A stretch of DNA of 64,000 nt from an uncultured Bacteroidota bacterium (lineage in GTDB: Bacteria > Bacteroidota > Bacteroidia > 2-12-FULL-35-15). Made by a program: the position numbers and the translations under genes. Every line of letters starts with the position of its first letter. Position 1 is the stretch's first letter. The stretch lies in the NCBI GenBank assembly GCA_903926385.1, contig CAIYIS010000052.1:1-64000 (forward strand), in the 5' to 3' direction. This document shows, one piece after another, positions 1-64,000 of the stretch. The notes under the pieces were generated by a model that was not told where the DNA came from, did no database searches, and saw only the letters and a list, made by a program, of their open reading frames with translations.

Positions 1-74
1 CAAAAGCCTATGTGATTTACATACGCACTTCTTTTTTTTATCCTTTTTTGAATAACCATTTTTTATCAATTATA

Positions 75-540
75 GCCTCTCCAAAGGTAAACACAGCCTT
101 TCCCATCTTCCAAATAAAAATGCCGTTATTTCTCTACTGGATTCAGGGATTTTTTCTCTACCTGAATCCAGTAGACGGCCTACTGGAATCCAGTAGAGAA
201 AATTGTTAATAACCCAACTCAAAGCCTATAAATAAAGGAAAGTAATTTTTAAGAAAAAACACAAGTCAACTACTCACTTGTACCAAAACCCTTTTTCCCT
301 ATTTTAAAAATGAGCAAAAAATCGTCAGATTTGCCTCTCCAAAGTTAAACACCTCTTACCCCTTCTTCCAAATCGAAATTCGGTATTTTTAGTACCGAAT
401 TTCGGTATTTATTGTCTACCGAAATACGGTAGACTCTCCTACCGAATTTCGGTAGAAGAAATTGTTAATAACCCAACTCAAAGCCTATAAATAAAGGAAA
501 CCATTTTTCAAGAAAAAAACACAAATCATCTTCTCACTTG
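75..540. repeat. 259-bp tandem duplication with palindromic cores
   Basis: Two copies lie 258-259 bp apart. The left flank (from 75 and from 333, beginning GCCTCTCCAAA) and the right flank (from 202 and 461, beginning ATTGTTAATAACCCAACTCA and running to CACTTGT near 281 and 541) are almost the same. Between them each copy has three dyad-symmetric units spaced 22-24 bp (about 134, 158 and 180; and 392, 416 and 439). The units keep CTAC...GTAG ends but have different interiors, for example CTACTGGAATCCAGTAG at 180-196 against CTACCGAATTTCGGTAG at 439-455. No credible gene overlaps this region. Function unknown; dimeric-protein sites or cruciform/RNA hairpins are possible. Confidence 0.8.
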
Positions 541-1411
541 TGTTTTTTTGTACATTTCATTTTGGAAGGGTCTCCAAAAAACGTCAGATTTTTAATAAAA
601 GTAAGGGCAATAAAAATAGAAAGAATTCCATTTATACCATAAAATGTAAAGTGTTTTGATAATAAACCAGGGTATTATCATTTGTTTTTGCCTTGTGTTA
701 ATATTATCTCATAATGGATTCGTTCATTTTAATAGTTAACTCATTTTTCTTACCCTTCAATCCACTTTTTATGGGCATTTATTAATCAAAAAGTGGCGTT
801 TTATCATTTTTGGGTAGGACGATGTCATTTTATGGGGTGGTTAGTTAACTTTCCATAAAATGAAGTCATTTTGTATTAAAGTGGCCTAACTTTACTATAA
901 AGTTAGGTAACTTTATCTTAAAGCCTGCTCACTTTTTTGGGGGTTAATTAACTTTCCGTAAAATGAAATCATTTTACCATAAAGTTAGCTCACTTTATAG
1001 AAAAGTTAGATTATTTTCCATAAAGTTATGTCATTTTATCCTAAAGTCGTCTCACTTTATCTTAAAGTTAGTTAGCATTTTGGAAAGTTTAATAACTTTA
1101 TCAGGTAGTTAGATAACTTTTAGGGAAAGTTCCGTCATTTTATCCTAAAATCATGTCCCGACTAGTTAAGGTCGGTTTTTCGTATTTTTGGGTGATATAA
1201 TACTATAATAATAGTATGTCTAATTTTGATTTTGTTAATTTACGGTTGGGGCAGGTGTTCTGAAATTAGATTGGAGTTAGGAGTTTTTATTGTTTTTTTT
1301 TTTGAAAAAAAAGACGTTAAAATTTTGATATTGAAAAAAGATTTTTATTAATTTTGTGGCGTCTTAAATGACATGACAAATTTTCTACTTTTAACTTAAA
1401 AAAAAATCAGT
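541..1411. other. Gene-free region upstream of FN3-like gene
   Basis: I see no credible ORF or RNA gene here. The stretch 541-600 carries a partial echo of the left flank of the preceding duplication (GTCTCCAAA and CGTCAGATTTTT words, in swapped order). From about 815 to 1155 it holds a 20-21 bp periodic array, described separately. The segment 1156-1411 is AT-rich leader sequence before the gene at 1412. Confidence 0.6.
815..1155. repeat. Array A: ~21-bp degenerate repeat, about 15 units
   Basis: The unit resembles TAAAGTTAGNTNACTTTATC and starts at about 856, 877, 898, 919, 940, 959, 980, 1001, 1021, 1042, 1063, 1083, 1104, 1125 and 1146, so spacing is 20 or 21 bp throughout. Most units contain a short inverted repeat, such as AAAGTTAGGTAACTTT near 899. 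Both strands are full of stops in the phase of the repeat, so it is not a coding repeat. There are no unique spacers, so it is not CRISPR. Confidence 0.8.
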
Positions 1412-2029
1412 ATGAAGTCTCATTTCAAATTAGATTTGGAGCACAAATCGGATGCAGAAGTACGAGCCGAAGGCGGTACTTTAATTGCAAAATTAGCGGG
1501 TGGTACGTTTTTTACTACAGTAGTTACCACCGCACTTGCTACAGCTATTACAAACTTAAAAACAGCAGATGACAACAAAGGAACGGGTGTAGGTTCCACT
1601 GACACTGCTGTTCAAAAGCGAGCAATAGTAGATTATGAGTTTAATGCAGTTGTTAGTATTTTAGATACTATGATTGCAAGTCCTACCGTTCCAGCACCAT
1701 TAAAAATACTGATGATGGACGAAACAGGTTTGGTTCAAAGCGCCACAGGAAGACGCGGAAAACAAACTTTCAGTTTTCTACAGTTAAATTCTACTTCACC
1801 TGCTTTCCTTTTAGCACAGGGCATTGAAGGTGGTGGTGGTATTCATCAGTGGAAAATTACTAAAGATGTAACCACTTACACAGGTTACGAACTGCTCGAC
1901 CCTACTGAGCATGCACGTATTGAATTAACTTCTGTTTTGCCGTCCACCAAGTATGCGGCTCTGCATCGCACCTGTAAAAAGGGCATTTGGAGCGACTGGG
2001 AAGGGCCTCTGCTTTTCAAAACGCTTTAA
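1412..2029 (+). CDS. Hypothetical protein with FN3-like C-terminus
   Basis: This 205-residue protein has no signal peptide. Its N-terminal half (AGGTFFTTVVTTALATAITN, then a helical stretch to about residue 90) resembles a recurrent Bacteroidota family in which a short helical region precedes one fibronectin type III domain. The C-terminal segment (about 145-205, with WKITKDV, ELTSVLPSTKYAAL and WSDWEGPLLFKT) has the strand pattern and the tyrosine-rich 'LxPxTxY' corner of FN3. It stands alone and is closed by a strong terminator. The family assignment comes from pattern memory; the function is unknown. Confidence 0.75.
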   Translation: MKSHFKLDLEHKSDAEVRAEGGTLIAKLAGGTFFTTVVTTALATAITNLKTADDNKGTGVGSTDTAVQKRAIVDYEFNAVVSILDTMIASPTVPAPLKILMMDETGLVQSATGRRGKQTFSFLQLNSTSPAFLLAQGIEGGGGIHQWKITKDVTTYTGYELLDPTEHARIELTSVLPSTKYAALHRTCKKGIWSDWEGPLLFKTL

Positions 2030-2047
2030 GTTAATTGCCATTTCACC

Positions 2048-2080
2048 AAAAAGCCCCGCAAAATTTGCGGGGCTTTTTTT
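2048..2080 (+). terminator. Rho-independent terminator
   Basis: AAGCCCCGCAAA and its complement TTTGCGGGGCTT form a GC-rich hairpin directly followed by a T run, 18 bases after the stop of the FN3-like gene. Confidence 0.9.
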
Positions 2081-2190
2081 ATTGGCTATTCACTATTGCC
2101 TACTGCCCAATTTCCCAATTTCCCTTTCGAGATAGCTTCCCTCCGCCAGAAACTCGAAACTTTAAACTGAATAACTTTAAACTAACCTGC

Positions 2191-3351
2191 CTATTTCGGA
2201 TTAACATAAGCCACCACATCTTTATCAGTAATAACTTTATCGCAAAGAATAATCAAACGTTCTATAACATTTCTTAATTCGCGAATATTACCCGTCCAGT
2301 TAATTTTTTGAAGTTCTTTTATGGCCTCCTTGGATAATGTTTTGAGTGGCATACCGTGGTCTTCACAAATTATTTTCATAAAATGTTCGGCCAGCAAAGG
2401 GATATCTTCTCTGCGCTCGTTAAGCGAAGGAACATGAATTAAGATAACCGAAAGTCGGTGGTACAAGTCTTCACGAAAATGACCCGAAGCAATTTCCTTT
2501 TGTAAATCCTTATTGGTAGCAGCTACCACACGTACATTTACTTTAATTTCTTTTTCTCCTCCCACACGAGTAATTTTATTTTCCTGAAGTGCTCTCAACA
2601 CTTTGGCCTGAGCCGAAAGGCTCATATCTCCAATTTCGTCCAGAAAAATGGTTCCTCCTTCGGCTTGCTCAAACTTTCCTTTGCGCTGACTAACCGCTGA
2701 TGTAAAAGCCCCTTTTTCGTGACCAAACAATTCTGATTCTATCAACTCACTTGGAATAGCTGCGCAGTTTACCTCTATCAAGGGCGAAGCAGCACGATTA
2801 CTTTTCTCGTGCAGCCAGCGTGCCACCAGTTCTTTTCCGCTTCCGTTTCCTCCTGTTATCAGCACCCGCGCATCGGTTGGCGCCACTCGTTCTATCATTT
2901 CCTGAATCTGAACAATGGCTTTAGAAGCGCCAATCATATCAAAGGTTTTGTTTACTTTTTTCTTCAACACCTTGGTTTCGGTAACCAGTGAAGCTTTATC
3001 CATAGCATTGCGCACAGTTACCAACAGACGATTCAAATCAAGAGGTTTTGCAATAAAATCAAATGCTCCCTTCTTCACTGCTTCCACAGCAGTTTCTATG
3101 GTACCATGTCCAGATATCATAACAATGGGCGTATCGGCTGCCGTTTGCATAGCTTTTTCGAGCACTTCCATACCATCCATTTTAGGCATTTTAATGTCGC
3201 AAAGCACCACATCGTATTTGCTTTTTTGAATCATCGCCAACCCTTCTGCCCCGTCTGCGGCTTCTTCTACTTCATACTTTTCGTATTCCAAAATTTCACG
3301 CAATGTTTTGCGTATACTTTTTTCATCGTCTATGATTAATAATTTTGCCAT
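2191..3351 (-). CDS. NtrC-like sigma-54 response regulator without HTH
   Basis: The receiver domain (about 1-118) has the acidic pocket DD 8-9, phospho-acceptor D52 (CDIKMPKMDG) and K101. A sigma-54 AAA+ domain (about 138-370) follows, with a Walker A-like GGNGSGKE (166-173), GAFTSA (213-218, normally GAFTGA), and Walker B FLDEIGD. The protein stops at 386 residues, just after the AAA+ C-terminal helices, so the Fis-type DNA-binding helix-turn-helix of classical NtrC (about 450-470 residues) is absent. Bacteroidota often carry this short form, so this is probably not a truncation. It is the last gene of the minus-strand run ABC ATPase, permease, Ppx/GppA, regulator. No partner kinase is visible nearby. 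Confidence 0.92.
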   Translation of the reverse strand: MAKLLIIDDEKSIRKTLREILEYEKYEVEEAADGAEGLAMIQKSKYDVVLCDIKMPKMDGMEVLEKAMQTAADTPIVMISGHGTIETAVEAVKKGAFDFIAKPLDLNRLLVTVRNAMDKASLVTETKVLKKKVNKTFDMIGASKAIVQIQEMIERVAPTDARVLITGGNGSGKELVARWLHEKSNRAASPLIEVNCAAIPSELIESELFGHEKGAFTSAVSQRKGKFEQAEGGTIFLDEIGDMSLSAQAKVLRALQENKITRVGGEKEIKVNVRVVAATNKDLQKEIASGHFREDLYHRLSVILIHVPSLNERREDIPLLAEHFMKIICEDHGMPLKTLSKEAIKELQKINWTGNIRELRNVIERLIILCDKVITDKDVVAYVNPK

Positions 3352-3379
3352 TTTATAAATATGAGATTTAAGTTTGCAG

Positions 3380-4312
3380 TTATAATTTAGAGTTCATAAT
3401 TTCGTTGAGCATTCCTTCTTTCAAAGCATAGGTGGACAATCGCATATTTTTCAAGTGGAACGATTGCAGCACAAACCGAACAATCAAACTCGATATAACA
3501 ATCATATCCACCCGCATTTCCACCAGCCCTTTCATTTGCATACGCTCTTCTTTGGTAGAGTTTATAATTATCTCGTAAATCCTTTCGAAGTCGTGCATGT
3601 CGAATACGTATTCCGTTTTTTTCTTCAATATCTGAGGTGTATAATATTTATGCGCTATCATTTCGGCAAGCGAATCGAACGAGCCTGACGAACCGATGAG
3701 TTCTGCTACAGGATGCTTTTTAACGGCCTCAAACAAGGGTTGTAATTCCTGATTCAGATAATCCGTTATCTTGTTTTGTTCTTCCACTTTTATCTTATCC
3801 GATGGCTGAAACATTTCGAGCAATCGTGCTGCTCCTAATAAAAAACTTTGTTTCCAATACACCTTGTTTTCATCTGCAATAATAAATTCGGTACTCCCCC
3901 CTCCTATGTCGATTATCAACGAAGCTTTATCCGAAAACTTAAGTGCATTGCGCACTCCATAATAAATAAGTTCTGCTTCCTTTTCACCCGATATCATGGT
4001 AACGTCTATTCCTGCTTCACGTTTGGCAGCTTCTACAAACTCTTTTCCGTTTGAAGCACTTCGTATGGCCGATGTAGCAAAAGCAAACACCTTTTCTACA
4101 TAAAACCGCTCCATGGTTTCTTTGTATGTTTTCAGTGCTTCTATGCCTCTCTGAAAAGGTACAGGTTCAATATAATTTTTATTAATCCCTCCTTCGCCCA
4201 GTTTTACTGATATCTTAGACTGATACAAATTAGTGTATGACTTAATGTGATTTATTTTCACAATAAGAATATTAAACGTGTTCGTACCTAAATCTATTAT
4301 GGCTATTCTCAT
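3380..4312 (-). CDS. Ppx/GppA family phosphatase
   Basis: This 310-residue protein of the actin-like ASKHA fold has the N-terminal phosphate-1 motif DLGTNTFNIL and the phosphate-2 motif IIDIGGGSTEF near residue 140. The family hydrolyses polyphosphate or pppGpp from the chain end. It has only the N-terminal catalytic pair of domains, as in the short Bacteroidota exopolyphosphatase-like members, so exopolyphosphatase and guanosine pentaphosphatase activity cannot be told apart. Its ATG overlaps the stop codon of the upstream ABC permease (ATGA, 4309-4312), which suggests coupled translation. Confidence 0.9.
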   Translation of the reverse strand: MRIAIIDLGTNTFNILIVKINHIKSYTNLYQSKISVKLGEGGINKNYIEPVPFQRGIEALKTYKETMERFYVEKVFAFATSAIRSASNGKEFVEAAKREAGIDVTMISGEKEAELIYYGVRNALKFSDKASLIIDIGGGSTEFIIADENKVYWKQSFLLGAARLLEMFQPSDKIKVEEQNKITDYLNQELQPLFEAVKKHPVAELIGSSGSFDSLAEMIAHKYYTPQILKKKTEYVFDMHDFERIYEIIINSTKEERMQMKGLVEMRVDMIVISSLIVRFVLQSFHLKNMRLSTYALKEGMLNEIMNSKL

Positions 4313-5676
4313 CCTTTATAAAAAAGCCATTTGCCAAGTTCTTTCCAGGTTACCTTTTTGCCATACATTAATATTCCTGTTCTGTAAATACGAGCCGCCA
4401 ACCAGGTGGTGAATAAAAAACCAAGCACCAGCATACTCATCGACAGCCACATTTCCCAGGCAGGTACACCAAAAGGCAATCTCACCATCATTACAATGGG
4501 CGAAGTAAGCGGTACTACCGAAAACCAGAACGCCATCGAACTTTCCGGATTTTGAATTATCGTTTGTGCTACCACAAACGATAACACCAGCGGAATCGTA
4601 ATGGGCATCATAAATTGCTGGGTATCGGCTTCGCTGTCTACAGCAGAACCTACTGCCGCAAACAAGGCACTGTACATTAAATATCCCCCGAGGAAATAAA
4701 ACATAAAACACAACAAAATCTCCAGCATGTTTATTCCTTTAAAATCATTCCACAATTGAGTTATTTCATTCTGTTTCGGATTTTGTTTCATCTGATTATA
4801 ATTCAAATCAGCCCCCACTTTTATCACCTGCTCCTTTTGCTGAATCTGTTTTATGTCCACATTTTTCAGCAAAGTAGCCGAAGCCACGGTATACAGCGCC
4901 CCGGTAAATACTACCCAAAGCAAAAACTGAGTCAACCCTACCAGTGCCACACCAATTATTTTCCCCATCATCAGTTGAAATGGTTTAACTGACGACAGTA
5001 TAACTTCTACAATGCGGTTTGTCTTTTCTTCCATCACACCGCGCATAACCTGCACTCCATACATAAAAATGAAAAAGTAAATCAAAAATGCACAGATTAA
5101 TCCGATGGCAATATTCAAACCTGTATTTGTTTTTTTATCCTTTCCCTTTTCGTCCACACGGGTAGTAATCATCGAGAATGTCGATTTTTCTTTTGCATCT
5201 TTTATAAAGTTTACATCTACTTTATTTTGGGCAAGCATTAGATTAAAAATCATTTTTTGCAGCTCTCCTGCTATATGCTCCTGCACCTGATTACTCAATT
5301 GTTTTTTGTAAAACAAATTAATTCCGTTTTGTCCACCGTTCAACACTACTTTAGGTATGTACAGTATTCCGTCATACTCTGTTTCGTAAAACCCCGCTCT
5401 CGCATCCTGAATACTGATGGGAGGATAATCGAAATGCACCTGGTCATTTTCGGGTATTAATCCTTTCTGTACACTATCCTTGCTCATGTAAGTAAACAAA
5501 AAACTCTCGTCTATCACTTCTATTTTCTGCGTCTCTGTTTTTTGCATCGACAGGTAAATAGGCACAATACCTATTCCGGCCATAAGTATCGGCCCCAGAA
5601 TAGTCATGATGATAAATGATTTTTTCTTTACCCTCGAAAGGTATTCTCGTTTTATTATTAATGATATTTTGCTCAT
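4309..5676 (-). CDS. ABC-2 type transporter permease (NatB-like)
   Basis: This membrane protein of about 455 residues has the ABC-2/NatB layout: an N-terminal transmembrane segment (IIMTILGPILMAGIGIVPIY), a long extracytoplasmic region (about 50-190), then a cluster of about five membrane helices. The start is taken at the ATG at 5676 (MSKISLIIKREYLSRVKKKS), which is typical of the family. The 22 codons upstream of it run through a REP-like palindrome and are probably not translated. It pairs with the ATPase at 5764-6711; the substrate is unknown (sodium or drug export is typical of the family). Translation is coupled to the downstream Ppx/GppA gene. Confidence 0.88.
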   Translation of the reverse strand: MSKISLIIKREYLSRVKKKSFIIMTILGPILMAGIGIVPIYLSMQKTETQKIEVIDESFLFTYMSKDSVQKGLIPENDQVHFDYPPISIQDARAGFYETEYDGILYIPKVVLNGGQNGINLFYKKQLSNQVQEHIAGELQKMIFNLMLAQNKVDVNFIKDAKEKSTFSMITTRVDEKGKDKKTNTGLNIAIGLICAFLIYFFIFMYGVQVMRGVMEEKTNRIVEVILSSVKPFQLMMGKIIGVALVGLTQFLLWVVFTGALYTVASATLLKNVDIKQIQQKEQVIKVGADLNYNQMKQNPKQNEITQLWNDFKGINMLEILLCFMFYFLGGYLMYSALFAAVGSAVDSEADTQQFMMPITIPLVLSFVVAQTIIQNPESSMAFWFSVVPLTSPIVMMVRLPFGVPAWEMWLSMSMLVLGFLFTTWLAARIYRTGILMYGKKVTWKELGKWLFYKG

Positions 5677-5679
5677 AAG

Positions 5680-5707
5680 TCCCTCCTGCCCTCCCCTGCG
5701 GGGAAGA
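5680..5707. repeat. REP-like palindromic element
   Basis: The core TCCCTCCTGCCCTCCCCTGC followed by GGGGAAG folds as a short GC-rich hairpin between the ABC ATPase and permease genes. It resembles the ends of the element inserted at 62011-62114 (CCCTCCCGACCTCCCCGAAG), so it is probably a degenerate copy of the same family. Confidence 0.55.
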
Positions 5708-5763
5708 ATTTGTGTTAGTTTATACTTATTTTCTTTTTTCAATTTTCATATTGTACTTCTCCC

Positions 5764-6711
5764 CTATTCCGTAAAATTACTCTGAGTACCCAGTATATTT
5801 TTATCGCCAACCACTTTTATAAATATATCGTTCATACTCGGCACCACCTCCCTGAACGACTGTATTTGCGCTACCGGAATAATGGCCTGAAGCAAATCGT
5901 TGCTCGAATTTTTTCCAAGAAGTTTAACTCTTGCTTTGTTATACTCCCCGTCAGTAGTGTGTTCCAGCAGTTCGGCTCCTGTCCACATGGCATTGGTAAA
6001 TCCCATCATATTACCCGTAAACTCCAGTTCAAACACATTCGATTTGTATTGTTTTCTGATGTCTTTCACCGACCCGTCAAGTATTTTTTTCGATTTATGA
6101 ATCAACGCAATGTTATCACACAGTTCCTCCACCGAGCCCATGTTATGAGTAGAAAACAATATGGTACTTCCTTTCTTTTTTAAATCCAGAATTTCGTTCT
6201 TAATCAAATTGGCATTAATCGGGTCGAAACCGCTGAAAGGCTCATCCAGTATCAGCAATCTTGGTTCGTGCAGCACAGTTACAATAAACTGAACCTTTTG
6301 TTGCATCCCCTTACTCAGCTCTTCCACCTTTTTGTTCCACCATGCACTCATCTCAAATTTTTCAAACCATTCTTTCAGCTTTTTCTTTGCCTCCTGTTTG
6401 CCCATTCCCTTGAGTTGCGCCAGATACAGGGCCTGCTCACCCACACCCATCTTTTTATACAATCCTCTTTCCTCGGGCAAATAACCTATTTGCTCCACAT
6501 GTTTCTGAGTAAGATGCTCGCCCATAAAATACAACTCCCCACTATCCGGGCCGGTTATCTGATTTATAATTCTGATAAGCGATGTCTTTCCCGCACCATT
6601 AGGCCCAAGCAATCCGTATATACTTTGCTCCGGTATTTCCACTGTCACATCATTAAGTGCCGTATGCCCCGCATATCGCTTCACAATGTTTTTTGCTGAT
6701 AGAATATTCAT
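5764..6711 (-). CDS. ABC transporter ATP-binding protein (NatA-like)
   Basis: This 315-residue protein is a single nucleotide-binding domain with Walker A GPNGAGKTS (about 36-44), signature LSKGMQQKV, Walker B LLILDEPFSGFD and the H-loop STHNM. About 80 C-terminal residues form an accessory domain common in NatA/YhaQ-type exporters. It energises the adjacent permease. A TATATTTG promoter box lies 20 bp upstream of the ATG, so this is the first gene of the operon that runs on to the Ppx/GppA phosphatase and the response regulator. Confidence 0.92.
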   Translation of the reverse strand: MNILSAKNIVKRYAGHTALNDVTVEIPEQSIYGLLGPNGAGKTSLIRIINQITGPDSGELYFMGEHLTQKHVEQIGYLPEERGLYKKMGVGEQALYLAQLKGMGKQEAKKKLKEWFEKFEMSAWWNKKVEELSKGMQQKVQFIVTVLHEPRLLILDEPFSGFDPINANLIKNEILDLKKKGSTILFSTHNMGSVEELCDNIALIHKSKKILDGSVKDIRKQYKSNVFELEFTGNMMGFTNAMWTGAELLEHTTDGEYNKARVKLLGKNSSNDLLQAIIPVAQIQSFREVVPSMNDIFIKVVGDKNILGTQSNFTE

Positions 6712-7072
6712 TCTTGTTATTTTTTAGTGTGCAAATATAGTCAAATCTAAAATCTTTAGTTTTTTAGTTATTAGCTTTTAGTTGTTAGTTATAGGTTGCG
6801 GAAAATTAGCAGCCAACCCTAATTCGGTTATGGGGCAATAGCGAAGAGTTTGTAGTTTTAAATGTGGGGCGCGAAGTTTAAAACCTAGACTATGAGGCTC
6901 AAAATCTAGTTTGGAGTCACTCAAGGCAAAAAATAACAATTTAACTAGGGAGATTGCTAAACCCGCTCGCAGCGAAAACCTAAAACTTACCAACTTTATT
7001 ACTCTCATGCGCATAAAACACCGTCTGTAAAATAATTTAAAAGTAAATAAATATTTAGGATATATTTACCAC
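6712..7072. other. Divergent intergenic region
   Basis: This separates the minus-strand ABC operon from the plus-strand DUF5916 gene. It holds the promoter box for the ABC operon and, at about 6757-6796, a low-complexity TTAGTTA-type heptamer run. The reading frame at 6778-7014 has no recognisable domain and coincides with the low-complexity sequence, so I do not call it. A TATATTTAC near 7060 is a weaker candidate -7 box for the gene at 7073. Confidence 0.5.
6732..6739 (-). promoter_or_regulatory. Bacteroidota -7 box, TATATTTG
   Basis: It fits TAnnTTTG on the minus strand and lies 20 bp before the ATG of the NatA-like gene, which implies a leader of about 15 nt. Confidence 0.55.
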
Positions 7073-9535
7073 ATGAAAACAAGAGTACTCTTTTTTGTTT
7101 TATTAATAAATGTATGCCGGCTGTATGCAGTAACTGATACTGTACTGACGCGAAAAGGTTATTCCATAACAAGAGCAGAGAAATCGCCTAAGGTGGATGG
7201 AGTGCTGGATGATGAGGCATGGCAAAATGTAATGACGTTTTGCGATATGAAGCAATGCTACCCATATTTTGATAAAATGCCTTCGCAGGAAACGGAAGTG
7301 AGAATGGTGTACGACAACACTGCTATTTATGTTGGAGCAATGCTCTACGATTCCGCACCCGATAGTATAGCGCATCAGTTGGGCAATAGGGATGATAATA
7401 TTAATGCTGATAATTTTGAGATTGTATTCGACACTTATAATAAAGAGCAGGATGCTTTCGATTTTACGGTAACGGCTTCGGGGGTTCAGCTGGACTCGAG
7501 AATCTCAGATCAGTTGTATAATGCAGTTTGGGAATCGGCAGTGAAAATAAATGATAAAGGCTGGGCTGTGGAAATAAAAATACCGTTTTCGGCATTGCGG
7601 TTTCCGAATATGGACACACAGATGTGGGGCATACAGGTGGTAAGAAATATAAAGCGTAAAGGCGAATTCGACCAATGGGGACTGGTGCCTAACGGAGAAT
7701 CGAATCAGATAAAATACTGGGGCACGCTGAACGGAATGAAGGGAATTAAAGCACCCGTAAGGCTTTCGCTTACTCCTTATATAACATTATCCACATCGCA
7801 TTATCCGGCCAATGTAAAAGGACAATCGAATTTCTCAAGCGATATAACCGGTGGAATGGATATAAAATACGGAATAAACGAAAGCTTTACGGTTGATGCT
7901 ACTTTGCTTCCCGATTTTTCGCAAGTGCAAAGCGATAATGTGGTAAAAAACTTATCGGCATTCGAAGTAACCTATGCCGAACAGCGTCCGTTTTTTCAGG
8001 AAAGCACAGATTTGTTTCAGAAAGGAGATTTGTTTTACTCCCGCAGAATAGGCCGACAGCCTACTGAATATTATAATGTTTACAACGACACCAGCAAGAA
8101 TACAGTGGTACTTAAAAATCCGACACAAGCCAAACTGCTGAATGCAACTAAGGTTTCTGGCCGAACACCAAATGGATTAGGAATAGGTATACTGAATGCT
8201 GTAATGGATAATACTTACGCAACCCTGCGCGACAGCCTTGGTAATTCCAGCAAACAACTTACAGAACCTTTTTCGAATTATAATATCATTGTTTTTGACC
8301 AGCAGTTGAAACATAGTTCGGATGTGTATTTAATAAATACAAACGTTAACCGAAAACATGATTACAACAACTCCAACGTTACAGGAGCAGGATTTAATTT
8401 GAATAATAAAAAGAGTACCTATTGCATTATTGGAAACGGAGCATTAACTAATATATTTTCGAAAACAGATACGGTGCAAAATCAATACACCGATTTGTAT
8501 GGCTATCGTTACGATTTGGGAGTAGCTAAAATAACGGGATGGTTTCAGTTTAATGCATACAGAGAAGTGGTGAACAAAACGTATGACAATAATGATATGG
8601 GCATAACTCGAGAAACGGACTATACCGCACATGGAATAGGAGTAAACTTTATGCGGTTTAAACCATTCAGCAAATTTCTTAATTTAAGTTCTTCCATGTC
8701 CCTTGATGAAAACGAAAACCTAACCACACACCGGGTAAATAGTCTTTATATAAATCTTTTTTTAGGAGTAAATACAAAAGCGCAACACAATATATATATT
8801 GGAGCATCGTTAGAACCACTGGACAGAGTAGATTATTACGAATCTCGAACTCCGGGAAGAGTGTTTCTTCGTCCTCCAGGATACCGAGGATTTGCCGGAT
8901 GGAACACTGATACAAGAAAAAAACTAAGTGCATTTATATATGTATATGCAGGCACCACAGCGCTGGTTTCACCTACTATCGGATATAATCCATACTACGG
9001 AATGACTCTGGCACCAAGCATACGAGTGAATGATAAATTATCTCTCGACCTTTCGAGCAGCCTTTCGAAAGACAATGGAGACAGAGGGTATGTAGATACA
9101 GATGAATGGGGCACTATCATTTTCGGAAAGCGATATCTGACTAACCTGACCAATAGTTTGTCGGTAAAATATTTATTCCGAAATAATTTATCGCTTAGCC
9201 TGAGAGGAAGGCATTACTGGGCAAGAGGAGACTATAGGAGATTTTATGACTTGACAGAAGACGGGCATTTGATAGATAACATTAGCTATAACACTAATCA
9301 CGATTTTAATTTTAATGCATTTAATGTGGATATGATTTTCCAATGGCAATTCGCTCCGGGAAGTTCATTAAACCTGTTGTGGAAAAATGCAATTACTAAC
9401 GAAGGAGATGAAGTAATAAATAATTATTCAGAGAATTTCAGAAACACAATGCAGTCGAAACAACTTAATACAGTTTCAATAAAAGTGCTGTATTACTTCG
9501 ATTATTTGTATCTTGTGAAAAAGAAAAAATATTAA
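7073..9535 (+). CDS. DUF5916 / CBM9-like outer-membrane protein
   Basis: This 820-residue protein starts with a signal peptide ([19 protein letters not shown]). A CBM9-like beta-sandwich follows (about 30-220: '[13 protein letters not shown]', '[19 protein letters not shown]', '[15 protein letters not shown]'). The C-terminal 550 residues are rich in alternating aromatic strands, typical of the DUF5916 region and consistent with an outer-membrane beta-barrel; it ends in a short basic YLVKKKKY tail. This architecture is common in Bacteroidota, where CBM9-like domains bind glycans, but the exact role is not established. The stop is 17 bp from the LolD start, so the two may be co-transcribed. 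Confidence 0.88.
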
Positions 9536-9552
9536 ATCATCAAAACAATAAA

Positions 9553-10209
9553 ATGATAAAGGCAACAAATATCCATAAGTCGTATAGGAAATTAAATGTA
9601 TTAAAAGGAGTATCTCTTAACATTTCGAAAGGAGAAATCATTTCGATAGTGGGAGCTTCGGGAGCCGGAAAGACAACACTGCTGCATATATTGGGCACAC
9701 TGGATAAAGCAGATAACGGAACATTGGAAATGAATAATACCATCACATCTTCATTAAGCGATAAAAAATTGGCCTTGTTCAGAAATAAAAACATTGGATT
9801 TGTTTTTCAATTTCATCATTTACTTCCAGAGTTTACTGCTCTCGAAAACGTTTGTATACCGGCATTCATAAGTGGTGTATCAAAATCGGAAGCAGAGGAA
9901 AAAGCAACAACCCTATTAAAATTTTTAGGATTAAACGAACGAATACATCACAAGCCATCTGAATTATCGGGTGGGGAACAGCAACGTGTGGCAGTGGCAA
10001 GAGCATTAATAAATAACCCGCTAGTGGTGCTGGCAGATGAGCCTTCCGGAAATTTAGATTCGGCAAGTGCAAAAGAATTGCATCAATTATTTTTTACACT
10101 TCGTGAGAAATTCAATCAAACATTTGTAATCGTAACTCACAACGAAGAGCTCGCAAACATGGCCGACCGCAAGTTAACCATGCGTGACGGAAATATTATT
10201 CACAATTAA
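9553..10209 (+). CDS. lolD: Lipoprotein-releasing ABC ATPase LolD
   Basis: The 218 residues are a single MacB/LolD-class nucleotide-binding domain: Walker [10 protein letters not shown] (about 36-44), Q-loop region [20 protein letters not shown] (a LolD-like stretch), signature [15 protein letters not shown], Walker [14 protein letters not shown] and H-loop VTHN. LolD powers the LolCDE complex, which extracts lipoproteins from the inner membrane for delivery to the outer membrane. No LolC/E permease lies nearby, so the partner must be elsewhere. It converges on the thioesterase gene with only 3 bp between them. Confidence 0.93.
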
Positions 10210-10212
10210 TTA

Positions 10213-10617
10213 TCAGAAATATTTTTTTATTTTATCAATAAATGATGAAGGTGCATCACAAATTTTATTTGTTGCCATGTCAATAAAAACAAGTGATGTG
10301 GAGCCTGTATTGATTAATTCATTTTTCTGATTATATATTTCATATTCAAAAATAATTTTCACAGTAGGAATTTGACGTATGGTAGTTTTGATGATAAGCA
10401 AGTCGTCATATACAGCAGGCTTTATGTATTTCATATCGCATAAAAAAACAGGCAACATGACACCATTATCTTCCATGTCCTTGTAGCTGCTTCCTAGCGC
10501 CCGCAAGGCTTCTACACGTCCCACTTCGTAATATTGTGCATAATTTCCGTAATACACATAACCCATTTTATCTGTTTCGGCATAGCGTACACGCACGGTT
10601 GTTTCTGATATATACAT
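10213..10617 (-). CDS. Acyl-CoA thioesterase, YbgC/4HBT hotdog family
   Basis: From the ATG at 10617 (MYISETTVRVRYAETDKMGY) the protein is about 134 residues, a single hotdog domain. The conserved YAETDKMGYVYYGNYAQYYE block carries the family's catalytic Asp and the tyrosine/asparagine pocket. The longer frame starting at 10659 adds 14 residues that do not belong to the fold, so I use the internal start. The family hydrolyses acyl-CoA thioesters in the cytoplasm; some members act on Tol-Pal-linked or phospholipid pathways. The tail-to-tail lolD gene is on the other strand and not co-transcribed. Confidence 0.9.
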   Translation of the reverse strand: MYISETTVRVRYAETDKMGYVYYGNYAQYYEVGRVEALRALGSSYKDMEDNGVMLPVFLCDMKYIKPAVYDDLLIIKTTIRQIPTVKIIFEYEIYNQKNELINTGSTSLVFIDMATNKICDAPSSFIDKIKKYF

Positions 10618-11064
10618 ATATTTATATAGAGATAGATTTAAAATCGTGATAAAATACAATTTTATTCAATTCGAAAACATAAAAAACAATAAATTTATAA
10701 TTTTTTTTATCGATGCAATCGCATTTTATTACTTATAATTGCATCCGAATTCAAAAAAGAATTTTTTAAAAATCGCAAACAAAAACAAAAACAAAAATCG
10801 CCAATTTGCCAGTTAAATAAAGTATTTCAGACGAATACAAAATAAAAGACAAACAAAAGCGAAACAAAAAAAGTGATTAATTGATACCTTGAAAAAGAAT
10901 AATTCAAAAAGTCAATAGCAAATCAAAAATAAAATAAAATATTTTTCAAAAAAAATCTCACGGGGTAAATAAACTTGCATATATTTACACCGCAATAGGC
11001 GAAAACAAAGCAATTACAAAGACATTAACAGAAATTACTCATATATAAGACACTTACCTACCGA
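10618..11064. other. AT-rich intergenic region upstream of dnaA
   Basis: The 447 bp are very A-rich on the plus strand from 10760 on. At 10712-10719 and 10738-10745 an 8-bp inverted repeat (GATGCAAT ... ATTGCATC) brackets TCGCATTTTATTA-like sequence. I looked for TTATNCACA DnaA boxes and did not see a cluster, so I do not call an origin. The region must contain the dnaA promoter, but I see no clear TAnnTTTG box. Confidence 0.5.
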
Positions 11065-12498
11065 ATGGAGAAATCATTTACCAAAGTATGGCAAAATTGC
11101 CTCGAAATCATAAAAGATAATGTAAGCACACAGAGTTTTAAAACCTGGTTCGAACCAATTAAGCCAATAAAATTAAGCAGTAGCGTATTAACAATACAAG
11201 TACCTAGTCAATTTTTTTATGAATGGTTAGAAGAACATTACATAACACTTCTTAAAAAGACAATAAAGAAAGAGCTAGGCAACGAAGGGCGTTTGGAATA
11301 CAGTATTATTATGGAAAACAGCTATAATAATACATCTAAACCATTTACTGTAAAAATTCCAACTACCAGTAAAAAGGAATTAAAAAATCCATCGCAAAAT
11401 ATGCCGATAGATTTGAATCAGAACAGTATTAGAAATCCATTTATTATTCCCGGCCTAAAAAAGGTGAATGTGGAATCTCAATTGAACGCCAATTACTCAT
11501 TTGATAATTTGGTAGAAGGAGATTGCAATAGACTAGCGCGTTCAGCCGGATTTGCTGTTTCAGAAAAACCGGGAGGAACTGCATTCAATCCATTATTAAT
11601 ATATGGTGGAGTTGGTTTAGGTAAAACTCACCTTTCTCATGCAATAGGAATTCAAATAAAGAATATGTATCCTTCGAAAACTGTTCTTTATGTTTCTTCA
11701 GAAAAGTTTACTCAACAATATATTGATTCAGTAAGAAATAATAATCAAAATGATTTCATCCATTTTTATCAGATGATTGATGTTTTAATTATTGACGATG
11801 TTCAGTACTTTGCAGGAAAAGAAAAAACTCAGGATGTGTTTTTCCACATCTTTAATCACCTTCATCAATCAGGCAAACAGTTGGTGCTTACTGCTGACAA
11901 AGCACCTGTAGAATTACAAGGTTTTGAACAAAGACTTTTATCTCGTTTCAAATGGGGGCTTGCTGCGGATTTGCAAACACCAAGTTTAGAAACACGTATT
12001 GCTATACTTGAGAAAAAAGTTTATGCTGACGGAATTGACTTACCAAAAGATGTAATCGAATACCTAGCTTATAGTATTACAACTAATGTTAGAGAATTAG
12101 AAGGTGCGTTGATTTCGTTGTTGGCTCAGTCGTCAATGAATAAAAAGGCGATTAATCTGGAGCTTGCCAAACAAATGATTGATAAGTTTGTCAAGAATAC
12201 TGCTCGTGAAGTTTCTATTGATTACATACAAAAAGTGGTTTGCGATTATTTCGAATTACCATTGGAATTATTGAAATCAAAAACTCGTAAACGTGAAGTT
12301 GTTCAGGCACGTCAGATAGCAATGTATTTTGCAAAGAGCATGACTAAGTCATCTTTGGCAACTATCGGGTTGCATTGCGGAGGTAAAGACCATGCGACAG
12401 TGTTACACGCCTGCAGAACTGTAAATAACCTGATGGATACGGACAAACGATTTAAAAACTACATTGATGAGTTGAATAAAAAAATAACCATTCAATAA
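11065..12498 (+). CDS. dnaA: Chromosomal replication initiator DnaA
   Basis: This 477-residue protein has all four DnaA domains: N-terminal DnaB/HolB-interaction domain (about 1-85, with W9 and FKTWFEPI), a short linker (about 86-135), the AAA+ domain (Walker A GGVGLGKTH near 178; Walker B LIIDDVQYF; sensor regions to about 345) and the C-terminal DNA-binding domain with the DnaA signature GGKDHATVLHACRTV. It binds DnaA boxes and melts oriC. A clean hairpin terminator follows the stop. Confidence 0.98.
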   Translation: MEKSFTKVWQNCLEIIKDNVSTQSFKTWFEPIKPIKLSSSVLTIQVPSQFFYEWLEEHYITLLKKTIKKELGNEGRLEYSIIMENSYNNTSKPFTVKIPTTSKKELKNPSQNMPIDLNQNSIRNPFIIPGLKKVNVESQLNANYSFDNLVEGDCNRLARSAGFAVSEKPGGTAFNPLLIYGGVGLGKTHLSHAIGIQIKNMYPSKTVLYVSSEKFTQQYIDSVRNNNQNDFIHFYQMIDVLIIDDVQYFAGKEKTQDVFFHIFNHLHQSGKQLVLTADKAPVELQGFEQRLLSRFKWGLAADLQTPSLETRIAILEKKVYADGIDLPKDVIEYLAYSITTNVRELEGALISLLAQSSMNKKAINLELAKQMIDKFVKNTAREVSIDYIQKVVCDYFELPLELLKSKTRKREVVQARQIAMYFAKSMTKSSLATIGLHCGGKDHATVLHACRTVNNLMDTDKRFKNYIDELNKKITIQ

Positions 12499-12518
12499 TA
12501 GACAATATAAAAAAGAAG

Positions 12519-12550
12519 AATAGGAATCAGATAATCTGATTCCTATTTTT
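12519..12550 (+). terminator. Terminator after dnaA
   Basis: TAGGAATCAGA and TCTGATTCCTA form a perfect stem with a 2-base centre, followed by a T run. It separates dnaA from the phosphatase gene that starts 16 bp further on. Confidence 0.85.
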
Positions 12551-12565
12551 GTTTAGAGAAACAAG

Positions 12566-13024
12566 ATGACTAAAATTTTGATGGTATGTTTGGGTAATAT
12601 CTGCCGATCCCCACTTGCCGAAGGTATATTAAGAAAGAAAGCAGAAGAATTCAAACTCAATCTATTTATTGATTCTGCAGGTACATCCAACTATCATATC
12701 GGAGAACACCCTGATAAGAGGACAATAAAGAATGCATTCACTCATAATGTAGATTTATCGAAATTAAAAGCAAGGCAATTTAGTGTTGCGGACTTTGATA
12801 ATTTCGACATCATTTTTGTAATGGATGCCTCCAATTATTCGGATGTAATTTCACTTGCTAGAAATGATAACGATAGAAATAAAGTAGAACTTCTGTTAGA
12901 CCGAGTTTACCCCAAAGCAGGAATAGCAGTTCCTGACCCCTATTTTGGAGGTGAAGAAGGTTTTGAAAATGTATTTACGATTTTGGATAAGGCTTGCGAT
13001 GTCGTTATTTCTACTTTAAAATAA
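12566..13024 (+). CDS. Low-molecular-weight protein tyrosine phosphatase
   Basis: This 152-residue cytoplasmic enzyme has the P-loop CLGNICRSPLAEG near the N-terminus (CX5R, C8 nucleophile) and the general-acid loop PDPYFGG near residue 120. The family removes phosphate from tyrosine on proteins, often on tyrosine autokinases of polysaccharide export; no such kinase is visible here. The gene starts 16 bp after the dnaA terminator, and the methylase gene follows after 16 bp, so the two likely form an operon. Confidence 0.95.
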   Translation: MTKILMVCLGNICRSPLAEGILRKKAEEFKLNLFIDSAGTSNYHIGEHPDKRTIKNAFTHNVDLSKLKARQFSVADFDNFDIIFVMDASNYSDVISLARNDNDRNKVELLLDRVYPKAGIAVPDPYFGGEEGFENVFTILDKACDVVISTLK

Positions 13025-13040
13025 ACACAAGGATATACTC

Positions 13041-13754
13041 ATGAATGAAAAAGGAAAATTGTATTTAATACCAACCACTTTAGGAGACGCCTGCGAAACT
13101 GTTGATGTAATCCCTGTAAAGGTGAATCAAATTATAAATTCGATTGATGAGTACATCGTAGAAAATGAAAAATCGGCTCGGAATTACTTAAAAAGAGCGG
13201 GAATAAAAAAGTCATTAAGCGAAATAATTTTACATCCATTAAACCATCACACCGACCCGAATGAAATCGTAAACTATTTAAATTCGATTGAGACAGGAAA
13301 AAACATTGGACTAATTTCTGAAGCAGGATGTCCTGCAGTTGCTGACCCGGGAGAAATAGTGGTAAAGATGGCGCACAAAAAAAACATTGAGGTGATTCCG
13401 CTAGTAGGGCCTTCGTCAATACTTCTTTCTCTTATGTCCAGCGGAATGAATGGGCAGAACTTTGCCTTTAACGGATATTTACCAAAAGAAAGAGGAGAAC
13501 GAGTTGCTAAATTAAAAGAGTTGGAAAAACTGGCAAATCAGAAAAATCAAACTCAATTATTCATAGAAACACCATACAGAAACATGCACATGCTTGAGGA
13601 TATTCTGAAAACATGCGACTCCTCTACCCTCCTCAGCATAGCCTGTGACATTACCCTGCGATCTGAATTTATAAGAACTAAAACAATAGCACAATGGAAA
13701 AAACAAATTCCGGAACTGGCTAAGCGCCCTTCTATTTTTATAATAGGCAAGTAA
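13041..13754 (+). CDS. RsmI-like SAM-dependent methyltransferase
   Basis: This 237-residue protein of the tetrapyrrole methylase superfamily has the N-terminal KLYLIPTTLGD (RsmI proteins have LYLVATPIGN), the SAM-loop segment SEAGCPAVADPGE, and the GPSSILLSLMSSGM helix. RsmI 2'-O-methylates C1402 of 16S rRNA. The altered N-terminal motif (IPTTLGD) marks a Bacteroidota branch whose substrate I cannot fix, so I leave the symbol blank. It is probably co-transcribed with the phosphatase upstream and converges on the glycosyltransferase gene 4 bp away. Confidence 0.85.
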   Translation: MNEKGKLYLIPTTLGDACETVDVIPVKVNQIINSIDEYIVENEKSARNYLKRAGIKKSLSEIILHPLNHHTDPNEIVNYLNSIETGKNIGLISEAGCPAVADPGEIVVKMAHKKNIEVIPLVGPSSILLSLMSSGMNGQNFAFNGYLPKERGERVAKLKELEKLANQKNQTQLFIETPYRNMHMLEDILKTCDSSTLLSIACDITLRSEFIRTKTIAQWKKQIPELAKRPSIFIIGK

Positions 13755-13758
13755 TCGA

Positions 13759-15066
13759 TTAGAGTTTTAGAGCTTTTGCTTGACGAGAAGACTTTGCAGG
13801 ATTCCATTCATCTTTGTATGACGCTTTAAAGAATAATTCCTGAACATAAGCAGTAGTACGCACAATTCGAAGAAAGTAACCGAAATAAAACACCATTAGC
13901 GGTAAGTAAATAAGGAAATAGGTAATCCCTTCGTTTTTTCTATCCCTGAAAGGAGAAAACACAAGAAATTTCATCAGATTGTTTACAGTATACAAACAAA
14001 TATTCATTGGGACTATAAAAATCAACTGAGAGGAGAAATTGAATACCATGTCGAGTAAGTAGAAATACCACTTGATGTTAAGAAGCAAGTTGTAAGTAAC
14101 ATTTTCAACAAAGGAGATGAAGTTAGAAAACTTGAACGAATCATTAGGGAAAAACACATCTCTATGCTTACGCAAACGAAACCGGATTAGTGATTTATCC
14201 CAACGCAAACGTTGTTTAACCAACCTTTTGAATGTTACCGGCACACTTGTCTGACAAACAGCCGTTGGTTCAAAATGAATAATGTACCCTAATTTACGAA
14301 CCTTAACAGTTATATCTCCATCCAGCCCAGGCCCGATATCCCAACCACCAAGTCTGTCTAATGCTTCTTTTCTGAACGCACCAAACGCACCGGAAATAAC
14401 ACGATAAATACCCAACTCACTTGAAGTGATACGCCCAATTGATATGGTATCCATATATTCCAATGCCTGCAATGTAGCACATAAACTTTCTTTATAATTC
14501 CGCACCTGAACGTTTCCTCCTACAGCTCCTATTTTTGGGTTGTAATAGAATGGAACCAGAATATTTTCTATTGCATCTCGGTCGTAAGAACAATCGGCAT
14601 CAAAGTGAATAACAAATTCACCACGAGAATAACGTAATCCCAAATTTGCCGCAGATGCTTTACCTCCTCTAACATCATTTCGATAAAAAGCATTAATCAT
14701 CCCTCTATGTTCGAGATTTCGACAAATTGCGGCAGTATCATCATCTGAACCATCATCAATAACAATCAATTCAAAATTCTGATACGTCTGTTCTTTCAGA
14801 GAGTTTACTAAATTATAGATATGTTTCCCTTCATTTTTCCCAGGAACGATGATAGAAACCAAGGGTTGATTTTGCCATAAAGAAAGGCGTGCATCCGCAA
14901 TACCTTTTTTACGGAAGATACTGTCAAATTTCCAGAAAATAATAGTGGATATCTCAATAAGAAAGAAACGAAAAAATTCGAAAATGAAGAAAAACCAAAA
15001 CATCCTGAAGAGTTTGGCGGCATCTACCGAAGATATATAATTTATAAATTCGTCAAGAAACTTCAT
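13759..15066 (-). CDS. Processive family 2 glycosyltransferase (EPS synthase)
   Basis: This 435-residue membrane enzyme has an N-terminal helix (about 20-45), a cytoplasmic GT-A domain with IDDGSDDD (D104-D105), the DAD metal motif at 156-158 (HFDADCS), a third Asp in LDGDIT (about 250) and QRLRW at 285-289, then about four C-terminal helices. D, DxD, D, Q(Q/R)xRW is the signature of processive synthases such as PgaC, NodC and BcsA, so it probably polymerises and extrudes a beta-linked polysaccharide. It is the last gene of the operon that starts at 19759; its ATG overlaps the upstream stop (TAATG). It lacks a PilZ domain, so any c-di-GMP control would have to come from the partner protein. 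Confidence 0.9.
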   Translation of the reverse strand: MKFLDEFINYISSVDAAKLFRMFWFFFIFEFFRFFLIEISTIIFWKFDSIFRKKGIADARLSLWQNQPLVSIIVPGKNEGKHIYNLVNSLKEQTYQNFELIVIDDGSDDDTAAICRNLEHRGMINAFYRNDVRGGKASAANLGLRYSRGEFVIHFDADCSYDRDAIENILVPFYYNPKIGAVGGNVQVRNYKESLCATLQALEYMDTISIGRITSSELGIYRVISGAFGAFRKEALDRLGGWDIGPGLDGDITVKVRKLGYIIHFEPTAVCQTSVPVTFKRLVKQRLRWDKSLIRFRLRKHRDVFFPNDSFKFSNFISFVENVTYNLLLNIKWYFYLLDMVFNFSSQLIFIVPMNICLYTVNNLMKFLVFSPFRDRKNEGITYFLIYLPLMVFYFGYFLRIVRTTAYVQELFFKASYKDEWNPAKSSRQAKALKL

Positions 15067-16499
15067 TAATCAAATAAGTCCTTGGTTAATTCCTGCAATT
15101 GCAGCTCAGATTTACTGAAAGGTTGAAGTTCTCTAACTTTAAAATTGAATTTTATCTCAAAGTCATTATAATTGTTTTTGACAAGCTTTTCAACCAATGT
15201 TTTTAAATTCATGAAATTTCTTTCAGACTGAACAAAATCAGTGTTTATTAATCCTAAATACAAAGTTGAAGAATTTTCTAAAGCCATGAAATCTGTTGGT
15301 TTTATGTTCTCTCGTATAAGATTTACGATGTTTTCCAGAATTGCTTTTTCTGACTTTTTGCCAATCTTTTTGTACAACTCAAGAATATTTTCAATATTTA
15401 CGATTGCAATAGCTGATTTTTGTTCCGAGTTTTCTTTAATACGTTCAATTTCGTAATGCAACATAGTTTTGAAAACCGGCAGTGCAATGGTTCCGAAAAT
15501 ATCATCCACTTCTTTTCCACTCGATAAAAAGCCACTAGCAGCGGCAGTACGTCCTCTTTTGGTAAGTTTGTATATATTGATGGATTTAGGAATCAGGTAT
15601 TGAACCTCGATATCCTGTGTGCAGGAAATACATTTTGCCTTAACAAAAAAGTCTTGAAAATTCTTATCGCAGTTATTGCAATGGTGAATAATAGAAGGTT
15701 TGTCATAATCTACTCCAATGTGACGAAGCGCTTTATTACATTTTGGACAAGTAAGAGAATTGTCTATTGAATTTCTAAAATCAGAAATCGGGCCGATGTA
15801 AGCACAAGGGAAATGGTGCACCAAATCTTGAGCACTTGAGTTGGATGAATTACAGTGAGGACATACTTCTCGATAACTTAAAAATCCTCCTCCGCATTGA
15901 TTACACAAGTAAATTCTCTCATAAAAATCTGGCCAGATCAACCCTTCCTTTTCTCCCCAACTAAGAATTTCAAGAACCTGAGTCTCCTCTGTTGAATCAA
16001 AGTTTATAGAAATTTCAGGATAAGTATAACCAATACTTGACTTTAAGTCAGGAATAGGAGTTAAAGATTTCACTTCGCGAGTGAACATGAAATTCAAAAC
16101 TTTTTTTATCATTTGCCCTTCGAAAGTGGCTACTGGTTGATAATCGAGTTGAGTGGTTCTTAAAAAAATCTGTTTTGTTGTGTCTGCAATTTCTTTTAAC
16201 TGATCATAGGAGTGAATAATCCCATCATTCATATTTTCAAGAATAGGATCTTTTACTTCCTTATAATTAATAAAGAAAACAGGTTTTAAATAGAATTCAG
16301 GATTGTAATGACCACGAATTTTTTTCAAAATCAGCTTTGTGAATTCCGCATCTTTTGCATCTATAATTATTGCATCGTATCCTATTAAATGTTCAATCTT
16401 AATAGTACTGTTGCTATCGATTATATAAAAAACAAGATTATCGAATTCGATCTTATTATTTTTTATTTCGAAGGAATGAGGAACCACATTTGATGACAT
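15066..16499 (-). CDS. Zinc-ribbon protein with degenerate GGDEF-like domain
   Basis: I recognise three segments in the 477 residues. Residues 1-120 look like a degenerate receiver fold. Residues about 195-305 hold four Cys-X2-Cys pairs (CNQC, CPHC, CPKC, CNNC, plus CISC), expected to bind zinc and reminiscent of the TackOD1 output domain. Residues about 330-470 have the alternating pattern of a GGDEF domain (AIAIVNIENILELYKKIGKK), but the catalytic loop reads NSSTLYLG instead of GGDEF, so cyclase activity is unlikely. The gene lies between the HlyD adaptor and the synthase, so I infer a regulator or c-di-GMP-type sensor for the exopolysaccharide machine. The domain names are from memory. Confidence 0.7.
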   Translation of the reverse strand: MSSNVVPHSFEIKNNKIEFDNLVFYIIDSNSTIKIEHLIGYDAIIIDAKDAEFTKLILKKIRGHYNPEFYLKPVFFINYKEVKDPILENMNDGIIHSYDQLKEIADTTKQIFLRTTQLDYQPVATFEGQMIKKVLNFMFTREVKSLTPIPDLKSSIGYTYPEISINFDSTEETQVLEILSWGEKEGLIWPDFYERIYLCNQCGGGFLSYREVCPHCNSSNSSAQDLVHHFPCAYIGPISDFRNSIDNSLTCPKCNKALRHIGVDYDKPSIIHHCNNCDKNFQDFFVKAKCISCTQDIEVQYLIPKSINIYKLTKRGRTAAASGFLSSGKEVDDIFGTIALPVFKTMLHYEIERIKENSEQKSAIAIVNIENILELYKKIGKKSEKAILENIVNLIRENIKPTDFMALENSSTLYLGLINTDFVQSERNFMNLKTLVEKLVKNNYNDFEIKFNFKVRELQPFSKSELQLQELTKDLFD

Positions 16500-16520
16500 G
16501 ATGATTGTAATTTATTCGGA

Positions 16521-17627
16521 TTAGTATTTATATTTGGTTATCGTTGCACCCAACTTGTAGAATGACTTCCAGTGCTTGTATTCCGATTCCTCTACAGGAT
16601 AAATATCGGCTGCAATAGTTCGAGTTGTTGGTTCGTATCGTTTCTGAAACTCATCAGGTAATGAATAGGTGGCATAATAAAACCGTCTGATAACTCCGGT
16701 GCTTTTAGTTCCATCAGGAAATTCTATATTCACTAAATCTCCTTCTTTAAAATAGCTCATGTCAGCCTGATCAAAAAATCCTTTAATAAACATGGGAGTG
16801 TTTTTATGAATGGCCAATATCTGTTCAGATTTTAAAGCAACCTCGAACTGTTGAGTATATATACGAGTTACCGTACCATTAATAGGAGAATAAAACACTT
16901 TTATACTGTCGTGATTGTCTCCGTCCCCTCCATTTCCTCCAGCGCCAACAAATAAACCGTTTCGAGTGCTCTTGATTGCCGCTTGTTTTGCGGCAACACT
17001 CAACTGCTCTATTAATCGTCTGTATTGACCGTTCTCACTATTTAGCTTTTCTATTTCCGTCTTAAGAGTAATCATTTCGTTTTGTACATAATCCAAACGG
17101 CTTTTAGGCATTACATCCAGGACAACTTCGTTACGCAACCGTTCCAATTCTGACTCATAACTCAAAAACAAAGAACGATTTTGAGCAATCTCTATTTGGT
17201 TGTCACCAATTTTTCTTTCTAATGCGTACTTTTCTTTTTCCCTCCAATCAGATGAATTTTGATAAGTTGTATCATTCAGCGCACCCTTTATTCCTCCCAC
17301 AACACCGCCATTTCCTCCATTATATGCATCTTTATCTGGTGTGTAAATAAATAAAGAATCTCCTTTTCTAACTGTATCACCTTCCTTTTTCTGGTATGCC
17401 AATATTCGACAATCATTAGTTAAACGAATAATTACGTTCTCGTATAATACCTGTCCATCTGCTTTAATATAAAACATCTTATTTACCGCGTAGTAACCGA
17501 GGAATACAAGAGCACCAATAATAAACACAATATAAACAACACGATCCCAATTGTATTTTATCTTCTTGGTGTCTTCGTTCATTACTCGAATTGCCGAGCC
17601 TTTCCGTTTAAAATCTATACTTTTCAA
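16521..17627 (-). CDS. HlyD-family periplasmic adaptor subunit
   Basis: This 368-residue membrane-fusion protein has one N-terminal transmembrane helix (VVYIVFIIGALVFLGYYAV, about 30-48), a biotinyl-lipoyl half motif (YQKKEGDTVRKGDSLF), a coiled-coil hairpin (about 115-205), the second lipoyl half (SPINGTVTRIYTQ) and a beta-barrel. Two Gly/Asn-rich loops (AYNGGNGG and GAGGNGGDGDNHDS) interrupt the lipoyl region, which is unusual. HlyD proteins bridge an inner-membrane exporter to a TolC channel; here the neighbours are a TolC-like fusion 17 bp upstream and a polysaccharide synthase downstream. An alternative ATG lies 15 codons inside. Confidence 0.88.
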   Translation of the reverse strand: MKSIDFKRKGSAIRVMNEDTKKIKYNWDRVVYIVFIIGALVFLGYYAVNKMFYIKADGQVLYENVIIRLTNDCRILAYQKKEGDTVRKGDSLFIYTPDKDAYNGGNGGVVGGIKGALNDTTYQNSSDWREKEKYALERKIGDNQIEIAQNRSLFLSYESELERLRNEVVLDVMPKSRLDYVQNEMITLKTEIEKLNSENGQYRRLIEQLSVAAKQAAIKSTRNGLFVGAGGNGGDGDNHDSIKVFYSPINGTVTRIYTQQFEVALKSEQILAIHKNTPMFIKGFFDQADMSYFKEGDLVNIEFPDGTKSTGVIRRFYYATYSLPDEFQKRYEPTTRTIAADIYPVEESEYKHWKSFYKLGATITKYKY

Positions 17628-17644
17628 AATAATTAATTTTTGGT

Positions 17645-19759
17645 TTATTTCTGATTGTGATTTACACTTATCTCATCTAATTTTACAAATGTTTCAAAAT
17701 CGTGCATAGCAAAGTTAGTTGTAGACAACAATTGCCCTAATTCAGAAACCAACTTTTCGTACTCATTTCTGTCAGTAAAATCTTTTGCTCTCAAGGCAAT
17801 TACTGTTTTTAACGGATCTATTTCCATTTCTTCCTTAACCTTTCTTACTATGTAATCTGAATCTTTATGTTCATAAGCCATCACGTATACGTGGTCAGCT
17901 TGTCCATATATCTCCTTCAAAGTTTCTTCAGGGAAGAAAACCGGAATGGAAACACTTAATTGCAGATTGTTTTGTGAACAATAGGTTTTAGTTGCTTTTA
18001 ATAAATCAACATATTTTTTCAGGTAATCTTCTTTATTGGCCGCCCAGTCTTTCATGGCCTGAGGTTCTACATCCAAGTGAATGGCAGATAAGGTTTTTAA
18101 ATCCAACCCACTTGTAATGGATTCGATAACCATGACAGGATTGTCTGAATTAAGTATATTATTATTCCCGATGAGAAGTTCAACTTTGATTCCTTTTGAA
18201 TTCAACTTGCCTATTAAAGATACCGCCTGTGTTTTATTAGACTGGTCTTTCTTCAATGATAATATTGCAGTAGAAACTTTATTAAGTCGTAAATATTCTG
18301 CAATATAAGATGGCTCATATTTGTTTTGAGCTTCAGACCAAATATAAATACTTCTGTTCGCTTTTTCCGAAGCCATCGACAATGTATCCATCTTATAAGG
18401 TTTGATCATTTTTGCAATATCAGTAGTTGGTGCCTTAGAATGGATGTCGAGTAACTGCAAGTACATTTGCTGTTGAATATCCAATAATTCCACATCCACG
18501 GAGAGCATTTCGTCCAAAAGATTGAGAGCAGTGAGGGGATTAAACTCCATATCTTTAAATTTCTCCTTTACGCTTTCAATTCGAATTAACTCTTCATATT
18601 TTTTCCTTTTTTCATAAAAGTTACTGTATTGTTTGAGTTTATATCTGAATTCGTAAAAGGAATTTATCAAATCCGTTTTCTGTGCATTTTGGCTGTCCCT
18701 CTGATTAAATTCAATTAATTTGGTTTGTGCATTAATCAAATTTTTGTTGGCTTTAAAGCTCAACGGAATTGGCACTGCCACTCCAATTCCAGCGGATATA
18801 AAGCTCCTATTGGCTTGTGTGTTACTTATTAAATCATAATAATTGTACCTAACCTGAGTATTTACTTTAATATCGGTAAGTGGTTTGTGAGTGAGTTTTA
18901 AATTCTCAATTTTAAGTTTCAAAATATCTTCGTTCAATTTTGCACTTTGCGAAGCAGAATCAACAGACAAGTATTTTGACATATCCACATCAAATACGGG
19001 TAAGACATTGGTTGGAATTGAATCCACATTCATCTTTAATTTCAATTCGTCATTATAGCTTTTATAAATCCGAGTCATACTGCCCACATCAACTTGTTGC
19101 TGCATTATTTCGAGCATATTGAGTCGAGACAAATCTTTTAACAAGTACAACTCATTAGCAACCGAAATTTTATCATCAATAATTTGCTGACGTTTTTCAA
19201 GAATCTTTATTTTATGAATATTAAACGAGTAAATTATTTTATGCGAAATGGCAACATAATTCTCTCCATCTGTCTTTTTAGTTTCGGGAGTTAACGAAAG
19301 AATTTCATTCTCGTTTTTAAGAATTTGTTGCTTATAACGGTGTTCAAAAAAACCATCACCTAAAACGTTCCAATCTAATCCAGCTTGAACTCTGTATTGA
19401 TAAAGCAGATTGTCTTCAGAATTAAATCCCGGATCAAAATTGTGCAAATAACTTCCTACAGCCTCCAAACCTATATCCTGTTTGAGCAGTTTTATCCTTG
19501 CTTCATTAACCTTCTTAACATATTCTTTATCAGAAACCGATTCCTTAGTAGTTATCTTGAAAATTTTAGGAATAGCATCAAAGCTTTCGTAGCTAAAATT
19601 AGTTTTAGCGAGGGGGTTATCCAAATTCCAGACAGCATGCAATTCCGCTATTTTAAAAGAAACAAGCGAATCTTTCCTCGTTTTGGATTGTGCAGAGACC
19701 TGTAACCCAATGAAAAGAAAAAACGAACTAAGAAAAACAACCTTGACTGACCACTTCAT
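17645..19759 (-). CDS. TolC-like outer-membrane protein fused to GH18-like domain
   Basis: From the ATG at 19759 the protein has a signal peptide (MKWSVKVVFLSSFFLFIGLQ) and about 704 residues. About 60-465 is mostly long amphipathic helices with AHY/NxP-type turns like outer-membrane efflux (TolC) proteins. About 490-700 looks like a TIM barrel: IHLDVEPQ resembles the catalytic DxDxE strand of GH18-type hydrolases and HVYVMAYEHKD matches their later MxY strand. A -7 box lies at 19803-19810, downstream of the longer frame's start at 19873, which rules out that start. It heads the exopolysaccharide operon; the hydrolase part could trim or process exported polymer. A channel-hydrolase fusion of this kind is not one I know. 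Confidence 0.75.
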   Translation of the reverse strand: MKWSVKVVFLSSFFLFIGLQVSAQSKTRKDSLVSFKIAELHAVWNLDNPLAKTNFSYESFDAIPKIFKITTKESVSDKEYVKKVNEARIKLLKQDIGLEAVGSYLHNFDPGFNSEDNLLYQYRVQAGLDWNVLGDGFFEHRYKQQILKNENEILSLTPETKKTDGENYVAISHKIIYSFNIHKIKILEKRQQIIDDKISVANELYLLKDLSRLNMLEIMQQQVDVGSMTRIYKSYNDELKLKMNVDSIPTNVLPVFDVDMSKYLSVDSASQSAKLNEDILKLKIENLKLTHKPLTDIKVNTQVRYNYYDLISNTQANRSFISAGIGVAVPIPLSFKANKNLINAQTKLIEFNQRDSQNAQKTDLINSFYEFRYKLKQYSNFYEKRKKYEELIRIESVKEKFKDMEFNPLTALNLLDEMLSVDVELLDIQQQMYLQLLDIHSKAPTTDIAKMIKPYKMDTLSMASEKANRSIYIWSEAQNKYEPSYIAEYLRLNKVSTAILSLKKDQSNKTQAVSLIGKLNSKGIKVELLIGNNNILNSDNPVMVIESITSGLDLKTLSAIHLDVEPQAMKDWAANKEDYLKKYVDLLKATKTYCSQNNLQLSVSIPVFFPEETLKEIYGQADHVYVMAYEHKDSDYIVRKVKEEMEIDPLKTVIALRAKDFTDRNEYEKLVSELGQLLSTTNFAMHDFETFVKLDEISVNHNQK

Positions 19760-19802
19760 AAACAACAGCGTAATTTTATCGCATTTTATTATACTTTGGG
19801 CG

Positions 19803-19810
19803 CAAATATA
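19803..19810 (-). promoter_or_regulatory. -7 box of exopolysaccharide operon, TATATTTG
   Basis: A minus-strand TAnnTTTG box 43 bp before the ATG at 19759, implying a leader of about 38 nt. It sits inside the longer frame that begins at 19873, so it decides the start codon. Confidence 0.6.
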
Positions 19811-19884
19811 TAAACAAAATTTCGAAAAAAACAAATGATGACCGTCATGTAACACATAGTTAATGACAGGCAAATGTTAATAAC

Positions 19885-20835
19885 CTATATTTTTGTTTCT
19901 ATTTGATATCTATTTCGGTCGCTGGAACTGCGTGATATCAGCTCTCCCAGAAACCCAGCCAAAAATAATTGCGACCCGATAACCATAGCAACAAGGGCTA
20001 TATAAAACAATGGTTTATCGGTTACGTCTCGAGTGGGAATTAAATAATGAGACTTATATACTTTTTCAATGATTAAATAAAACGAAACTAAACCTCCGAA
20101 TAAAAAACAAAGGGTTCCCCATAATCCAAAAAAATGCATGGGGCGTTTGCCAAATTTAGACACGAAAGTGATGGAAGCTAAATCTAAGAACCCATTGATA
20201 AATCGTTCTAAACCAAATTTAGTTTTACCGTATTTACGTTCCTGGTGCTGAACCGGCTTTTCTCCTATTTTTGTAAATCCGGCCCATTTGGCTATTACTG
20301 GTATGTAACGATGCATTTCGCCATACACCTCAATGTTTTTTACAACCTGACTCTTGTAGGCTTTTAATCCGCAGTTGAAATCGTGAAGGTTATTTATCCC
20401 ACTAGCTTTTCGGGTGGCCCAGTTGAATAGTTTGGTCGGAATTGTTTTCGAAAGCGGGTCGTAGCGTTTAGCTTTCCACCCCGAAATTAAATCAAAACCG
20501 TCTTCCTTTATCAGTTTGTAAAGTTCAGGTATTTCATCGGGCGAGTCTTGCAAATCGGCATCCATGGTTATTACCACTTCTCCCTTAGTTATTGCAAAAC
20601 CTTCGTTTAATGCTGCCGATTTACCATAATTCCGTCTGAACTTTATACCTCTTACATTGGCGTTTTTAGTAGCGAGTTGCTCAATAACGTTCCACGAATT
20701 ATCTTTCGAACCATCGTCCACCATAATAATTTCGTAAGTAAAATTATTAGAAAGCATCACGCGTTCTATCCATTCGCAAAGCTCAGGCAACGACTCTTCT
20801 TCGTTAAATAAAGGTATGACAACTGAAATATTCAT
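19885..20835 (-). CDS. Polyprenyl-phosphate glycosyltransferase (DPM1/GtrB-like GT2)
   Basis: The 316 residues comprise a GT-A domain (MVDDGSKDNSW; MDADLQDSPDEIPEL, the DAD motif of dolichyl/undecaprenyl-phosphate sugar transferases; RRNYGKSAALNEGF) and two C-terminal transmembrane helices (about 232-255 and 275-300). The family attaches a sugar to undecaprenyl phosphate on the cytoplasmic face. The ATG lies only 4 nt after a TATCTTTG promoter box, so the message is probably leaderless. It is transcribed towards the exopolysaccharide operon but has its own promoter, as does that operon. Confidence 0.9.
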   Translation of the reverse strand: MNISVVIPLFNEEESLPELCEWIERVMLSNNFTYEIIMVDDGSKDNSWNVIEQLATKNANVRGIKFRRNYGKSAALNEGFAITKGEVVITMDADLQDSPDEIPELYKLIKEDGFDLISGWKAKRYDPLSKTIPTKLFNWATRKASGINNLHDFNCGLKAYKSQVVKNIEVYGEMHRYIPVIAKWAGFTKIGEKPVQHQERKYGKTKFGLERFINGFLDLASITFVSKFGKRPMHFFGLWGTLCFLFGGLVSFYLIIEKVYKSHYLIPTRDVTDKPLFYIALVAMVIGSQLFLAGFLGELISRSSSDRNRYQIETKI

Positions 20836-20839
20836 CGGG

Positions 20840-20847
20840 CAAAGATA
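20840..20847 (-). promoter_or_regulatory. -7 box TATCTTTG next to ATG (leaderless)
   Basis: On the minus strand the order is TATCTTTG, CCCG, ATG. With transcription normally beginning about 5-7 nt after this box, the transcript should start at or near the ATG. Confidence 0.65.
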
Positions 20848-20997
20848 AAAACAAAATGCAATCGAAATCGCTTTTAATATTCTTTATGAATCTGGAGCAA
20901 ATGATGAGGTTAACCATTTACTTTTTCGCCTTTCGCATCTTCACCAAATAGTACTCTCTTTTTTGTATTTCCTATTGCAGCCATCTTAATTTTACTG

Positions 20998-21036
20998 AAT
21001 AAAAAAAGCACGTTTAAAATAAACGTGCTTTTTGGT
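20998..21036 (-). terminator. Terminator after T9SS protein gene
   Basis: AGCACGTTTA and TAAACGTGCT form a perfect stem flanked by an A run that reads as a T run on the minus strand. It lies about 20 bp past the stop of the gene at 21055. Confidence 0.85.
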
Positions 21037-21054
21037 TTAGGCTTTAATCAGCCA

Positions 21055-23106
21055 TTATTCTTTTATCAGTTTGGCATAATGCACTGCATTGTTTCCGGTG
21101 ATGGTACACATATACACTCCGGCAGGCAGCATTCCCACATCAACAGTTTCTGTTGAGGTAATATTGCTTCTGCTCATCACCTGTTTTCCTTCTATAGAAT
21201 TGATGACAAGATTTGCTCTTTCTGTTGCTTTATCAGAAAAAACAAAAACCACATTATTACTTGCCGGATTTGGGTAGGCTTTAATAGTGTAAGTAGCCAC
21301 ATCTTTTCCATCGGTGATAGAAGTAGTAAGCATTTGAATAGTATCGGCAGTGGTATTGGTAAGTACAGGCTGATTGTAATCAAAATAAATACTTGCTCTG
21401 TTATTAATAACGGTTAGCTCGGGCAAAGCAGGTTTGGTAGTGATAGAATAACTTATCCAACCATTGCTTCCTGCAAAATCGGCACTACTGTCGGGCAACT
21501 GAATATTGTAAAAATTAAAGATGGCCACACCGTTTCCATTCATTACAAAATTATACGGATGAGAAGAACCTGTTATAACAAACGTCATCGGGTCGACATT
21601 GGTATCCAATGTATCTTTTACCGAAATGTTGGCAGCAGGGGCATTTCCGGTGTTTTGAAAATGTATGGTGTATTTCAGTTCTGTATTATTAGGAATCATA
21701 CCAGCCGGTGAAACCGATTTTTCGTTAGGGTCCCAGGCATTGCTGATTAACTGATGAAGTGCAATTACGTTATTAGCCGGAACGGTATCTGCCACCGGAT
21801 TAATAGTAAGAGTAGAATTCAGATAATTTCCTAAAATAGCTGTGGTATCAGGCATCAGCTGCAAGTTAATGTAACCCGATTGTCCTATTCCTAAATTAGA
21901 ATAAACCCATTTAATGGTTTGACCCGATACCGAAACAGGAGCAGGCACTGACGAAACAAACGAATACAAAGCATCCATTACAAACGAAATGGTATCGCTT
22001 TCGGTTACTGTTCCATTGTTTTGATAATGTATCGGCATTGGTTCCTGCTGACCGGGTCTTGCTCCCCAGTTAGGACAAGTTACAGCCACTTCGTGAACAT
22101 TAGGAATCATGTGAAAGCCAAAATCATTTCCATAAGTAGATTGCGAAAGCGGATTTACCATCAGAGTAGCCGCAGTGCTTTGATTCCAATAGGTCTGTCC
22201 CGAACAGTTTAACGAGTAGGTAATGGTTGAATCGGAAAAATAAAAAGCATAATTACCTATGGCATCACTGCTCACATAATAATTGCTCGGAAGCAAATGA
22301 ATGATATGATTAGGAAGCCCTGTTTCTCCTGCATCCAGCGTTCCGTTATTGTTTGCATCATTAAAAACTTTTCCGGTGATGTAAGCAAAATTCAAATTGC
22401 CATTGTTAGCAACATTGCCGAAATGAAATGCAAATCCCGATGGTTGAGTGCAAGATAAACTGATAGGAAAATGTGTAGCTATAGAAGGAAAAGGATACGC
22501 ATTGGCCCAGTTGCAAGTGGTATCGCCTAATGCCTGATAATCCATATTGGTGGTTCCACGTAGTCCGATTTGAATCTGAGCAGCTGAAGAGATGTAGGTA
22601 TTGGCTCCATAAACAAAACGAATACCACCTGAATTTTCGTATAACCAAATTTGGAAATTCAAATCTCCGCTGTTTGGATAATACGAATAATGCAACCATT
22701 GCACCACCAACACACGATTAGGAGCGTTGCCAAGTGTAACATATTGCAAACTGCCTCCACTCATGTTCCTCAAATCGGCACCAAAAGGAGAAATAACATT
22801 GTTGACACCACCGCTTAGCGGATTATACAAAAAGCTGCCGGCATTCGTATCTAATTGAATATACCCATTGGTACTGGCCGAAAACGAGGAATGCGACACA
22901 CCACCATAATTAAAATTAAAACCAATATTCAAATTGGGATATGTAACATCGTCCACTCCGGGAGCATCCAGGGTGGTTCCTGATATAATATTGAACGTGT
23001 CGAGCGAAGCTGTGTAAGGATAAGCTGCCACCTGAGCATTAACAGAAGTGGCACACATTACCGAGCAGGCAAGCATTACCACATAATAAAGTAAGTTTTT
23101 TTTCAT
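21055..23106 (-). CDS. T9SS type A sorted surface protein
   Basis: This 683-residue secreted protein has a signal peptide (MKKNLLYYVVMLACSVMCAT), an N-terminal beta region (about 30-230; NGYIQLDTN, GGIRFVYGAN) like those before SdrD-type linkers, an SdrD-B-like segment (GKVFNDANNNGTLDAGETGL, about 242-261), a DUF11/DUF7619-like domain (LKYTIHFQNTGNAPAANISV, YFDYNQPVLTNT) and a C-terminal type A sorting domain (YTIKAYPNPASNNVVFVFSD ... AKLIKE). The C-terminal domain directs it through the type IX system to the cell surface. It is a monocistronic unit with its own terminator. Function beyond surface display is unknown. Confidence 0.9.
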   Translation of the reverse strand: MKKNLLYYVVMLACSVMCATSVNAQVAAYPYTASLDTFNIISGTTLDAPGVDDVTYPNLNIGFNFNYGGVSHSSFSASTNGYIQLDTNAGSFLYNPLSGGVNNVISPFGADLRNMSGGSLQYVTLGNAPNRVLVVQWLHYSYYPNSGDLNFQIWLYENSGGIRFVYGANTYISSAAQIQIGLRGTTNMDYQALGDTTCNWANAYPFPSIATHFPISLSCTQPSGFAFHFGNVANNGNLNFAYITGKVFNDANNNGTLDAGETGLPNHIIHLLPSNYYVSSDAIGNYAFYFSDSTITYSLNCSGQTYWNQSTAATLMVNPLSQSTYGNDFGFHMIPNVHEVAVTCPNWGARPGQQEPMPIHYQNNGTVTESDTISFVMDALYSFVSSVPAPVSVSGQTIKWVYSNLGIGQSGYINLQLMPDTTAILGNYLNSTLTINPVADTVPANNVIALHQLISNAWDPNEKSVSPAGMIPNNTELKYTIHFQNTGNAPAANISVKDTLDTNVDPMTFVITGSSHPYNFVMNGNGVAIFNFYNIQLPDSSADFAGSNGWISYSITTKPALPELTVINNRASIYFDYNQPVLTNTTADTIQMLTTSITDGKDVATYTIKAYPNPASNNVVFVFSDKATERANLVINSIEGKQVMSRSNITSTETVDVGMLPAGVYMCTITGNNAVHYAKLIKE

Positions 23107-23208
23107 TGTACTGATGTTTTTAAGGTTGATAATTTAAAAGTAACTACACTCAGAAAAAATTTCGGTGAACAATAGTAAGAAATTTTTTTTATTCTATTTC
23201 AATCATCA

Positions 23209-23424
23209 CTATTTTTCTTCTGCTTTGCTCTTTTTCATTTTGCTTATCCATAAATACATCGACCAAACCACCGCAATAGCAAAAACGATTAGCACAGGCA
23301 CATAATAGGTCCTTACCAAGTTGTGAAAATATCCTCCTATTAATAAGTAGGCGGTGGCGATACAAATTTTAAGAATTACAAATTCCTGATTCGACCAGCT
23401 GGTTTTAATTTTTAAGAAGTTCAT
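23209..23424 (-). CDS. Small two-helix membrane protein
   Basis: The 71 residues contain two hydrophobic helices (VILKICIATAYLLIGGYF and YVPVLIVFAIAVVWSMYLWI) and a basic C-terminal tail (KMKKSKAEEK), so it should be an inner-membrane protein with both ends in the cytoplasm. I recognise no family. The frame has a plausible ATG and a codon pattern like the neighbours, and no larger competing frame, which is why I keep it. Confidence 0.65.
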   Translation of the reverse strand: MNFLKIKTSWSNQEFVILKICIATAYLLIGGYFHNLVRTYYVPVLIVFAIAVVWSMYLWISKMKKSKAEEK

Positions 23425-23494
23425 TTTGTTTAGTTTTAAAAATTTACTTATAGGCCCCGAAGGTGTTTGGGCACGGATTTTATTTGCTACAAAA

Positions 23495-23929
23495 TCACTC
23501 TTCCGATTTGCTAGCAGTCATAGAATATGTGACTTTTTTTAGTTTATCATTTTCAAATAAAAATTTAATGTACGTGCAGTTATAATTATTTGGTTGATTT
23601 GTTTTACCTCTTAACAAATAATCGCATTCCGAATTCATATAATAAACAAAATAATTATTATCTTTCCCTTTGATGTTAGGCGTGCCAAACTGTTTAAAAA
23701 CAAACGCAGTATCCTTATCAATCAAATAATCCTTATACTTTGTCCATAAATAAATTTCACCTTCAACACTATTATTCAAATCTGTTGAATAAACATTTTT
23801 TTTCTCGTCATACTTCCAAAGGTTTGGTTTTTCTTTATTAAAAGCCATTTTGAGTTGTAATGTCTGACAAGAAGCAAAGCTTATTAAAAGAACTAATACA
23901 AATACTATCTTTGTTTTATTCTCCCTCAC
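23495..23929 (-). CDS. Putative lipoprotein, coupled GTG start
   Basis: A frame of about 144 residues starts at the GTG at 23929, which overlaps the stop codon of the upstream T9SS gene (GTGA, 23926-23929). The N-terminus then reads VRENKTKIVFVLVLLISFAS followed by a cysteine, a lipoprotein signal peptide with a S-C lipobox-like end. A longer frame starts at 24001 but would place 24 hydrophilic residues before the signal, inside the coding region of the upstream gene. Residues 35-144 (WKYDEKKNVYSTDLNNSVEG, FKQFGTPNIKGKDNNYFVYY) resemble small hypothetical lipoproteins; no function is recognised. Confidence 0.7.
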   Translation of the reverse strand: MRENKTKIVFVLVLLISFASCQTLQLKMAFNKEKPNLWKYDEKKNVYSTDLNNSVEGEIYLWTKYKDYLIDKDTAFVFKQFGTPNIKGKDNNYFVYYMNSECDYLLRGKTNQPNNYNCTYIKFLFENDKLKKVTYSMTASKSEE

Positions 23930-24882
23930 TCCTTCACTACCTTTTTCCTTCTTACACCCTTCTCCGTCCTCACCTCCACAAAGTACATCCCCCTTGCCCA
24001 TTCACTGACATCTATTTCTGTTTGGGTATTTATTATTTTAGTTGTAAACACTTTTTCTCCAAAAATATTATAAATAGTTAAAACTCCCTCTCCTTTAAAT
24101 AGAGACACAGTAAGGCTGGTTGTTACCGGGTTTGGGTACACACTTACATCATCCTCATTCTTTATCTCCCCCACCCCCGCATGTAAGCTCGTTGTACTAT
24201 CACATGTACAACAATGCACATTTACATCATCTATATAATAATAAGCCACCCCCCCCATTGGAGGTAAATAAGAATTTGTAAGATGAAGAGTATCGCTTGT
24301 TGAATCCGATTTAAAATTTCCAATAATTAAATATTTTTCTCCTCCATGTGATGTGTATTGACCATATACTAATGTCCAAATAGAATCATCAATTATGTAA
24401 TTGGGTTCTGTTATTTGTGGTATAAAATTCAAATTACTAGTTGTTGGAACAGATATGTGTGAATCAGAAAAATACATTCCGATATTTTTTAAAGCTAAAT
24501 CGTAACCTCTATTCGCATGATTTATATAAAAGCTAGCACAATAGGTTTGTTGTTCTACCATAGGAGTGTCTAATTTTACTTGCAAATATTCGATATAATA
24601 ATTGGAACCATTAAATGCATAAAAGGCACTCCCAGCATATGCATTTCCAATATGAGGGTATTGATAACCTGCGGTATTTGAAGGCACCGAAAAGTCACAA
24701 GTATTAAAACAATCTGGGGTACCATTGGATGGCGAATCCCATTTTACAATATGACCAAAAAAAATGGCTAAACTAGAAATACAAGTATCATGCTGTTCAA
24801 AACTCGGATTTGGAACCAAATTCTGAGCGTAGATTTGATCTAAAAAAAACAAATTAACTAATAATAGTAGTATTTTTTTCAT
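23926..24882 (-). CDS. T9SS type A protein, paralogue 1 of 3
   Basis: This 318-residue secreted protein has a signal peptide (MKKILLLLVNLFFLDQIYA), the NLVPNPSFE motif right after it, a carbohydrate-binding-like beta-sandwich of about 200 residues containing paired cysteines (CFNTCDFSV, VNVHCCTCDSTTS) and a type A sorting domain (SVYPNPVTTSLTVSLFKGEG ... KKVVKE). It is homologous along its whole length to the next two genes upstream, so the three are a tandem family. The C-terminal sorting domain differs from those of its neighbours, suggesting exchange of that module. Its stop overlaps the GTG start of the lipoprotein gene. Confidence 0.88.
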   Translation of the reverse strand: MKKILLLLVNLFFLDQIYAQNLVPNPSFEQHDTCISSLAIFFGHIVKWDSPSNGTPDCFNTCDFSVPSNTAGYQYPHIGNAYAGSAFYAFNGSNYYIEYLQVKLDTPMVEQQTYCASFYINHANRGYDLALKNIGMYFSDSHISVPTTSNLNFIPQITEPNYIIDDSIWTLVYGQYTSHGGEKYLIIGNFKSDSTSDTLHLTNSYLPPMGGVAYYYIDDVNVHCCTCDSTTSLHAGVGEIKNEDDVSVYPNPVTTSLTVSLFKGEGVLTIYNIFGEKVFTTKIINTQTEIDVSEWARGMYFVEVRTEKGVRRKKVVKE

Positions 24883-24885
24883 CTT

Positions 24886-24923
24886 TTAAAAAAACAAAAT
24901 CCTTTGCAATGCACAAAGGGTTT
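24886..24923 (-). terminator. Terminator between tandem T9SS genes
   Basis: AAATCCTTTG and CAAAGGGTTT pair (one G-U) around a 7-base loop, with an A-rich run upstream that reads as T-rich on the minus strand. It closes the gene at 24932-25954. Confidence 0.7.
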
Positions 24924-24931
24924 GTTGTTTT

Positions 24932-25954
24932 TTATTTAATTATTATTAGCTTGTCTTCTTTTGTGTTTTTATCACCTTCTTTTATCACATAGTAATATAC
25001 TCCAGCATCTAGTACTGTTTCATCAATCACCAAACTGGTGTTTTGCGCATTCAGTGTTTGTTGTGTTATTAGCCTTCCATCCACCGAATAAATACTAAAA
25101 ATAGCTGTTTCGCTGTTTTCTAAAAAATATTCCAATGTCATATTTCCATCATTTGGATTTGGATATAATTTATACTGCGAAGTTTTCTCTATCTCCCCCA
25201 CCCCCGCATGTAAGCTCGTTGTACTATCGCATGTACAACAATGCACATTTATATCATCAATGTAGTAATAGCAATTATACGCGTTAGCGGGGAAACCATT
25301 AACAAGATGCACTGTATCACTTGTAGAAACAGAATTAAAATTTCCAATTATAATGTATTTTTCTCCACCTTGGGCCATATACTGTCCGTAAACCAAGACC
25401 CAAGCAGAATCATCACTTATAATATTCGGCTCTGTAATTTGAGGAATAAAATTTAATTCACAATAAGTAGAGTCATATGTATGGGTGGGTGAAAAATACA
25501 TTCCAAAATTACCTAATGCCGCCTTATAATAACGATTGGCATGATTTACATAAAAACTTGCACAATATTTTTCATGTGCAATTAAGGGACTGTCTAATAC
25601 CACTTGAATATATTCGCTAACATAAGTAGATGGACAAAAAGAAATACTACTAAAACAATAAAATCCTGCACCTGCATATCCATTGCCAGAATGAGGATAT
25701 TGATAACCAAAAACATTTGATGGAACAGTTGAACTGCCCCCTGTAGCACCTGAACAAGAATTATAAACATCAGGGCTACCTAATGTCGGAGAATCCCAAG
25801 GAGGAACATGACCATAGTATATCCCTGCTGCTAAACTATAACATGTATCAATAATTTCAAAACTATGATTAGGCACCAAATTTTGTGAAACACAATAATT
25901 AAGCTGAAAATAATTCAGAAGGAGAAAAAGAATTATTATTTGATTTTTTTTCAT
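24932..25954 (-). CDS. T9SS type A protein, paralogue 2 of 3
   Basis: This 340-residue secreted protein has a signal peptide (MKKNQIIILFLLLNYFQLNY), the NLVPNHSFE block, the shared domain with FIPQITEPN, YYIDDINVHCCTCDSTTS, and a sorting domain ending in KEDKLIIIK. It is clearly the closest relative of the gene at 23926 (identical INVHCCTCDSTTSLHAGVGE segment, also nearly identical at DNA level) but carries a longer insert around residues 60-80. Hairpin terminators lie on both sides, so each tandem copy is probably its own transcription unit. The ligand is unknown. Confidence 0.88.
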   Translation of the reverse strand: MKKNQIIILFLLLNYFQLNYCVSQNLVPNHSFEIIDTCYSLAAGIYYGHVPPWDSPTLGSPDVYNSCSGATGGSSTVPSNVFGYQYPHSGNGYAGAGFYCFSSISFCPSTYVSEYIQVVLDSPLIAHEKYCASFYVNHANRYYKAALGNFGMYFSPTHTYDSTYCELNFIPQITEPNIISDDSAWVLVYGQYMAQGGEKYIIIGNFNSVSTSDTVHLVNGFPANAYNCYYYIDDINVHCCTCDSTTSLHAGVGEIEKTSQYKLYPNPNDGNMTLEYFLENSETAIFSIYSVDGRLITQQTLNAQNTSLVIDETVLDAGVYYYVIKEGDKNTKEDKLIIIK

Positions 25955-25959
25955 TAGTA

Positions 25960-26002
25960 AAATAAAATCCCTTGTGCAATATTACACAAAGGATTTTATT
26001 TA
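25960..26002 (-). terminator. Terminator between tandem T9SS genes
   Basis: AAATCCCTTGTG and CACAAAGGATTT pair imperfectly around an 8-base loop, and the flanks are A- and T-rich on either side. It closes the gene at 26011-26976. Confidence 0.7.
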
Positions 26003-26010
26003 TTTTTATT

Positions 26011-26976
26011 TTATTTAATAATTATCAGTTTATCCGTTTTTACTTTTTTATCACCTTCCTTTATTGAATAGTAGTAAACACCCGCATCAAGCGTAGAAGC
26101 ATCTATTGTAATACAAGAGTTAGTACTATTAAAATTATGCGAAATGATTTGTTTACCTGTAACATCATAAATATTAAGAACTCCAGTCTGATTCTCCTCT
26201 ATATGATATTCGAGTGTCATATTCCCATTGTTCGGATTAGGATATAACTTGAAATCAGTCCGCCTTCCATTTTCTTCATGTATGCCTTCATCCGTACAGT
26301 CTATTACACTTATATCGTCAATGTAATAATATGGTGCTTGCCAGATACCAGTATTCAACATTACAGTATCACTATTCAAATCATCTATAAAATTACCTAT
26401 TGTCATATACTGTTCTCCGCCATTGGCAATAAAACTGCCCGATACTTCAGTCCAACTCCCTTTGTTGGTTAATGGATTAGTAATTATATTATTTGTTATT
26501 TGAGGGTTGACATAAAAAATAAGTTGATTGGTACTGTGAATTGCTGTGTCAGAAAAATAAATTCCAATATTGTTGCATGCGATATTGCCTGTATCTTGCA
26601 AACTTACATAAAATTTAACACAATATTTATGCGAGGGTATCAAGATGGAGTCAATTTTAGTCTGAACGTAATCTCTTAAATTTACTCCATTCACCCAAGT
26701 ATAAATTCCCGCATATCCATTTCCTGTTCGTGGGTTTTGATTACCAACAATGTTATATGGTATGCTAACTCCTGATGAAATAGAAGCACAACTATTAAAT
26801 AAGTCTGTAGTACCTCCATTAGGTCCAGACCAATGAGAAGCATAATAAATTTGCCCTGGCATAAAAGGACAATGAATGGTATCTTCGAAGGAAGGGTTGG
26901 GCACTAAGTTCACTTGTGCTTGTATGTGAGTTATGAAAAAAACTAACATAATTAAATTACTTAATATTGATTTCAT
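26011..26976 (-). CDS. T9SS type A protein, paralogue 3 of 3
   Basis: This 321-residue secreted protein has a signal peptide (MKSILSNLIMLVFFITHIQA), NLVPNPSFE, the same core block order as its two neighbours (NPRTGNGYAGIY, YFVSLQDTGN-type strand, PYYYIDDISVIDCTDE) and a sorting domain ending in KTDKLIIIK. It lacks the HCCTCDSTTS cysteine cluster of the other two copies and has diverged most from them, so it is likely the oldest duplicate. A strong hairpin lies just upstream at 26981-27030. Confidence 0.86.
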   Translation of the reverse strand: MKSILSNLIMLVFFITHIQAQVNLVPNPSFEDTIHCPFMPGQIYYASHWSGPNGGTTDLFNSCASISSGVSIPYNIVGNQNPRTGNGYAGIYTWVNGVNLRDYVQTKIDSILIPSHKYCVKFYVSLQDTGNIACNNIGIYFSDTAIHSTNQLIFYVNPQITNNIITNPLTNKGSWTEVSGSFIANGGEQYMTIGNFIDDLNSDTVMLNTGIWQAPYYYIDDISVIDCTDEGIHEENGRRTDFKLYPNPNNGNMTLEYHIEENQTGVLNIYDVTGKQIISHNFNSTNSCITIDASTLDAGVYYYSIKEGDKKVKTDKLIIIK

Positions 26977-26980
26977 ACGA

Positions 26981-27030
26981 CAAAAATAAAGCCTTTATTC
27001 CAATCTCTCGGAATAAAGGCTTTAAATATT
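26981..27030 (-). terminator. Strong hairpin terminator
   Basis: AAAGCCTTTATTCC and GGAATAAAGGCTTT form a 14-bp perfect stem with an 8-base loop. The A-rich left flank fits minus-strand transcription ending here. What precedes it is the remnant at 27031-27090, which supports the reading that a T9SS gene once ended at this spot. Confidence 0.75.
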
Positions 27031-27090
27031 TTATTTAATTATACTTATCTTGTCACTCGCTTTCACCATATCATCTATGATGCCTTTGCA
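27031..27090 (-). pseudogene. Possible remnant of a T9SS gene C-terminus
   Basis: Read on the minus strand, the last codons translate as MVKASDKISIIK followed by TAA, which closely parallels the C-termini of the tandem paralogues (KTDKLIIIK, KEDKLIIIK). As with the live copies, a strong hairpin follows at once. The homologous frame is lost about 20 codons upstream, where a hairpin with a 10-bp stem and T6 loop occurs (27085-27110). I infer a deleted fourth tandem copy. The match is short and could be chance. Confidence 0.4.
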
Positions 27091-27110
27091 GGTGTTTTTT
27101 CACCTGCAAA
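27085..27110. other. 10-bp perfect hairpin with T6 loop
   Basis: TTTGCAGGTG and CACCTGCAAA flank a loop of six T. It lies at the broken end of the T9SS remnant. It has no adjacent T run on either strand outside the loop, so I do not call it a terminator. Confidence 0.5.
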
Positions 27111-27156
27111 CCGAACTCGCTTAAATTCTTTTACAAATATATACTATTATTATACA

Positions 27157-27193
27157 CAAAAAAAATCCCACCCTTTTCAGAGCAGGATTTTTC
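27157..27193 (-). terminator. Terminator downstream of gene at 27324
   Basis: AAAATCC and GGATTTT stem arms bracket about 18 bases (CACCCTTTTCAGAGCA on the plus strand), with a long A run on the left that reads as a T run on the minus strand. Confidence 0.55.
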
Positions 27194-27323
27194 CTTCATT
27201 CGTAAATTAGTATTATTCGTATTTCGTAAAGATTTTCATTCTAAAATTCTACAAATCTAAAATTCTAAAATTCCCTCCCCATTCATAATTTATAATACAT
27301 AATTCATAATTTCCCTTCCCCTT

Positions 27324-28256
27324 TTACGCCAACACCACATTCACTTCCAAATGATCTCTAGTAGCCACAGTCACTGGCACCACTTTGCTCATCGTTCCCC
27401 AAGTAGCCACCAAATTATAATCCGTGGCCCTCATCCCATTCATCTTATAAGCCCCCGTTGCATCCGTGTAAACTGTTTTTGTTCTTCCTCCATCCACCGG
27501 TATCAGCTTTATTTTCGCCTTGTTCAGCACATTTCCTGCACTGTCTTTAGCTATTCCATATACATCCGTTTGAGCTTGGTCATTCCTAATTCTTTTCTTC
27601 AACACACTAACAATGTAATCTTTCATTTTCGTCTTATCAGTTGTCTTAAAAATCAAAGTACCTATTTTAGATGTCTTCAATACATAATTTTTCCAAAAAT
27701 TATTATACAAAGTCATGTTCGTAGAAGCCTGCACACTCCTTTGTTGATACAACGTATTTTGCAAAGTATTGTTTGTATCCAATGCCTGAGTAGCATTCAC
27801 CAAAGCCGTTTGTTTTACCAATGTAAAACCCTTTGTTATCAAAGTCGCACTATTATTTGCAATATTCGCATTCAAAATTCCCAAAGCCTGAATCAATGCC
27901 TCCACATCCCCTCTGTTCACAGCCCTTCTAACAGCCTTCTGACCCATGTCTTTCGGCATCACATTCAAACTCGAACCTGCGCTTATAAAATAAGCCTCAG
28001 CTTTGTTCATGTTTTCTCTCATTGCATACATTCCTGTAAGCAAGTTAAACGTTACTAATTTCATCTGATTCTGAATCACCACAGGCGATACAGCCGCGCG
28101 CACTACCAACACTTGTGCTGCAAAATCTGCAGGAAAAGGAGCATCAAAATCCGAATACGGAATAAACGACCCCACATCCCTCACAAGCGAAGTACTAATA
28201 AAACCGCCTATTACAGGCACTTCCTCAATTCTTACATTAAAAACTGGTTTACTCAT
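27324..28256 (-). CDS. Hypothetical protein with carboxypeptidase-regulatory-like domain
   Basis: This 310-residue protein has no signal peptide or membrane helix. Residues 1-225 (ADFAAQVLVVRAAVSPVVIQ; SLNVMPKDMGQKAVRRAVNR; VNATQALDTNNTLQNTLYQQ) are helical and I do not recognise a family. About 232-310 (VYGIAKDSAGNVLNKAKIKL, VYTDATGAYKMNGMRATDYN, EVNVVLA) fits a CarboxypepD_reg-like beta-sandwich, usually extracellular in Bacteroidota. The absence of a signal peptide is therefore odd; it resembles the FN3-like gene at 1412, also a helical part with one beta-sandwich domain and no signal. It has its own terminator. Confidence 0.75.
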   Translation of the reverse strand: MSKPVFNVRIEEVPVIGGFISTSLVRDVGSFIPYSDFDAPFPADFAAQVLVVRAAVSPVVIQNQMKLVTFNLLTGMYAMRENMNKAEAYFISAGSSLNVMPKDMGQKAVRRAVNRGDVEALIQALGILNANIANNSATLITKGFTLVKQTALVNATQALDTNNTLQNTLYQQRSVQASTNMTLYNNFWKNYVLKTSKIGTLIFKTTDKTKMKDYIVSVLKKRIRNDQAQTDVYGIAKDSAGNVLNKAKIKLIPVDGGRTKTVYTDATGAYKMNGMRATDYNLVATWGTMSKVVPVTVATRDHLEVNVVLA

Positions 28257-28746
28257 GTTGTTTAAAATTTAATGGTTAATAATTATTTTTGTTGATAGCT
28301 ATAACACTATCCGAGTGTAAAGATACAAATTATTTTAATAACCAAATTATTTTCAATAAATATTCAATAAATTTTTCAATCATCTATACATTAGTCCTAT
28401 TAATTTCAAATCCCCCTTTTTACCAAAAACACCCTTTTTTCACTTTAAATCTCCTTTTTCCAAAATTCGTAAATTCGTGTTATTCGTATTTCGTAAAGCA
28501 CCACCATTCATAATTTATAACTTATAATTTATAATTTCCCTCCCCCCTCCCTTTCTCCTCAATCTGAAATTTGAAATATGAAATCTGAAATCCCATTTCC
28601 CCCATTCGTAAATTCAGGGCAGAAGTCCAGTGGACTTATGAGCCAGGTTGTGCGTGGTTGTATTTCGTAAAGCAATTCACTCTAAAAATCTCCAATTCTA
28701 AAATTCATTTCATAATTCATAATATATAATTTATAATTTCCATCCC
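28257..28746. other. Gene-free AT-rich region with repeated short phrases
   Basis: No gene is visible. The stretch consists of low-complexity phrases common to many intergenic gaps here: CATAATTTATAATTT, TGAAATCTGAAATC, and the phrase ATTCGTAAATT..TATTTCGTAAAG. That last phrase occurs at about 27199-27232, 28465-28498 and 28602-28672; the third copy is split by about 40 bp containing a 15-bp palindrome (AAGTCCAGTGGACTT, 28623-28637). Confidence 0.55.
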
Positions 28747-29215
28747 CCTTTCAAGTCTAATTTTGTACTCTCTTATTCCATTTTTATACTCTACTTTTTT
28801 CTTGTCTTGCTTTTTAAGTGTCTTTTTATACTATACTTTTTCCTTATCCAGCCTTTCTAGTCCTATTTTATACGCTCCGATTCCATTTTTACATTCTCAT
28901 TTTTCCTTGTCCCTCCTTTCGAGCGTCCACTTATACATTATATTTTCATTGTTCTGCCTTTCAAGTCTAATTTTATACGCTCCGATTCCATTTTTATACT
29001 CTACTTTTCCCTTGTACCGCCTTTCAAGTGTCATTTGATAGTCTACTTTTTCATTATACTGCCTTTCAAGTCTTATTTGATAGTGTGCGATTGAAGTTTT
29101 ATAGTGTGCGATTCTATTTTTGTACTCTTCTTTTTCTCTGTATAGGCATCTTTTTTCTCAGACTGGCTGTTTTTTTCTCAGATTGCCTGTTTTTTTCTCA
29201 GACTGACGTTTTTTT
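28747..29215. repeat. Array B: 21-bp repeats with 105-bp super-period
   Basis: The phrase CCTTTCAAGTCTAATTTTATA or a variant begins at 28747, 28810, 28852, 28915, 28957, 29020 and 29062. The spacings alternate 63 and 42 bp, so the super-period is 105 bp (five 21-bp units), and every unit starts on a 21-bp grid. Other unit types are CGCTCCGATTCCATTTTTATA and CTCTACTTTTCCCTTGTACC. At 29157-29200 the last units shift to a 20-bp period (CTCAGACTGGCTGTTTTTTT). Read on the minus strand, most units give heptads such as YKIRLER, but stops break the frame, so I call it non-coding. Confidence 0.85.
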
Positions 29216-29451
29216 CAATAATCCAAAATCTCAAATTTCAATTATCCCCCCTTCTAGTCTCTCATTTTTTAAATCACTATTCACAAATCCCAAATTCGAA
29301 ATTCTAAATCCTCCCTTTCCTCCACCCCAATTCGAAACCCGAAACTTTTAACTTTCTAAACTAAAACTTTAAACTTTCCAACTTAAACCTCCCCCTCCCA
29401 ACAAAAAATAATATAAACTCATAATATTTATTTCTAATTCATAAATTTATT

Positions 29452-29459
29452 TACTTTTG
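29452..29459 (+). promoter_or_regulatory. -7 box TACTTTTG of the SRP RNA gene
   Basis: It fits TAnnTTTG and ends 4 bp before the first paired base of the SRP RNA, the expected distance to the transcription start. Confidence 0.6.
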
Positions 29460-29463
29460 CCCC

Positions 29464-29559
29464 GGGGTAAGTCTTATACGACCAGCTCCCTTCAACCCTC
29501 CAGGTGCGGAAGCAAGCAAAGGTACTAGGTTGAGCGGTGCGATATGAGTAGCTTGCCCC
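29464..29559 (+). ncRNA. ffs: Signal recognition particle RNA (4.5S type)
   Basis: A ~96-nt transcript is bounded by GGGGTAAG (29464-29471) and CTTGCCCC (29552-29559), which pair, and is followed by a T run (29560-29566). The middle carries the SRP domain IV signature: CCAGG, TGC, the GGAA tetraloop, GCA, AGCA, forming a short stem around the symmetric CAGG/AGCA loop that binds Ffh and FtsY. The RNA assembles with Ffh to target membrane proteins. Length and layout match short bacterial SRP RNAs. A promoter box precedes it and the next gene has its own. Confidence 0.93.
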
Positions 29560-29636
29560 TTTTTTTATGCCTTTAAGCGGGGTCGGTTAGTTTTCCACAT
29601 TTAATAACTCCTCATTTTAACCAATCACTTATTTTC

Positions 29637-29644
29637 TACCTTTG
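29637..29644 (+). promoter_or_regulatory. -7 box TACCTTTG upstream of fsa-like gene
   Basis: It fits TAnnTTTG and is followed by CCCC, as in the SRP promoter; it lies 76 bp before the ATG at 29721. Confidence 0.55.
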
Positions 29645-29720
29645 CCCCATCTTAATACATCAAGCCAAATTAAGATTTCGAAATAACTATTCACTAACAA
29701 GCAAAAATTAAAATAAAGCA

Positions 29721-30368
29721 ATGAAATTTTTTATCGACACAGCCAATCTTGAACAAATAAAAGAAGCACAAGACCTCGGAGTACTGGACGGAGTAACCAC
29801 TAATCCATCCCTAATGGCCAAAGAAGGCATAAAAGGCGAAGCAAATATTTTGAAACACTATGTAGATATTTGCAACATAGTAACCGGAGATGTAAGTGCC
29901 GAAGTGATAGCCACCGATTTTGATGGAATGGTAAAAGAAGGCGAAGCCCTTGCCAAACTTCACAAACAAATAGTAGTAAAAGTACCAATGATAAAAGACG
30001 GTATAAAAGCCATAAAATATTTTACCGACAAAGGAATCAGAACCAATTGCACATTGGTGTTTTCAGCTGGTCAGGCATTGCTTGCCGCCAAAGCCGGTGC
30101 CACTTATGTATCTCCGTTTATCGGTCGATTGGACGATGTATCTACAGATGGTTTAAGACTCATAGAAGACATCCGCATTATTTACGATAATTACGGATAC
30201 AAAACCCAGATACTCGCAGCTTCCGTTCGTCATCCTATGCATATTGTAGATTGCGCATTAATTGGAGCCGATGTGGCTACCTGTCCGCTTAGTGCTATAC
30301 TTGCGTTACTCAAACATCCGTTAACCGATAATGGTTTGGCTCAGTTTCTGGCCGATGCCAAAAAATAA
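29721..30368 (+). CDS. fsa: Transaldolase-like fructose-6-phosphate aldolase
   Basis: This 215-residue TIM barrel belongs to the small transaldolase/FSA family: [25 protein letters not shown] at strand 2, the Schiff-base lysine in VVKVPM (about 84-88), [19 protein letters not shown] and the C-terminal [23 protein letters not shown]-type enzymes split fructose 6-phosphate or act as transaldolase in the non-oxidative pentose phosphate pathway; in Bacteroidota this is often the cell's only transaldolase, which I cannot verify here. Confidence 0.93.
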
Positions 30369-30383
30369 ATAAACACCTGCCTC

Positions 30384-30419
30384 AGTCCCCTTTGCTTTGC
30401 AGAGGGGACTAAAGGGGCA
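30384..30419. repeat. REP-like palindrome
   Basis: GTCCCCTTTGCTTTGCAGAG followed by GGGACTAAAGGGGC has a CCCCT/AGGGG stem. It lies between the aldolase and sua5 genes. It shares the general GC-rich palindromic style of the elements at 5680 and 62011 but not the same core, so the family link is weak. Confidence 0.4.
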
Positions 30420-30464
30420 AAAACATTACCCTTCACCACTATTCAAATTTAAAAATCCCTTACA

Positions 30465-31085
30465 GTGTTATTACGAATAAACCCCGATAAGCCCAATTAC
30501 GATGAAATAGCCCAGGTAGTGGCTTGCTTGCGCGATGGAGGTGTGGTTATTTATCCCACCGACACGGTTTACGGTATAGGTTGCGATATTAACAAACAAA
30601 GAGCAGTAGAAAGAGTTTGCAAAATTAAAGGCATTGATTCCGAAAAAGCCAATTTCTCCTTCATTTGCTCCGACCTTTCTCACCTTGCCGATTTTACCAA
30701 ACCCATAGATACCGCCACTTACAAGGTAATGAAAAAAGCATTGCCCGGCCCGTTTACTTTTATTTTGGATGCAAATAATAATGTACCGAAATTATTTAAA
30801 AGCAAAAAGAAAACAGTTGGTATCCGAATTCCGAATAATAAAATATGTCTGGAAATAGTGAATCAACTGGGCAATCCGATTATGAGCACCTCTGTGCACG
30901 ATGATGATGAAATAATAGAATACACCACCGACCCCGAATTGATTTATGAAAAATACAGCGACCTAGTGGATATTGTTATTGCGGGAGGTTATGGCAATAA
31001 CGAAGCTTCAACCATTGTAGATTGTACCGAAGGCGAGTTCTCCATCCTTCGTCAGGGATTGGGACAGCTCGATAATTTTATTTGA
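30465..31085 (+). CDS. L-threonylcarbamoyladenylate synthase, Sua5/YciO/YrdC family
   Basis: The 206 residues form one YrdC domain: the nucleotide-binding loop VIYPTDTVYGIGCDI, KGIDSEKANFSFICSDLSHL, LPGPFTFIL, VGIRIPN and the C-terminal PEL...VDIVIAGGYG. The enzyme makes threonylcarbamoyl-AMP from Thr, CO2 and ATP, the substrate for TsaD, whose gene is at 58808. The 'KANFSFICSD' wording is nearer YciO-type than canonical 'KPLSLL' Sua5, so the symbol is left blank. The apparent start is non-ATG (GTG), with no in-frame ATG nearby; the downstream gene is convergent. Confidence 0.85.
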   Translation: MLLRINPDKPNYDEIAQVVACLRDGGVVIYPTDTVYGIGCDINKQRAVERVCKIKGIDSEKANFSFICSDLSHLADFTKPIDTATYKVMKKALPGPFTFILDANNNVPKLFKSKKKTVGIRIPNNKICLEIVNQLGNPIMSTSVHDDDEIIEYTTDPELIYEKYSDLVDIVIAGGYGNNEASTIVDCTEGEFSILRQGLGQLDNFI

Positions 31086-31114
31086 TAAAAACAGAATTAT
31101 TTAAGTAGGTTACC

Positions 31115-31785
31115 CTACTCCATCACCAGCCTGCCTGAAGAAATTATCTTCTCTCCTTCACTAAGCTGATAAAAGTACACTCCGCTCAGCAATCCATTCC
31201 TTTGGATGATGATATCATTCGAACTAATTTCTTCAAGTGCTTTTACCGTTTTACCATTGCTGTCGGTTATTCGCAAGGTGGCTGAATTGAGTTTAATCTG
31301 TTCATTAATTTTAATCATAACCAAATTACTAACTGGATTAGGATAAACTGTAACAGTTGCAATTCCTTGTTTTCCGGCTTCAGCCATGCCTGTGGCAGGT
31401 GAAACCATGAAATTGACAGAAGCTGTATCATCAGGAATAATACCTGCAACACAATTAGGATAACCAAATCCGCTCGAAAGCGTAAATCTGAACAGGTGAT
31501 TACCGGCAGGCAAATAACCAATGTCAAAGGTATCAACCGCACTGCAAATGTATGCCAGCATACCTAAACAATGCAAAGCAGAAGCATCGGTAATGTTTCC
31601 ATTTGTATAAAAAGTCTGATTGTTTACGCCACATCCTCCCGATGTAAACGACATGCTTACGTATGCTTTCACATCATCAGTTACTGTTGGCGATGCGGGA
31701 GAAATGGTGATGCTTTGAATTGTACCTTGTGCCATCAAGTTGTGGAAAGAAGAAAACCAAAGAAAAGAGTAAATAATTTTTTCAT
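31115..31785 (-). CDS. T9SS type A protein with frameshift in signal peptide
   Basis: The frame from 31738 encodes a protein of about 207 residues with a Ca2+-binding-like or CBM-type domain (AKGTIQSITISPASPTVTDD; NHLFRFTLSSGFGYPNC) and a sorting domain (VTVYPNPVSNLVMIKINEQI ... SSGRLVME), but no signal peptide. A perfect signal sequence (MKKLFTLFFGFLLSTT) is encoded from the ATG at 31785 in another frame and runs into TGA. Restoring one T near 31738 would join STT-LMAQGTIQ into a textbook cleavage site. So this is a one-base frameshift: a real disrupted gene, phase variation, or a sequencing error. The ORF start at 31738 (TTG) is not credible by itself. Confidence 0.75.
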
Positions 31786-31912
31786 GATAACTAAATTAAG
31801 GTTAAACATCCGACCACAAATTTACATTTTTTTGAAACAACAGAATGATTTATCTCTTCTGTTAGTTTAATTACCTTTCATTATTTAGAACACATAAGCA
31901 AAAGTTTTTTGG

Positions 31913-31920
31913 TAGATTTG
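31913..31920 (+). promoter_or_regulatory. -7 box TAGATTTG
   Basis: It fits TAnnTTTG and lies 37 bp before the ATG of the saccharopine dehydrogenase-like gene. Confidence 0.5.
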
Positions 31921-31957
31921 TTGCGTTATTTTTTACAGTAAATTAAAAACAAAACTC

Positions 31958-33097
31958 ATGAGCAAAATAATAGTTTTAGGTGCCGGAATGGTAGGAAGTG
32001 CAATGGCAATTGATTTATCGAAAAAGCACAGCGTAACTGTGGCCGACATGAATGAAACGCGATTGAAACAATTAAAGAGCAAGTGCGATGTACTTTCAGT
32101 AATGCCACTTGATGTGTGCAATGCCGAGCAACTTCAAAGCGCACTCTCCTCTTTCGATTTAGTTATATGCGCTGTGCCAGGTTTCCTGGGTTTTCAAACC
32201 TTAAAACATATTATTGAAGCAGGAAAAAATGTGGTTGATATTTCCTTTTTCCCCGAAAATGCACTCGAACTTGATGCATTTGCAAAAGAGAAAGGTGTTA
32301 CTGCAGTGGTGGATTGCGGAGTGGCTCCAGGCATGGGCAATATCATTTTAGGATATCATAACCAAACCATGAGCATAACCGATTTCGAATGCCTGGTGGG
32401 TGGTTTACCTAAGGTAAAGAAATGGCCTTTCTGCTACAAAGCACCGTTTTCTCCTGTGGATGTTATTGAAGAATATACTCGCCCTGCGCGATATGTTGAA
32501 AATGGCAACATCATAACACGCGATGCTCTTACCGACTGCGAATACATCGAATTTGAAAAAGCAGGAACTCTCGAATCGTTTAACTCGGATGGATTAAGGT
32601 CAATACTTTTTACAATGCCGCATATCAAAAACATGAAGGAAAAAACACTTCGTTATCCCGGACATGTTGAATACATAAAGGTTTTGAAGGAAAGTGGTTT
32701 CTTTTCAAAAAACAAAATAAATATAAACGGTACAGATATTTCTCCGCTGGATATGACCAGTAAAATATTGTTCAACGAATGGAAACTTGGCGAAACAGAA
32801 GCCGAAATGACCATTATGCGTATTTCTATAACAGGTAAAAACACCAAAGGGCAAACAGAAAAGATTGTATACAATTTGTATGATGAATATTGTCCCGACA
32901 CACAAACATCGTCAATGGCTCGAACTACCGGGTATACAGCCACTGCTGTTGCGAGTTTAATATTAGAAGGAGGATTAACTGCTAAAGGAGTTTTCCCACC
33001 CGAATTGCTCGAAAATAATGCAAAGTGCTTTCAGTATGTTTTAAAATATCTTGAAGAAAGAAATATTCATTACATCAAAAGTTCAAGCATCTTGTAA
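31958..33097 (+). CDS. Saccharopine dehydrogenase-like oxidoreductase
   Basis: This 379-residue protein starts with a Rossmann NAD(P) loop (VLGAGMVGSAMAIDLSKKHS) and has the saccharopine-dehydrogenase fold of the LYS9/CARNS-like family (SFFPENALELDAFAKEKGVT; VVDCGVAPGMGNIILGYH; YTRPARYVENGNIITRDALT). Eukaryotic and bacterial relatives interconvert saccharopine and aminoadipate semialdehyde, but many bacterial homologues act in spermidine or other imino-acid chemistry, so I give only the family. It has its own promoter box and is followed closely by rlmF on the same strand. Confidence 0.82.
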   Translation: MSKIIVLGAGMVGSAMAIDLSKKHSVTVADMNETRLKQLKSKCDVLSVMPLDVCNAEQLQSALSSFDLVICAVPGFLGFQTLKHIIEAGKNVVDISFFPENALELDAFAKEKGVTAVVDCGVAPGMGNIILGYHNQTMSITDFECLVGGLPKVKKWPFCYKAPFSPVDVIEEYTRPARYVENGNIITRDALTDCEYIEFEKAGTLESFNSDGLRSILFTMPHIKNMKEKTLRYPGHVEYIKVLKESGFFSKNKININGTDISPLDMTSKILFNEWKLGETEAEMTIMRISITGKNTKGQTEKIVYNLYDEYCPDTQTSSMARTTGYTATAVASLILEGGLTAKGVFPPELLENNAKCFQYVLKYLEERNIHYIKSSSIL

Positions 33098-33165
33098 GCA
33101 CCACAAGTGCAGATTACCACTATTCGTTTTTTTAACAACGCTTCTTTCTAATCCTTACACATGCC

Positions 33166-34134
33166 ATGACCGAACTAAAAAAAGAACACCCGAAAGAAAA
33201 AAGCGAATTACACCCTCGCAACAAACATCGCCAGCGTTATGATTTCAAACAACTCATTCAAAGTTGTCCGGAATTAGCACCCTTTGTAAGCGAAAATAAA
33301 TGGCAGGATTTATCCATCGATTTTTTTAATCCCGAAGCCGTGAAGATGCTAAATAAAGCTCTTCTCAAACACTTTTATAATATAACTTATTGGGATATTC
33401 CTTCCGGTTACCTCTGCCCTCCAATTCCGGGAAGGGCCGATTATATTCATTACATAGCAGACCTGTTGAGCACAGGTAACAATGGAATTATTCCAACTGG
33501 AAACAAAATAAAATGCCTCGATATTGGCACCGGAGCCAACTGCATATACCCTATCATTGGCAATAGTGAGTACGGATGGACTTTTGTGGGAAGCGATACA
33601 GACAGTGTAGCACTGCAACAAGCCGATAGAATAATTGCGAAGAATCCTAAACTGAACAACAAGATAGAACTTCGACTACAAAGACATTCTCGCGATTTTT
33701 TTAAAGGCATCATTCAACATGGCGAACATTTTAATGTTACCCTTTGTAATCCTCCATTTCATGCATCTCTAGCTGAAGCCCAAGCAGGCTCAATTAGAAA
33801 AGTATCTAACCTGAAACATCAGAAAATCACAAAACCTGTACTTAACTTTGGGGGACAAAATAATGAACTGTGGTGTACAGGAGGTGAAGTGAAATTTTTG
33901 AGAGATATGATATTTCAAAGCAGACAGTTTGCTGAATCGTGCGCTTGGTTTACATCACTCGTATCAAAGGAATCAAACTTACCTCAAATATACAAAACAC
34001 TTCAGCAAACGGAAGCCCTTCAGGTAAAAACCATACCCATGGGACAGGGACATAAAAACAGCCGCATCATTGCCTGGTCGTTTTACACGCCCGAAGAACA
34101 AGAAAAATGGGTAAGTAACAGGAGTGAAATATAA
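33166..34134 (+). CDS. rlmF: 23S rRNA (adenine-1618-N6)-methyltransferase RlmF
   Basis: The 322-residue protein carries the conserved N-terminus LHPRNKHRQRYDFKQLIQSC, the SAM-binding CLDIGTGANCIYPII, and the N6-adenine catalytic motif CNPPFHAS. RlmF methylates A1618 of 23S rRNA. I use the ATG at 33166 (the frame also has an ATG 5 bp earlier in a different phase). It lies 68 bp after the saccharopine dehydrogenase gene on the same strand. Confidence 0.95.
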   Translation: MTELKKEHPKEKSELHPRNKHRQRYDFKQLIQSCPELAPFVSENKWQDLSIDFFNPEAVKMLNKALLKHFYNITYWDIPSGYLCPPIPGRADYIHYIADLLSTGNNGIIPTGNKIKCLDIGTGANCIYPIIGNSEYGWTFVGSDTDSVALQQADRIIAKNPKLNNKIELRLQRHSRDFFKGIIQHGEHFNVTLCNPPFHASLAEAQAGSIRKVSNLKHQKITKPVLNFGGQNNELWCTGGEVKFLRDMIFQSRQFAESCAWFTSLVSKESNLPQIYKTLQQTEALQVKTIPMGQGHKNSRIIAWSFYTPEEQEKWVSNRSEI

Positions 34135-34228
34135 CTCCATTATTGAAACATAGCAAAACCATTTATTGCTTCAAACTTATCACTTTTCGGTAATTTTATT
34201 TTGCTTCTAAATGGACGGATTCTATTAG

Positions 34229-36178
34229 TTATTTCGAAATCACTTTAAACTCCGTACGTCTGTTCATGGCGCGGTGTTCATCTGTATCGTTGGCAACTTT
34301 AGGTTTACTTTCTCCATAACCTCGATAAGTAAGTCGTTTGGCATCTATGCCGTTTGAAGTTAAATAGTCGTAAACTGATTTAGCACGATTAAGTGATAGA
34401 GTTTGATTCATTTTTTTGTCTCCAACATTATCGGTATGTCCGCTTAATTCTATTCGCATTGTCTTGTTAAGATTTAGAAAAGCCACCAATTTATTCAACT
34501 CTACTTTCGACTCGGGTTTTAAATCAAATTTAGCTGTTTCGAAAAATATATTTTTCAGTTCAACCACATTTCCTGTGTCTATTGGTTGCAATGGGACATC
34601 CATGATAAATGGTTTGGTGATATCGGACATTTCTTTTAATGCGAAATTTTCGGAATAGAATAAATAACCCGGCATAGAAACATTCAATGCATAATTTTTA
34701 TTTACTGGTAACGTCACAAGGAATTCGCCATTGCCACTATTAGCATCAGATGTAATCATTGTTTTTGCAGATTCTAAATCGATGAGTTCGAAGTGAGCGC
34801 CCAGAGGGGCTTTGGTTTTGGCGTCATACACCTTGCCTTTTACATAAGTAATTTTTCCGGGTCTGGCAGACTCATATAAATCGAATTGATACAAGTCTAA
34901 ACCACCAAAACCTCCAGCTCTATTGCTTGCAAAATACGCAAGATTACCTGCAGCATTTACCAGCAAACTGTGATCGTCTCCGTAAGTATTGATTGGATAG
35001 CCCAGATTTCGGGCAGCTCCCCATTTTCCATTATCATCCATACGCGATACATAAATATCGTAGCCACCCATTCCAATGTGTCCATTTGAACCAAAATAAA
35101 GTGTTTTACCATCTGCAGAAATACAAACAGACTCTTCATCTCCGGGTGTGTTTACTTTGTCGCCCAGGTTAACGGGATGTTCCCAGCTTCCATTATCGTT
35201 GAGTGTTGCCACATATATATCATGTTGCCCGTAACCTCCCGGACGATTACTTACAAAATAAATATGTTTTCCATCTGCAGCAAAACTGGGTTGAGTTTCT
35301 CTGAACTCCGAATTTACAGCGTTTCCAAGATTGTATGTTTTCGACCAGCCGTTTCCTACTTTTTGAGTATAAAAAATATCACAGGCTCCTAAACCTTTCC
35401 TGCCGGGTCCCCAGCCATCGACTTTGTCAGCACAAACCGTAAAGAACAATAGTTGCCCATCGGCCGAAATGGTCGGTGCTCCCTCGTTACCGGGAGTATT
35501 GATTCCGTATCCTATTAGTTGAGATTTCTGCCATGCACCTTTTGATTTAGTACTAATCATAAAATCTTCTTGCATATGTACAGCTTCTGTTCGGTTGTTT
35601 CGGGTATACAGAAATGTTTGGTCATCAGCAGTTACAGCCGGAAAATATTCATCCAGATTTGAATTAATGGCTTCTCCCATATTCACAGGCTCGAACGGAA
35701 CAGGATGTTTTATGGCTTCGATTGCAAAATCGCAATTGGCCAACTGTTGCTCTGCTTTATCACGCGAATCGGGATTAATATTAGGCTTCTTTAAAAATTG
35801 CTGAAAATCTTTTTTTGCATCTTCATATTTTCCCAATCGCATTTCCATTTGAGCAAGGTTAAAAAAATTACTCAAATTAAATTTGGGATTGATGCTTATT
35901 GCCTTTATGTATTCATCAATGGAATTCTGAACTTGATTGCGAGTTTCATAAATTTCAGCAATTAATAAATGAGGTTCGATAAATGTCGGATCCTTTTCAA
36001 TTGCTTTGAGGGCGCTTTCTTTGGCATTATCGTCATTGCCCAGACTATAATATTTCACAGCATCTTCAAAAACAGAAATCGCTTTTTTGTTTGTAGAAGA
36101 GTATTGTCCGGGAGGTAACTGTGCAAATGAGTTACTAATGGAAAAACATAAAATTAAAAGGAAGAATAGTTTTTTCAT
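34229..36178 (-). CDS. PorE-like OmpA protein (TPR, PD40, OmpA)
   Basis: From the ATG at 36178 (MKKLFFLLILCFSISNSFAQ, signal peptide) the protein has about 649 residues in the order: TPR helices (about 20-150, YYSLGNDDNAKESALKAIEK), a six-bladed PD40/WD40-like propeller (about 190-440, repeated 'GKTLYFGSNGHIGMGGYDIY'), a carboxypeptidase-regulatory-like domain (about 455-530) and a peptidoglycan-binding OmpA domain (HTDNVGDKK, NRAKSVYDYL, YGESKP). This is the exact domain order of PorE, the T9SS protein that anchors PorK/PorN-type machinery to peptidoglycan; many Bacteroidota have several such proteins, so I do not assign the symbol. The longer frame adds nine residues before the true signal peptide. 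Confidence 0.88.
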   Translation of the reverse strand: MKKLFFLLILCFSISNSFAQLPPGQYSSTNKKAISVFEDAVKYYSLGNDDNAKESALKAIEKDPTFIEPHLLIAEIYETRNQVQNSIDEYIKAISINPKFNLSNFFNLAQMEMRLGKYEDAKKDFQQFLKKPNINPDSRDKAEQQLANCDFAIEAIKHPVPFEPVNMGEAINSNLDEYFPAVTADDQTFLYTRNNRTEAVHMQEDFMISTKSKGAWQKSQLIGYGINTPGNEGAPTISADGQLLFFTVCADKVDGWGPGRKGLGACDIFYTQKVGNGWSKTYNLGNAVNSEFRETQPSFAADGKHIYFVSNRPGGYGQHDIYVATLNDNGSWEHPVNLGDKVNTPGDEESVCISADGKTLYFGSNGHIGMGGYDIYVSRMDDNGKWGAARNLGYPINTYGDDHSLLVNAAGNLAYFASNRAGGFGGLDLYQFDLYESARPGKITYVKGKVYDAKTKAPLGAHFELIDLESAKTMITSDANSGNGEFLVTLPVNKNYALNVSMPGYLFYSENFALKEMSDITKPFIMDVPLQPIDTGNVVELKNIFFETAKFDLKPESKVELNKLVAFLNLNKTMRIELSGHTDNVGDKKMNQTLSLNRAKSVYDYLTSNGIDAKRLTYRGYGESKPKVANDTDEHRAMNRRTEFKVISK

Positions 36179-36288
36179 AATTTCTGTAAGACTTACTAAG
36201 TTCATTATTCGTTTAATTCAAAGAGATGAAACATTGTATGAAATGCTTTTTTATAATTACATTTTTGTGTTTATCAATTGTTGTTCCA

Positions 36289-36927
36289 TTAAGGTATATT
36301 CATGTACTTATGGGTTTGTAATGATACATTCCACTTGGGGTTATTCATCACATAATCCACTATAAGGGGCATCATTTCCTTTGCCTTACTCCATTCGGGC
36401 TGAAGGAAAAGAATGCACGAGGAATTAACCTGCATTGCATTTTTTTCGGCCCATTCAAAATCACTTTTATTATGAATAATCACCTTAAGTTCGTTTGCTT
36501 TGCTGAAATTATCGGTCAGTGGAGGACTCGTTTTTTTGGGAGAAAGACATACCCAATCCCAGTTTCCGGTGAGGGGAAATGAGCCGGATGTTTCGATAAA
36601 AGTTTGTATTCCCTCAACTTTCAATTGCTGGGTAAGGTATTCTAGATTATACATACTTGGCTCGCCACCTGTTACTACCACTGCCTTTCCAGGATAATTT
36701 TTTGCATTCGCCACTATCAAATCAACATTGGTTGGAGGATGTAAAGTAGCATCCCAGCTTTCTTTTACATCGCACCAATGGCACCCTACATCGCAACCAC
36801 CTACCCGAATAAAATAAGCAGGTTTACCGGTATGAAATCCTTCGCCTTGAATGGTGTAAAATTCTTCCATCAGCGGTAATTCTATGCCTTGTTCTAATAA
36901 TGATTTGTTATCTTGCTTTATCTCCAT
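36289..36927 (-). CDS. queE: 7-carboxy-7-deazaguanine synthase QueE
   Basis: This radical-SAM enzyme has about 212 residues from the ATG at 36927, with the Fe-S motif in GCDVGCHWCDVKESW (CX3CX2C), the lead-in EEFYTIQGEGFHTGKPAYFI and the tail WNVSLQTHKYMNIP. It converts carboxytetrahydropterin into CDG, the precursor of preQ0 and queuosine. The longer frame uses a GTG at 36951. No other que gene is near; the bshC gene lies 60 bp upstream on the same strand. Confidence 0.94.
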   Translation of the reverse strand: MEIKQDNKSLLEQGIELPLMEEFYTIQGEGFHTGKPAYFIRVGGCDVGCHWCDVKESWDATLHPPTNVDLIVANAKNYPGKAVVVTGGEPSMYNLEYLTQQLKVEGIQTFIETSGSFPLTGNWDWVCLSPKKTSPPLTDNFSKANELKVIIHNKSDFEWAEKNAMQVNSSCILFLQPEWSKAKEMMPLIVDYVMNNPKWNVSLQTHKYMNIP

Positions 36928-36987
36928 TTTATATGTTACCTCTTTTTTCACACATTGCGGTGTGTAATTATAGAGATGAATGTTTAT

Positions 36988-38535
36988 TTATTCGATTGTT
37001 AATACCAGAAATTCGAACTTAAAAGGATTGAACTCTTCGCTAAGGTTATCTATTAATTTTGGCCCTGTTTTTAAGTAATAGGGAGAAAAATTGTCGTGTC
37101 TTTCCTGTAAACTTCCTTGTGGAAAAACTTTTTCCTTTATTTTTTTTATTTGATTAATACTTGTTTCCTGTTTTTGTTTTTCAGCTTTCAATAATTTACT
37201 TTCAATGTTTTTTAAACTATTTAAAGCCTTTTGCATTTCAGCATCCACAGCACCTTTAAGTGATGCATCAGTTTTAACAGCCTTACTCATTACGTCCTGA
37301 TAGGTGGCAATCAATTTCACTTCTTCATCTTTCAACGAAATGTTTTCTGAAGAATTTCGAGTAACAAATTCTTTGATGAGCACCTCTGTATCCTTAAATA
37401 AATCAGCAATTGAGATTTCCATTTTACTCATCTGCTGAACAGATTTCCCGTCAATAATCATGGCGAAATTACGAGGAATAAGCACCGGAAAATTTATGTG
37501 ATGATGATTGAACATATCTTTCAACTCGAACCAGTAAGCAAGTTCTCCCGGGCCTCCGATATAAGCTAGATTCGGTAATATTTTTTGCTGATACAGTGGG
37601 CGCAAAACCACATTAGGGCTGTATTCTTCAGGACTAAGATTAAGCATTTCGTTGGTGCTGTTTTCAATTCTCACTCGATTGTTATCAGTAAGATGGAAAA
37701 CATTTATTTCACGAGGGTTTACCTGTGCACTGTAACCTGCTTTTTTTAACGTCTCGATGGAATTGTTAACCAGATGATAATTGGTTTTATTTGCAATATC
37801 ATCCTTCATTATGGATAAGAATTCTTTTTTTAATTCAGCGTCATCTGCATCCAAAATTATTAAATCAGAATTCAAAAAAAGAGAATGTACCAGCATACGA
37901 GTTGCGTCAGCAAGTGTTGAATGATGAAGGTAGGCATCGCTGAAAAGATTTGTGAGTTCATCTGCAAATGTTGAATCACCTAGAATCTTTTTTAATTCAT
38001 CAATCACTTCTTTTAGTGATTCAGTTTGCAGGCGGCCAACAGCACCAGAAGCGAGTGGGTTGTTCCAACTTAATTTCTGACCAAATAAATTGATGCTTTT
38101 TATTTCCTCAAAATCGTGGTCTTCCGAAGCCATCCAGTAAACAGGGATAAAATTGTTATCAGGATAATGCACTTTTAATTCCTTTGCCAGATTGATGGTG
38201 GTAATAATTTTGTAAATAAAATATAAAGGCCCTGTAAAGAGGCAAAGCTGATGGCCGGTACAAACGGTATAAGTATTTTTATTAAGCAGAGAGTTGATCA
38301 GTTCTTGCCGACCCGAAATTCCTGTTTTTATATATTGTTGAGAGATTACTTTTACCAATAATTCTCGATTGATGAGTTCCTTGTTTTTATCTTCAATCGC
38401 TTGTTTGAACGAATCGACAGACGGGACATAGGTATAGAATGGACGCAACTTCTCGTTCCCGCTGATATAATCTACTATCATTTTCGGGAACTGATTTGTT
38501 TCGGATAAACTTAACGCTGTTTTGGTAAAAGACAT
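36988..38535 (-). CDS. bshC: Bacillithiol biosynthesis cysteine ligase BshC
   Basis: From the ATG at 38535 (MSFTKTALSLSETNQFPKMI) the protein has about 515 residues: Rossmann-like core with TVCTGHQLCLFTGPLYFIYK, the signature YWMASEDHDFEEIKSINLFG and the C-terminal coiled coil of BshC. It adds cysteine to GlcN-malate, the last step of bacillithiol synthesis, a thiol found in several Bacteroidota as well as Firmicutes. The ORF extension to a TTG at 38544 starts inside the promoter box TACCTTTG (38542-38549), which leaves a leader of about 0-1 nt, so the message is likely leaderless. Confidence 0.93.
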   Translation of the reverse strand: MSFTKTALSLSETNQFPKMIVDYISGNEKLRPFYTYVPSVDSFKQAIEDKNKELINRELLVKVISQQYIKTGISGRQELINSLLNKNTYTVCTGHQLCLFTGPLYFIYKIITTINLAKELKVHYPDNNFIPVYWMASEDHDFEEIKSINLFGQKLSWNNPLASGAVGRLQTESLKEVIDELKKILGDSTFADELTNLFSDAYLHHSTLADATRMLVHSLFLNSDLIILDADDAELKKEFLSIMKDDIANKTNYHLVNNSIETLKKAGYSAQVNPREINVFHLTDNNRVRIENSTNEMLNLSPEEYSPNVVLRPLYQQKILPNLAYIGGPGELAYWFELKDMFNHHHINFPVLIPRNFAMIIDGKSVQQMSKMEISIADLFKDTEVLIKEFVTRNSSENISLKDEEVKLIATYQDVMSKAVKTDASLKGAVDAEMQKALNSLKNIESKLLKAEKQKQETSINQIKKIKEKVFPQGSLQERHDNFSPYYLKTGPKLIDNLSEEFNPFKFEFLVLTIE

Positions 38536-38541
38536 GGTTGG

Positions 38542-38549
38542 CAAAGGTA
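38542..38549 (-). promoter_or_regulatory. -7 box TACCTTTG next to bshC ATG (leaderless)
   Basis: On the minus strand the order is TACCTTTG, CCAACC, ATG. The transcription start is expected at or close to the ATG. The box also rules out the TTG start 9 bases upstream. Confidence 0.6.
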
Positions 38550-38553
38550 GGTA

Positions 38554-39789
38554 TTAACTTCGCTCCTCCCAAACCTTAGTTAGATTGACAATTGTATCCA
38601 CAACCCTGTACATATCCTGAATGGAAATCCATTCGTGTTTGGAATGAAATGCATGTTCGCCAGCAAAAATATTAGGACAAGGCAAACCCATAAATGAGAA
38701 ACGAGAACCATCTGTACCTCCTCTGATACTTGATAAAACAGGTTCTACTCCTGCTCTGCGTACTGCTTCCATTGCGTATTCAACCACTTCAGGAGTTTTG
38801 TCGAGTACATCTTTCATGTTTCGATATTGATTGGTCACAATAAAATCGTAAGTAGAATGTGGATATGATTTCAGTATAAGTTCGGTTAACTGTTTTAAAA
38901 AGTCTTCCTGCTTTTTCAATGTTTCTTCGTCAAAGGCACGAATGATAAATTTAATGGATGCTTCTTCCACAGCTCCTGAAATGCTTACCGGATGAACAAA
39001 TGGTTGCTTCTTTTCGGTGCTCTCTGGACTCATTTCGTCAGTAGGAAGTGCAGCTACAATTTCGGAAGCTATTTTAATGGCACTTTCCATTTTGTTTTTG
39101 GCAAATCCCGGATGTGTGCTTACTCCATGAATATTGATGGTTAAACCATCAGCTGAAAAAGTTTCGTTTTCGATATGACCTAATTCTTCACCATCTATGG
39201 TGTATCCAAATTTGGCTCCCACCTTCACTAAATCCGCTTTGTCTGAACCTCTGCCTATTTCTTCGTCAGGAGTAAAAAGTACTTTAATGGTTCCGTGTTT
39301 TATTTCCGGATTATTGATTAACTGGTAAGCAGCGTCCATAATTTCGGCAACACCTGCCTTATTATCGGCTCCCAACAATGTGGTTCCATCGGTAGTTATA
39401 ATATCGTTTCCAATTTGTTTTAATAAAGAAGGGTGTTCGCTTACTTTGATTACTTGAGAAATATCGTTTATCAATACAATATCTTTTCCATCATAATTTC
39501 GGTTGATTTGAGGATTTACATTGAAGCCTGAACAATCAGGAGAAGTGTCCATGTGAGAACAAAAACAAATAACCGGAACTTGTTTGGTGGTGTTACTTTC
39601 TATGGTTCCGTATACATAACCGTTTTCGTCCATGTGGGCATCTTTAACTCCCATATCGAGCAGCTCAGCCACCAATACATTACCCAAGTTTTTTTGTTTC
39701 ATGGTTGACGGGCATGTAGGAGATGAAGGGTCGCTTTGGGTGTCGATTCTTACATATTTTAAAAAACGTTCTGTAACTGTATAGTTCAT
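38554..39789 (-). CDS. pepT: Peptidase T (tripeptide aminopeptidase)
   Basis: The 411-residue M20 metallopeptidase has the zinc motifs in CFCSHMDTSPDCSG, GADNKAGVAEIM and TPDEEIGRGSDKADL, and the lid domain signature NIHGVSTHPGFAKNKMESAI. PepT removes the N-terminal residue of tripeptides in the cytoplasm. It lies 10 bp upstream of the bshC promoter region on the same strand, but that promoter makes bshC at least partly independent. Confidence 0.96.
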   Translation of the reverse strand: MNYTVTERFLKYVRIDTQSDPSSPTCPSTMKQKNLGNVLVAELLDMGVKDAHMDENGYVYGTIESNTTKQVPVICFCSHMDTSPDCSGFNVNPQINRNYDGKDIVLINDISQVIKVSEHPSLLKQIGNDIITTDGTTLLGADNKAGVAEIMDAAYQLINNPEIKHGTIKVLFTPDEEIGRGSDKADLVKVGAKFGYTIDGEELGHIENETFSADGLTINIHGVSTHPGFAKNKMESAIKIASEIVAALPTDEMSPESTEKKQPFVHPVSISGAVEEASIKFIIRAFDEETLKKQEDFLKQLTELILKSYPHSTYDFIVTNQYRNMKDVLDKTPEVVEYAMEAVRRAGVEPVLSSIRGGTDGSRFSFMGLPCPNIFAGEHAFHSKHEWISIQDMYRVVDTIVNLTKVWEERS

Positions 39790-39857
39790 TTGTTGCGTTG
39801 TGTTTTGAGGTTAATAATGACGATTCGAATTTATGTTGTTGTGAAAATATACTTTCT

Positions 39858-40790
39858 TTATTCTATAATTAATTTTCCTGTTGACTTTATTTCGTTCTTA
39901 TTCCAAAGACGATAGAAATACATTCCTCCGGATAGGTTTCCTTTTTCAATTTTCACTTCATTCGAATAAATACCTTTTATTTCAGAAACTATATTTCCTA
40001 TCAAGTCATAAATTTTTAGTGTGTAATTACTCGGAGGATTTCCGGGAATAGAGATAACTGTGTAATCAGAAAAAGGATTAGGAGATGCAGTGGTTTGAAT
40101 GATTTGGTTAGTTGCTTCGTCAATGCCGGTTGGTATCAAACAATAACGAATTCGGCCATTCCACACTCTGGAAGTAAAAGGTGTTCCTGAAAAAGGATAC
40201 TCAATAGCACAACCTTCGTAGATGATTAAGTTGGCATCTTGCTGATAAGCTGAACCAAGATTAGTACCGTTTGTATAATTCAAATTTTTGGTTGAAACAG
40301 AGGAAGTGATGTAAAATGCACAAGTAACACCTGCCGGAATAGTAACATTGACAGGGATAGCAAGAGGAGTAAGTTGGTGAGGAGGTTTGGCGCGAACAGA
40401 ATCTTTGTGCCCGGCAAGTGTCCACGCTGCAGGATTGTTTTCTGTTCCCATGTATGTTCCTAAATGGTAATACACCGAAATATTAGAAACTTTGAAGCTA
40501 TCCAGGTGAATGTCGAATTTGGTAACCTTTAACTGAGTAAGAGCAGTAACATCAAACATATTACCGCGATGACCATTACCTCCCGCCATAGTGGTTAGTA
40601 AGCTATCGCAAATGGAGGTAAGCATCATTTCGCCTGTATTGTTTTCGTCTGCAGCAAGAGTATTTGCCTGTAAGTCGGCAACTGCAACAGAATTACGAAT
40701 GCCTGTAAAAGGAACATTGGCATCCTGAGCGTGCAGAAAGCTGATAAATGAAAAACAAACCAATAAACAAAGAGTAATTTTTTTAATCAT
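39858..40790 (-). CDS. T9SS type A sorted secreted protein
   Basis: This 310-residue secreted protein has a signal peptide (MIKKITLCLLVCFSFISFLHA), a middle region with the GGNGHRGNMFDVTAL and VYYHLGTYMGTENNPAAW patterns common to Bacteroidota extracellular proteins, and a type A sorting domain (TASPNPFSDYTVISIPGNPP ... KSTGKLIIE). Function unknown. It ends 69 bp from the pepT start and is monocistronic: the upstream gene is closed by a terminator at 40862-40896. Confidence 0.87.
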   Translation of the reverse strand: MIKKITLCLLVCFSFISFLHAQDANVPFTGIRNSVAVADLQANTLAADENNTGEMMLTSICDSLLTTMAGGNGHRGNMFDVTALTQLKVTKFDIHLDSFKVSNISVYYHLGTYMGTENNPAAWTLAGHKDSVRAKPPHQLTPLAIPVNVTIPAGVTCAFYITSSVSTKNLNYTNGTNLGSAYQQDANLIIYEGCAIEYPFSGTPFTSRVWNGRIRYCLIPTGIDEATNQIIQTTASPNPFSDYTVISIPGNPPSNYTLKIYDLIGNIVSEIKGIYSNEVKIEKGNLSGGMYFYRLWNKNEIKSTGKLIIE

Positions 40791-40861
40791 GTCTCATCGT
40801 TTTTAGAAATTAACCTTCCAAAAGTGAGATAAATATTTGAGATATTAAAATAATGTTTAAA

Positions 40862-40896
40862 GAAAATAAAAAAAGTCCCGCAAACAGCGGGACTTA
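40862..40896 (-). terminator. Terminator after gene at 40921
   Basis: AAGTCCCGC and GCGGGACTT pair around AAACA, with an A run to the left (T run on the minus strand). It closes the ECF operon that ends with the gene at 40921. Confidence 0.88.
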
Positions 40897-40920
40897 GGGG
40901 ATAGTTATTTTTGAGTTTTT

Positions 40921-42111
40921 TTAGTACAAATCTTGTGTTTCTATTAAATCTACCACATCATCGGTTTTGTTCTTTCCCATTTTCCGATTGGCCTTTGGTA
41001 TTTCGCCATTGGAATGATTGAGGTTAATATCGCCAGAATTGTTGCTGTTATTCATATCTATGGCATTATACATTTGCTGACTGTTGTATATGGATTTGGT
41101 TTTACCAAAGCGGAACATCATGCCGAAGTTAAGAAACACCCCGTTTTTAATGTGTTCTTTATAATAATTATTGTAACCATAAATCATATCGGGTTTGCCG
41201 GTGGTAGGGAAAAACTCAATATTGTTTTGAGTGGTGAATCCACCGCTTAAATAAAATTCGAAATGACGGGAGGGCATAATATCGATGCGAGTACCCAATA
41301 AAAACTCAGAACGTCCGAAGTTTAATTTTTTGTAATCGTCCGACAGTGCATTGCCGAGATGAATGGTATCGCTGTTGGCAAAGGTATAAAAGCCGCCCTG
41401 AGGTTTGGCATATAAACTGGTGCGAACATAATTGCCGATAGGAATATTAAAAGTGATGCTTCTCGGAAACTGTAAACTGAAATTTACTTTATCCAGTCGG
41501 CCAACACGAATACCTAAGTAAGGAAGGTTGGAGAGATTGCCAAACAGAAACGAACGAGAATACCCCACTCTGAAAGCAAAATATTGGTTTACGGAACAAT
41601 TATACAATACAGTAGCCGACATGCGAAGTTTTCCCGTTTTGCGATAACCCAGGTCGAAGGCATTAAAAGGGGCCATTTCGGCAAAGAAGATGCTCTTCTT
41701 TCCATTGTTATAAATCCCCCGCACACCCATATATGTTTTTATGAATGTATGTGTTTTTATTCCTTCAAAATTCATGTTGAGGGCGGTCATACCTCCGGTA
41801 AGCAAAAAATGGATATTTTGAATTCGGGTGCTATCGTGGTTATAAAAATCTTTGGTAATGCACGGAATATTAAAGCCCATATTAAGCTGACTCATTTTAT
41901 ACGATTTCAATTGTTTTGAAATGGTATTAACGGTATCGAGTGTGCGCTTGTTTGGGGAATACAAATCGAAATAAAAAGAGTTGCTGAAATAATGTTTGGG
42001 AGGATGCAGCGTTTTGGTTTTCGTACTGTCGTTATCAAATGCCAAAAGCTTTGTAATATTAATTACAAAGCTCAGAATAAGAAAACCGGCTACTTTTCTG
42101 TTAATTCTCAT
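40921..42111 (-). CDS. Putative outer-membrane beta-barrel protein
   Basis: This 396-residue protein has a signal peptide (MRINRKVAGFLILSFVINIT) and then alternating aromatic strands (FFAEMAPFNAFDLGYRKTGK; YFAFRVGYSRSFLFGNLSNL; FEFYLSGGFTTQNNIEFF) expected of a beta-barrel of about 12 strands, followed by a polar Asn-rich C-terminus (MNNSNNSGDINLNHSNGEIP). I recognise no named family. It is the last gene of the ECF sigma operon, and its ATG overlaps the stop of the sensor gene (TAATG), so it is likely a target or readout of that pathway. Confidence 0.72.
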   Translation of the reverse strand: MRINRKVAGFLILSFVINITKLLAFDNDSTKTKTLHPPKHYFSNSFYFDLYSPNKRTLDTVNTISKQLKSYKMSQLNMGFNIPCITKDFYNHDSTRIQNIHFLLTGGMTALNMNFEGIKTHTFIKTYMGVRGIYNNGKKSIFFAEMAPFNAFDLGYRKTGKLRMSATVLYNCSVNQYFAFRVGYSRSFLFGNLSNLPYLGIRVGRLDKVNFSLQFPRSITFNIPIGNYVRTSLYAKPQGGFYTFANSDTIHLGNALSDDYKKLNFGRSEFLLGTRIDIMPSRHFEFYLSGGFTTQNNIEFFPTTGKPDMIYGYNNYYKEHIKNGVFLNFGMMFRFGKTKSIYNSQQMYNAIDMNNSNNSGDINLNHSNGEIPKANRKMGKNKTDDVVDLIETQDLY

Positions 42112-42548
42112 TAATTATTTTTGATGGAATTAATTATTTCCTTTTTAAAATCTTCTTCTGCTCTGCGCAGGGCGGCTACTTTTTTGACCGGTAAAATCTT
42201 TTTAAACTTTTCGTAATATTCTTTAAAAAGTTCGTATTCCTTTTGTTTGAGCAGTAATTCGGCATTCAGGTATTCTTCGGCTTCTTTGTCCGTATCGAAA
42301 TTAAAATTGGTTTGAGGATTGTATTTTTGTTTAAACGTGCGTCTTACCGCATCCAGCTTATCGTTCATTTCGTTGTACAATGGCCAGAAAGCATCAGCTT
42401 CGCGGGTAGTAAAATTTACTTTTTTGTTAATAAAAGAGGCCCTCAATGCATCTATCTTTTCTCGTTTAGCATCCGTTTGTCCTAACGCACAGAATGCGGA
42501 AAACAAGAGAAAGGAAAACAAAAGGCTATGTGTGTAAAAACGTTTCAT
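42111..42548 (-). CDS. Periplasmic Spy/CpxP-like sensor of ECF operon
   Basis: From the ATG at 42548 (MKRFYTHSLLFSFLLFSAFC) the protein has a signal peptide and about 145 residues that are almost all helix, rich in Lys and Glu (DAKREKIDALRASFINKKVN; FDTDKEAEEYLNAELLLKQK), like Spy/CpxP-type heavy-metal or stress sensors that sit beside ECF sigma operons in Bacteroidota. It lies 3 bp after the anti-sigma gene and its stop overlaps the start of the barrel gene. What it senses is not evident. Confidence 0.72.
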   Translation of the reverse strand: MKRFYTHSLLFSFLLFSAFCALGQTDAKREKIDALRASFINKKVNFTTREADAFWPLYNEMNDKLDAVRRTFKQKYNPQTNFNFDTDKEAEEYLNAELLLKQKEYELFKEYYEKFKKILPVKKVAALRRAEEDFKKEIINSIKNN

Positions 42549-42552
42549 TTTA

Positions 42553-43359
42553 TTAGTTCTTCTTTTCAATTTCTGTTTGTGTGTTGGGTTTTGCCGAATC
42601 GGCTACAGCCGCTTGCCCTATCTGTTGGTCGAGTTTGTCTACATCCACCATTTCGTAAAGATTGTCTTCGTCCATTTCGCGAATGGTGTGTTCGTTCAGC
42701 ATTTCCCTTTTTTCCAGACAAGCCAGTGTTTTGCAATCCCCGTCATTTACTGTATTATTAACCGATTTTAAATACAACACACCTGCCACAGCAGTAATAG
42801 CAACCAATCCGAAGGTAACGGCAAATTTAGGTTTGAAGATGAGTAAAATTATGCGTTGTAATACCGATTCCGAATTACCGCTGTGAATTCTTTCTTTTAC
42901 CTTATCGGCCAGTGTGTCGAAGTATGCCGGAGAAACTTCAAAATTTTGTTGTTTGCTGATAGAATAAAGCATTTCGAACTGTTTCAGCTCTTCCTGTTGT
43001 TCTATTTTATGTGTAACCGCAGCACCGAGCCTATCGAAATATTCGGCAGATACAGGTTTCAGCACAGGTTTGCCTATTCGGCTGAGTTCAGTAAACTCTT
43101 GCAGTTCGGCCTGAAACTCCACTTCATTTTCGAGAGAGGAGAAATAACCTGCCGGAACATCGAATGCACTTTTCTTTTCCATTTCTGATAAAAGAGCCAT
43201 CGAACTTAATTCTTCCTCAGCTTCTATCTTATTTTTTATTTTGTCCGAAAGTGCATCGAAATAACGGGTAGGAAGGGAAAACGGAAGTTCCTTGTTTTTT
43301 CCAAACAAAAAATTTTCGTCTTCCTTACCTGTAGCGTTTATGTTATTTTTATCCGACAT
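42553..43359 (-). CDS. Anti-sigma factor, single-pass membrane protein
   Basis: The 268-residue protein has a cytoplasmic N-terminus with several GPYFxxLxxKI-type repeats (PTRYFDALSDKIKNKIEAEE; VPAGYFSSLENEV; VSAEYFDRLGAAVTHKIEQQ; VSPAYFDTLADKV), one transmembrane helix (FAVTFGLVAITAVAGVLYLK, about 176-195) and an acidic periplasmic tail. This is a Bacteroidota anti-sigma layout: the repeats around xPxxYFxxL are the sigma-binding part. It lies 16 bp after the sigma gene. Confidence 0.8.
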   Translation of the reverse strand: MSDKNNINATGKEDENFLFGKNKELPFSLPTRYFDALSDKIKNKIEAEEELSSMALLSEMEKKSAFDVPAGYFSSLENEVEFQAELQEFTELSRIGKPVLKPVSAEYFDRLGAAVTHKIEQQEELKQFEMLYSISKQQNFEVSPAYFDTLADKVKERIHSGNSESVLQRIILLIFKPKFAVTFGLVAITAVAGVLYLKSVNNTVNDGDCKTLACLEKREMLNEHTIREMDEDNLYEMVDVDKLDQQIGQAAVADSAKPNTQTEIEKKN

Positions 43360-43375
43360 TTTCGTTTTTATCCCT

Positions 43376-43924
43376 TTAATGTTTCAACAGATATTCTTCC
43401 ACCTTTTTGGCAGCTATATGATACGAAGCTTTTAAAGCCCCTTCCGAAGTTTCCAGAATTTCGGCCATTTGCTGATAAGGCGTTTCGTCATAATACCTCA
43501 TATTAAAAACTATTCTCTGTTTTTCGGGCAGGGTAAGTATGGCTTTCTGAAGTTTCATCTGAATTTCATCCCCTTTAAAGTAAGCATCCGATTCCATTTT
43601 TTTGCCAAGTTCGTATTCTATCGGGTGAATGGACACCAAAGCAGCTCGTTTCTTTTTTCTTAAAAAATCAATCGATTCGTTGGTGGCTATCCTGTACAAC
43701 CAGGTGTATAATTTCGAATCCTCCTTAAACTTGCTCATCGCTTTCCATACTTTGATAAATGAATTCTGAAGTACATCGTCCGTATCGTCATGGTCTATCA
43801 CTATTTTTCGAATATGCCAGTATAGCCTTACTTCGTATTTTTTTATCAAATAATGCAGGGACATATTTCGGGAATCTTCGTTCCTGAACATCTCCATTAT
43901 TTCTTCATCTGTGTATTCCTGCAT
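43376..43924 (-). CDS. ECF-family RNA polymerase sigma factor
   Basis: The 182-residue protein has sigma region 2 (about 20-90: RIATNESIDFLRKKKRAALV, with the YWHIRKIVIDHDDTDDVLQN core) and region 4 (about 125-178: LPEKQRIVFNMRYYDETPYQ, the helix-turn-helix QMAEILETSEGALKASYHIA). It lacks regions 1 and 3, as ECF members do. It heads a four-gene minus-strand operon with its anti-sigma factor, a Spy-like sensor and an outer-membrane protein, so it probably responds to an envelope stress. Confidence 0.93.
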   Translation of the reverse strand: MQEYTDEEIMEMFRNEDSRNMSLHYLIKKYEVRLYWHIRKIVIDHDDTDDVLQNSFIKVWKAMSKFKEDSKLYTWLYRIATNESIDFLRKKKRAALVSIHPIEYELGKKMESDAYFKGDEIQMKLQKAILTLPEKQRIVFNMRYYDETPYQQMAEILETSEGALKASYHIAAKKVEEYLLKH

Positions 43925-44013
43925 TACTTTTTAGTGTTAAGACGAGGGTAAATGTACAAAGTTTAATCAGTAGGTAAAATAAATGTTGGTTCTCGGAAGG
44001 GTAAGAGGTAAAA

Positions 44014-44066
44014 ATTTCAGATTTCAGGTTTCAAATTTCAGATTTCAGATTTCAGATTTTAAATTG
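44014..44066. repeat. Heptamer run TTTCAGA / TTTCAAA
   Basis: About seven copies of TTTCAGA or TTTCAGG/TTTCAAA. Similar 6-8 bp AT-rich phrases recur in other gaps here (2141-2190, 6757-6796, 28560-28590, 29225-29385). Confidence 0.7.
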
Positions 44067-44238
44067 GTGTTATTCGAAAGTATAAGGGTTAATGGTTTCA
44101 GTTTGGTGTTTCATAAAGTTAGCCACGGATGCATGATCAAATTTATAAATAGCAAATAGGGAAAAGGCAAGAAGAAATAATATTAGATTCGAATAAAAAT
44201 TAAATTCAAATAACTCTTCTTCCAGTTTCATCCTATTT

Positions 44239-44246
44239 TAATTTTG
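44239..44246 (+). promoter_or_regulatory. -7 box TAATTTTG without adjacent gene
   Basis: It fits TAnnTTTG and is followed by CCCC like the SRP and fsa-like promoters, but no gene starts within 1.1 kb downstream. It could drive the candidate small RNA that follows. Confidence 0.5.
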
Positions 44247-44251
44247 CCCCG

Positions 44252-44345
44252 TTAATTTTTGTTTTTGTTATTCAATTATGTGTTGATGCAGCCCCATAAC
44301 TGAGGCGAGGGTTATGCCGATTGCATTGTGTTTTGTTAATTTTTA
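44252..44345 (+). ncRNA. Candidate structured small RNA
   Basis: Within about 40 bp of the orphan promoter box lies a nested foldable segment: GATGCA (44285-44290) can pair with TGCATT (44322-44327), and inside it CATAAC (44295-44300) with GTTATG (44311-44316) around TGAGGCGAGG. A weak T-rich terminator-like hairpin (TTTCGTT ... AACGAAA, near 44356-44375) follows. I recognise no known family. The ends are guesses. Confidence 0.35.
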
Positions 44346-44443
44346 AGCCAATTATTTCGTTTTTTCTTAACGAAAAAAGGAAAATGGTGTTCCATTTTGA
44401 ATTTCTTGATTTGGTACATTTTTATTTAAACACCCAAAAACAC

Positions 44444-44834
44444 CATCTCGTTAAAATGATGAACGATTTGTTTAAGACATTGTACAATTTGTTTAAGTCA
44501 TCACACAATTTGTTTAAGACTTTGTACAATTTAAACAAATGATTAAACAACTCGTTAAAATGATGAACGATTTTAACGAGACATTGTACAATTTGTTTAA
44601 GACATTGTACGATTTGTTTAAGTCATTGTACAATTTAAACAAATGATTAAACAACTCGTTAAAATGATGAACGATTTTAACGAGACATTGTACAATTTGT
44701 TTAAGACATTGTACGATTTGTTTAAGTCATTGTACAATTTGTACAAGTCACTACACGATTTGTACAAATGGTTATACAATTTGTACAAGTCACTACACAA
44801 TTTGTACAAGTCACTACACGATTTGTACAAATGC
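44444..44834. repeat. Array C: 21-bp repeats with inverted units and 103-bp duplication
   Basis: About 19 units start at 44444, 44464, 44485, 44506, 44527, 44548, 44568, 44589, 44610, 44631, 44652, 44672 and then every 21 bp to 44819. Units resemble CAATTTGTTTAAGACATTGTA early and CAATTTGTACAAGTCACTACA late. Some are inverted: CTCGTTAAAA and TTTTAACGAG form a 10-bp arm pair around 44551-44580. A segment of 103 bp (44541-44643) is repeated exactly starting at 44644. Both strands encode LYK-type heptads because TTGTACAA is palindromic, which is why frames stay open; I do not call them genes. Confidence 0.85.
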
Positions 44835-45349
44835 CGCTTTTTCTTGTTTCCCAACTCCTTTTTCTCGTTTAAAAGACTTTTAAAGAACGTTATTACATGC
44901 TTTTTCTGATTCGGAGGATGAATGATATTCCACTTTGCAAACAAAAAAACTATAAAGGTACAATGCAAATCAGATGAAATTAGGCAAAAGGTGTGAAAGT
45001 GGGGTTTGAAGGTGTGAAAGTAACTTTTCAGGGTGAATATGAATATGGGCTTAACAATTTGTTAATGGATTGGCGTTTAATTATAGTTTATTCCCTTCTG
45101 CATAATCGCAAAATTGATGAATCATCTATTTTTTTTAAACTTATACCGACAAAACTTCGTTTAATCTAAAATTATTTCTACTTTCGCAATTGGAATTACG
45201 CGAATTAAAGAATATTTAATTCGAGAAAAAAGTTTAAAGTGTATTTTAGAATTTTATAATTCGACACTGTTTATGAGTAGTTATGGAGTTTACAAACGGT
45301 TTTACTTCACTCTTATTTATAATACAGTTCTGTGTTTATACTTAAATCA

Positions 45350-48300
45350 ATGATGATGAAAAAACTTTTCTTAAGTATCTTTTTATTGGCATTATGTGCA
45401 ACTACTCAAGCTCAGTGCACATTACTTGCCAATGCTGTAGCTGGTATGACGCTGGTACATCAAAACACCAATTGTAACAACAATAGCGGAGTGGCCTATA
45501 ACCCAATTTTAGGTTTGTACTATGCAGTTAGAGCTGGTAATTCTTCATTTCCACTCGAAACATGGACTTCAGCCGGAGTTCCCCTTTTTCAAACAACAGC
45601 AGGATTCGATTGGAGAGGTATGTGGTGGAATCCGTTGACAAATCAATTGGAAGGTAATGGTTACAGTACTTCCGGATTATGGAAAGCCGATTTAAATGGA
45701 ACCGGTTGGGCATTAAGTACAGGTTTATCTATAAATACGGGCATGAATCAGCCGGATGCACAGAGTTGCGGAGACTTCGATTGTCAGGCCAATGAAGTGT
45801 TGTATTATTTTAATGGTTCGGTTTATCGTTATTCCAGAGCCACAGCTGCTTTTTTAGGCTCCTACCCTATTACCGGAACTCCTGTTCCTATTTCTAATCT
45901 TAATTCAACTACTTTAATGTACACCGGGTGTCTCGGAAAAGAAATTGCATTACTGGATTATGTTAATAACGCTGTTTATGTTTATAACAAAGCCAATGGA
46001 GCTTATGTTGGAATGAGTCAATTACCGGTAGGAGCCATTACTTCAGGTTCGTTCAAAACATCCTGGGCCAATTGTAAAGTATGGCTTTTCAATTTAGCAA
46101 ATTACACATGGTATAGTTACGAAATTTTTAATTCTTGCACTTCTTCGTGTATTTCTTGTCCACCAGTTTTCACCACTCAGAATTTAAGTATTTGCAGCGG
46201 TGATAGTGTACTTGTAGGAGGAGCATATCAAACCACAGCAGGAGTCTATGTCGATTCACTTACCACCTTTACAGGCTGCGACAGTATTTTAACAAGCACT
46301 TTAACGGTAACAGCATTGCCTGTAGTTACTGTTAACTCGCCTACCATTTGCACCGGACAAACCGCTAATTTGAGTGCAGGAGGAGCTACTTCTTATACCT
46401 GGAGTGCAGGGGTTACGGTAACAGGTATTAATACGGCCGATGCTACACCAGCATCAACTACCACTTATACCGTCACTGGAACTACATCGGGTTGCAATAA
46501 TACGGCAGTAGCCACGGTCACGGTGGTTCCAAGTTTAACCGTAACGGTAAATTCACCATCTATTTGTTCCGGACAAACGGCTAATTTAACAGCCAGCGGA
46601 GCAAACACCTACACATGGACAGCCGGAGCAACATCAACAGGGGTAAATACAGCAAATGCTACACCTGTATTAACAACCACATACACCGTTACCGGTACTT
46701 CAGGTTCATGCTCTGCCACGGCTGTTTCTACAGTCACAGTAAATAATAATCCTGTTGTAACTGTTAATTCTCCAAGTATCTGTTCAGGACAAACTGCCAC
46801 TCTAACAGCCGGAGGCGCTACTACCTATTCGTGGAGTGCCGGGGCTACAACATCGGGAACAAATACCGCTACAGCGGCTCCTTTAACTACCACAACTTAT
46901 ACCGTTACGGGAACCACAGGCTCTTGTACAGGTACAGCCGTATCAACAGTTACCGTAAATGCAAGTCCGGTGGTAACAGTTAATTCACCAACCATTTGTG
47001 CTGGGCAAACTGCCAATCTAACCGCAACAGGAGCTACCACTTATACATGGAGTGCAGGAGCAACCGGAACCGGAGGAGGAAATGCAACAGCATCGCCTGC
47101 TGCTACCACTACCTATACTGTTACCGGGACAACAGGGACTTGTTCGGATACCGCTATTTCGACAGTAACTGTAAACCCTAATCCCGTAATAGTAGTTAAT
47201 TCTCCTTCGGTATGTGCCGGACAAATAGCAACACTTACAGCAACAGGAGCAGCCTCCTATACATGGAGTGCAGGAGCAGTAAGTTCAGGAGGAGGAAGCG
47301 CAACAGCAAATCCCATCGTAACTACCACCTACACTGTCACTGGAACAACAGGTTCTTGCACAGGAACTGCGGTATCAACTGTTACAATTATTAATAATCC
47401 AACAATATTGGTCAACTCTCCGGCAATTTGTTCCGGACAAACGGCATTGCTTGCTGCCACAGGAGCCACAAGTTATACTTGGTCAGCAGGTGCAACATCT
47501 ACCGGAGGAGGAAACGCAACAGCTACTCCCGCCTCTACTACGAGTTATACGGTTACAGGTACCACATCTGGCTGCTCGAATACAGCCATAGCCACAGTTA
47601 CTGTTACGGCTACACCGTCAGTAACTGTTACTTCGGATACAATATGTACCGGACAAACTGCAAATCTTACTGCAACAGGAGCAACCACTTATACGTGGAG
47701 TGCCGGGGCTATGGGTTCAGTAGGAGGAAATGCCACGGCATCGCCTACCTCAACAACAACCTATACTGTTACCGGAACCACTGCAGGATGCAGTTCTAGT
47801 ACAGTTGCCTCAGTTACGGTAAATAGCTGTGTACCGCCTATTGCCAACTTATTTGCATATCCACTTACCATTTGCAATAGTGGTTGTGTAACGTTTTCCG
47901 ATATGAGTGTCAATTCGCCAACTACCTGGTTGTGGCATTTTCCGGGAGGAATACCGGCCACAGCTAATGTTCAAGGGCCAATAAATGTTTGTTATACTTC
48001 ACTTGGACAATATTCTGTAACACTTGTGGTAAGTAATATTCATGGTACCGATTCCATCACCATACAAAATTATGTGAATGTGGTAGCTCCTACTCCTTTT
48101 TCAATAAGCGGCAATACCATGCTAAACGCATGTGAATCGTCACATCTTACCACAGTTCCTTTAGGAACATCTTATTTATGGGGACCTTCGAATTTGATGT
48201 CCTGCAATACTTGTCCTGAAGCTATTGTTTCACCCACCGTAACCACTCCAGTTTATTGTCAATACACAGATAATAATGGTTGTACAGCGGCTGATACCAC

Positions 48301-48595
48301 AATTTTATATGTTTTACAAAATTACTCCTACTTTATGCCAACAGGATTCTCTCCAAACGCAGACAGGATAAACGATGTGTTGCTGGTGAAGGGTATCGGA
48401 ATTGAGAGTATTGACCTAAATATTTACGACAGAGTGGGCGAAAAAGTTTTCGAATCGACAGACCTACTTAAAGGTTGGGATGGTACTTACCTTGGAACGC
48501 CTATGAACGAAGGCGAATTTGTGTACACCCTTGTAGTTACTTATTGCAATCAGCAAGTGGTAAAAGAACAAGGAAGCGTGATGCTAACAAAATAA
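45350..48595 (+). CDS. Repetitive T9SS type B surface adhesin
   Basis: From the ATG at 45350 the protein has a signal peptide (MMMKKLFLSIFLLALCATTQ) and about 1081 residues: an N-terminal beta domain (about 20-280), a SLTTFTGCDSI linker, seven repeats of about 72 residues (PVVTVNSPTICAGQTANLTA ... YTWSAGAT ... TTTYTVTGTTGSC) between about 46318 and 47832, a PKD-like domain (CVTFSDMSVNSPTTWLWHFP), and a gliding-motility-type B sorting domain (FSPNADRINDVLLVKG ... DGTYLGTPMNEGEFVYTLVV). Repeats average 216 bp and are similar enough to have spread by duplication. Cell-surface adhesion is the likely role. The longer frame's GTG start at 45332 is not needed. Confidence 0.92.
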   Translation: MMMKKLFLSIFLLALCATTQAQCTLLANAVAGMTLVHQNTNCNNNSGVAYNPILGLYYAVRAGNSSFPLETWTSAGVPLFQTTAGFDWRGMWWNPLTNQLEGNGYSTSGLWKADLNGTGWALSTGLSINTGMNQPDAQSCGDFDCQANEVLYYFNGSVYRYSRATAAFLGSYPITGTPVPISNLNSTTLMYTGCLGKEIALLDYVNNAVYVYNKANGAYVGMSQLPVGAITSGSFKTSWANCKVWLFNLANYTWYSYEIFNSCTSSCISCPPVFTTQNLSICSGDSVLVGGAYQTTAGVYVDSLTTFTGCDSILTSTLTVTALPVVTVNSPTICTGQTANLSAGGATSYTWSAGVTVTGINTADATPASTTTYTVTGTTSGCNNTAVATVTVVPSLTVTVNSPSICSGQTANLTASGANTYTWTAGATSTGVNTANATPVLTTTYTVTGTSGSCSATAVSTVTVNNNPVVTVNSPSICSGQTATLTAGGATTYSWSAGATTSGTNTATAAPLTTTTYTVTGTTGSCTGTAVSTVTVNASPVVTVNSPTICAGQTANLTATGATTYTWSAGATGTGGGNATASPAATTTYTVTGTTGTCSDTAISTVTVNPNPVIVVNSPSVCAGQIATLTATGAASYTWSAGAVSSGGGSATANPIVTTTYTVTGTTGSCTGTAVSTVTIINNPTILVNSPAICSGQTALLAATGATSYTWSAGATSTGGGNATATPASTTSYTVTGTTSGCSNTAIATVTVTATPSVTVTSDTICTGQTANLTATGATTYTWSAGAMGSVGGNATASPTSTTTYTVTGTTAGCSSSTVASVTVNSCVPPIANLFAYPLTICNSGCVTFSDMSVNSPTTWLWHFPGGIPATANVQGPINVCYTSLGQYSVTLVVSNIHGTDSITIQNYVNVVAPTPFSISGNTMLNACESSHLTTVPLGTSYLWGPSNLMSCNTCPEAIVSPTVTTPVYCQYTDNNGCTAADTTILYVLQNYSYFMPTGFSPNADRINDVLLVKGIGIESIDLNIYDRVGEKVFESTDLLKGWDGTYLGTPMNEGEFVYTLVVTYCNQQVVKEQGSVMLTK

Positions 48596-48617
48596 TTTCC
48601 TGAAATTCATATTATTT

Positions 48618-48655
48618 TTTTGAAAGGTGTTTTTTAAGTAAAAACACCCTTTCAT
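48618..48655 (+). terminator. Terminator after adhesin gene
   Basis: GAAAGGTGTTTTT and AAAAACACCCTTTC pair around TAAGT (one bulge), starting 25 bp after the stop. Confidence 0.65.
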
Positions 48656-48807
48656 TTCTTCATTTTCATCACCTCCATTAACAAAAAATAGTCGATTTTG
48701 AGCAAAATACACCCTTCCTCAAAAAAAAGATAAATTTTATTTCGTTATTTATCAGCGTAATGAAAAAATATTTTTAACTACACTTGCTTATGCATAATAT
48801 TCTTATG

Positions 48808-48815
48808 TATCTTTG
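48808..48815 (+). promoter_or_regulatory. -7 box TATCTTTG next to padR ATG (leaderless)
   Basis: TATCTTTG, then CGGC, then the ATG at 48820. Transcription starting 5-7 nt after the box would begin at the ATG, so the message is probably leaderless and the upstream frame start at 48784 is not used. Confidence 0.65.
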
Positions 48816-48819
48816 CGGC

Positions 48820-49164
48820 ATGTATTCATCAGAGCTAATTAAAGGAACTTTAAAAACGATTGTTTTAAAGTTGTTATCCGAAACAAAACAAATGTACGGG
48901 TACGAGATTACACAAAAAGTAAAAGAGTTGACCGACTCGAAAATTGTTATTACAGAAGGCGCGCTTTACCCAATGCTTCATCAGCTGGAAGCAGAAGGCA
49001 TAGTAACAACAGAAACGGTTAACATTGGCAAACGCGTTAGGAAATACTATACACTCACTTCTTCCGGAGAGGAGAGAGCGAAGGAAAAGATTTTCGAATT
49101 TGCCGATTTCATTAATACAATGAATGTTTTGCTTGATCTCAAGCCTAGAGTGAGTTATGTTTAG
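48820..49164 (+). CDS. PadR-family transcriptional regulator
   Basis: From the ATG at 48820 (MYSSELIKGTLKTIVLKLLS) the protein has about 114 residues: a winged helix with ETKQMYGYEITQKVKELTDS and the recognition-helix/wing segment ITEGALYPMLHQLEAEGIVT, then a dimerisation helix. PadR repressors bind inverted repeats and respond to small molecules or, with HAAS partners, to membrane signals. Its last 8 bases overlap the start of the HAAS/GldL-like gene, the standard PadR-HAAS arrangement. Confidence 0.93.
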   Translation: MYSSELIKGTLKTIVLKLLSETKQMYGYEITQKVKELTDSKIVITEGALYPMLHQLEAEGIVTTETVNIGKRVRKYYTLTSSGEERAKEKIFEFADFINTMNVLLDLKPRVSYV

Positions 49165-50407
49165 TTTGACTGAAGAACAAATTGCCTTTATTGAAAACGA
49201 TATTAGAGTCAGGGGAATTACTTCTCCTGACTTAAGTATCGATCTGCTGGATCACATATGTTGTATAATTGAAAATAGTCTTGATGAATACAGGAACTTC
49301 GATTCTGTGTATCAGGAAACCCTCTTGCTATTTGGCGACAAAGGATTGAAAGAGATACAGGACGAGACAAATCGAGTATTAACTTTTAAACATTATTATC
49401 TTATGAATTCGACAATGAAAATTTCTGGTTACGTATCTTCCTTATTGATACTGTTTGGTGCTATCTTTAAATTTCAACATTGGCCGGGTGCTGCCCCGCT
49501 ACTGATAGTTGGAACTTTCTTTCTTACTGTATTGTTTCTTCCGTTGCTGTTTATTCTCAAATTCAAATCCACTGCAGAGAGCAACAGAAGTGTATTACTT
49601 AGCATCATCGGGTTTGTGGCTGCACTGCTTATTTGCTGCGGGGTGTTATTTCGCGTTATGCATTGGCCCGATGCTCGATTGATTTCGGTGATGGGCGGTG
49701 TGCTGCTTATTCTGGGCTATTTGCCTGTTTATTTTATTTCGGTACACAAAAACACTACTAATAAAATGAATGCTACAGCTACAGTTATCCTCATCATTGC
49801 AGGTGTAGGTCTGTTTATTACCGAGACAGGAACGGGAACACCACGACCGGTGTCGGATAATTTTTGGCGCGGTGTTATAGAGAATGATGCCCTGCTGAAC
49901 AGCATGAGAACCGACAATGCTACTATGTACGCGAAGTTGAACTCTTCTAGCGACAGTGCGAAAAAAGATTTTAAACCACTGAAAGCATCTGCTGACGAGC
50001 TGATGAACTATTTGGATGAAATGAAAATTTATCTTACTGCTGCATCCCTTGACATGAATGAAGAACAAGCAAAACAAGTGAAGTTGGATGATTTGAGAAG
50101 CGAAGGAGCCAATAACACAATTACTAATTTGCTATTCGAGACCGACCATGTGCAAAGCAAATACACGGTAGCAAAGATGAATGCGCTAGTCGACAATTTT
50201 AAGAACACCGTGAAAACCATTGATCCATCAGCTGATTTAACACTATTGGATCGCAAAGAACAAATGGTAAACGATCAACCTGTTACTTGGGAAAAAGCCA
50301 ATTTCGAATGGATGCCTTTACCTTTGGTAGTGTACAACATCATTAGAATAGAGTTGGCTGTAAAAAACTGCGAACGAAATGCGCTGAATCAGTTTTCGCA
50401 GAAATAG
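49157..50407 (+). CDS. HAAS-type protein with GldL/GldM-like sensor module
   Basis: The 416 residues consist of a cytoplasmic HAAS-like N-terminus (about 1-85, DLSIDLLDHICCIIENSLDE, LFGDKGLKEIQDETNRV), two transmembrane hairpins each containing a GldL-like motif (FKFQHWPGAA, 104-113; FRVMHWPDAR, 165-174), a fifth helix (TATVILIIAGVGLFI) and a periplasmic domain of about 190 residues. The block WEKANFEWMPLPLVVYNIIR resembles the N-terminal part of GldM. The whole of 85-416 is homologous to residues 25-360 of the PP2C phosphatase at 61407 (HYPG, HWPG, WEMANFYHKPFLYIFNTL). The GldL glutamate that couples to proton flow is not seen in its usual place. I infer a PadR-linked membrane signal transducer. 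Confidence 0.75.
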   Translation: MFSLTEEQIAFIENDIRVRGITSPDLSIDLLDHICCIIENSLDEYRNFDSVYQETLLLFGDKGLKEIQDETNRVLTFKHYYLMNSTMKISGYVSSLLILFGAIFKFQHWPGAAPLLIVGTFFLTVLFLPLLFILKFKSTAESNRSVLLSIIGFVAALLICCGVLFRVMHWPDARLISVMGGVLLILGYLPVYFISVHKNTTNKMNATATVILIIAGVGLFITETGTGTPRPVSDNFWRGVIENDALLNSMRTDNATMYAKLNSSSDSAKKDFKPLKASADELMNYLDEMKIYLTAASLDMNEEQAKQVKLDDLRSEGANNTITNLLFETDHVQSKYTVAKMNALVDNFKNTVKTIDPSADLTLLDRKEQMVNDQPVTWEKANFEWMPLPLVVYNIIRIELAVKNCERNALNQFSQK

Positions 50408-50426
50408 AAAAACAGCATAAACAAAA

Positions 50427-50459
50427 AGAAATCCCTGCAAATGCAGGGATTTTTTTTTG
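50427..50459 (+). terminator. Terminator after HAAS/GldL-like gene
   Basis: AAATCCCTGCA and TGCAGGGATTT pair around AA and are followed by a run of T. Confidence 0.88.
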
Positions 50460-50644
50460 AACAAAACACGTGCAAAAGTTTACTCTTGTTTTAGTAGTAA
50501 AAGAACCTTAAGATATGAACAGGCAATTATTAATAATAATAAATGTCGACCGTGTATGATTGTCAGAAAACAATACATTTGCCATGCTATTCACAAGCAT
50601 TTTTTAAACTTAACAAGGCGTTTCGAACGCAGAAGTAATATTAA

Positions 50645-51589
50645 ATGAAAGACTACTATTACACACTTGGCATTGAAAAAGAGGCTACCGAACCTCAGAT
50701 TAAAACAGCTTACCGCAAATTAGCACTACAGTTTCATCCAGACAAAAATCATGGGGATAAGTTTTTTGAAGAACGTTTTAAAGACATTCAGGAAGCTTAC
50801 GAAGTATTAATAAATACTCAAAAGCGTCATGAGTATGATTTAAAATTCAAAAGTCCGAAAGTAGAAGAAAAAACTAGTGCTGAAGAACAGGAAATAATAT
50901 TGCGTTATGGTGAAGAGCTTAGAAAAAAAGAGGAGGAAATAAAAATAAAATACAAAACAGCGGCTCAAAAAGCCGCTGAAGAAAAAGCAAAGATAAAAGA
51001 AGAAGAGAATAAAAAGAAAAACGAAGAGCGTGAAAAGCTTTTAACCGAATCGCAAAAATACAAAAGCGTTTTACGCCAAAAAGAAAATACGATTACTCAA
51101 TTGAAAGAAAGCATAGCGGCCATAGAAAGCGAATTGCCGGAAATACATAAACTCCTAAAACAAATTGACAACCTCATCGATTCGTTGAATAAATCAGTGG
51201 CTGATGAGAGTGAAGAGCAGTATACCCGAACCGGTGAAATGTTTGAAGGTGGAATGATAGTGTATGCAAACGATAAAGGAGAACATGGATTAATCTGTTC
51301 GGTTGAAGATTTAGGTAAATCGAATTGGGCCGAAGCCAAAATAATGTGTGAAGCATACAATGGCGGAGGTAAAACAAACTGGCGACTACCCACCAAAGAA
51401 GAACTGGTATTGATTTATCAGTTATTGTATAAAAAACAAGGTGTAAAAAGTTTTGCTTCTAAAAATTATTGGAGCTCGTCTAAAAACAAATCAGATTTTG
51501 CATGGATATTCGATTTTTATTCGGGAGATACTTACGATTACTACAATAGGTACAATGCCTATTTTGTGAGGGCTGTAAGAGAATTTTAA
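50645..51589 (+). CDS. DnaJ-domain protein with coiled coil and DUF1566 domain
   Basis: The 314 residues form an N-terminal J-domain (about 2-65; [23 protein letters not shown] at about 31-33, [20 protein letters not shown]), a long Lys/Glu-rich coiled coil (about 75-175) and a C-terminal DUF1566/Lcl domain (about 190-314; [55 protein letters not shown]). J-domains recruit DnaK; DUF1566 domains are usually in secreted or surface proteins, so this cytoplasmic-looking fusion is unusual. No signal peptide. Start is the ATG at 50645. Confidence 0.88.
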
Positions 51590-51737
51590 AACAGGAAGTC
51601 ATTATGTTTTACTTTCTGTTTACATTGCTTTCAGCATTAACTCTAAGTTCTAGTTATGTTCAAACGGTGAGTTAACGTACCCCTCTCCTACCCTATAATA
51701 ATAGATAAATTATTAATGAATGAAATAAGCACATCAA

Positions 51738-52586
51738 ATGAAAACAGAAAAAACGTTTACATTTTCTCACGGAACAGTAGATGGAATTTACCAAAAAAGT
51801 GATTCTGAGAATTCGCCATTAATAGTGATTACAAACGGTCATAACGGATTTTACAACTATGGTATGTTTCCATACATTCAGGAGCAATTCGGTATTAATG
51901 GTATTTCATCATTCAGTTATAATTTCAGTCATGGAGGTGTAAAGGGCAATTCTGACTATTTTGCTGACCTATCTCTGTATGAGAAAAACTGTATGCGCCT
52001 CGAAACCCTCGACCTGTATGAAACGGTTAAACAAATAGTGAATAAAAGAAATGAGTTTAATGCCTATAAGGGATTGTATTTAATGTGCCATAGTATGGGA
52101 AGTGTACCCACTCTGTTTGCAGCCAAACAACTTATTGCTGAAGGATTCAAGATAGATGGAATTATACTTATTTCGTGTGTAAAATCAATTGCATTGTGGC
52201 CCCCTTCGGTGATGGAAGAATGGGAAAAAACAGGAGTGTTGCTCAAGAAAAATAACAGAACAAAACAAGAACTTCCGCAGGGCAAAGAGTTTCTTGAAGA
52301 AATAAAACAAGCCGATTTGAAGTGGAATTTAAAATCAGATTTGAAAGAAGTGAATTCAGATTTTTTATTACTTCATGGAGAAAAAGACGAAGCCGTTCCG
52401 CTGGAACATTCTGTAACGATGAATAATTGGAACATAGAGTTCGGTCATAACTCACAATGCAAAATTATTCCTAACGCTACCCATACCTACAATACCAAGC
52501 ACCCTTTCGAAAAAAGCACTCCGGAACTGGAAGAGTTGATTACTGAAATGATAACTTGGATTAAAAAGGACAAAAGCCCCTCCTAA
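51738..52586 (+). CDS. Alpha/beta hydrolase
   Basis: This 282-residue enzyme has the alpha/beta-hydrolase fold with the nucleophile elbow CHSMGS (about 116-121), the acid in HGEKDEAVP (about 217-225) and the catalytic histidine in NATHTYNT near residue 256. It resembles S33/S15-like esterases and serine aminopeptidases; the substrate cannot be read from the sequence. A REP-like remnant overlaps its last codons. Confidence 0.85.
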   Translation: MKTEKTFTFSHGTVDGIYQKSDSENSPLIVITNGHNGFYNYGMFPYIQEQFGINGISSFSYNFSHGGVKGNSDYFADLSLYEKNCMRLETLDLYETVKQIVNKRNEFNAYKGLYLMCHSMGSVPTLFAAKQLIAEGFKIDGIILISCVKSIALWPPSVMEEWEKTGVLLKKNNRTKQELPQGKEFLEEIKQADLKWNLKSDLKEVNSDFLLLHGEKDEAVPLEHSVTMNNWNIEFGHNSQCKIIPNATHTYNTKHPFEKSTPELEELITEMITWIKKDKSPS

Positions 52587-52608
52587 CCTCCACAAGGGTA
52601 GGAATTGA
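52577..52608. repeat. Degenerate REP-like element
   Basis: CCCCTCCTAACCTCCACAAG then GGTAGGAATTG: the left half matches the left arm of the element at 62011 (CCCTCCCGACCTCCCC), the right half is decayed. Confidence 0.45.
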
Positions 52609-52837
52609 AGTACTTTGCTTATGCTAGTGTTTTTCCTCCTGCAAAAGACAGTGATTCTAATTCAAAATCACCAACAAATATACTTTTATAATAAACAGCA
52701 AAACCAAAGAACTTCCTTTTAGAGGGAGCTTTATGTTTTTCAATTCCTTTCTTTCGCTTTTTCTCTTCTTTTGCAAGCAGAATAAGGAATTGAAGGGAAT
52801 TCTGGTTGTCAATAATCAGTGTTTGATACATGAACTT

Positions 52838-52942
52838 GAGTCTTTGTATAAAAGACGTGAATCTTTGTATATAAGAATTGACTCTTTGTATAAAAGATGT
52901 GGGTCTTTGTATAAGAGAAGTGAATCTTTGTATAAATCGCCC
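52838..52942. repeat. Array D: five 21-bp units
   Basis: Units start exactly at 52838, 52859, 52880, 52901 and 52922: GAGTCTTTGTATAAAAGACG, then the GAATCTTTGTATATAAGAAT, GACTCTTTGTATAAAAGATG, GGGTCTTTGTATAAGAGAAG and GAATCTTTGTATAAATCGCC variants (one further base each). The core CTTTGTATAAAG is dyad-symmetric. In one frame the array reads ESLYKRR-type heptads; the frame has no start or domain of its own. The rest of the gap from 52609 to 53144 shows nothing I can identify except the TrmH promoter box. Confidence 0.88.
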
Positions 52943-53144
52943 TAATAACTGATAAAATATTCTTGGTTTTCAGCTATTGGTCTTTCAGTAATCGATACAA
53001 CTAATTCACTACTTGACCTCCATCTTTGGTTACTAATAATGGAATTAGCTAGTGAAATCATAACTTGAATAAATAACGGCATACAATAGAGATACAGAAG
53101 AATGTGAATTAGTGGATAGGCCCTGCCTAATTAACCAAAACTAT

Positions 53145-53152
53145 TATCTTTG
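53145..53152 (+). promoter_or_regulatory. -7 box TATCTTTG of the trmH-like gene
   Basis: It fits TAnnTTTG. The frame's apparent start (TTG at 53150) lies inside the box, so it cannot be used. Confidence 0.6.
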
Positions 53153-53176
53153 CACCGCTTATCAAGACAATTTAAT

Positions 53177-53866
53177 TTGAAATCACAAAATCAGGAAGCT
53201 GAACTTATCCACTATCTTTCATCGTTTATTTCTGAAACCAGAAGGGCTAAATTTGACGAAGTACTAAAATACCGAACCCGCCATTTTACGTTGGTTTTGG
53301 AAGATTTATATCAACCCCACAATGCTTCTGCTGTGTTGAGGAGTTGTGATATTTTTGGAATTCAGGACATACATATTATTGAAAACAAAAACGCATACAC
53401 TGTAAACAAAGATATAGCTATGGGTTCGCCAAAATGGCTCAATTTGTATAAATACCGAAAGGAAGAAAACAATTCGCTTTCCTGTATAAATAATTTGAAA
53501 CAAAAAGGGTATCGCGTCATTGCTACTTCACCCAACGAACAAGTAACAACCATTGATGAATTACCTATTGATAAGCCACTCGCACTTTTTTTCGGAACAG
53601 AACTTACCGGCATATCGGAAACAGTGATGGAACATGCCGATGAATTTGTAAAAATACCTATGTATGGTTTTACAGAAAGCTTTAATATCTCGGTATCGGC
53701 TGCTCTCTGTATGCGTTCATTGATAGAAAGGCTTCATAAATCGGGAATAGACTGGCACTTGAGGGAATATGAAAAGTCGGAGCTTTTGCTAAAATGGCTT
53801 CGTAATAGTATTCGCAAAGTGGAAATGATAGAACGAGATTTTATGAGTAAGAAAAACGCAGGCTGA
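53177..53866 (+). CDS. TrmH/SpoU-family RNA methyltransferase
   Basis: From a TTG at 53177 the protein has about 229 residues of the SPOUT 2'-O-methyltransferase fold: motif 1 HNASAVLRSCDIFGIQDI, motif 2 LALFFGTELTGISETV and motif 3 FVKIPMYGFTESFNISVSAA. These match tRNA (Gm18) TrmH or rRNA TrmH-like enzymes; the substrate RNA is not certain. There is no ATG between the promoter box and the conserved region, so the start is non-canonical. Confidence 0.88.
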   Translation: MKSQNQEAELIHYLSSFISETRRAKFDEVLKYRTRHFTLVLEDLYQPHNASAVLRSCDIFGIQDIHIIENKNAYTVNKDIAMGSPKWLNLYKYRKEENNSLSCINNLKQKGYRVIATSPNEQVTTIDELPIDKPLALFFGTELTGISETVMEHADEFVKIPMYGFTESFNISVSAALCMRSLIERLHKSGIDWHLREYEKSELLLKWLRNSIRKVEMIERDFMSKKNAG

Positions 53867-53970
53867 TATATTTTTCAGAAGTTTCAGAAAGTTTATTTTT
53901 GTTATTATCTAAAATAAATGTACGTTTGCAATCGCAATTAAAATAAAACAAATAAATAAACAAATACATT

Positions 53971-54162
53971 ATGGGAAAAGGAGATAAAAAAAGCCGCAGA
54001 GGCAAAATAACAATGGGTTCGCACGGTGTGTCGAGACCAAGAAAAAAATCAACCGAAAAAGTTGCCCCTAAAGCAGCAGCAGCAGTTGATACTACTGAAA
54101 CTGCACCTAAAAAAGCAGCTCCTAAAAAAGCAGCTAAAAAGGCGGCTAAAAAAGCAGAATAA
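53971..54162 (+). CDS. 30S ribosomal protein Thx with Lys/Ala-rich tail
   Basis: The first 28 residues (MGKGDKKSRRGKITMGSHGV then SRPRKKST) are the small ribosomal protein Thx, which fills a pocket at the top of the 30S head. The usual protein is about 26-30 residues; here 35 more follow, made of APKKAAPKKAAKKAAKKAE-type repeats resembling histone H1-like tails. A frame on the other strand across this gene is a shadow. It lies between the trmH-like gene and a bidirectional terminator. Confidence 0.9.
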   Translation: MGKGDKKSRRGKITMGSHGVSRPRKKSTEKVAPKAAAAVDTTETAPKKAAPKKAAKKAAKKAE

Positions 54163-54179
54163 TTCGGTTTTAGAATCCC

Positions 54180-54217
54180 AACAAATCCCTTTGCATAATT
54201 ATGCAAAGGGATTTGTT
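54180..54217. terminator. Bidirectional terminator
   Basis: AACAAATCCCTTTGCATA and TATGCAAAGGGATTTGTT form a perfect 19-bp palindrome between the convergent thx gene and the tamB-like gene. The flanks are A/T-rich, so it should work in both directions. Confidence 0.8.
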
Positions 54218-54272
54218 ATGGTTTAAATTCTAAAAACGAAACTTTAAAAATTAATATTTTTCTGCATTGTTT

Positions 54273-57200
54273 TTAATTACCCGCTGCCGGGGCTTTTTGT
54301 TTTTTCGGTTTCACTGCATTCAGGTATCTTAAAAACAAATCACCTATAAAATCGAACTCTTCCCGATAAAATATTCCGACCCCTTGAGTATAGGGCCCAC
54401 TGGCATATTGGTTGTTATTATTGTCATTCGCTTTGTTAAATGCCTTCACACGCACCTTACCATCATTGGTTAATTTATATTCCACATTCACATCACCTAT
54501 AATGTTATTGGCATTTTGAGAATTTACATTTTGACTGTTGCTCACATTTCCGTCAATAGTTAGCTTGTCGTCAAACAACTGTGTGGAAAGAGCCAAACCT
54601 AATTCCTCTTTACTGATGGCATCTCCCGGACGATAATTAATTCCCACATCAAAATCTTTACTTACTTTACTAAGCATATTACTGAGTTGATTCGACAGCA
54701 ATTCGCTGCTGTTCGCTCCTGCTGCCGAACCCACAGTGGGGCCGTTTCCGGTATTGGATAGTTGATATGGTGTAACAAAACTATTTAGAATAAGTAATGA
54801 AAACACCTGTCGGTTTCTCTCAGCATCCGTGTTGATATAGCTTAACACCGTTTGGCGTTTATCAGCATCCACAGTAGGCATTCCGATTTCAAAATTGATT
54901 TCGGGTTGCAATAAATCACCCGTCATCAAAAGTTTTAAATCAACAGGTATTCTTTTTTTCATACTTACTGTTGAGTCTTCGGGAAAGAAAGGAATAAGTG
55001 ATGCACGGGCTTTGTAAACGGCTGACAAATTAAGGTCGGCTTTATATGGCACCCCGCTCCATCTTATGATTCCTCCTTTTTCGAGTTCAAATCGTTTGTT
55101 GATGATATTTTGTAATGTAAACAAGTAATCCCCGTTATCTACCACATAATCGCCAAACATTTTAAATTCGCCTTTAGAACTAATATTTAAATTAATGGTT
55201 CCGTATCCGCGGGCTTTAATAATGTCCCCTACCTGCTGATCAAAAATAAGCTGAATTTCCGCATCGGGCGTAACATCCAAATCAAAATCCAACGTCAGTC
55301 CTCCCAATTTTACATTGTATGAATCTTTAATTTTAATCACGCTGTCTTTTTTAACATAGGTTATAAAATTACTTTCACTTACCTCCGATTGCTTTGACAA
55401 TGGGATATAGAGCTTCGTTAATTCTGTTTTCGAAATAACATTTACTTTTTCTGTGCGATCACTGGGAGTTATTTTCTCTGTTTTAACATTTGCACTTATT
55501 TTTATGTTATCAACATATCCATAGAAATTCACGATTCCTGACACAAATGCTTTTCCATAATACATGCTGTTGTCGGCCTCGGTAGTGTTCAAGCACATAA
55601 ATTTATTTGCCTGAACATCGAAGTCAAGCTGGATGTTTTTAAAGTTATCGTGATAAAGTTTCCCTCTGACTTTGGCCGTATTTCCGTTTTCGTCATACAC
55701 TATCATATCTTCTACACCAAAGGAGTTATTATCAACAGTAATATTATGAGAAAACTTATATTTCGTGTTCAGATAATCTACCGTGATGTTTTGTGCATTA
55801 ACATTTACTACTCCTGATAATTCAGGTTTTTTTAGCGACCCTTTCACTTTTATATTTCCGGCAAAAAAACCTCTGAATCGAGAACAATATTGTTTCACAA
55901 ATGGCTCGAACAATTGCATTTTAAGTGCCTCCATACTCACGTCCATATCAATATTGTTTTCTTCCTTCTTAGGATAATAATTTCCGGAAAAAACGATATT
56001 CGGAACAATTCCCAATGTAAAGTTTCCGTTTAATTTCAGTGCTTCGGTGGCATTGTCCCAGCTACTTATTACCTTTCCATCACCCAATTCGTTTTCATTA
56101 ATATAAACCGACTTGAATGTATTATCGCTTGAGAATACCAGGCCATGATAAAAATCCGTTATAGTCGATTCTCCATCTATTGTGCCTTTCAGCGATAAGT
56201 TCTTTTCTTTTGTAAACAAATTCAGATTAGCCAAACTAAAATTAGTAAGCATCAGTTTAAGCGCATCGGCCTTGTTTTGCGACAATGCTCCATTAAGCGA
56301 AAACGATTGCATACCGTGTTCGAATGTGATTGAATTTACATTTACATAATTCGAATCGATTAGTATCTGATTGTCCTTATCAATTGTCCAGGCTGAATCT
56401 GAAACAACAAAAACAGAAGGCAGAATTTTAAATTTAATAACCCTATTGGGATTTATGTATACAAACGACTTGATATCTCCCTTATATTGATTTTGAGTTT
56501 TGTTGTCCCATGTTAATGCAATGTTTATGCTGTCTGCACGTGTTTGAGAAGAGAAATGAAAATCGGTTAACCAACTGCTGTCTGTGGTGTAAAGCCTTTT
56601 GCATCCAGTTTTGAAATCCATAATTCCATTTGTTTGCAAGTCGATATACCAGTCTTTTAATTCAATTCCCTTTATAATTAATTTGTCTGAATTTCCTTTT
56701 AACACTAATTGATTGGAGTTAGAATTAAACTTGCCTTTCAATTCAGATTTGGGAGCAATTTTTATGTCAGGCAAAAACAATCGTGATACCGCATCTGTTT
56801 TTTTGAATAAAAAGGAGTATTCAAAATTCTGAGGTGTGATGGCTTTAGCTTTCACTGTGCTGTTGAAATAGGAAGGAAGATAGTTGGTCATTAACTTTTC
56901 CAACGTAAGCGGAAGTTCGAGTACTTTAAACGTTCCGTTAATTTTAGCATTTAAAAAATCCGAATTAAGGGTGATTGATTTTTGTCCGTTCTCCTCAGCC
57001 GACACAAGATTAAACACCGAAACTTTATACGTTTCTTTTCCCTTCTTGTAAACTGTATTATCCAGATTAATTTGTCCCAGTAAATTGTCAATATTATTTC
57101 CGGTTACGTCCACAATTATCTGAGATGATAAATTAGATTTGGCAGTAGTATTGATAAAATGTAGTGCACCTAAATCAGCATTGTTTAAAGTAGCTACGAA

Positions 57201-58706
57201 ATCAAGATGTGGTAACTTGTGCGTAAAATCAACTCCTCCCAAAAAGTCAAGGTCGATATTTTCATCCGACACATTCAATTTTCCTTTAAAGATTTTATCG
57301 GCTATTTTACCTTCAATCGCTATGTTTTTATAACTGTAGTTGTTTAAATCTATACTGTTAATTGTTCCTGTAAGTTTAGCTGCCACATCATTCAAGGTTA
57401 ATCCCGAACCATCCACATTTACATCCATGGTAACTGTTCCCAGTTTACTCACGTTAAAAAATTTCCCAAAATCAAATGCCTGTGTTTTTAATTTACCTTG
57501 ATAAAACTCTTTGTTTTTGGCAATGTCATGCCTTACGGATAAGTCGGATGAAAGATTACCTAGTGCAGAAGTAAAATCACCATAAGCATAAAAATCGTTA
57601 TACAAACCTGTAAACGTTCCTTTGAACTTCATGTTGCCAAGCTTTGCGACAGCAATGGGTACATCCAAAGTTTTGTGAGATAAAAATGGAGGAATTGGTA
57701 TTTCCCTTAAATCACCATAGTTGGTACTAATGTTTTTTGCGTTGAGATAAATTACTGTTTCGTCAATATGAGGTAAACCGGTTAGAGCAAAATCACCATT
57801 AAATCGTGTAAAACCTCCAAGGTAAATATCCATATCTTTTCCTCGCAGGTCGCTAACGGTTCCGCTCACTTTTCCCGAAACGATTAATTTTTTACTGATA
57901 CCTTTTAATCCTGAAGCAAAGTAAGCAATATCCGACATTTCGACTTTTGAATGGTCGAAATTGGCAATCATCTTTACTTTGGTTACATAATCATTGAAGT
58001 CTCGATAATGGCTGTATTTAAAGGTTAAATCAGTTGATATTTGACTGTCTGGGGTTTTAATCGAAAGCTCATCCAGTTGAATGCCACTTGAACTTACCAT
58101 TACATAACTGTTCAAGTTGTTTAAGATAAATCCGGATTTCTCCATAGCTGACAGGTAGGCAATAGTACCGAAGATAGTGTCCTTATTAAATTTAACATCA
58201 TTTATCTGCGTATTGATATCATGACAATTCAAATCGACAAAATCTATTCCTGTAGTGATTATCGTATCATGCTCGTTGCGATAGGTAAATGCCGAATTAA
58301 CCAATGTTACTCCACGAACCTTTATATCCCAGGGAGCTGAAGGCGTTGTTGTGGTATCTTTTGATTTAAATGAGTCGATAATAAATTGCAGGTTGAGGTC
58401 ATCATCAGAGAGGTACTTTATTAATTTTGTATTACTTTTGAGTAGCACCACATCGTTGATATGAAGTATGTGTTGTTTAAAATCTAATTCACCAATACCA
58501 ACATTAATCTTCTTGGCATAAAGCAATGTGTCTTTGTGCAGGTCTTGAATGTAGACATCTTCCAGCACCACTTTTTTGAAAAACTGGATATCCAAACCTC
58601 CAATCTCCACTTTTGTGTTCCATTTATTCGATAGATACGCAGCAGCCTTGTGCCCCAGAAAGGTTTGCACAGCCTGCACCTGAATAAACACAAACGCAAG
58701 TATCAA
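54273..58706 (-). CDS. TamB-like translocation/assembly module protein
   Basis: This 1477-residue protein is almost entirely repeating beta-strands of the AsmA/TamB superfamily. It has an N-terminal hydrophobic anchor (LAFVFIQVQAVQTFLGHKAA), the early block TKVEIGGLDIQFFKKVVLED, and the C-terminal TamB/DUF490 domain (about 1100-1440, KIKDSYNVKLGGLTLDFDLD, DIKARGYGTINLNISSKGEF, FEIGMPTVDADKRQTVLSYI). TamB bridges the periplasm and helps move lipids or outer-membrane proteins. The TTG at 58706 cuts the anchor short; 27 open codons upstream encode a perfect basic and hydrophobic start (IKKLGKILFRILSTLIFLL) with no ATG, GTG or TTG. An ATT at 58760 is a possible rare start. Confidence 0.85.
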   Translation of the reverse strand: MILAFVFIQVQAVQTFLGHKAAAYLSNKWNTKVEIGGLDIQFFKKVVLEDVYIQDLHKDTLLYAKKINVGIGELDFKQHILHINDVVLLKSNTKLIKYLSDDDLNLQFIIDSFKSKDTTTTPSAPWDIKVRGVTLVNSAFTYRNEHDTIITTGIDFVDLNCHDINTQINDVKFNKDTIFGTIAYLSAMEKSGFILNNLNSYVMVSSSGIQLDELSIKTPDSQISTDLTFKYSHYRDFNDYVTKVKMIANFDHSKVEMSDIAYFASGLKGISKKLIVSGKVSGTVSDLRGKDMDIYLGGFTRFNGDFALTGLPHIDETVIYLNAKNISTNYGDLREIPIPPFLSHKTLDVPIAVAKLGNMKFKGTFTGLYNDFYAYGDFTSALGNLSSDLSVRHDIAKNKEFYQGKLKTQAFDFGKFFNVSKLGTVTMDVNVDGSGLTLNDVAAKLTGTINSIDLNNYSYKNIAIEGKIADKIFKGKLNVSDENIDLDFLGGVDFTHKLPHLDFVATLNNADLGALHFINTTAKSNLSSQIIVDVTGNNIDNLLGQINLDNTVYKKGKETYKVSVFNLVSAEENGQKSITLNSDFLNAKINGTFKVLELPLTLEKLMTNYLPSYFNSTVKAKAITPQNFEYSFLFKKTDAVSRLFLPDIKIAPKSELKGKFNSNSNQLVLKGNSDKLIIKGIELKDWYIDLQTNGIMDFKTGCKRLYTTDSSWLTDFHFSSQTRADSINIALTWDNKTQNQYKGDIKSFVYINPNRVIKFKILPSVFVVSDSAWTIDKDNQILIDSNYVNVNSITFEHGMQSFSLNGALSQNKADALKLMLTNFSLANLNLFTKEKNLSLKGTIDGESTITDFYHGLVFSSDNTFKSVYINENELGDGKVISSWDNATEALKLNGNFTLGIVPNIVFSGNYYPKKEENNIDMDVSMEALKMQLFEPFVKQYCSRFRGFFAGNIKVKGSLKKPELSGVVNVNAQNITVDYLNTKYKFSHNITVDNNSFGVEDMIVYDENGNTAKVRGKLYHDNFKNIQLDFDVQANKFMCLNTTEADNSMYYGKAFVSGIVNFYGYVDNIKISANVKTEKITPSDRTEKVNVISKTELTKLYIPLSKQSEVSESNFITYVKKDSVIKIKDSYNVKLGGLTLDFDLDVTPDAEIQLIFDQQVGDIIKARGYGTINLNISSKGEFKMFGDYVVDNGDYLFTLQNIINKRFELEKGGIIRWSGVPYKADLNLSAVYKARASLIPFFPEDSTVSMKKRIPVDLKLLMTGDLLQPEINFEIGMPTVDADKRQTVLSYINTDAERNRQVFSLLILNSFVTPYQLSNTGNGPTVGSAAGANSSELLSNQLSNMLSKVSKDFDVGINYRPGDAISKEELGLALSTQLFDDKLTIDGNVSNSQNVNSQNANNIIGDVNVEYKLTNDGKVRVKAFNKANDNNNNQYASGPYTQGVGIFYREEFDFIGDLFLRYLNAVKPKKQKAPAAGN

Positions 58707-58807
58707 CAGAAAAATGAGTGTTGATAAAATCCGAAATAATATTTTACCGAGTTTTTTAATAACTTTGAGCCTTCTAGTCCGTCTTAATCAGGGCAAATGT
58801 ACTAAAT

Positions 58808-59830
58808 ATGAACAAACCCAACATCATTCTTGGCATTGAATCATCTTGCGATGACACAGCAGCCGCTGTGATACAAGATGGCAAATTGCTTGCCAGCATT
58901 GTAGCCGGTCAGGAGGTGCACCGACAATATGGAGGTGTGGTACCTGAATTAGCTTCGCGTGCGCATCAGCAAAATATTATTCCTGTGGTGCATCAAGCCA
59001 TAGCCAAAGCCGGAATTAGAAAAGAGGACATTTCCGCCATTGCATTTACACGAGGGCCGGGATTAATGGGCTCTCTTTTGGTTGGTGCTTCTTTCGCTAA
59101 AGCTTTTGCCATGGGGCTCAACATTCCTTTGATAGAAGTAAACCACATGCAGGCACATATACTTGCACATTTTATTGAGGATAGCAGTAGTTTTAAATCT
59201 CCATCGTTTCCTTTTCTTTGCCTTACTGTTTCGGGAGGCCACACTCAGATAGTACTAGTTAAGGACTATTTTGACATGACTGTATTGGGCGAAACCATTG
59301 ACGATGCAGCAGGTGAAGCTTTTGATAAAGCTGCAAAAATATTGAACCTTCCTTATCCGGGTGGACCAATTATCGATAAATACGCTGCTTCGGGAAATCC
59401 TTTGAAATTCAAATTTACCAAACCTCAGATTCCCGATTTGAACTTTAGTTTCAGTGGACTCAAAACAGGTTTCATGAATTTTATTAATAATGAAAGTAGT
59501 AAAAATCCTGAATTTGTTACTGAAAACTTGTGCGATATTGCTGCCTCGATACAACACACCATAATTGAAATTTTGATGAGTAAGCTTAAAACAGCAGCTC
59601 TTCAACACAACATTAATCAAATTGCTATTGCAGGTGGTGTGTCGGCCAATAGCGGACTACGAAAGGCGTTACTCGATAACGAAGAACTATTGGGATGGAT
59701 TGTGTTTATCCCCAAGTTTGAATATTGCACAGATAATGCTGCCATGATAGCCATTACAGGGTATTTCAAATTTCTTAAAAAAGAGTTTACTTCACAGGTT
59801 ACAACTCCGATGGCCAGATATTCTTTATAA
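58808..59830 (+). CDS. tsaD: tRNA N6-adenosine threonylcarbamoyltransferase TsaD
   Basis: The 340-residue ASKHA ATPase carries GIESSCDDTAAAVIQDGKLL at the N-terminus, the metal-binding histidine pair in NHMQAHILAH, SGGHTQIVLVKD, the ETIDDAAGEAFDKAAK block and the C-terminal IAGGVSANSGLRK. With TsaB and TsaE it transfers the threonylcarbamoyl group from TC-AMP to A37 of ANN-decoding tRNAs. The start at 58808 leaves about 20-50 bp to the divergent tamB-like gene, so their promoters overlap. Confidence 0.97.
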   Translation: MNKPNIILGIESSCDDTAAAVIQDGKLLASIVAGQEVHRQYGGVVPELASRAHQQNIIPVVHQAIAKAGIRKEDISAIAFTRGPGLMGSLLVGASFAKAFAMGLNIPLIEVNHMQAHILAHFIEDSSSFKSPSFPFLCLTVSGGHTQIVLVKDYFDMTVLGETIDDAAGEAFDKAAKILNLPYPGGPIIDKYAASGNPLKFKFTKPQIPDLNFSFSGLKTGFMNFINNESSKNPEFVTENLCDIAASIQHTIIEILMSKLKTAALQHNINQIAIAGGVSANSGLRKALLDNEELLGWIVFIPKFEYCTDNAAMIAITGYFKFLKKEFTSQVTTPMARYSL

Positions 59831-59891
59831 TGAATAACCATTGTCTTTTTATAGCCCCTTCATGTTAATTCTGAAAACGACAACGAAGACA

Positions 59892-60608
59892 ATGCGTTTA
59901 CTGAAATTTATCATTTCAGTTGTGCTTGTTTGTATTCTTTTTACAGCAAATGCATTTTGCCCATCGGATACAGTAAGATTAAAACCAATAAAATCCAATC
60001 CGCTCAAAAAACGCATTTATGATGCTCCAATGGTAATAAAAACAAGTCCCACGGCATTTCTGAACGGTGGTACTTTTCCTTTTACGGCAGAATATCGTTT
60101 GATGGCCGAAATACCGACAGGGCGAACACAGTCGGAACAATTTGGTGTGTCATGGCTTGGAAAAAGTGTGTTCCTGATGATGCTCGAAGATTCTGCTCAT
60201 TTTAATTCGAACGAAAAATACAAAGTGCAGGGGTGGAAGGTACAGTATGCGCATAAAATTTATTTAATACCTAAAAGAAAGTACGCTCCGTCCGGCTTTT
60301 ATTTCGGACCATTGGTTCAATACTCTCAAACCCGGGTTTACGAAGGTTTAAAGCGCTATTACTCTAAAACGTATTACGATTTTCATAACTTTAATATCAA
60401 CCTCATTGTTGGTTTGCAAGCTGCCAAAAAGAAAAGACTTACGTTTGATATGTATGCCGGATTGGGCTACAAAAAAAACACCTTGTACTATCATGCCACA
60501 ACATACCGTTATGGAAAAATAGATCCTAAAAACCAATGGTGGTATATATCGCCTTATAAATGGCCATTAAGTGTTGTATGCGGAATAAACATTGGATACG
60601 GGTTTTAA
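59892..60608 (+). CDS. Hypothetical outer-membrane barrel protein
   Basis: From the ATG at 59892 (MRLLKFIISVVLVCILFTAN) there is a signal peptide and about 238 residues with alternating aromatic strands (SGFYFGPLVQYSQTRVYEGL; INLIVGLQAAKKKRLTFDMY; YISPYKWPLSVVCGINIGYG), compatible with an eight-stranded outer-membrane barrel like the DUF3575 group. I do not recognise the exact family. The longer frame's first 17 codons are outside the signal sequence. The M24 peptidase gene follows after 32 bp. Confidence 0.72.
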   Translation: MRLLKFIISVVLVCILFTANAFCPSDTVRLKPIKSNPLKKRIYDAPMVIKTSPTAFLNGGTFPFTAEYRLMAEIPTGRTQSEQFGVSWLGKSVFLMMLEDSAHFNSNEKYKVQGWKVQYAHKIYLIPKRKYAPSGFYFGPLVQYSQTRVYEGLKRYYSKTYYDFHNFNINLIVGLQAAKKKRLTFDMYAGLGYKKNTLYYHATTYRYGKIDPKNQWWYISPYKWPLSVVCGINIGYGF

Positions 60609-60640
60609 AATAGAATAACTTATTTTCAATTTCGATACGA

Positions 60641-61318
60641 ATGAACCAAACATTACTTAACCTTACGGAGGCCGAAAAGAAAGCGGCTATTCTGTTTCAA
60701 ACCATAGAAGAAAGAGGAATAGTGCAGGCTGGCAAAAGCGAACACGAACTCAATACTGCTGTATTTAATTTAGCATTCGAACTCTTTGGTATTCGAAAAT
60801 ACTGGCATAAGCGAATAGTGAGAGCAGGGAAAAATACTTTGTTTCCTTATCGCGAAAATCCTCCTGATTTAATTTTACAGACAGATGATATTGTGTTTTT
60901 CGATTTCGGTCCGGTTTTCGAAGACTGGGAAGCCGACATTGGTCGTACTTATGTGTTGGGAAGTGATGCTAAAAAAATTAAACTTAAGAACGATATCGAA
61001 AAAGCCTGGGCTGAAGGAAGGGAGTTTTATTTTCAAAACAAAAATAATATCACCGGTGCTCAGTTGTATCAGTTCGCCTGCCAATCGGCTTTACGTTATG
61101 GCTGGCAATATGGCAATAACCACTGTGGACACCTTATCGGTAATTTTCCTCACGAAGAAATAGTGGGCGAAGAAACCATCAATTACATTCATCCAGACAA
61201 TCACACCTTAATGAGTGATAAAGATAAAAACGGAAACGAACGCTTTTGGATTTATGAAATTCATTTTGTTGACACCGAACTTCAGATTGGTGGCTTTTTC
61301 GAACAGATGTTGTTTTAA
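60641..61318 (+). CDS. M24-family metallopeptidase
   Basis: This 225-residue protein has the pita-bread fold of the methionine/prolidase aminopeptidase family. The five metal ligands are visible: D and D in FFDFGPVFEDWEADIGRTYV, H in NNHCGHLIGNFP, and E in WIYEIHFVDTELQIGGFFEQ and its C-terminal neighbour. It lacks the N-terminal domain of Xaa-Pro aminopeptidases, so it is a short form; the peptide substrate is unknown. Confidence 0.85.
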   Translation: MNQTLLNLTEAEKKAAILFQTIEERGIVQAGKSEHELNTAVFNLAFELFGIRKYWHKRIVRAGKNTLFPYRENPPDLILQTDDIVFFDFGPVFEDWEADIGRTYVLGSDAKKIKLKNDIEKAWAEGREFYFQNKNNITGAQLYQFACQSALRYGWQYGNNHCGHLIGNFPHEEIVGEETINYIHPDNHTLMSDKDKNGNERFWIYEIHFVDTELQIGGFFEQMLF

Positions 61319-61406
61319 TCGGGTAATGAGTTGAGAGAACTGAGATTGGCGATGGAGGTGAATTTATTCCTCAAAAGAAATAATCCTGTTACAAATCCAT
61401 TTTTCT

Positions 61407-63683
61407 TTACACCCTTACACCTATCACCAGTATATCATCTATCTGCTCTACTGTTCTGCGGTAGTTTTCTAAGAATTTTTTAAGTTCTTCGCCTTGTTGC
61501 TGCATATCGTAATTTTGAATAGAAAGCAGAAGTTCTTTAAATCTTTTTCGTGTAAGTTTTTTATCTCCGGTATCGCCTCCAAATTGATCTGCAAAACCAT
61601 CGGTGAAGAGATAAATGGTATCTCCACTAGTCAAAATTAAGGTATGATTAGTAAATGGCTTACTGTCTTCGTTCATACCAATGGGCTGTTTGTCAGCTTT
61701 GGTTTCTATTAGTTCAAAGTTGGACTGTTGGGTGTTGCGTACTATCCAAAGTGGGTTATTGGCTCCGGCCCACTGCAATTCCTTTGTTTCAAGATTAAGT
61801 GCACAAAGCGATACATCCATTCCGTCTTTTATCAGTTCCTCACTGGTTGAAAAATTTTCTATCACCAGTTCATCAGTTTTATCCAGTATTTCGGATGGTT
61901 TGGTGAGGCCAAACTCCCGAACGGCTCTGTTGAGAGCATTGTGACAAACTACCGACACCATCGCTCCCGGCACACCATGTCCCGTACAATCGCAGGCAGC
62001 AAAAAGTATGGCCCCTCCCGACCTCCCCGAAGGGGAGGAGATGTTGCTTGCAAATTCTTTGTGCATAGTATTTCCGGGTATAGTCATCTCCCCTTCGGGG
62101 TGGCTGGGAGGGACCTGTTCCATCCAGTAAAAATCACCTGCTACAATATCCTTTGGTAAATAAAGAATAAAAGAGTTTTCGAGGTACTGTTTAACAATAC
62201 GTGGAGGTGGAAGTATTGCCGTTTGTATGCGCAGGGCATATTCAATACTATCTAAAATTTCGCGCTGCTTTTCTTCTACTATTGTTTTTTGCGTTTCGAT
62301 AACTTGTTTTTGTTCCTTCAGTTTTTTATTACTTTGCTTGCGAAGATAATTGCTCCGAATGATGAAGAACAACAAAACAATAAACAAAAGAGTACTCAAT
62401 AGAAAATAAATAATAATTTGTTGTGAGTGGCTTAGTTCGGAATCTTTGTTATTCAGCAGTTCCATACTCTTATCGTTTTCGGATTGAAGTCTGGTAATTT
62501 GCTGTTGTTTTTTAAATGCATCATACTTTGTATTTAAATCAGTAATCTGACTGAACAAAGCCGAATTCAATTCGCTATTGCCGGAATTTACAATATCGGT
62601 GAGCACCTGGTATTCTGCATTTTTTATTTCGTACCTTATATTGGTTAGTGTATTAAAAATATATAAAAAGGGCTTATGATAGAAATTGGCCATTTCCCAT
62701 TTTAATGGCTCCCCTTCGGCATCTGTATAATTATCTGTTTTCAGGTTAAAACCTTCTTCAATGATGGTGCGGTTTTGAGTTTGCACCATGTTGAGTAACG
62801 AATCTCTATATGCATGAATTACGGTTTTTAATTTAAATGCCGAATACCAGCCTTTATTCAGATCATATTCATTCCCTATCAAAATTTTGGTAGGAATATC
62901 CATATTGTTGGTACTTTGAATATAAATGGAAGAAAGAGTATCGGCTACAGCAATTGGAATATTGTCGGCCTGAGATAACAAGAGTGATTGCAGATTATGA
63001 ATATAGGCAATAGACGAATCGGTAAAAATTTTAAGTTTGATAATTTTATCAAAAAGTACTTTATTTTGATTTTTACTAACACTATTAAGTGTTGCATAAA
63101 ACTGTTGATTGCGCGAAGTAGCGGCTTGCAGTGCTTGTTCGGTGTTTACCCCCTGCATTTGCACAGCATCAATACTTATTTTACCACTGCCCGAACCCGT
63201 AAGTGAACCCACGTAAAGCAAGAAAAAATAAATAACTAAAAAAACAGAGTGAAAACTGATTAAGGAAGAACGACCGGCTTTAACCAGATGATAAAGTCCA
63301 AAAGGCAAAATAACAACAATCAGAATCAAATTGGAGAGGATATACAACGGGCCGCTACCAGGCCAATGCATTAGTTTAAATAAAAATGCGGTTCCAATCA
63401 AGAATAAAATCAGCACTTGAATTATAAGGGCTATTTTTGTTAGAAGAGAGGTTTTAAACCTCCAACTTTCGATGGAGTATAATGGAAGGTAAAATAGCAA
63501 AAAGCAAAAGCTTCCTAAAATAAGCATTGGACTTGCTCCGGGGTAGTGATTTACTTTAAAAAATTCTCCAAGAAGAACAAGTATAGCACTTATCCAGGTG
63601 ATAACAGTAAGCGCTCGCGAGGGCTTTGAATGGAATACAAAGGTAGCGGACAGTTCTGATTTTTTTTTATTTTCTACAGCCAT
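61407..63683 (-). CDS. SpoIIE/PP2C phosphatase with GldL/GldM-like sensor
   Basis: The 758 residues consist of two GldL-like hairpins (FFKVNHYPGAS, 41-51; FKLMHWPGSG, 102-111), a fifth helix, a periplasmic region (about 165-430) with WEMANFYHKPFLYIFNTLTN resembling GldM, a sixth helix (about 430-455), a coiled coil and a SpoIIE-type PP2C domain (about 490-758: DIVAGDFYWMEQ, ACDCTGHGVPGAMVSV, GANNPLWIVR, DTIYLFTDGFADQFGG). The sensor part is homologous to the PadR-linked protein at 49157. Between DFYWMEQV and ILFAACDC about 35 residues encoded by a REP/MITE-like element interrupt the fold in frame. PP2C enzymes of this type act on STAS-domain proteins or anti-sigma factors; none is adjacent. 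Confidence 0.88.
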   Translation of the reverse strand: MAVENKKKSELSATFVFHSKPSRALTVITWISAILVLLGEFFKVNHYPGASPMLILGSFCFLLFYLPLYSIESWRFKTSLLTKIALIIQVLILFLIGTAFLFKLMHWPGSGPLYILSNLILIVVILPFGLYHLVKAGRSSLISFHSVFLVIYFFLLYVGSLTGSGSGKISIDAVQMQGVNTEQALQAATSRNQQFYATLNSVSKNQNKVLFDKIIKLKIFTDSSIAYIHNLQSLLLSQADNIPIAVADTLSSIYIQSTNNMDIPTKILIGNEYDLNKGWYSAFKLKTVIHAYRDSLLNMVQTQNRTIIEEGFNLKTDNYTDAEGEPLKWEMANFYHKPFLYIFNTLTNIRYEIKNAEYQVLTDIVNSGNSELNSALFSQITDLNTKYDAFKKQQQITRLQSENDKSMELLNNKDSELSHSQQIIIYFLLSTLLFIVLLFFIIRSNYLRKQSNKKLKEQKQVIETQKTIVEEKQREILDSIEYALRIQTAILPPPRIVKQYLENSFILYLPKDIVAGDFYWMEQVPPSHPEGEMTIPGNTMHKEFASNISSPSGRSGGAILFAACDCTGHGVPGAMVSVVCHNALNRAVREFGLTKPSEILDKTDELVIENFSTSEELIKDGMDVSLCALNLETKELQWAGANNPLWIVRNTQQSNFELIETKADKQPIGMNEDSKPFTNHTLILTSGDTIYLFTDGFADQFGGDTGDKKLTRKRFKELLLSIQNYDMQQQGEELKKFLENYRRTVEQIDDILVIGVRV
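62011..62114. mobile_element. REP/MITE-like element inserted in a coding region
   Basis: The two ends are inverted: GTCCCTCCCAGCCACCCCGA (minus strand) at one end and CCCTCCCGACCTCCCCGAAG (plus strand) at the other, each followed by GGGGAG and pairing over about 28 bp with mismatches. The interior holds GATGACTATACCCGGAAA. The element lies wholly inside the phosphatase gene and adds about 35 codons without a stop. Similar, smaller pieces occur at 5680, 30384 and 52577. No transposase is seen. Confidence 0.75.
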
Positions 63684-63879
63684 GTTGTCATGTTTTCATT
63701 TTTTTCATTTGGAACATTCGACCAATCAGTTGTCAAATGTATGAAATAAATAAATACCTGAAATAAGGATTAGAGAATAACGAATAGGCAGAAGAGAATG
63801 GCCTATTACCTGCTAACCATTTTACATAGCCGAATGACCGTTTGCTAAAAACTATTGGCTACTATCCAGCAACCGACTT

Positions 63880-64000
63880 TTAATCGAACTCCACCACTTT
63901 AAATTCGAAAGGCAATTGAAGGGCTGTAGAAAAATCCTGACCCAACTGGAGTAAATCGTCATCATCCTCTTCATAGCCCCATTCAACAGTAAGCAAATCT
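63880..64000 (-). CDS. Truncated 3' end of a gene leaving the window
   Basis: From the window edge, the minus strand reads DLLTVEWGYEEDDDDLLQLG followed by QDFSTALQLPFEFKVVEFD and TAA, with no stops in between. The codon usage is as in the neighbours and the acidic run (EEDDDDLL) is plausible. The rest of the gene is outside the window; I recognise no family. The 196 bp between it and the phosphatase gene hold nothing I can identify. Confidence 0.55.
   Translation of the reverse strand, partial: DLLTVEWGYEEDDDDLLQLGQDFSTALQLPFEFKVVEFD

Follow-up and report, generated by a model that had tools for sequence, protein, structure and literature searches.

Four minus-strand genes in the window, the 64,000-nucleotide stretch of DNA analyzed here, probably form one cassette that encodes a synthase-dependent exopolysaccharide machine, with a control in Bacteroidota that is independent of c-di-GMP. 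The genes lie in tandem in the order channel, HlyD adaptor, regulator, and synthase. Gene set, domain content, fold, and conservation establish a discrete cassette, and no c-di-GMP proteins are detected in the genome that carries it. The cassette is a cross-phylum variant of synthase-dependent exopolysaccharide machinery and not a new class; an unusual fusion of channel and barrel and a regulator that probably works free of c-di-GMP mark it out.

Organization and conservation of the cassette

The channel gene (17645-19759), the HlyD gene (16521-17627), the regulator gene (15066-16499), and the synthase gene (13759-15066), all on the minus strand, are found at the positions given in the original prediction. 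The channel and HlyD genes are separated by 17 nt and the HlyD and regulator genes by 21 nt, while the regulator and synthase genes overlap by 1 nt. Together with the gene order kept in relatives, this tight spacing bears out the predicted single gene block. Scattering of the four genes among relatives had been named as the outcome that would speak against such a block; in the synteny search the genes stay together and no scattering is seen. The order channel-HlyD-regulator-synthase is kept at all genus-level and class-level loci that are uncut by contig ends.

The regulator carries the zinc domain TackOD1, which scores over its cut-off in 12 of 395 sampled Bacteroidota genomes, the window's own genome counted. 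All 12 TackOD1 loci of the 11 further genomes (one of them, G258, contributes two) adjoin a channel, a HlyD, and a synthase gene. Two additional genes stand between HlyD and regulator at L056-L058, and one at L054. The conservation of all four genes and of their order argues against an arrangement by chance.

The borders of the cassette are defined by two flanking genes that do not belong to it. On the upstream side lies a DPM-like GT2 gene (PF00535, 19885-20835, minus strand) and on the downstream side a convergent methyltransferase-like gene that was named by inspection (13041-13754, plus strand); the two adjoin each other when the cassette is absent. Same-genus genomes without the cassette have just 40 bp (L105) or 64 bp (L104) between the ends of the flanking genes, compared to about 6.1 kb where it is present. 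This near-adjacency indicates that the four genes were gained or lost together. The flanks of three other cassette-free genomes are 684-1769 bp apart, with other ORFs between them in two. At L102 and L103, also without the cassette, the DPM gene and the other flanking gene do not adjoin, so the neighborhood is not universal. The DPM-like gene was considered as an operon member and ruled out, as it persists where the cassette is absent.

A promoter-like site, TTTG-N21-TATATTTG (19803-19835, minus strand), precedes the channel ATG by 44 nt and is found in the same position in L015 and L017. The pattern occurs nine times in the window where 3.45 matches would be expected, and as such sites are common by chance, this one is weak when taken alone. 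The repeats in the cassette region look like chance occurrences.

Synthase, adaptor, and predicted polymer product

The synthase is a processive-type GT2 enzyme of the PgaC/IcaA-like kind, as had been predicted. Its best named profile is TIGR03937 (184.8 bits, E 2.4e-54), under the cut-off of 422.3 bits, and the QRLRW motif is read directly at 14200-14214 (minus strand). It is far from cellulose synthase, with 31.6 bits to the BcsA equivalog against a cut-off of 699. The own genome holds no other close copy, the next GT2 scoring 58 bits. The synthase tree, which has long branches and is unsure, did not unite the TackOD1-linked synthases in one clade separate from PgaC/IcaA.

Neighboring genes hint at the substrate. 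The operons at L054, L056, and L058, in which the channels lack a full barrel, encode a dehydrogenase that is nearest to the UDP-GlcNAc 6-dehydrogenase TviB (453-470 bits, cut-off 592), and one alphaproteobacterial operon contains galE. Combined with the GH18-type barrel described below and the PgaC-nearest synthase, these genes point to N-acetylhexosamine-based polymers that vary by lineage. Judged from these sequences, the product would be a β-linked N-acetylhexosamine polymer.

The second gene encodes the HlyD-family periplasmic adaptor that had been proposed, matching PF13437 (HlyD_3) with 24.5 bits over a cut-off of 22.2. Its ORF is listed with a TTG start, and an ATG is present at 17582.

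Channel protein and its barrel

The outer-membrane channel protein (704 aa from the ATG) consists of a signal peptide, a TolC/OEP part, and a C-terminal barrel of the GH18/PgaB type. The ATG at 19759 opens the signal peptide, and the frame continues open to a TTG at 19873. The OEP family (PF02321) is matched by eight of 12 channel homologs (best 5e-6) and is above cut-off in the channels of L054 and L063. In an AlphaFold model that was built from seven sequences, the TolC part is of low confidence, and residues 465-701 form eight β-α units, for which the pLDDT averages roughly 66-94 per block.

This C-terminal part (17648-18367, minus strand, model residues 465-704) takes on the GH18/PgaB-hydrolase subtype of the eight-stranded TIM barrel. 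Its closest structures by VIA-align include the GH18 protein 4wiw (Z 19.4) and 4p7o (Z 18.9), the C-terminal domain of PgaB, and every one of the best 50 rows (Z 17.4-19.4) is a GH18 chitinase, a chitinase-like protein, or a PgaB hydrolase domain. Searches of Pfam, NCBIfam, and PDB sequences did not detect the barrel, and the GH18 likeness was revealed by fold comparison alone. The predicted fusion of a TolC-type channel with a hydrolase-like barrel is thereby corroborated, the C-terminal part matching a TIM-barrel hydrolase fold.

The barrel retains part of the GH18 active site. On strand 4, the motif HLDVEP (18062-18079, minus strand) matches the end of the GH18 signature DxxDxDxE and contributes D601 and E603 (ORF numbering). 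The pattern H-[LF]-D-[VI]-E-P on strand 4 and the pattern M-x-Y on strand 6 are each found in 19 of 19 barrel-bearing homologs. Compared with the full GH18 signatures, the final D and E of DxxDxDxE are invariant in the 19 homologs, with other residues at the first two acidic positions; of MxYD, the MxY is invariant and the next D is mostly E, Q, or G. Catalysis on the polymer is plausible from these residues, with an activity that is uncertain because just the last D and E of the four acidic positions on strand 4 are kept.

A possible, though on balance doubtful, alternative is that the barrel is a noncatalytic sugar-binding domain that steers the chain into the channel in the manner of chitinase-like lectins. 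It would account for the reduction of the acidic motif to D601 and E603, and the chitinase-like growth factor 1jnd ranks second in the fold search. Most of the barrel is also gone in some relatives. What counts against a purely lectin-like role is that the strand-4 D and E and the strand-6 M-x-Y are invariant in all 19 barrels, which suggests selection on active-site geometry. The barrel is dispensable for the machine, as five Bacteroidota loci lack a full one.

Domain structure of the regulator

The regulator (477 aa) combines a receiver-like domain, a TackOD1 domain, and a degenerate GGDEF domain, as assigned by profile searches and by fold comparison of its model. The central TackOD1 zinc domain (PF18551, residues 131-312, 15564-16109, minus strand) scores 171.8 bits (E 1.6e-50, cut-off 32). 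PF18551 is matched by 17 of 17 regulator homologs, and the cysteine pattern is conserved in an alignment of 38 homologs; in the model, the TackOD1 part is of low confidence.

The C-terminal domain (residues 329-477, 15069-15515, minus strand) confirms the degenerate GGDEF-like domain that had been predicted. The regulator profile matches the GGDEF structure 5euh (E 1.2e-4), and the domain aligns with the GGDEF domain of DosC (4zve) at Z 18.1. Of the two features that characterize a diguanylate cyclase, the GGDEF fold is present and the GG(D/E)EF active site is absent. In the alignment of the 38 homologs, the degenerate nucleotide sites (15261-15302, minus strand) read KPTD for RxxD, then FMALE, then NSSTL for GG(D/E)EF. 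The loop NSSTLYLG (residues 409-416) is thus located as quoted in the original prediction, as is QRLRW in the synthase.

The fold-search rows of PleD, WspR, and DgcR reach the N-terminal domain as well, with rmsd values of 7.5-16 Å that are high enough to restrict its description to receiver-like. Relatives give a clearer picture of this position. A canonical receiver domain is fused to the regulator in L055, L070, and L074 according to Pfam, and in L059-L061 and L064 as judged by sequence. At six Bacteroidota loci, the receiver-like domain is a separate gene of 106-119 aa.

Control of the cassette

The regulator had been proposed as a candidate c-di-GMP receptor, a role that is unlikely here. 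Profile searches of the own genome, a draft of 99.75% completeness, gave no match to GGDEF, EAL, PilZ, or HD-GYP (HD_5), and the control models were matched in the same searches. No GGDEF match is seen in 22 of the 24 Bacteroidota genomes that carry TackOD1. Of the remaining two, one owes its match to the regulator itself and the other has a canonical GGDEF domain (G005, contig C175) on what is possibly a contaminant contig.

The binding site follows the same division. RxxD is kept (as RDTD) in four of four gammaproteobacterial regulators, five residues before the degenerate loop. Its arginine is present in just three of 28 Bacteroidota regulators, and the site is unrecognizable in the six alphaproteobacterial rows of the regulator alignment. 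With KPTD, the window regulator lacks the RxxD of PelD and BcsE. Since no c-di-GMP enzyme or PilZ protein was found in the own genome and the arginine is unconserved in Bacteroidota, c-di-GMP control of the cassette appears unlikely there.

It is improbable, yet worth weighing, that the regulator has kept a nucleotide-receptor function and uses a diverged site to bind c-di-GMP or a different cyclic dinucleotide. PelD and BcsE provide precedents as degenerate GGDEF receptors (PMC8461298, PMC7439463), the GGDEF fold of the regulator is intact, the D of RxxD is retained in 27 of 28 Bacteroidota, and a canonical GGDEF domain occurs in one carrier genome, G005. This is outweighed by the lack of any GGDEF, EAL, HD-GYP, or PilZ match in the own genome, by 22 of the 24 carriers being without a canonical GGDEF domain, and by the loss of the RxxD arginine in most regulators, where K, N, H, or another residue stands instead.

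The canonical receivers on the regulators of several relatives suggest control by a phosphorelay or by protein–protein contacts. The simplest reading is that the c-di-GMP input was lost and a receiver or protein–protein input was retained. The more specific combination, in which a GGDEF-fold regulator has been freed from c-di-GMP and is run by receiver or protein–protein input in Bacteroidota that seem to lack c-di-GMP, the gammaproteobacterial form has kept its c-di-GMP site, and a hydrolase-like barrel is carried on the channel, has about an even chance of being correct in full.

Distribution beyond Bacteroidota

Among plasmid records, TackOD1 is present on 15 from bacteria and five from haloarchaea. 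The best 14 synthase matches among plasmids all fall on TackOD1-carrying records, and at the inspected bacterial plasmid loci, the regulator, GT2, and HlyD genes adjoin one another. The only haloarchaeal locus that was opened, L069, has no synthase or HlyD neighbor. Sinorhizobium medicae has a GT2-HlyD locus with a TackOD1 fragment, at most a candidate for bgsBA, the mixed-linkage glucan locus, which was considered and set aside.

The fusion of channel and barrel, which had been contrasted with the separate channel and hydrolase proteins of known systems, is not unique. An Aeromonas caviae plasmid encodes the regulator, the GT2, a 694-aa TolC protein, and HlyD, and a homologous barrel forms the end of this TolC protein. 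In Methylocystis, the barrel is an exported protein in its own right, encoded together with the regulator, the GT2, a HlyD-like protein, and a TolC protein. In hhalign, the Bacteroidota barrel alignment reaches E 1.2e-8 against Aeromonas and 4.5e-9 against Methylocystis, with shuffled controls at 0.012 or worse, and the regulator profiles of Bacteroidota and Plesiomonas match with E 1.5e-28. That the two parts are fused in two phyla and encoded as neighbors in a third lineage speaks for a joint function of channel and barrel.

A reading as tripartite efflux or protein secretion, with a glycosyltransferase alongside by chance, is very hard to credit: efflux and type I secretion commonly use the TolC and HlyD families, but the cassette has no ABC, RND, or MFS transporter, and the GT2, its sole polytopic inner-membrane partner, accompanies TackOD1 and HlyD in Bacteroidota, Alphaproteobacteria, and Gammaproteobacteria.

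Proposed mechanism and significance

For the substrate of the exopolysaccharide machine, the location and activity of its barrel, and the mechanism of its switch, we infer the following scheme. The GT2 synthase would polymerize a UDP-sugar, most likely a UDP-N-acetylhexosamine, and drive the chain across the inner membrane. The HlyD adaptor would join the synthase to the TolC-type outer-membrane channel. The barrel, attached to the C-terminal end of the channel, would project into the periplasm, where it may bind or cut stray or growing polymer; the hydrolase domain of PgaB and alginate lyase act likewise on other polymers. The cytoplasmic regulator would turn the synthase on. Proteobacterial regulators would probably sense c-di-GMP via the RxxD site, and the Bacteroidota regulator would have been converted to c-di-GMP-independent control, probably via its receiver domain or a receiver partner.

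In this scheme, a compact exopolysaccharide machine is common to Bacteroidota, Alphaproteobacteria, and Gammaproteobacteria, which current annotation splits into “hypothetical protein,” “diguanylate cyclase,” “TolC,” and “HlyD.” It would offer a natural experiment in which a c-di-GMP-linked regulator evolves into a c-di-GMP-free one. The uncharacterized TackOD1 domain gains a bacterial context, and a polysaccharide-directed activity is suggested to be built into a TolC-type channel.

Comparison with known systems

The cassette had not been recognized as a named operon. Relatives do exist, however, and the TackOD1-GT2-HlyD set is widespread. A literature search for a described TolC-hydrolase exopolysaccharide system returned nothing relevant and, being partial in coverage, is weak evidence of novelty.

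With Pga, the cassette shares PgaC as the closest named synthase and the barrel fold of the PgaB C-terminal hydrolase domain. It differs by having TolC and HlyD and by lacking a deacetylase domain, the PgaA porin, and PgaD. It does not belong to Pga, as the PgaC equivalog score (184.8 against 422.3 bits) falls short and no PgaB deacetylase domain is found in the four proteins. It does not belong to Bcs either, given the BcsA equivalog score (31.6 against 699 bits) and no PilZ found in the genome. The comparison with alginate and Pel is limited to their component parts, as given in PMC8461298 and as generally known.

BcsE and PelD resemble the regulator in that degenerate receiver and/or GGDEF domains govern exopolysaccharide synthesis. 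The degenerate REC-GGDEF tandem of BcsE (PMC7439463) recalls the two ends of the window regulator. In contrast to the latter, RxxD is kept and c-di-GMP is bound in BcsE and PelD, and no TackOD1 insert is reported for them (PMC7439463, PMC8461298). TackOD1 (PF18551) is known as a zinc domain in archaeal signaling proteins and has been described as a response-regulator output (PMC5847659). TackOD1 proteins of archaea and bacteria have the same zinc domain as the window regulator, often with a receiver domain (PMC5847659).

Among systems studied by experiment, mxdABCD of Shewanella oneidensis, which is linked to a putative exopolysaccharide of solid-surface biofilms (PMC3691769, PMC7666153, PMC3409153), appears to come closest; the likeness is drawn from its described parts, and kinship is a lead. 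MxdA binds c-di-GMP and the receiver protein CheY3 (PMC7666153). The binding of c-di-GMP sets MxdA apart from the window regulator, whose site is degenerate and in whose genome no c-di-GMP enzyme was found. Among the forms of the TackOD1-GT2-HlyD set, the gammaproteobacterial one is similar to mxdABCD as published. In both systems, a degenerate-GGDEF regulator, a GT2 synthase, and an adaptor-like “efflux pump” protein are clustered, and the interaction between MxdA and CheY3 parallels the receiver domains that are fused to relatives of the window regulator.

Variants of the channel and its operon

At the locus L034, the channel protein (805-3450) carries an additional YCF48-like stretch (PF14870, 2.9e-14) that is positioned N-terminal to the TolC part. 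The L062 channel (8895-10505, minus strand) ends C-terminally in a shortened barrel remnant, from which the middle strands bearing the D-x-E motif are apparently missing. The Bacteroidota genome G258 harbors two copies of the cassette (L054 and L055) that are separated by about 15 kb and differ in that the full barrel is present in one and absent from the other. A gene for a TviB-like UDP-sugar dehydrogenase is present in the operons L054, L056, and L058, in which the channel has no full barrel.

Neighboring genes and a canonical GGDEF domain

At L018, the synthase is adjoined by a CotH/lamin-tail/sorting-signal protein (3200-5842, minus strand), and L024, L030, and L031 contain ORFs that resemble this gene in size. 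In Sinorhizobium medicae (L080), a 109-aa TackOD1-like zinc fragment (10101-10430) adjoins a GT2 and HlyD-like pair. The sole canonical GGDEF among the 24 TackOD1-carrying Bacteroidota genomes is located on contig C175 of G005 (2188-2661), which could be a contaminant contig.

A 758-aa ORF in the window (61407-63683, minus strand) matches models for the N-terminal domains of GldL and GldM as well as for the SpoIIE phosphatase, and its predicted product would be a phosphatase joined to a gliding-motor-like piece, a combination within one ORF that is, to our knowledge, unusual.
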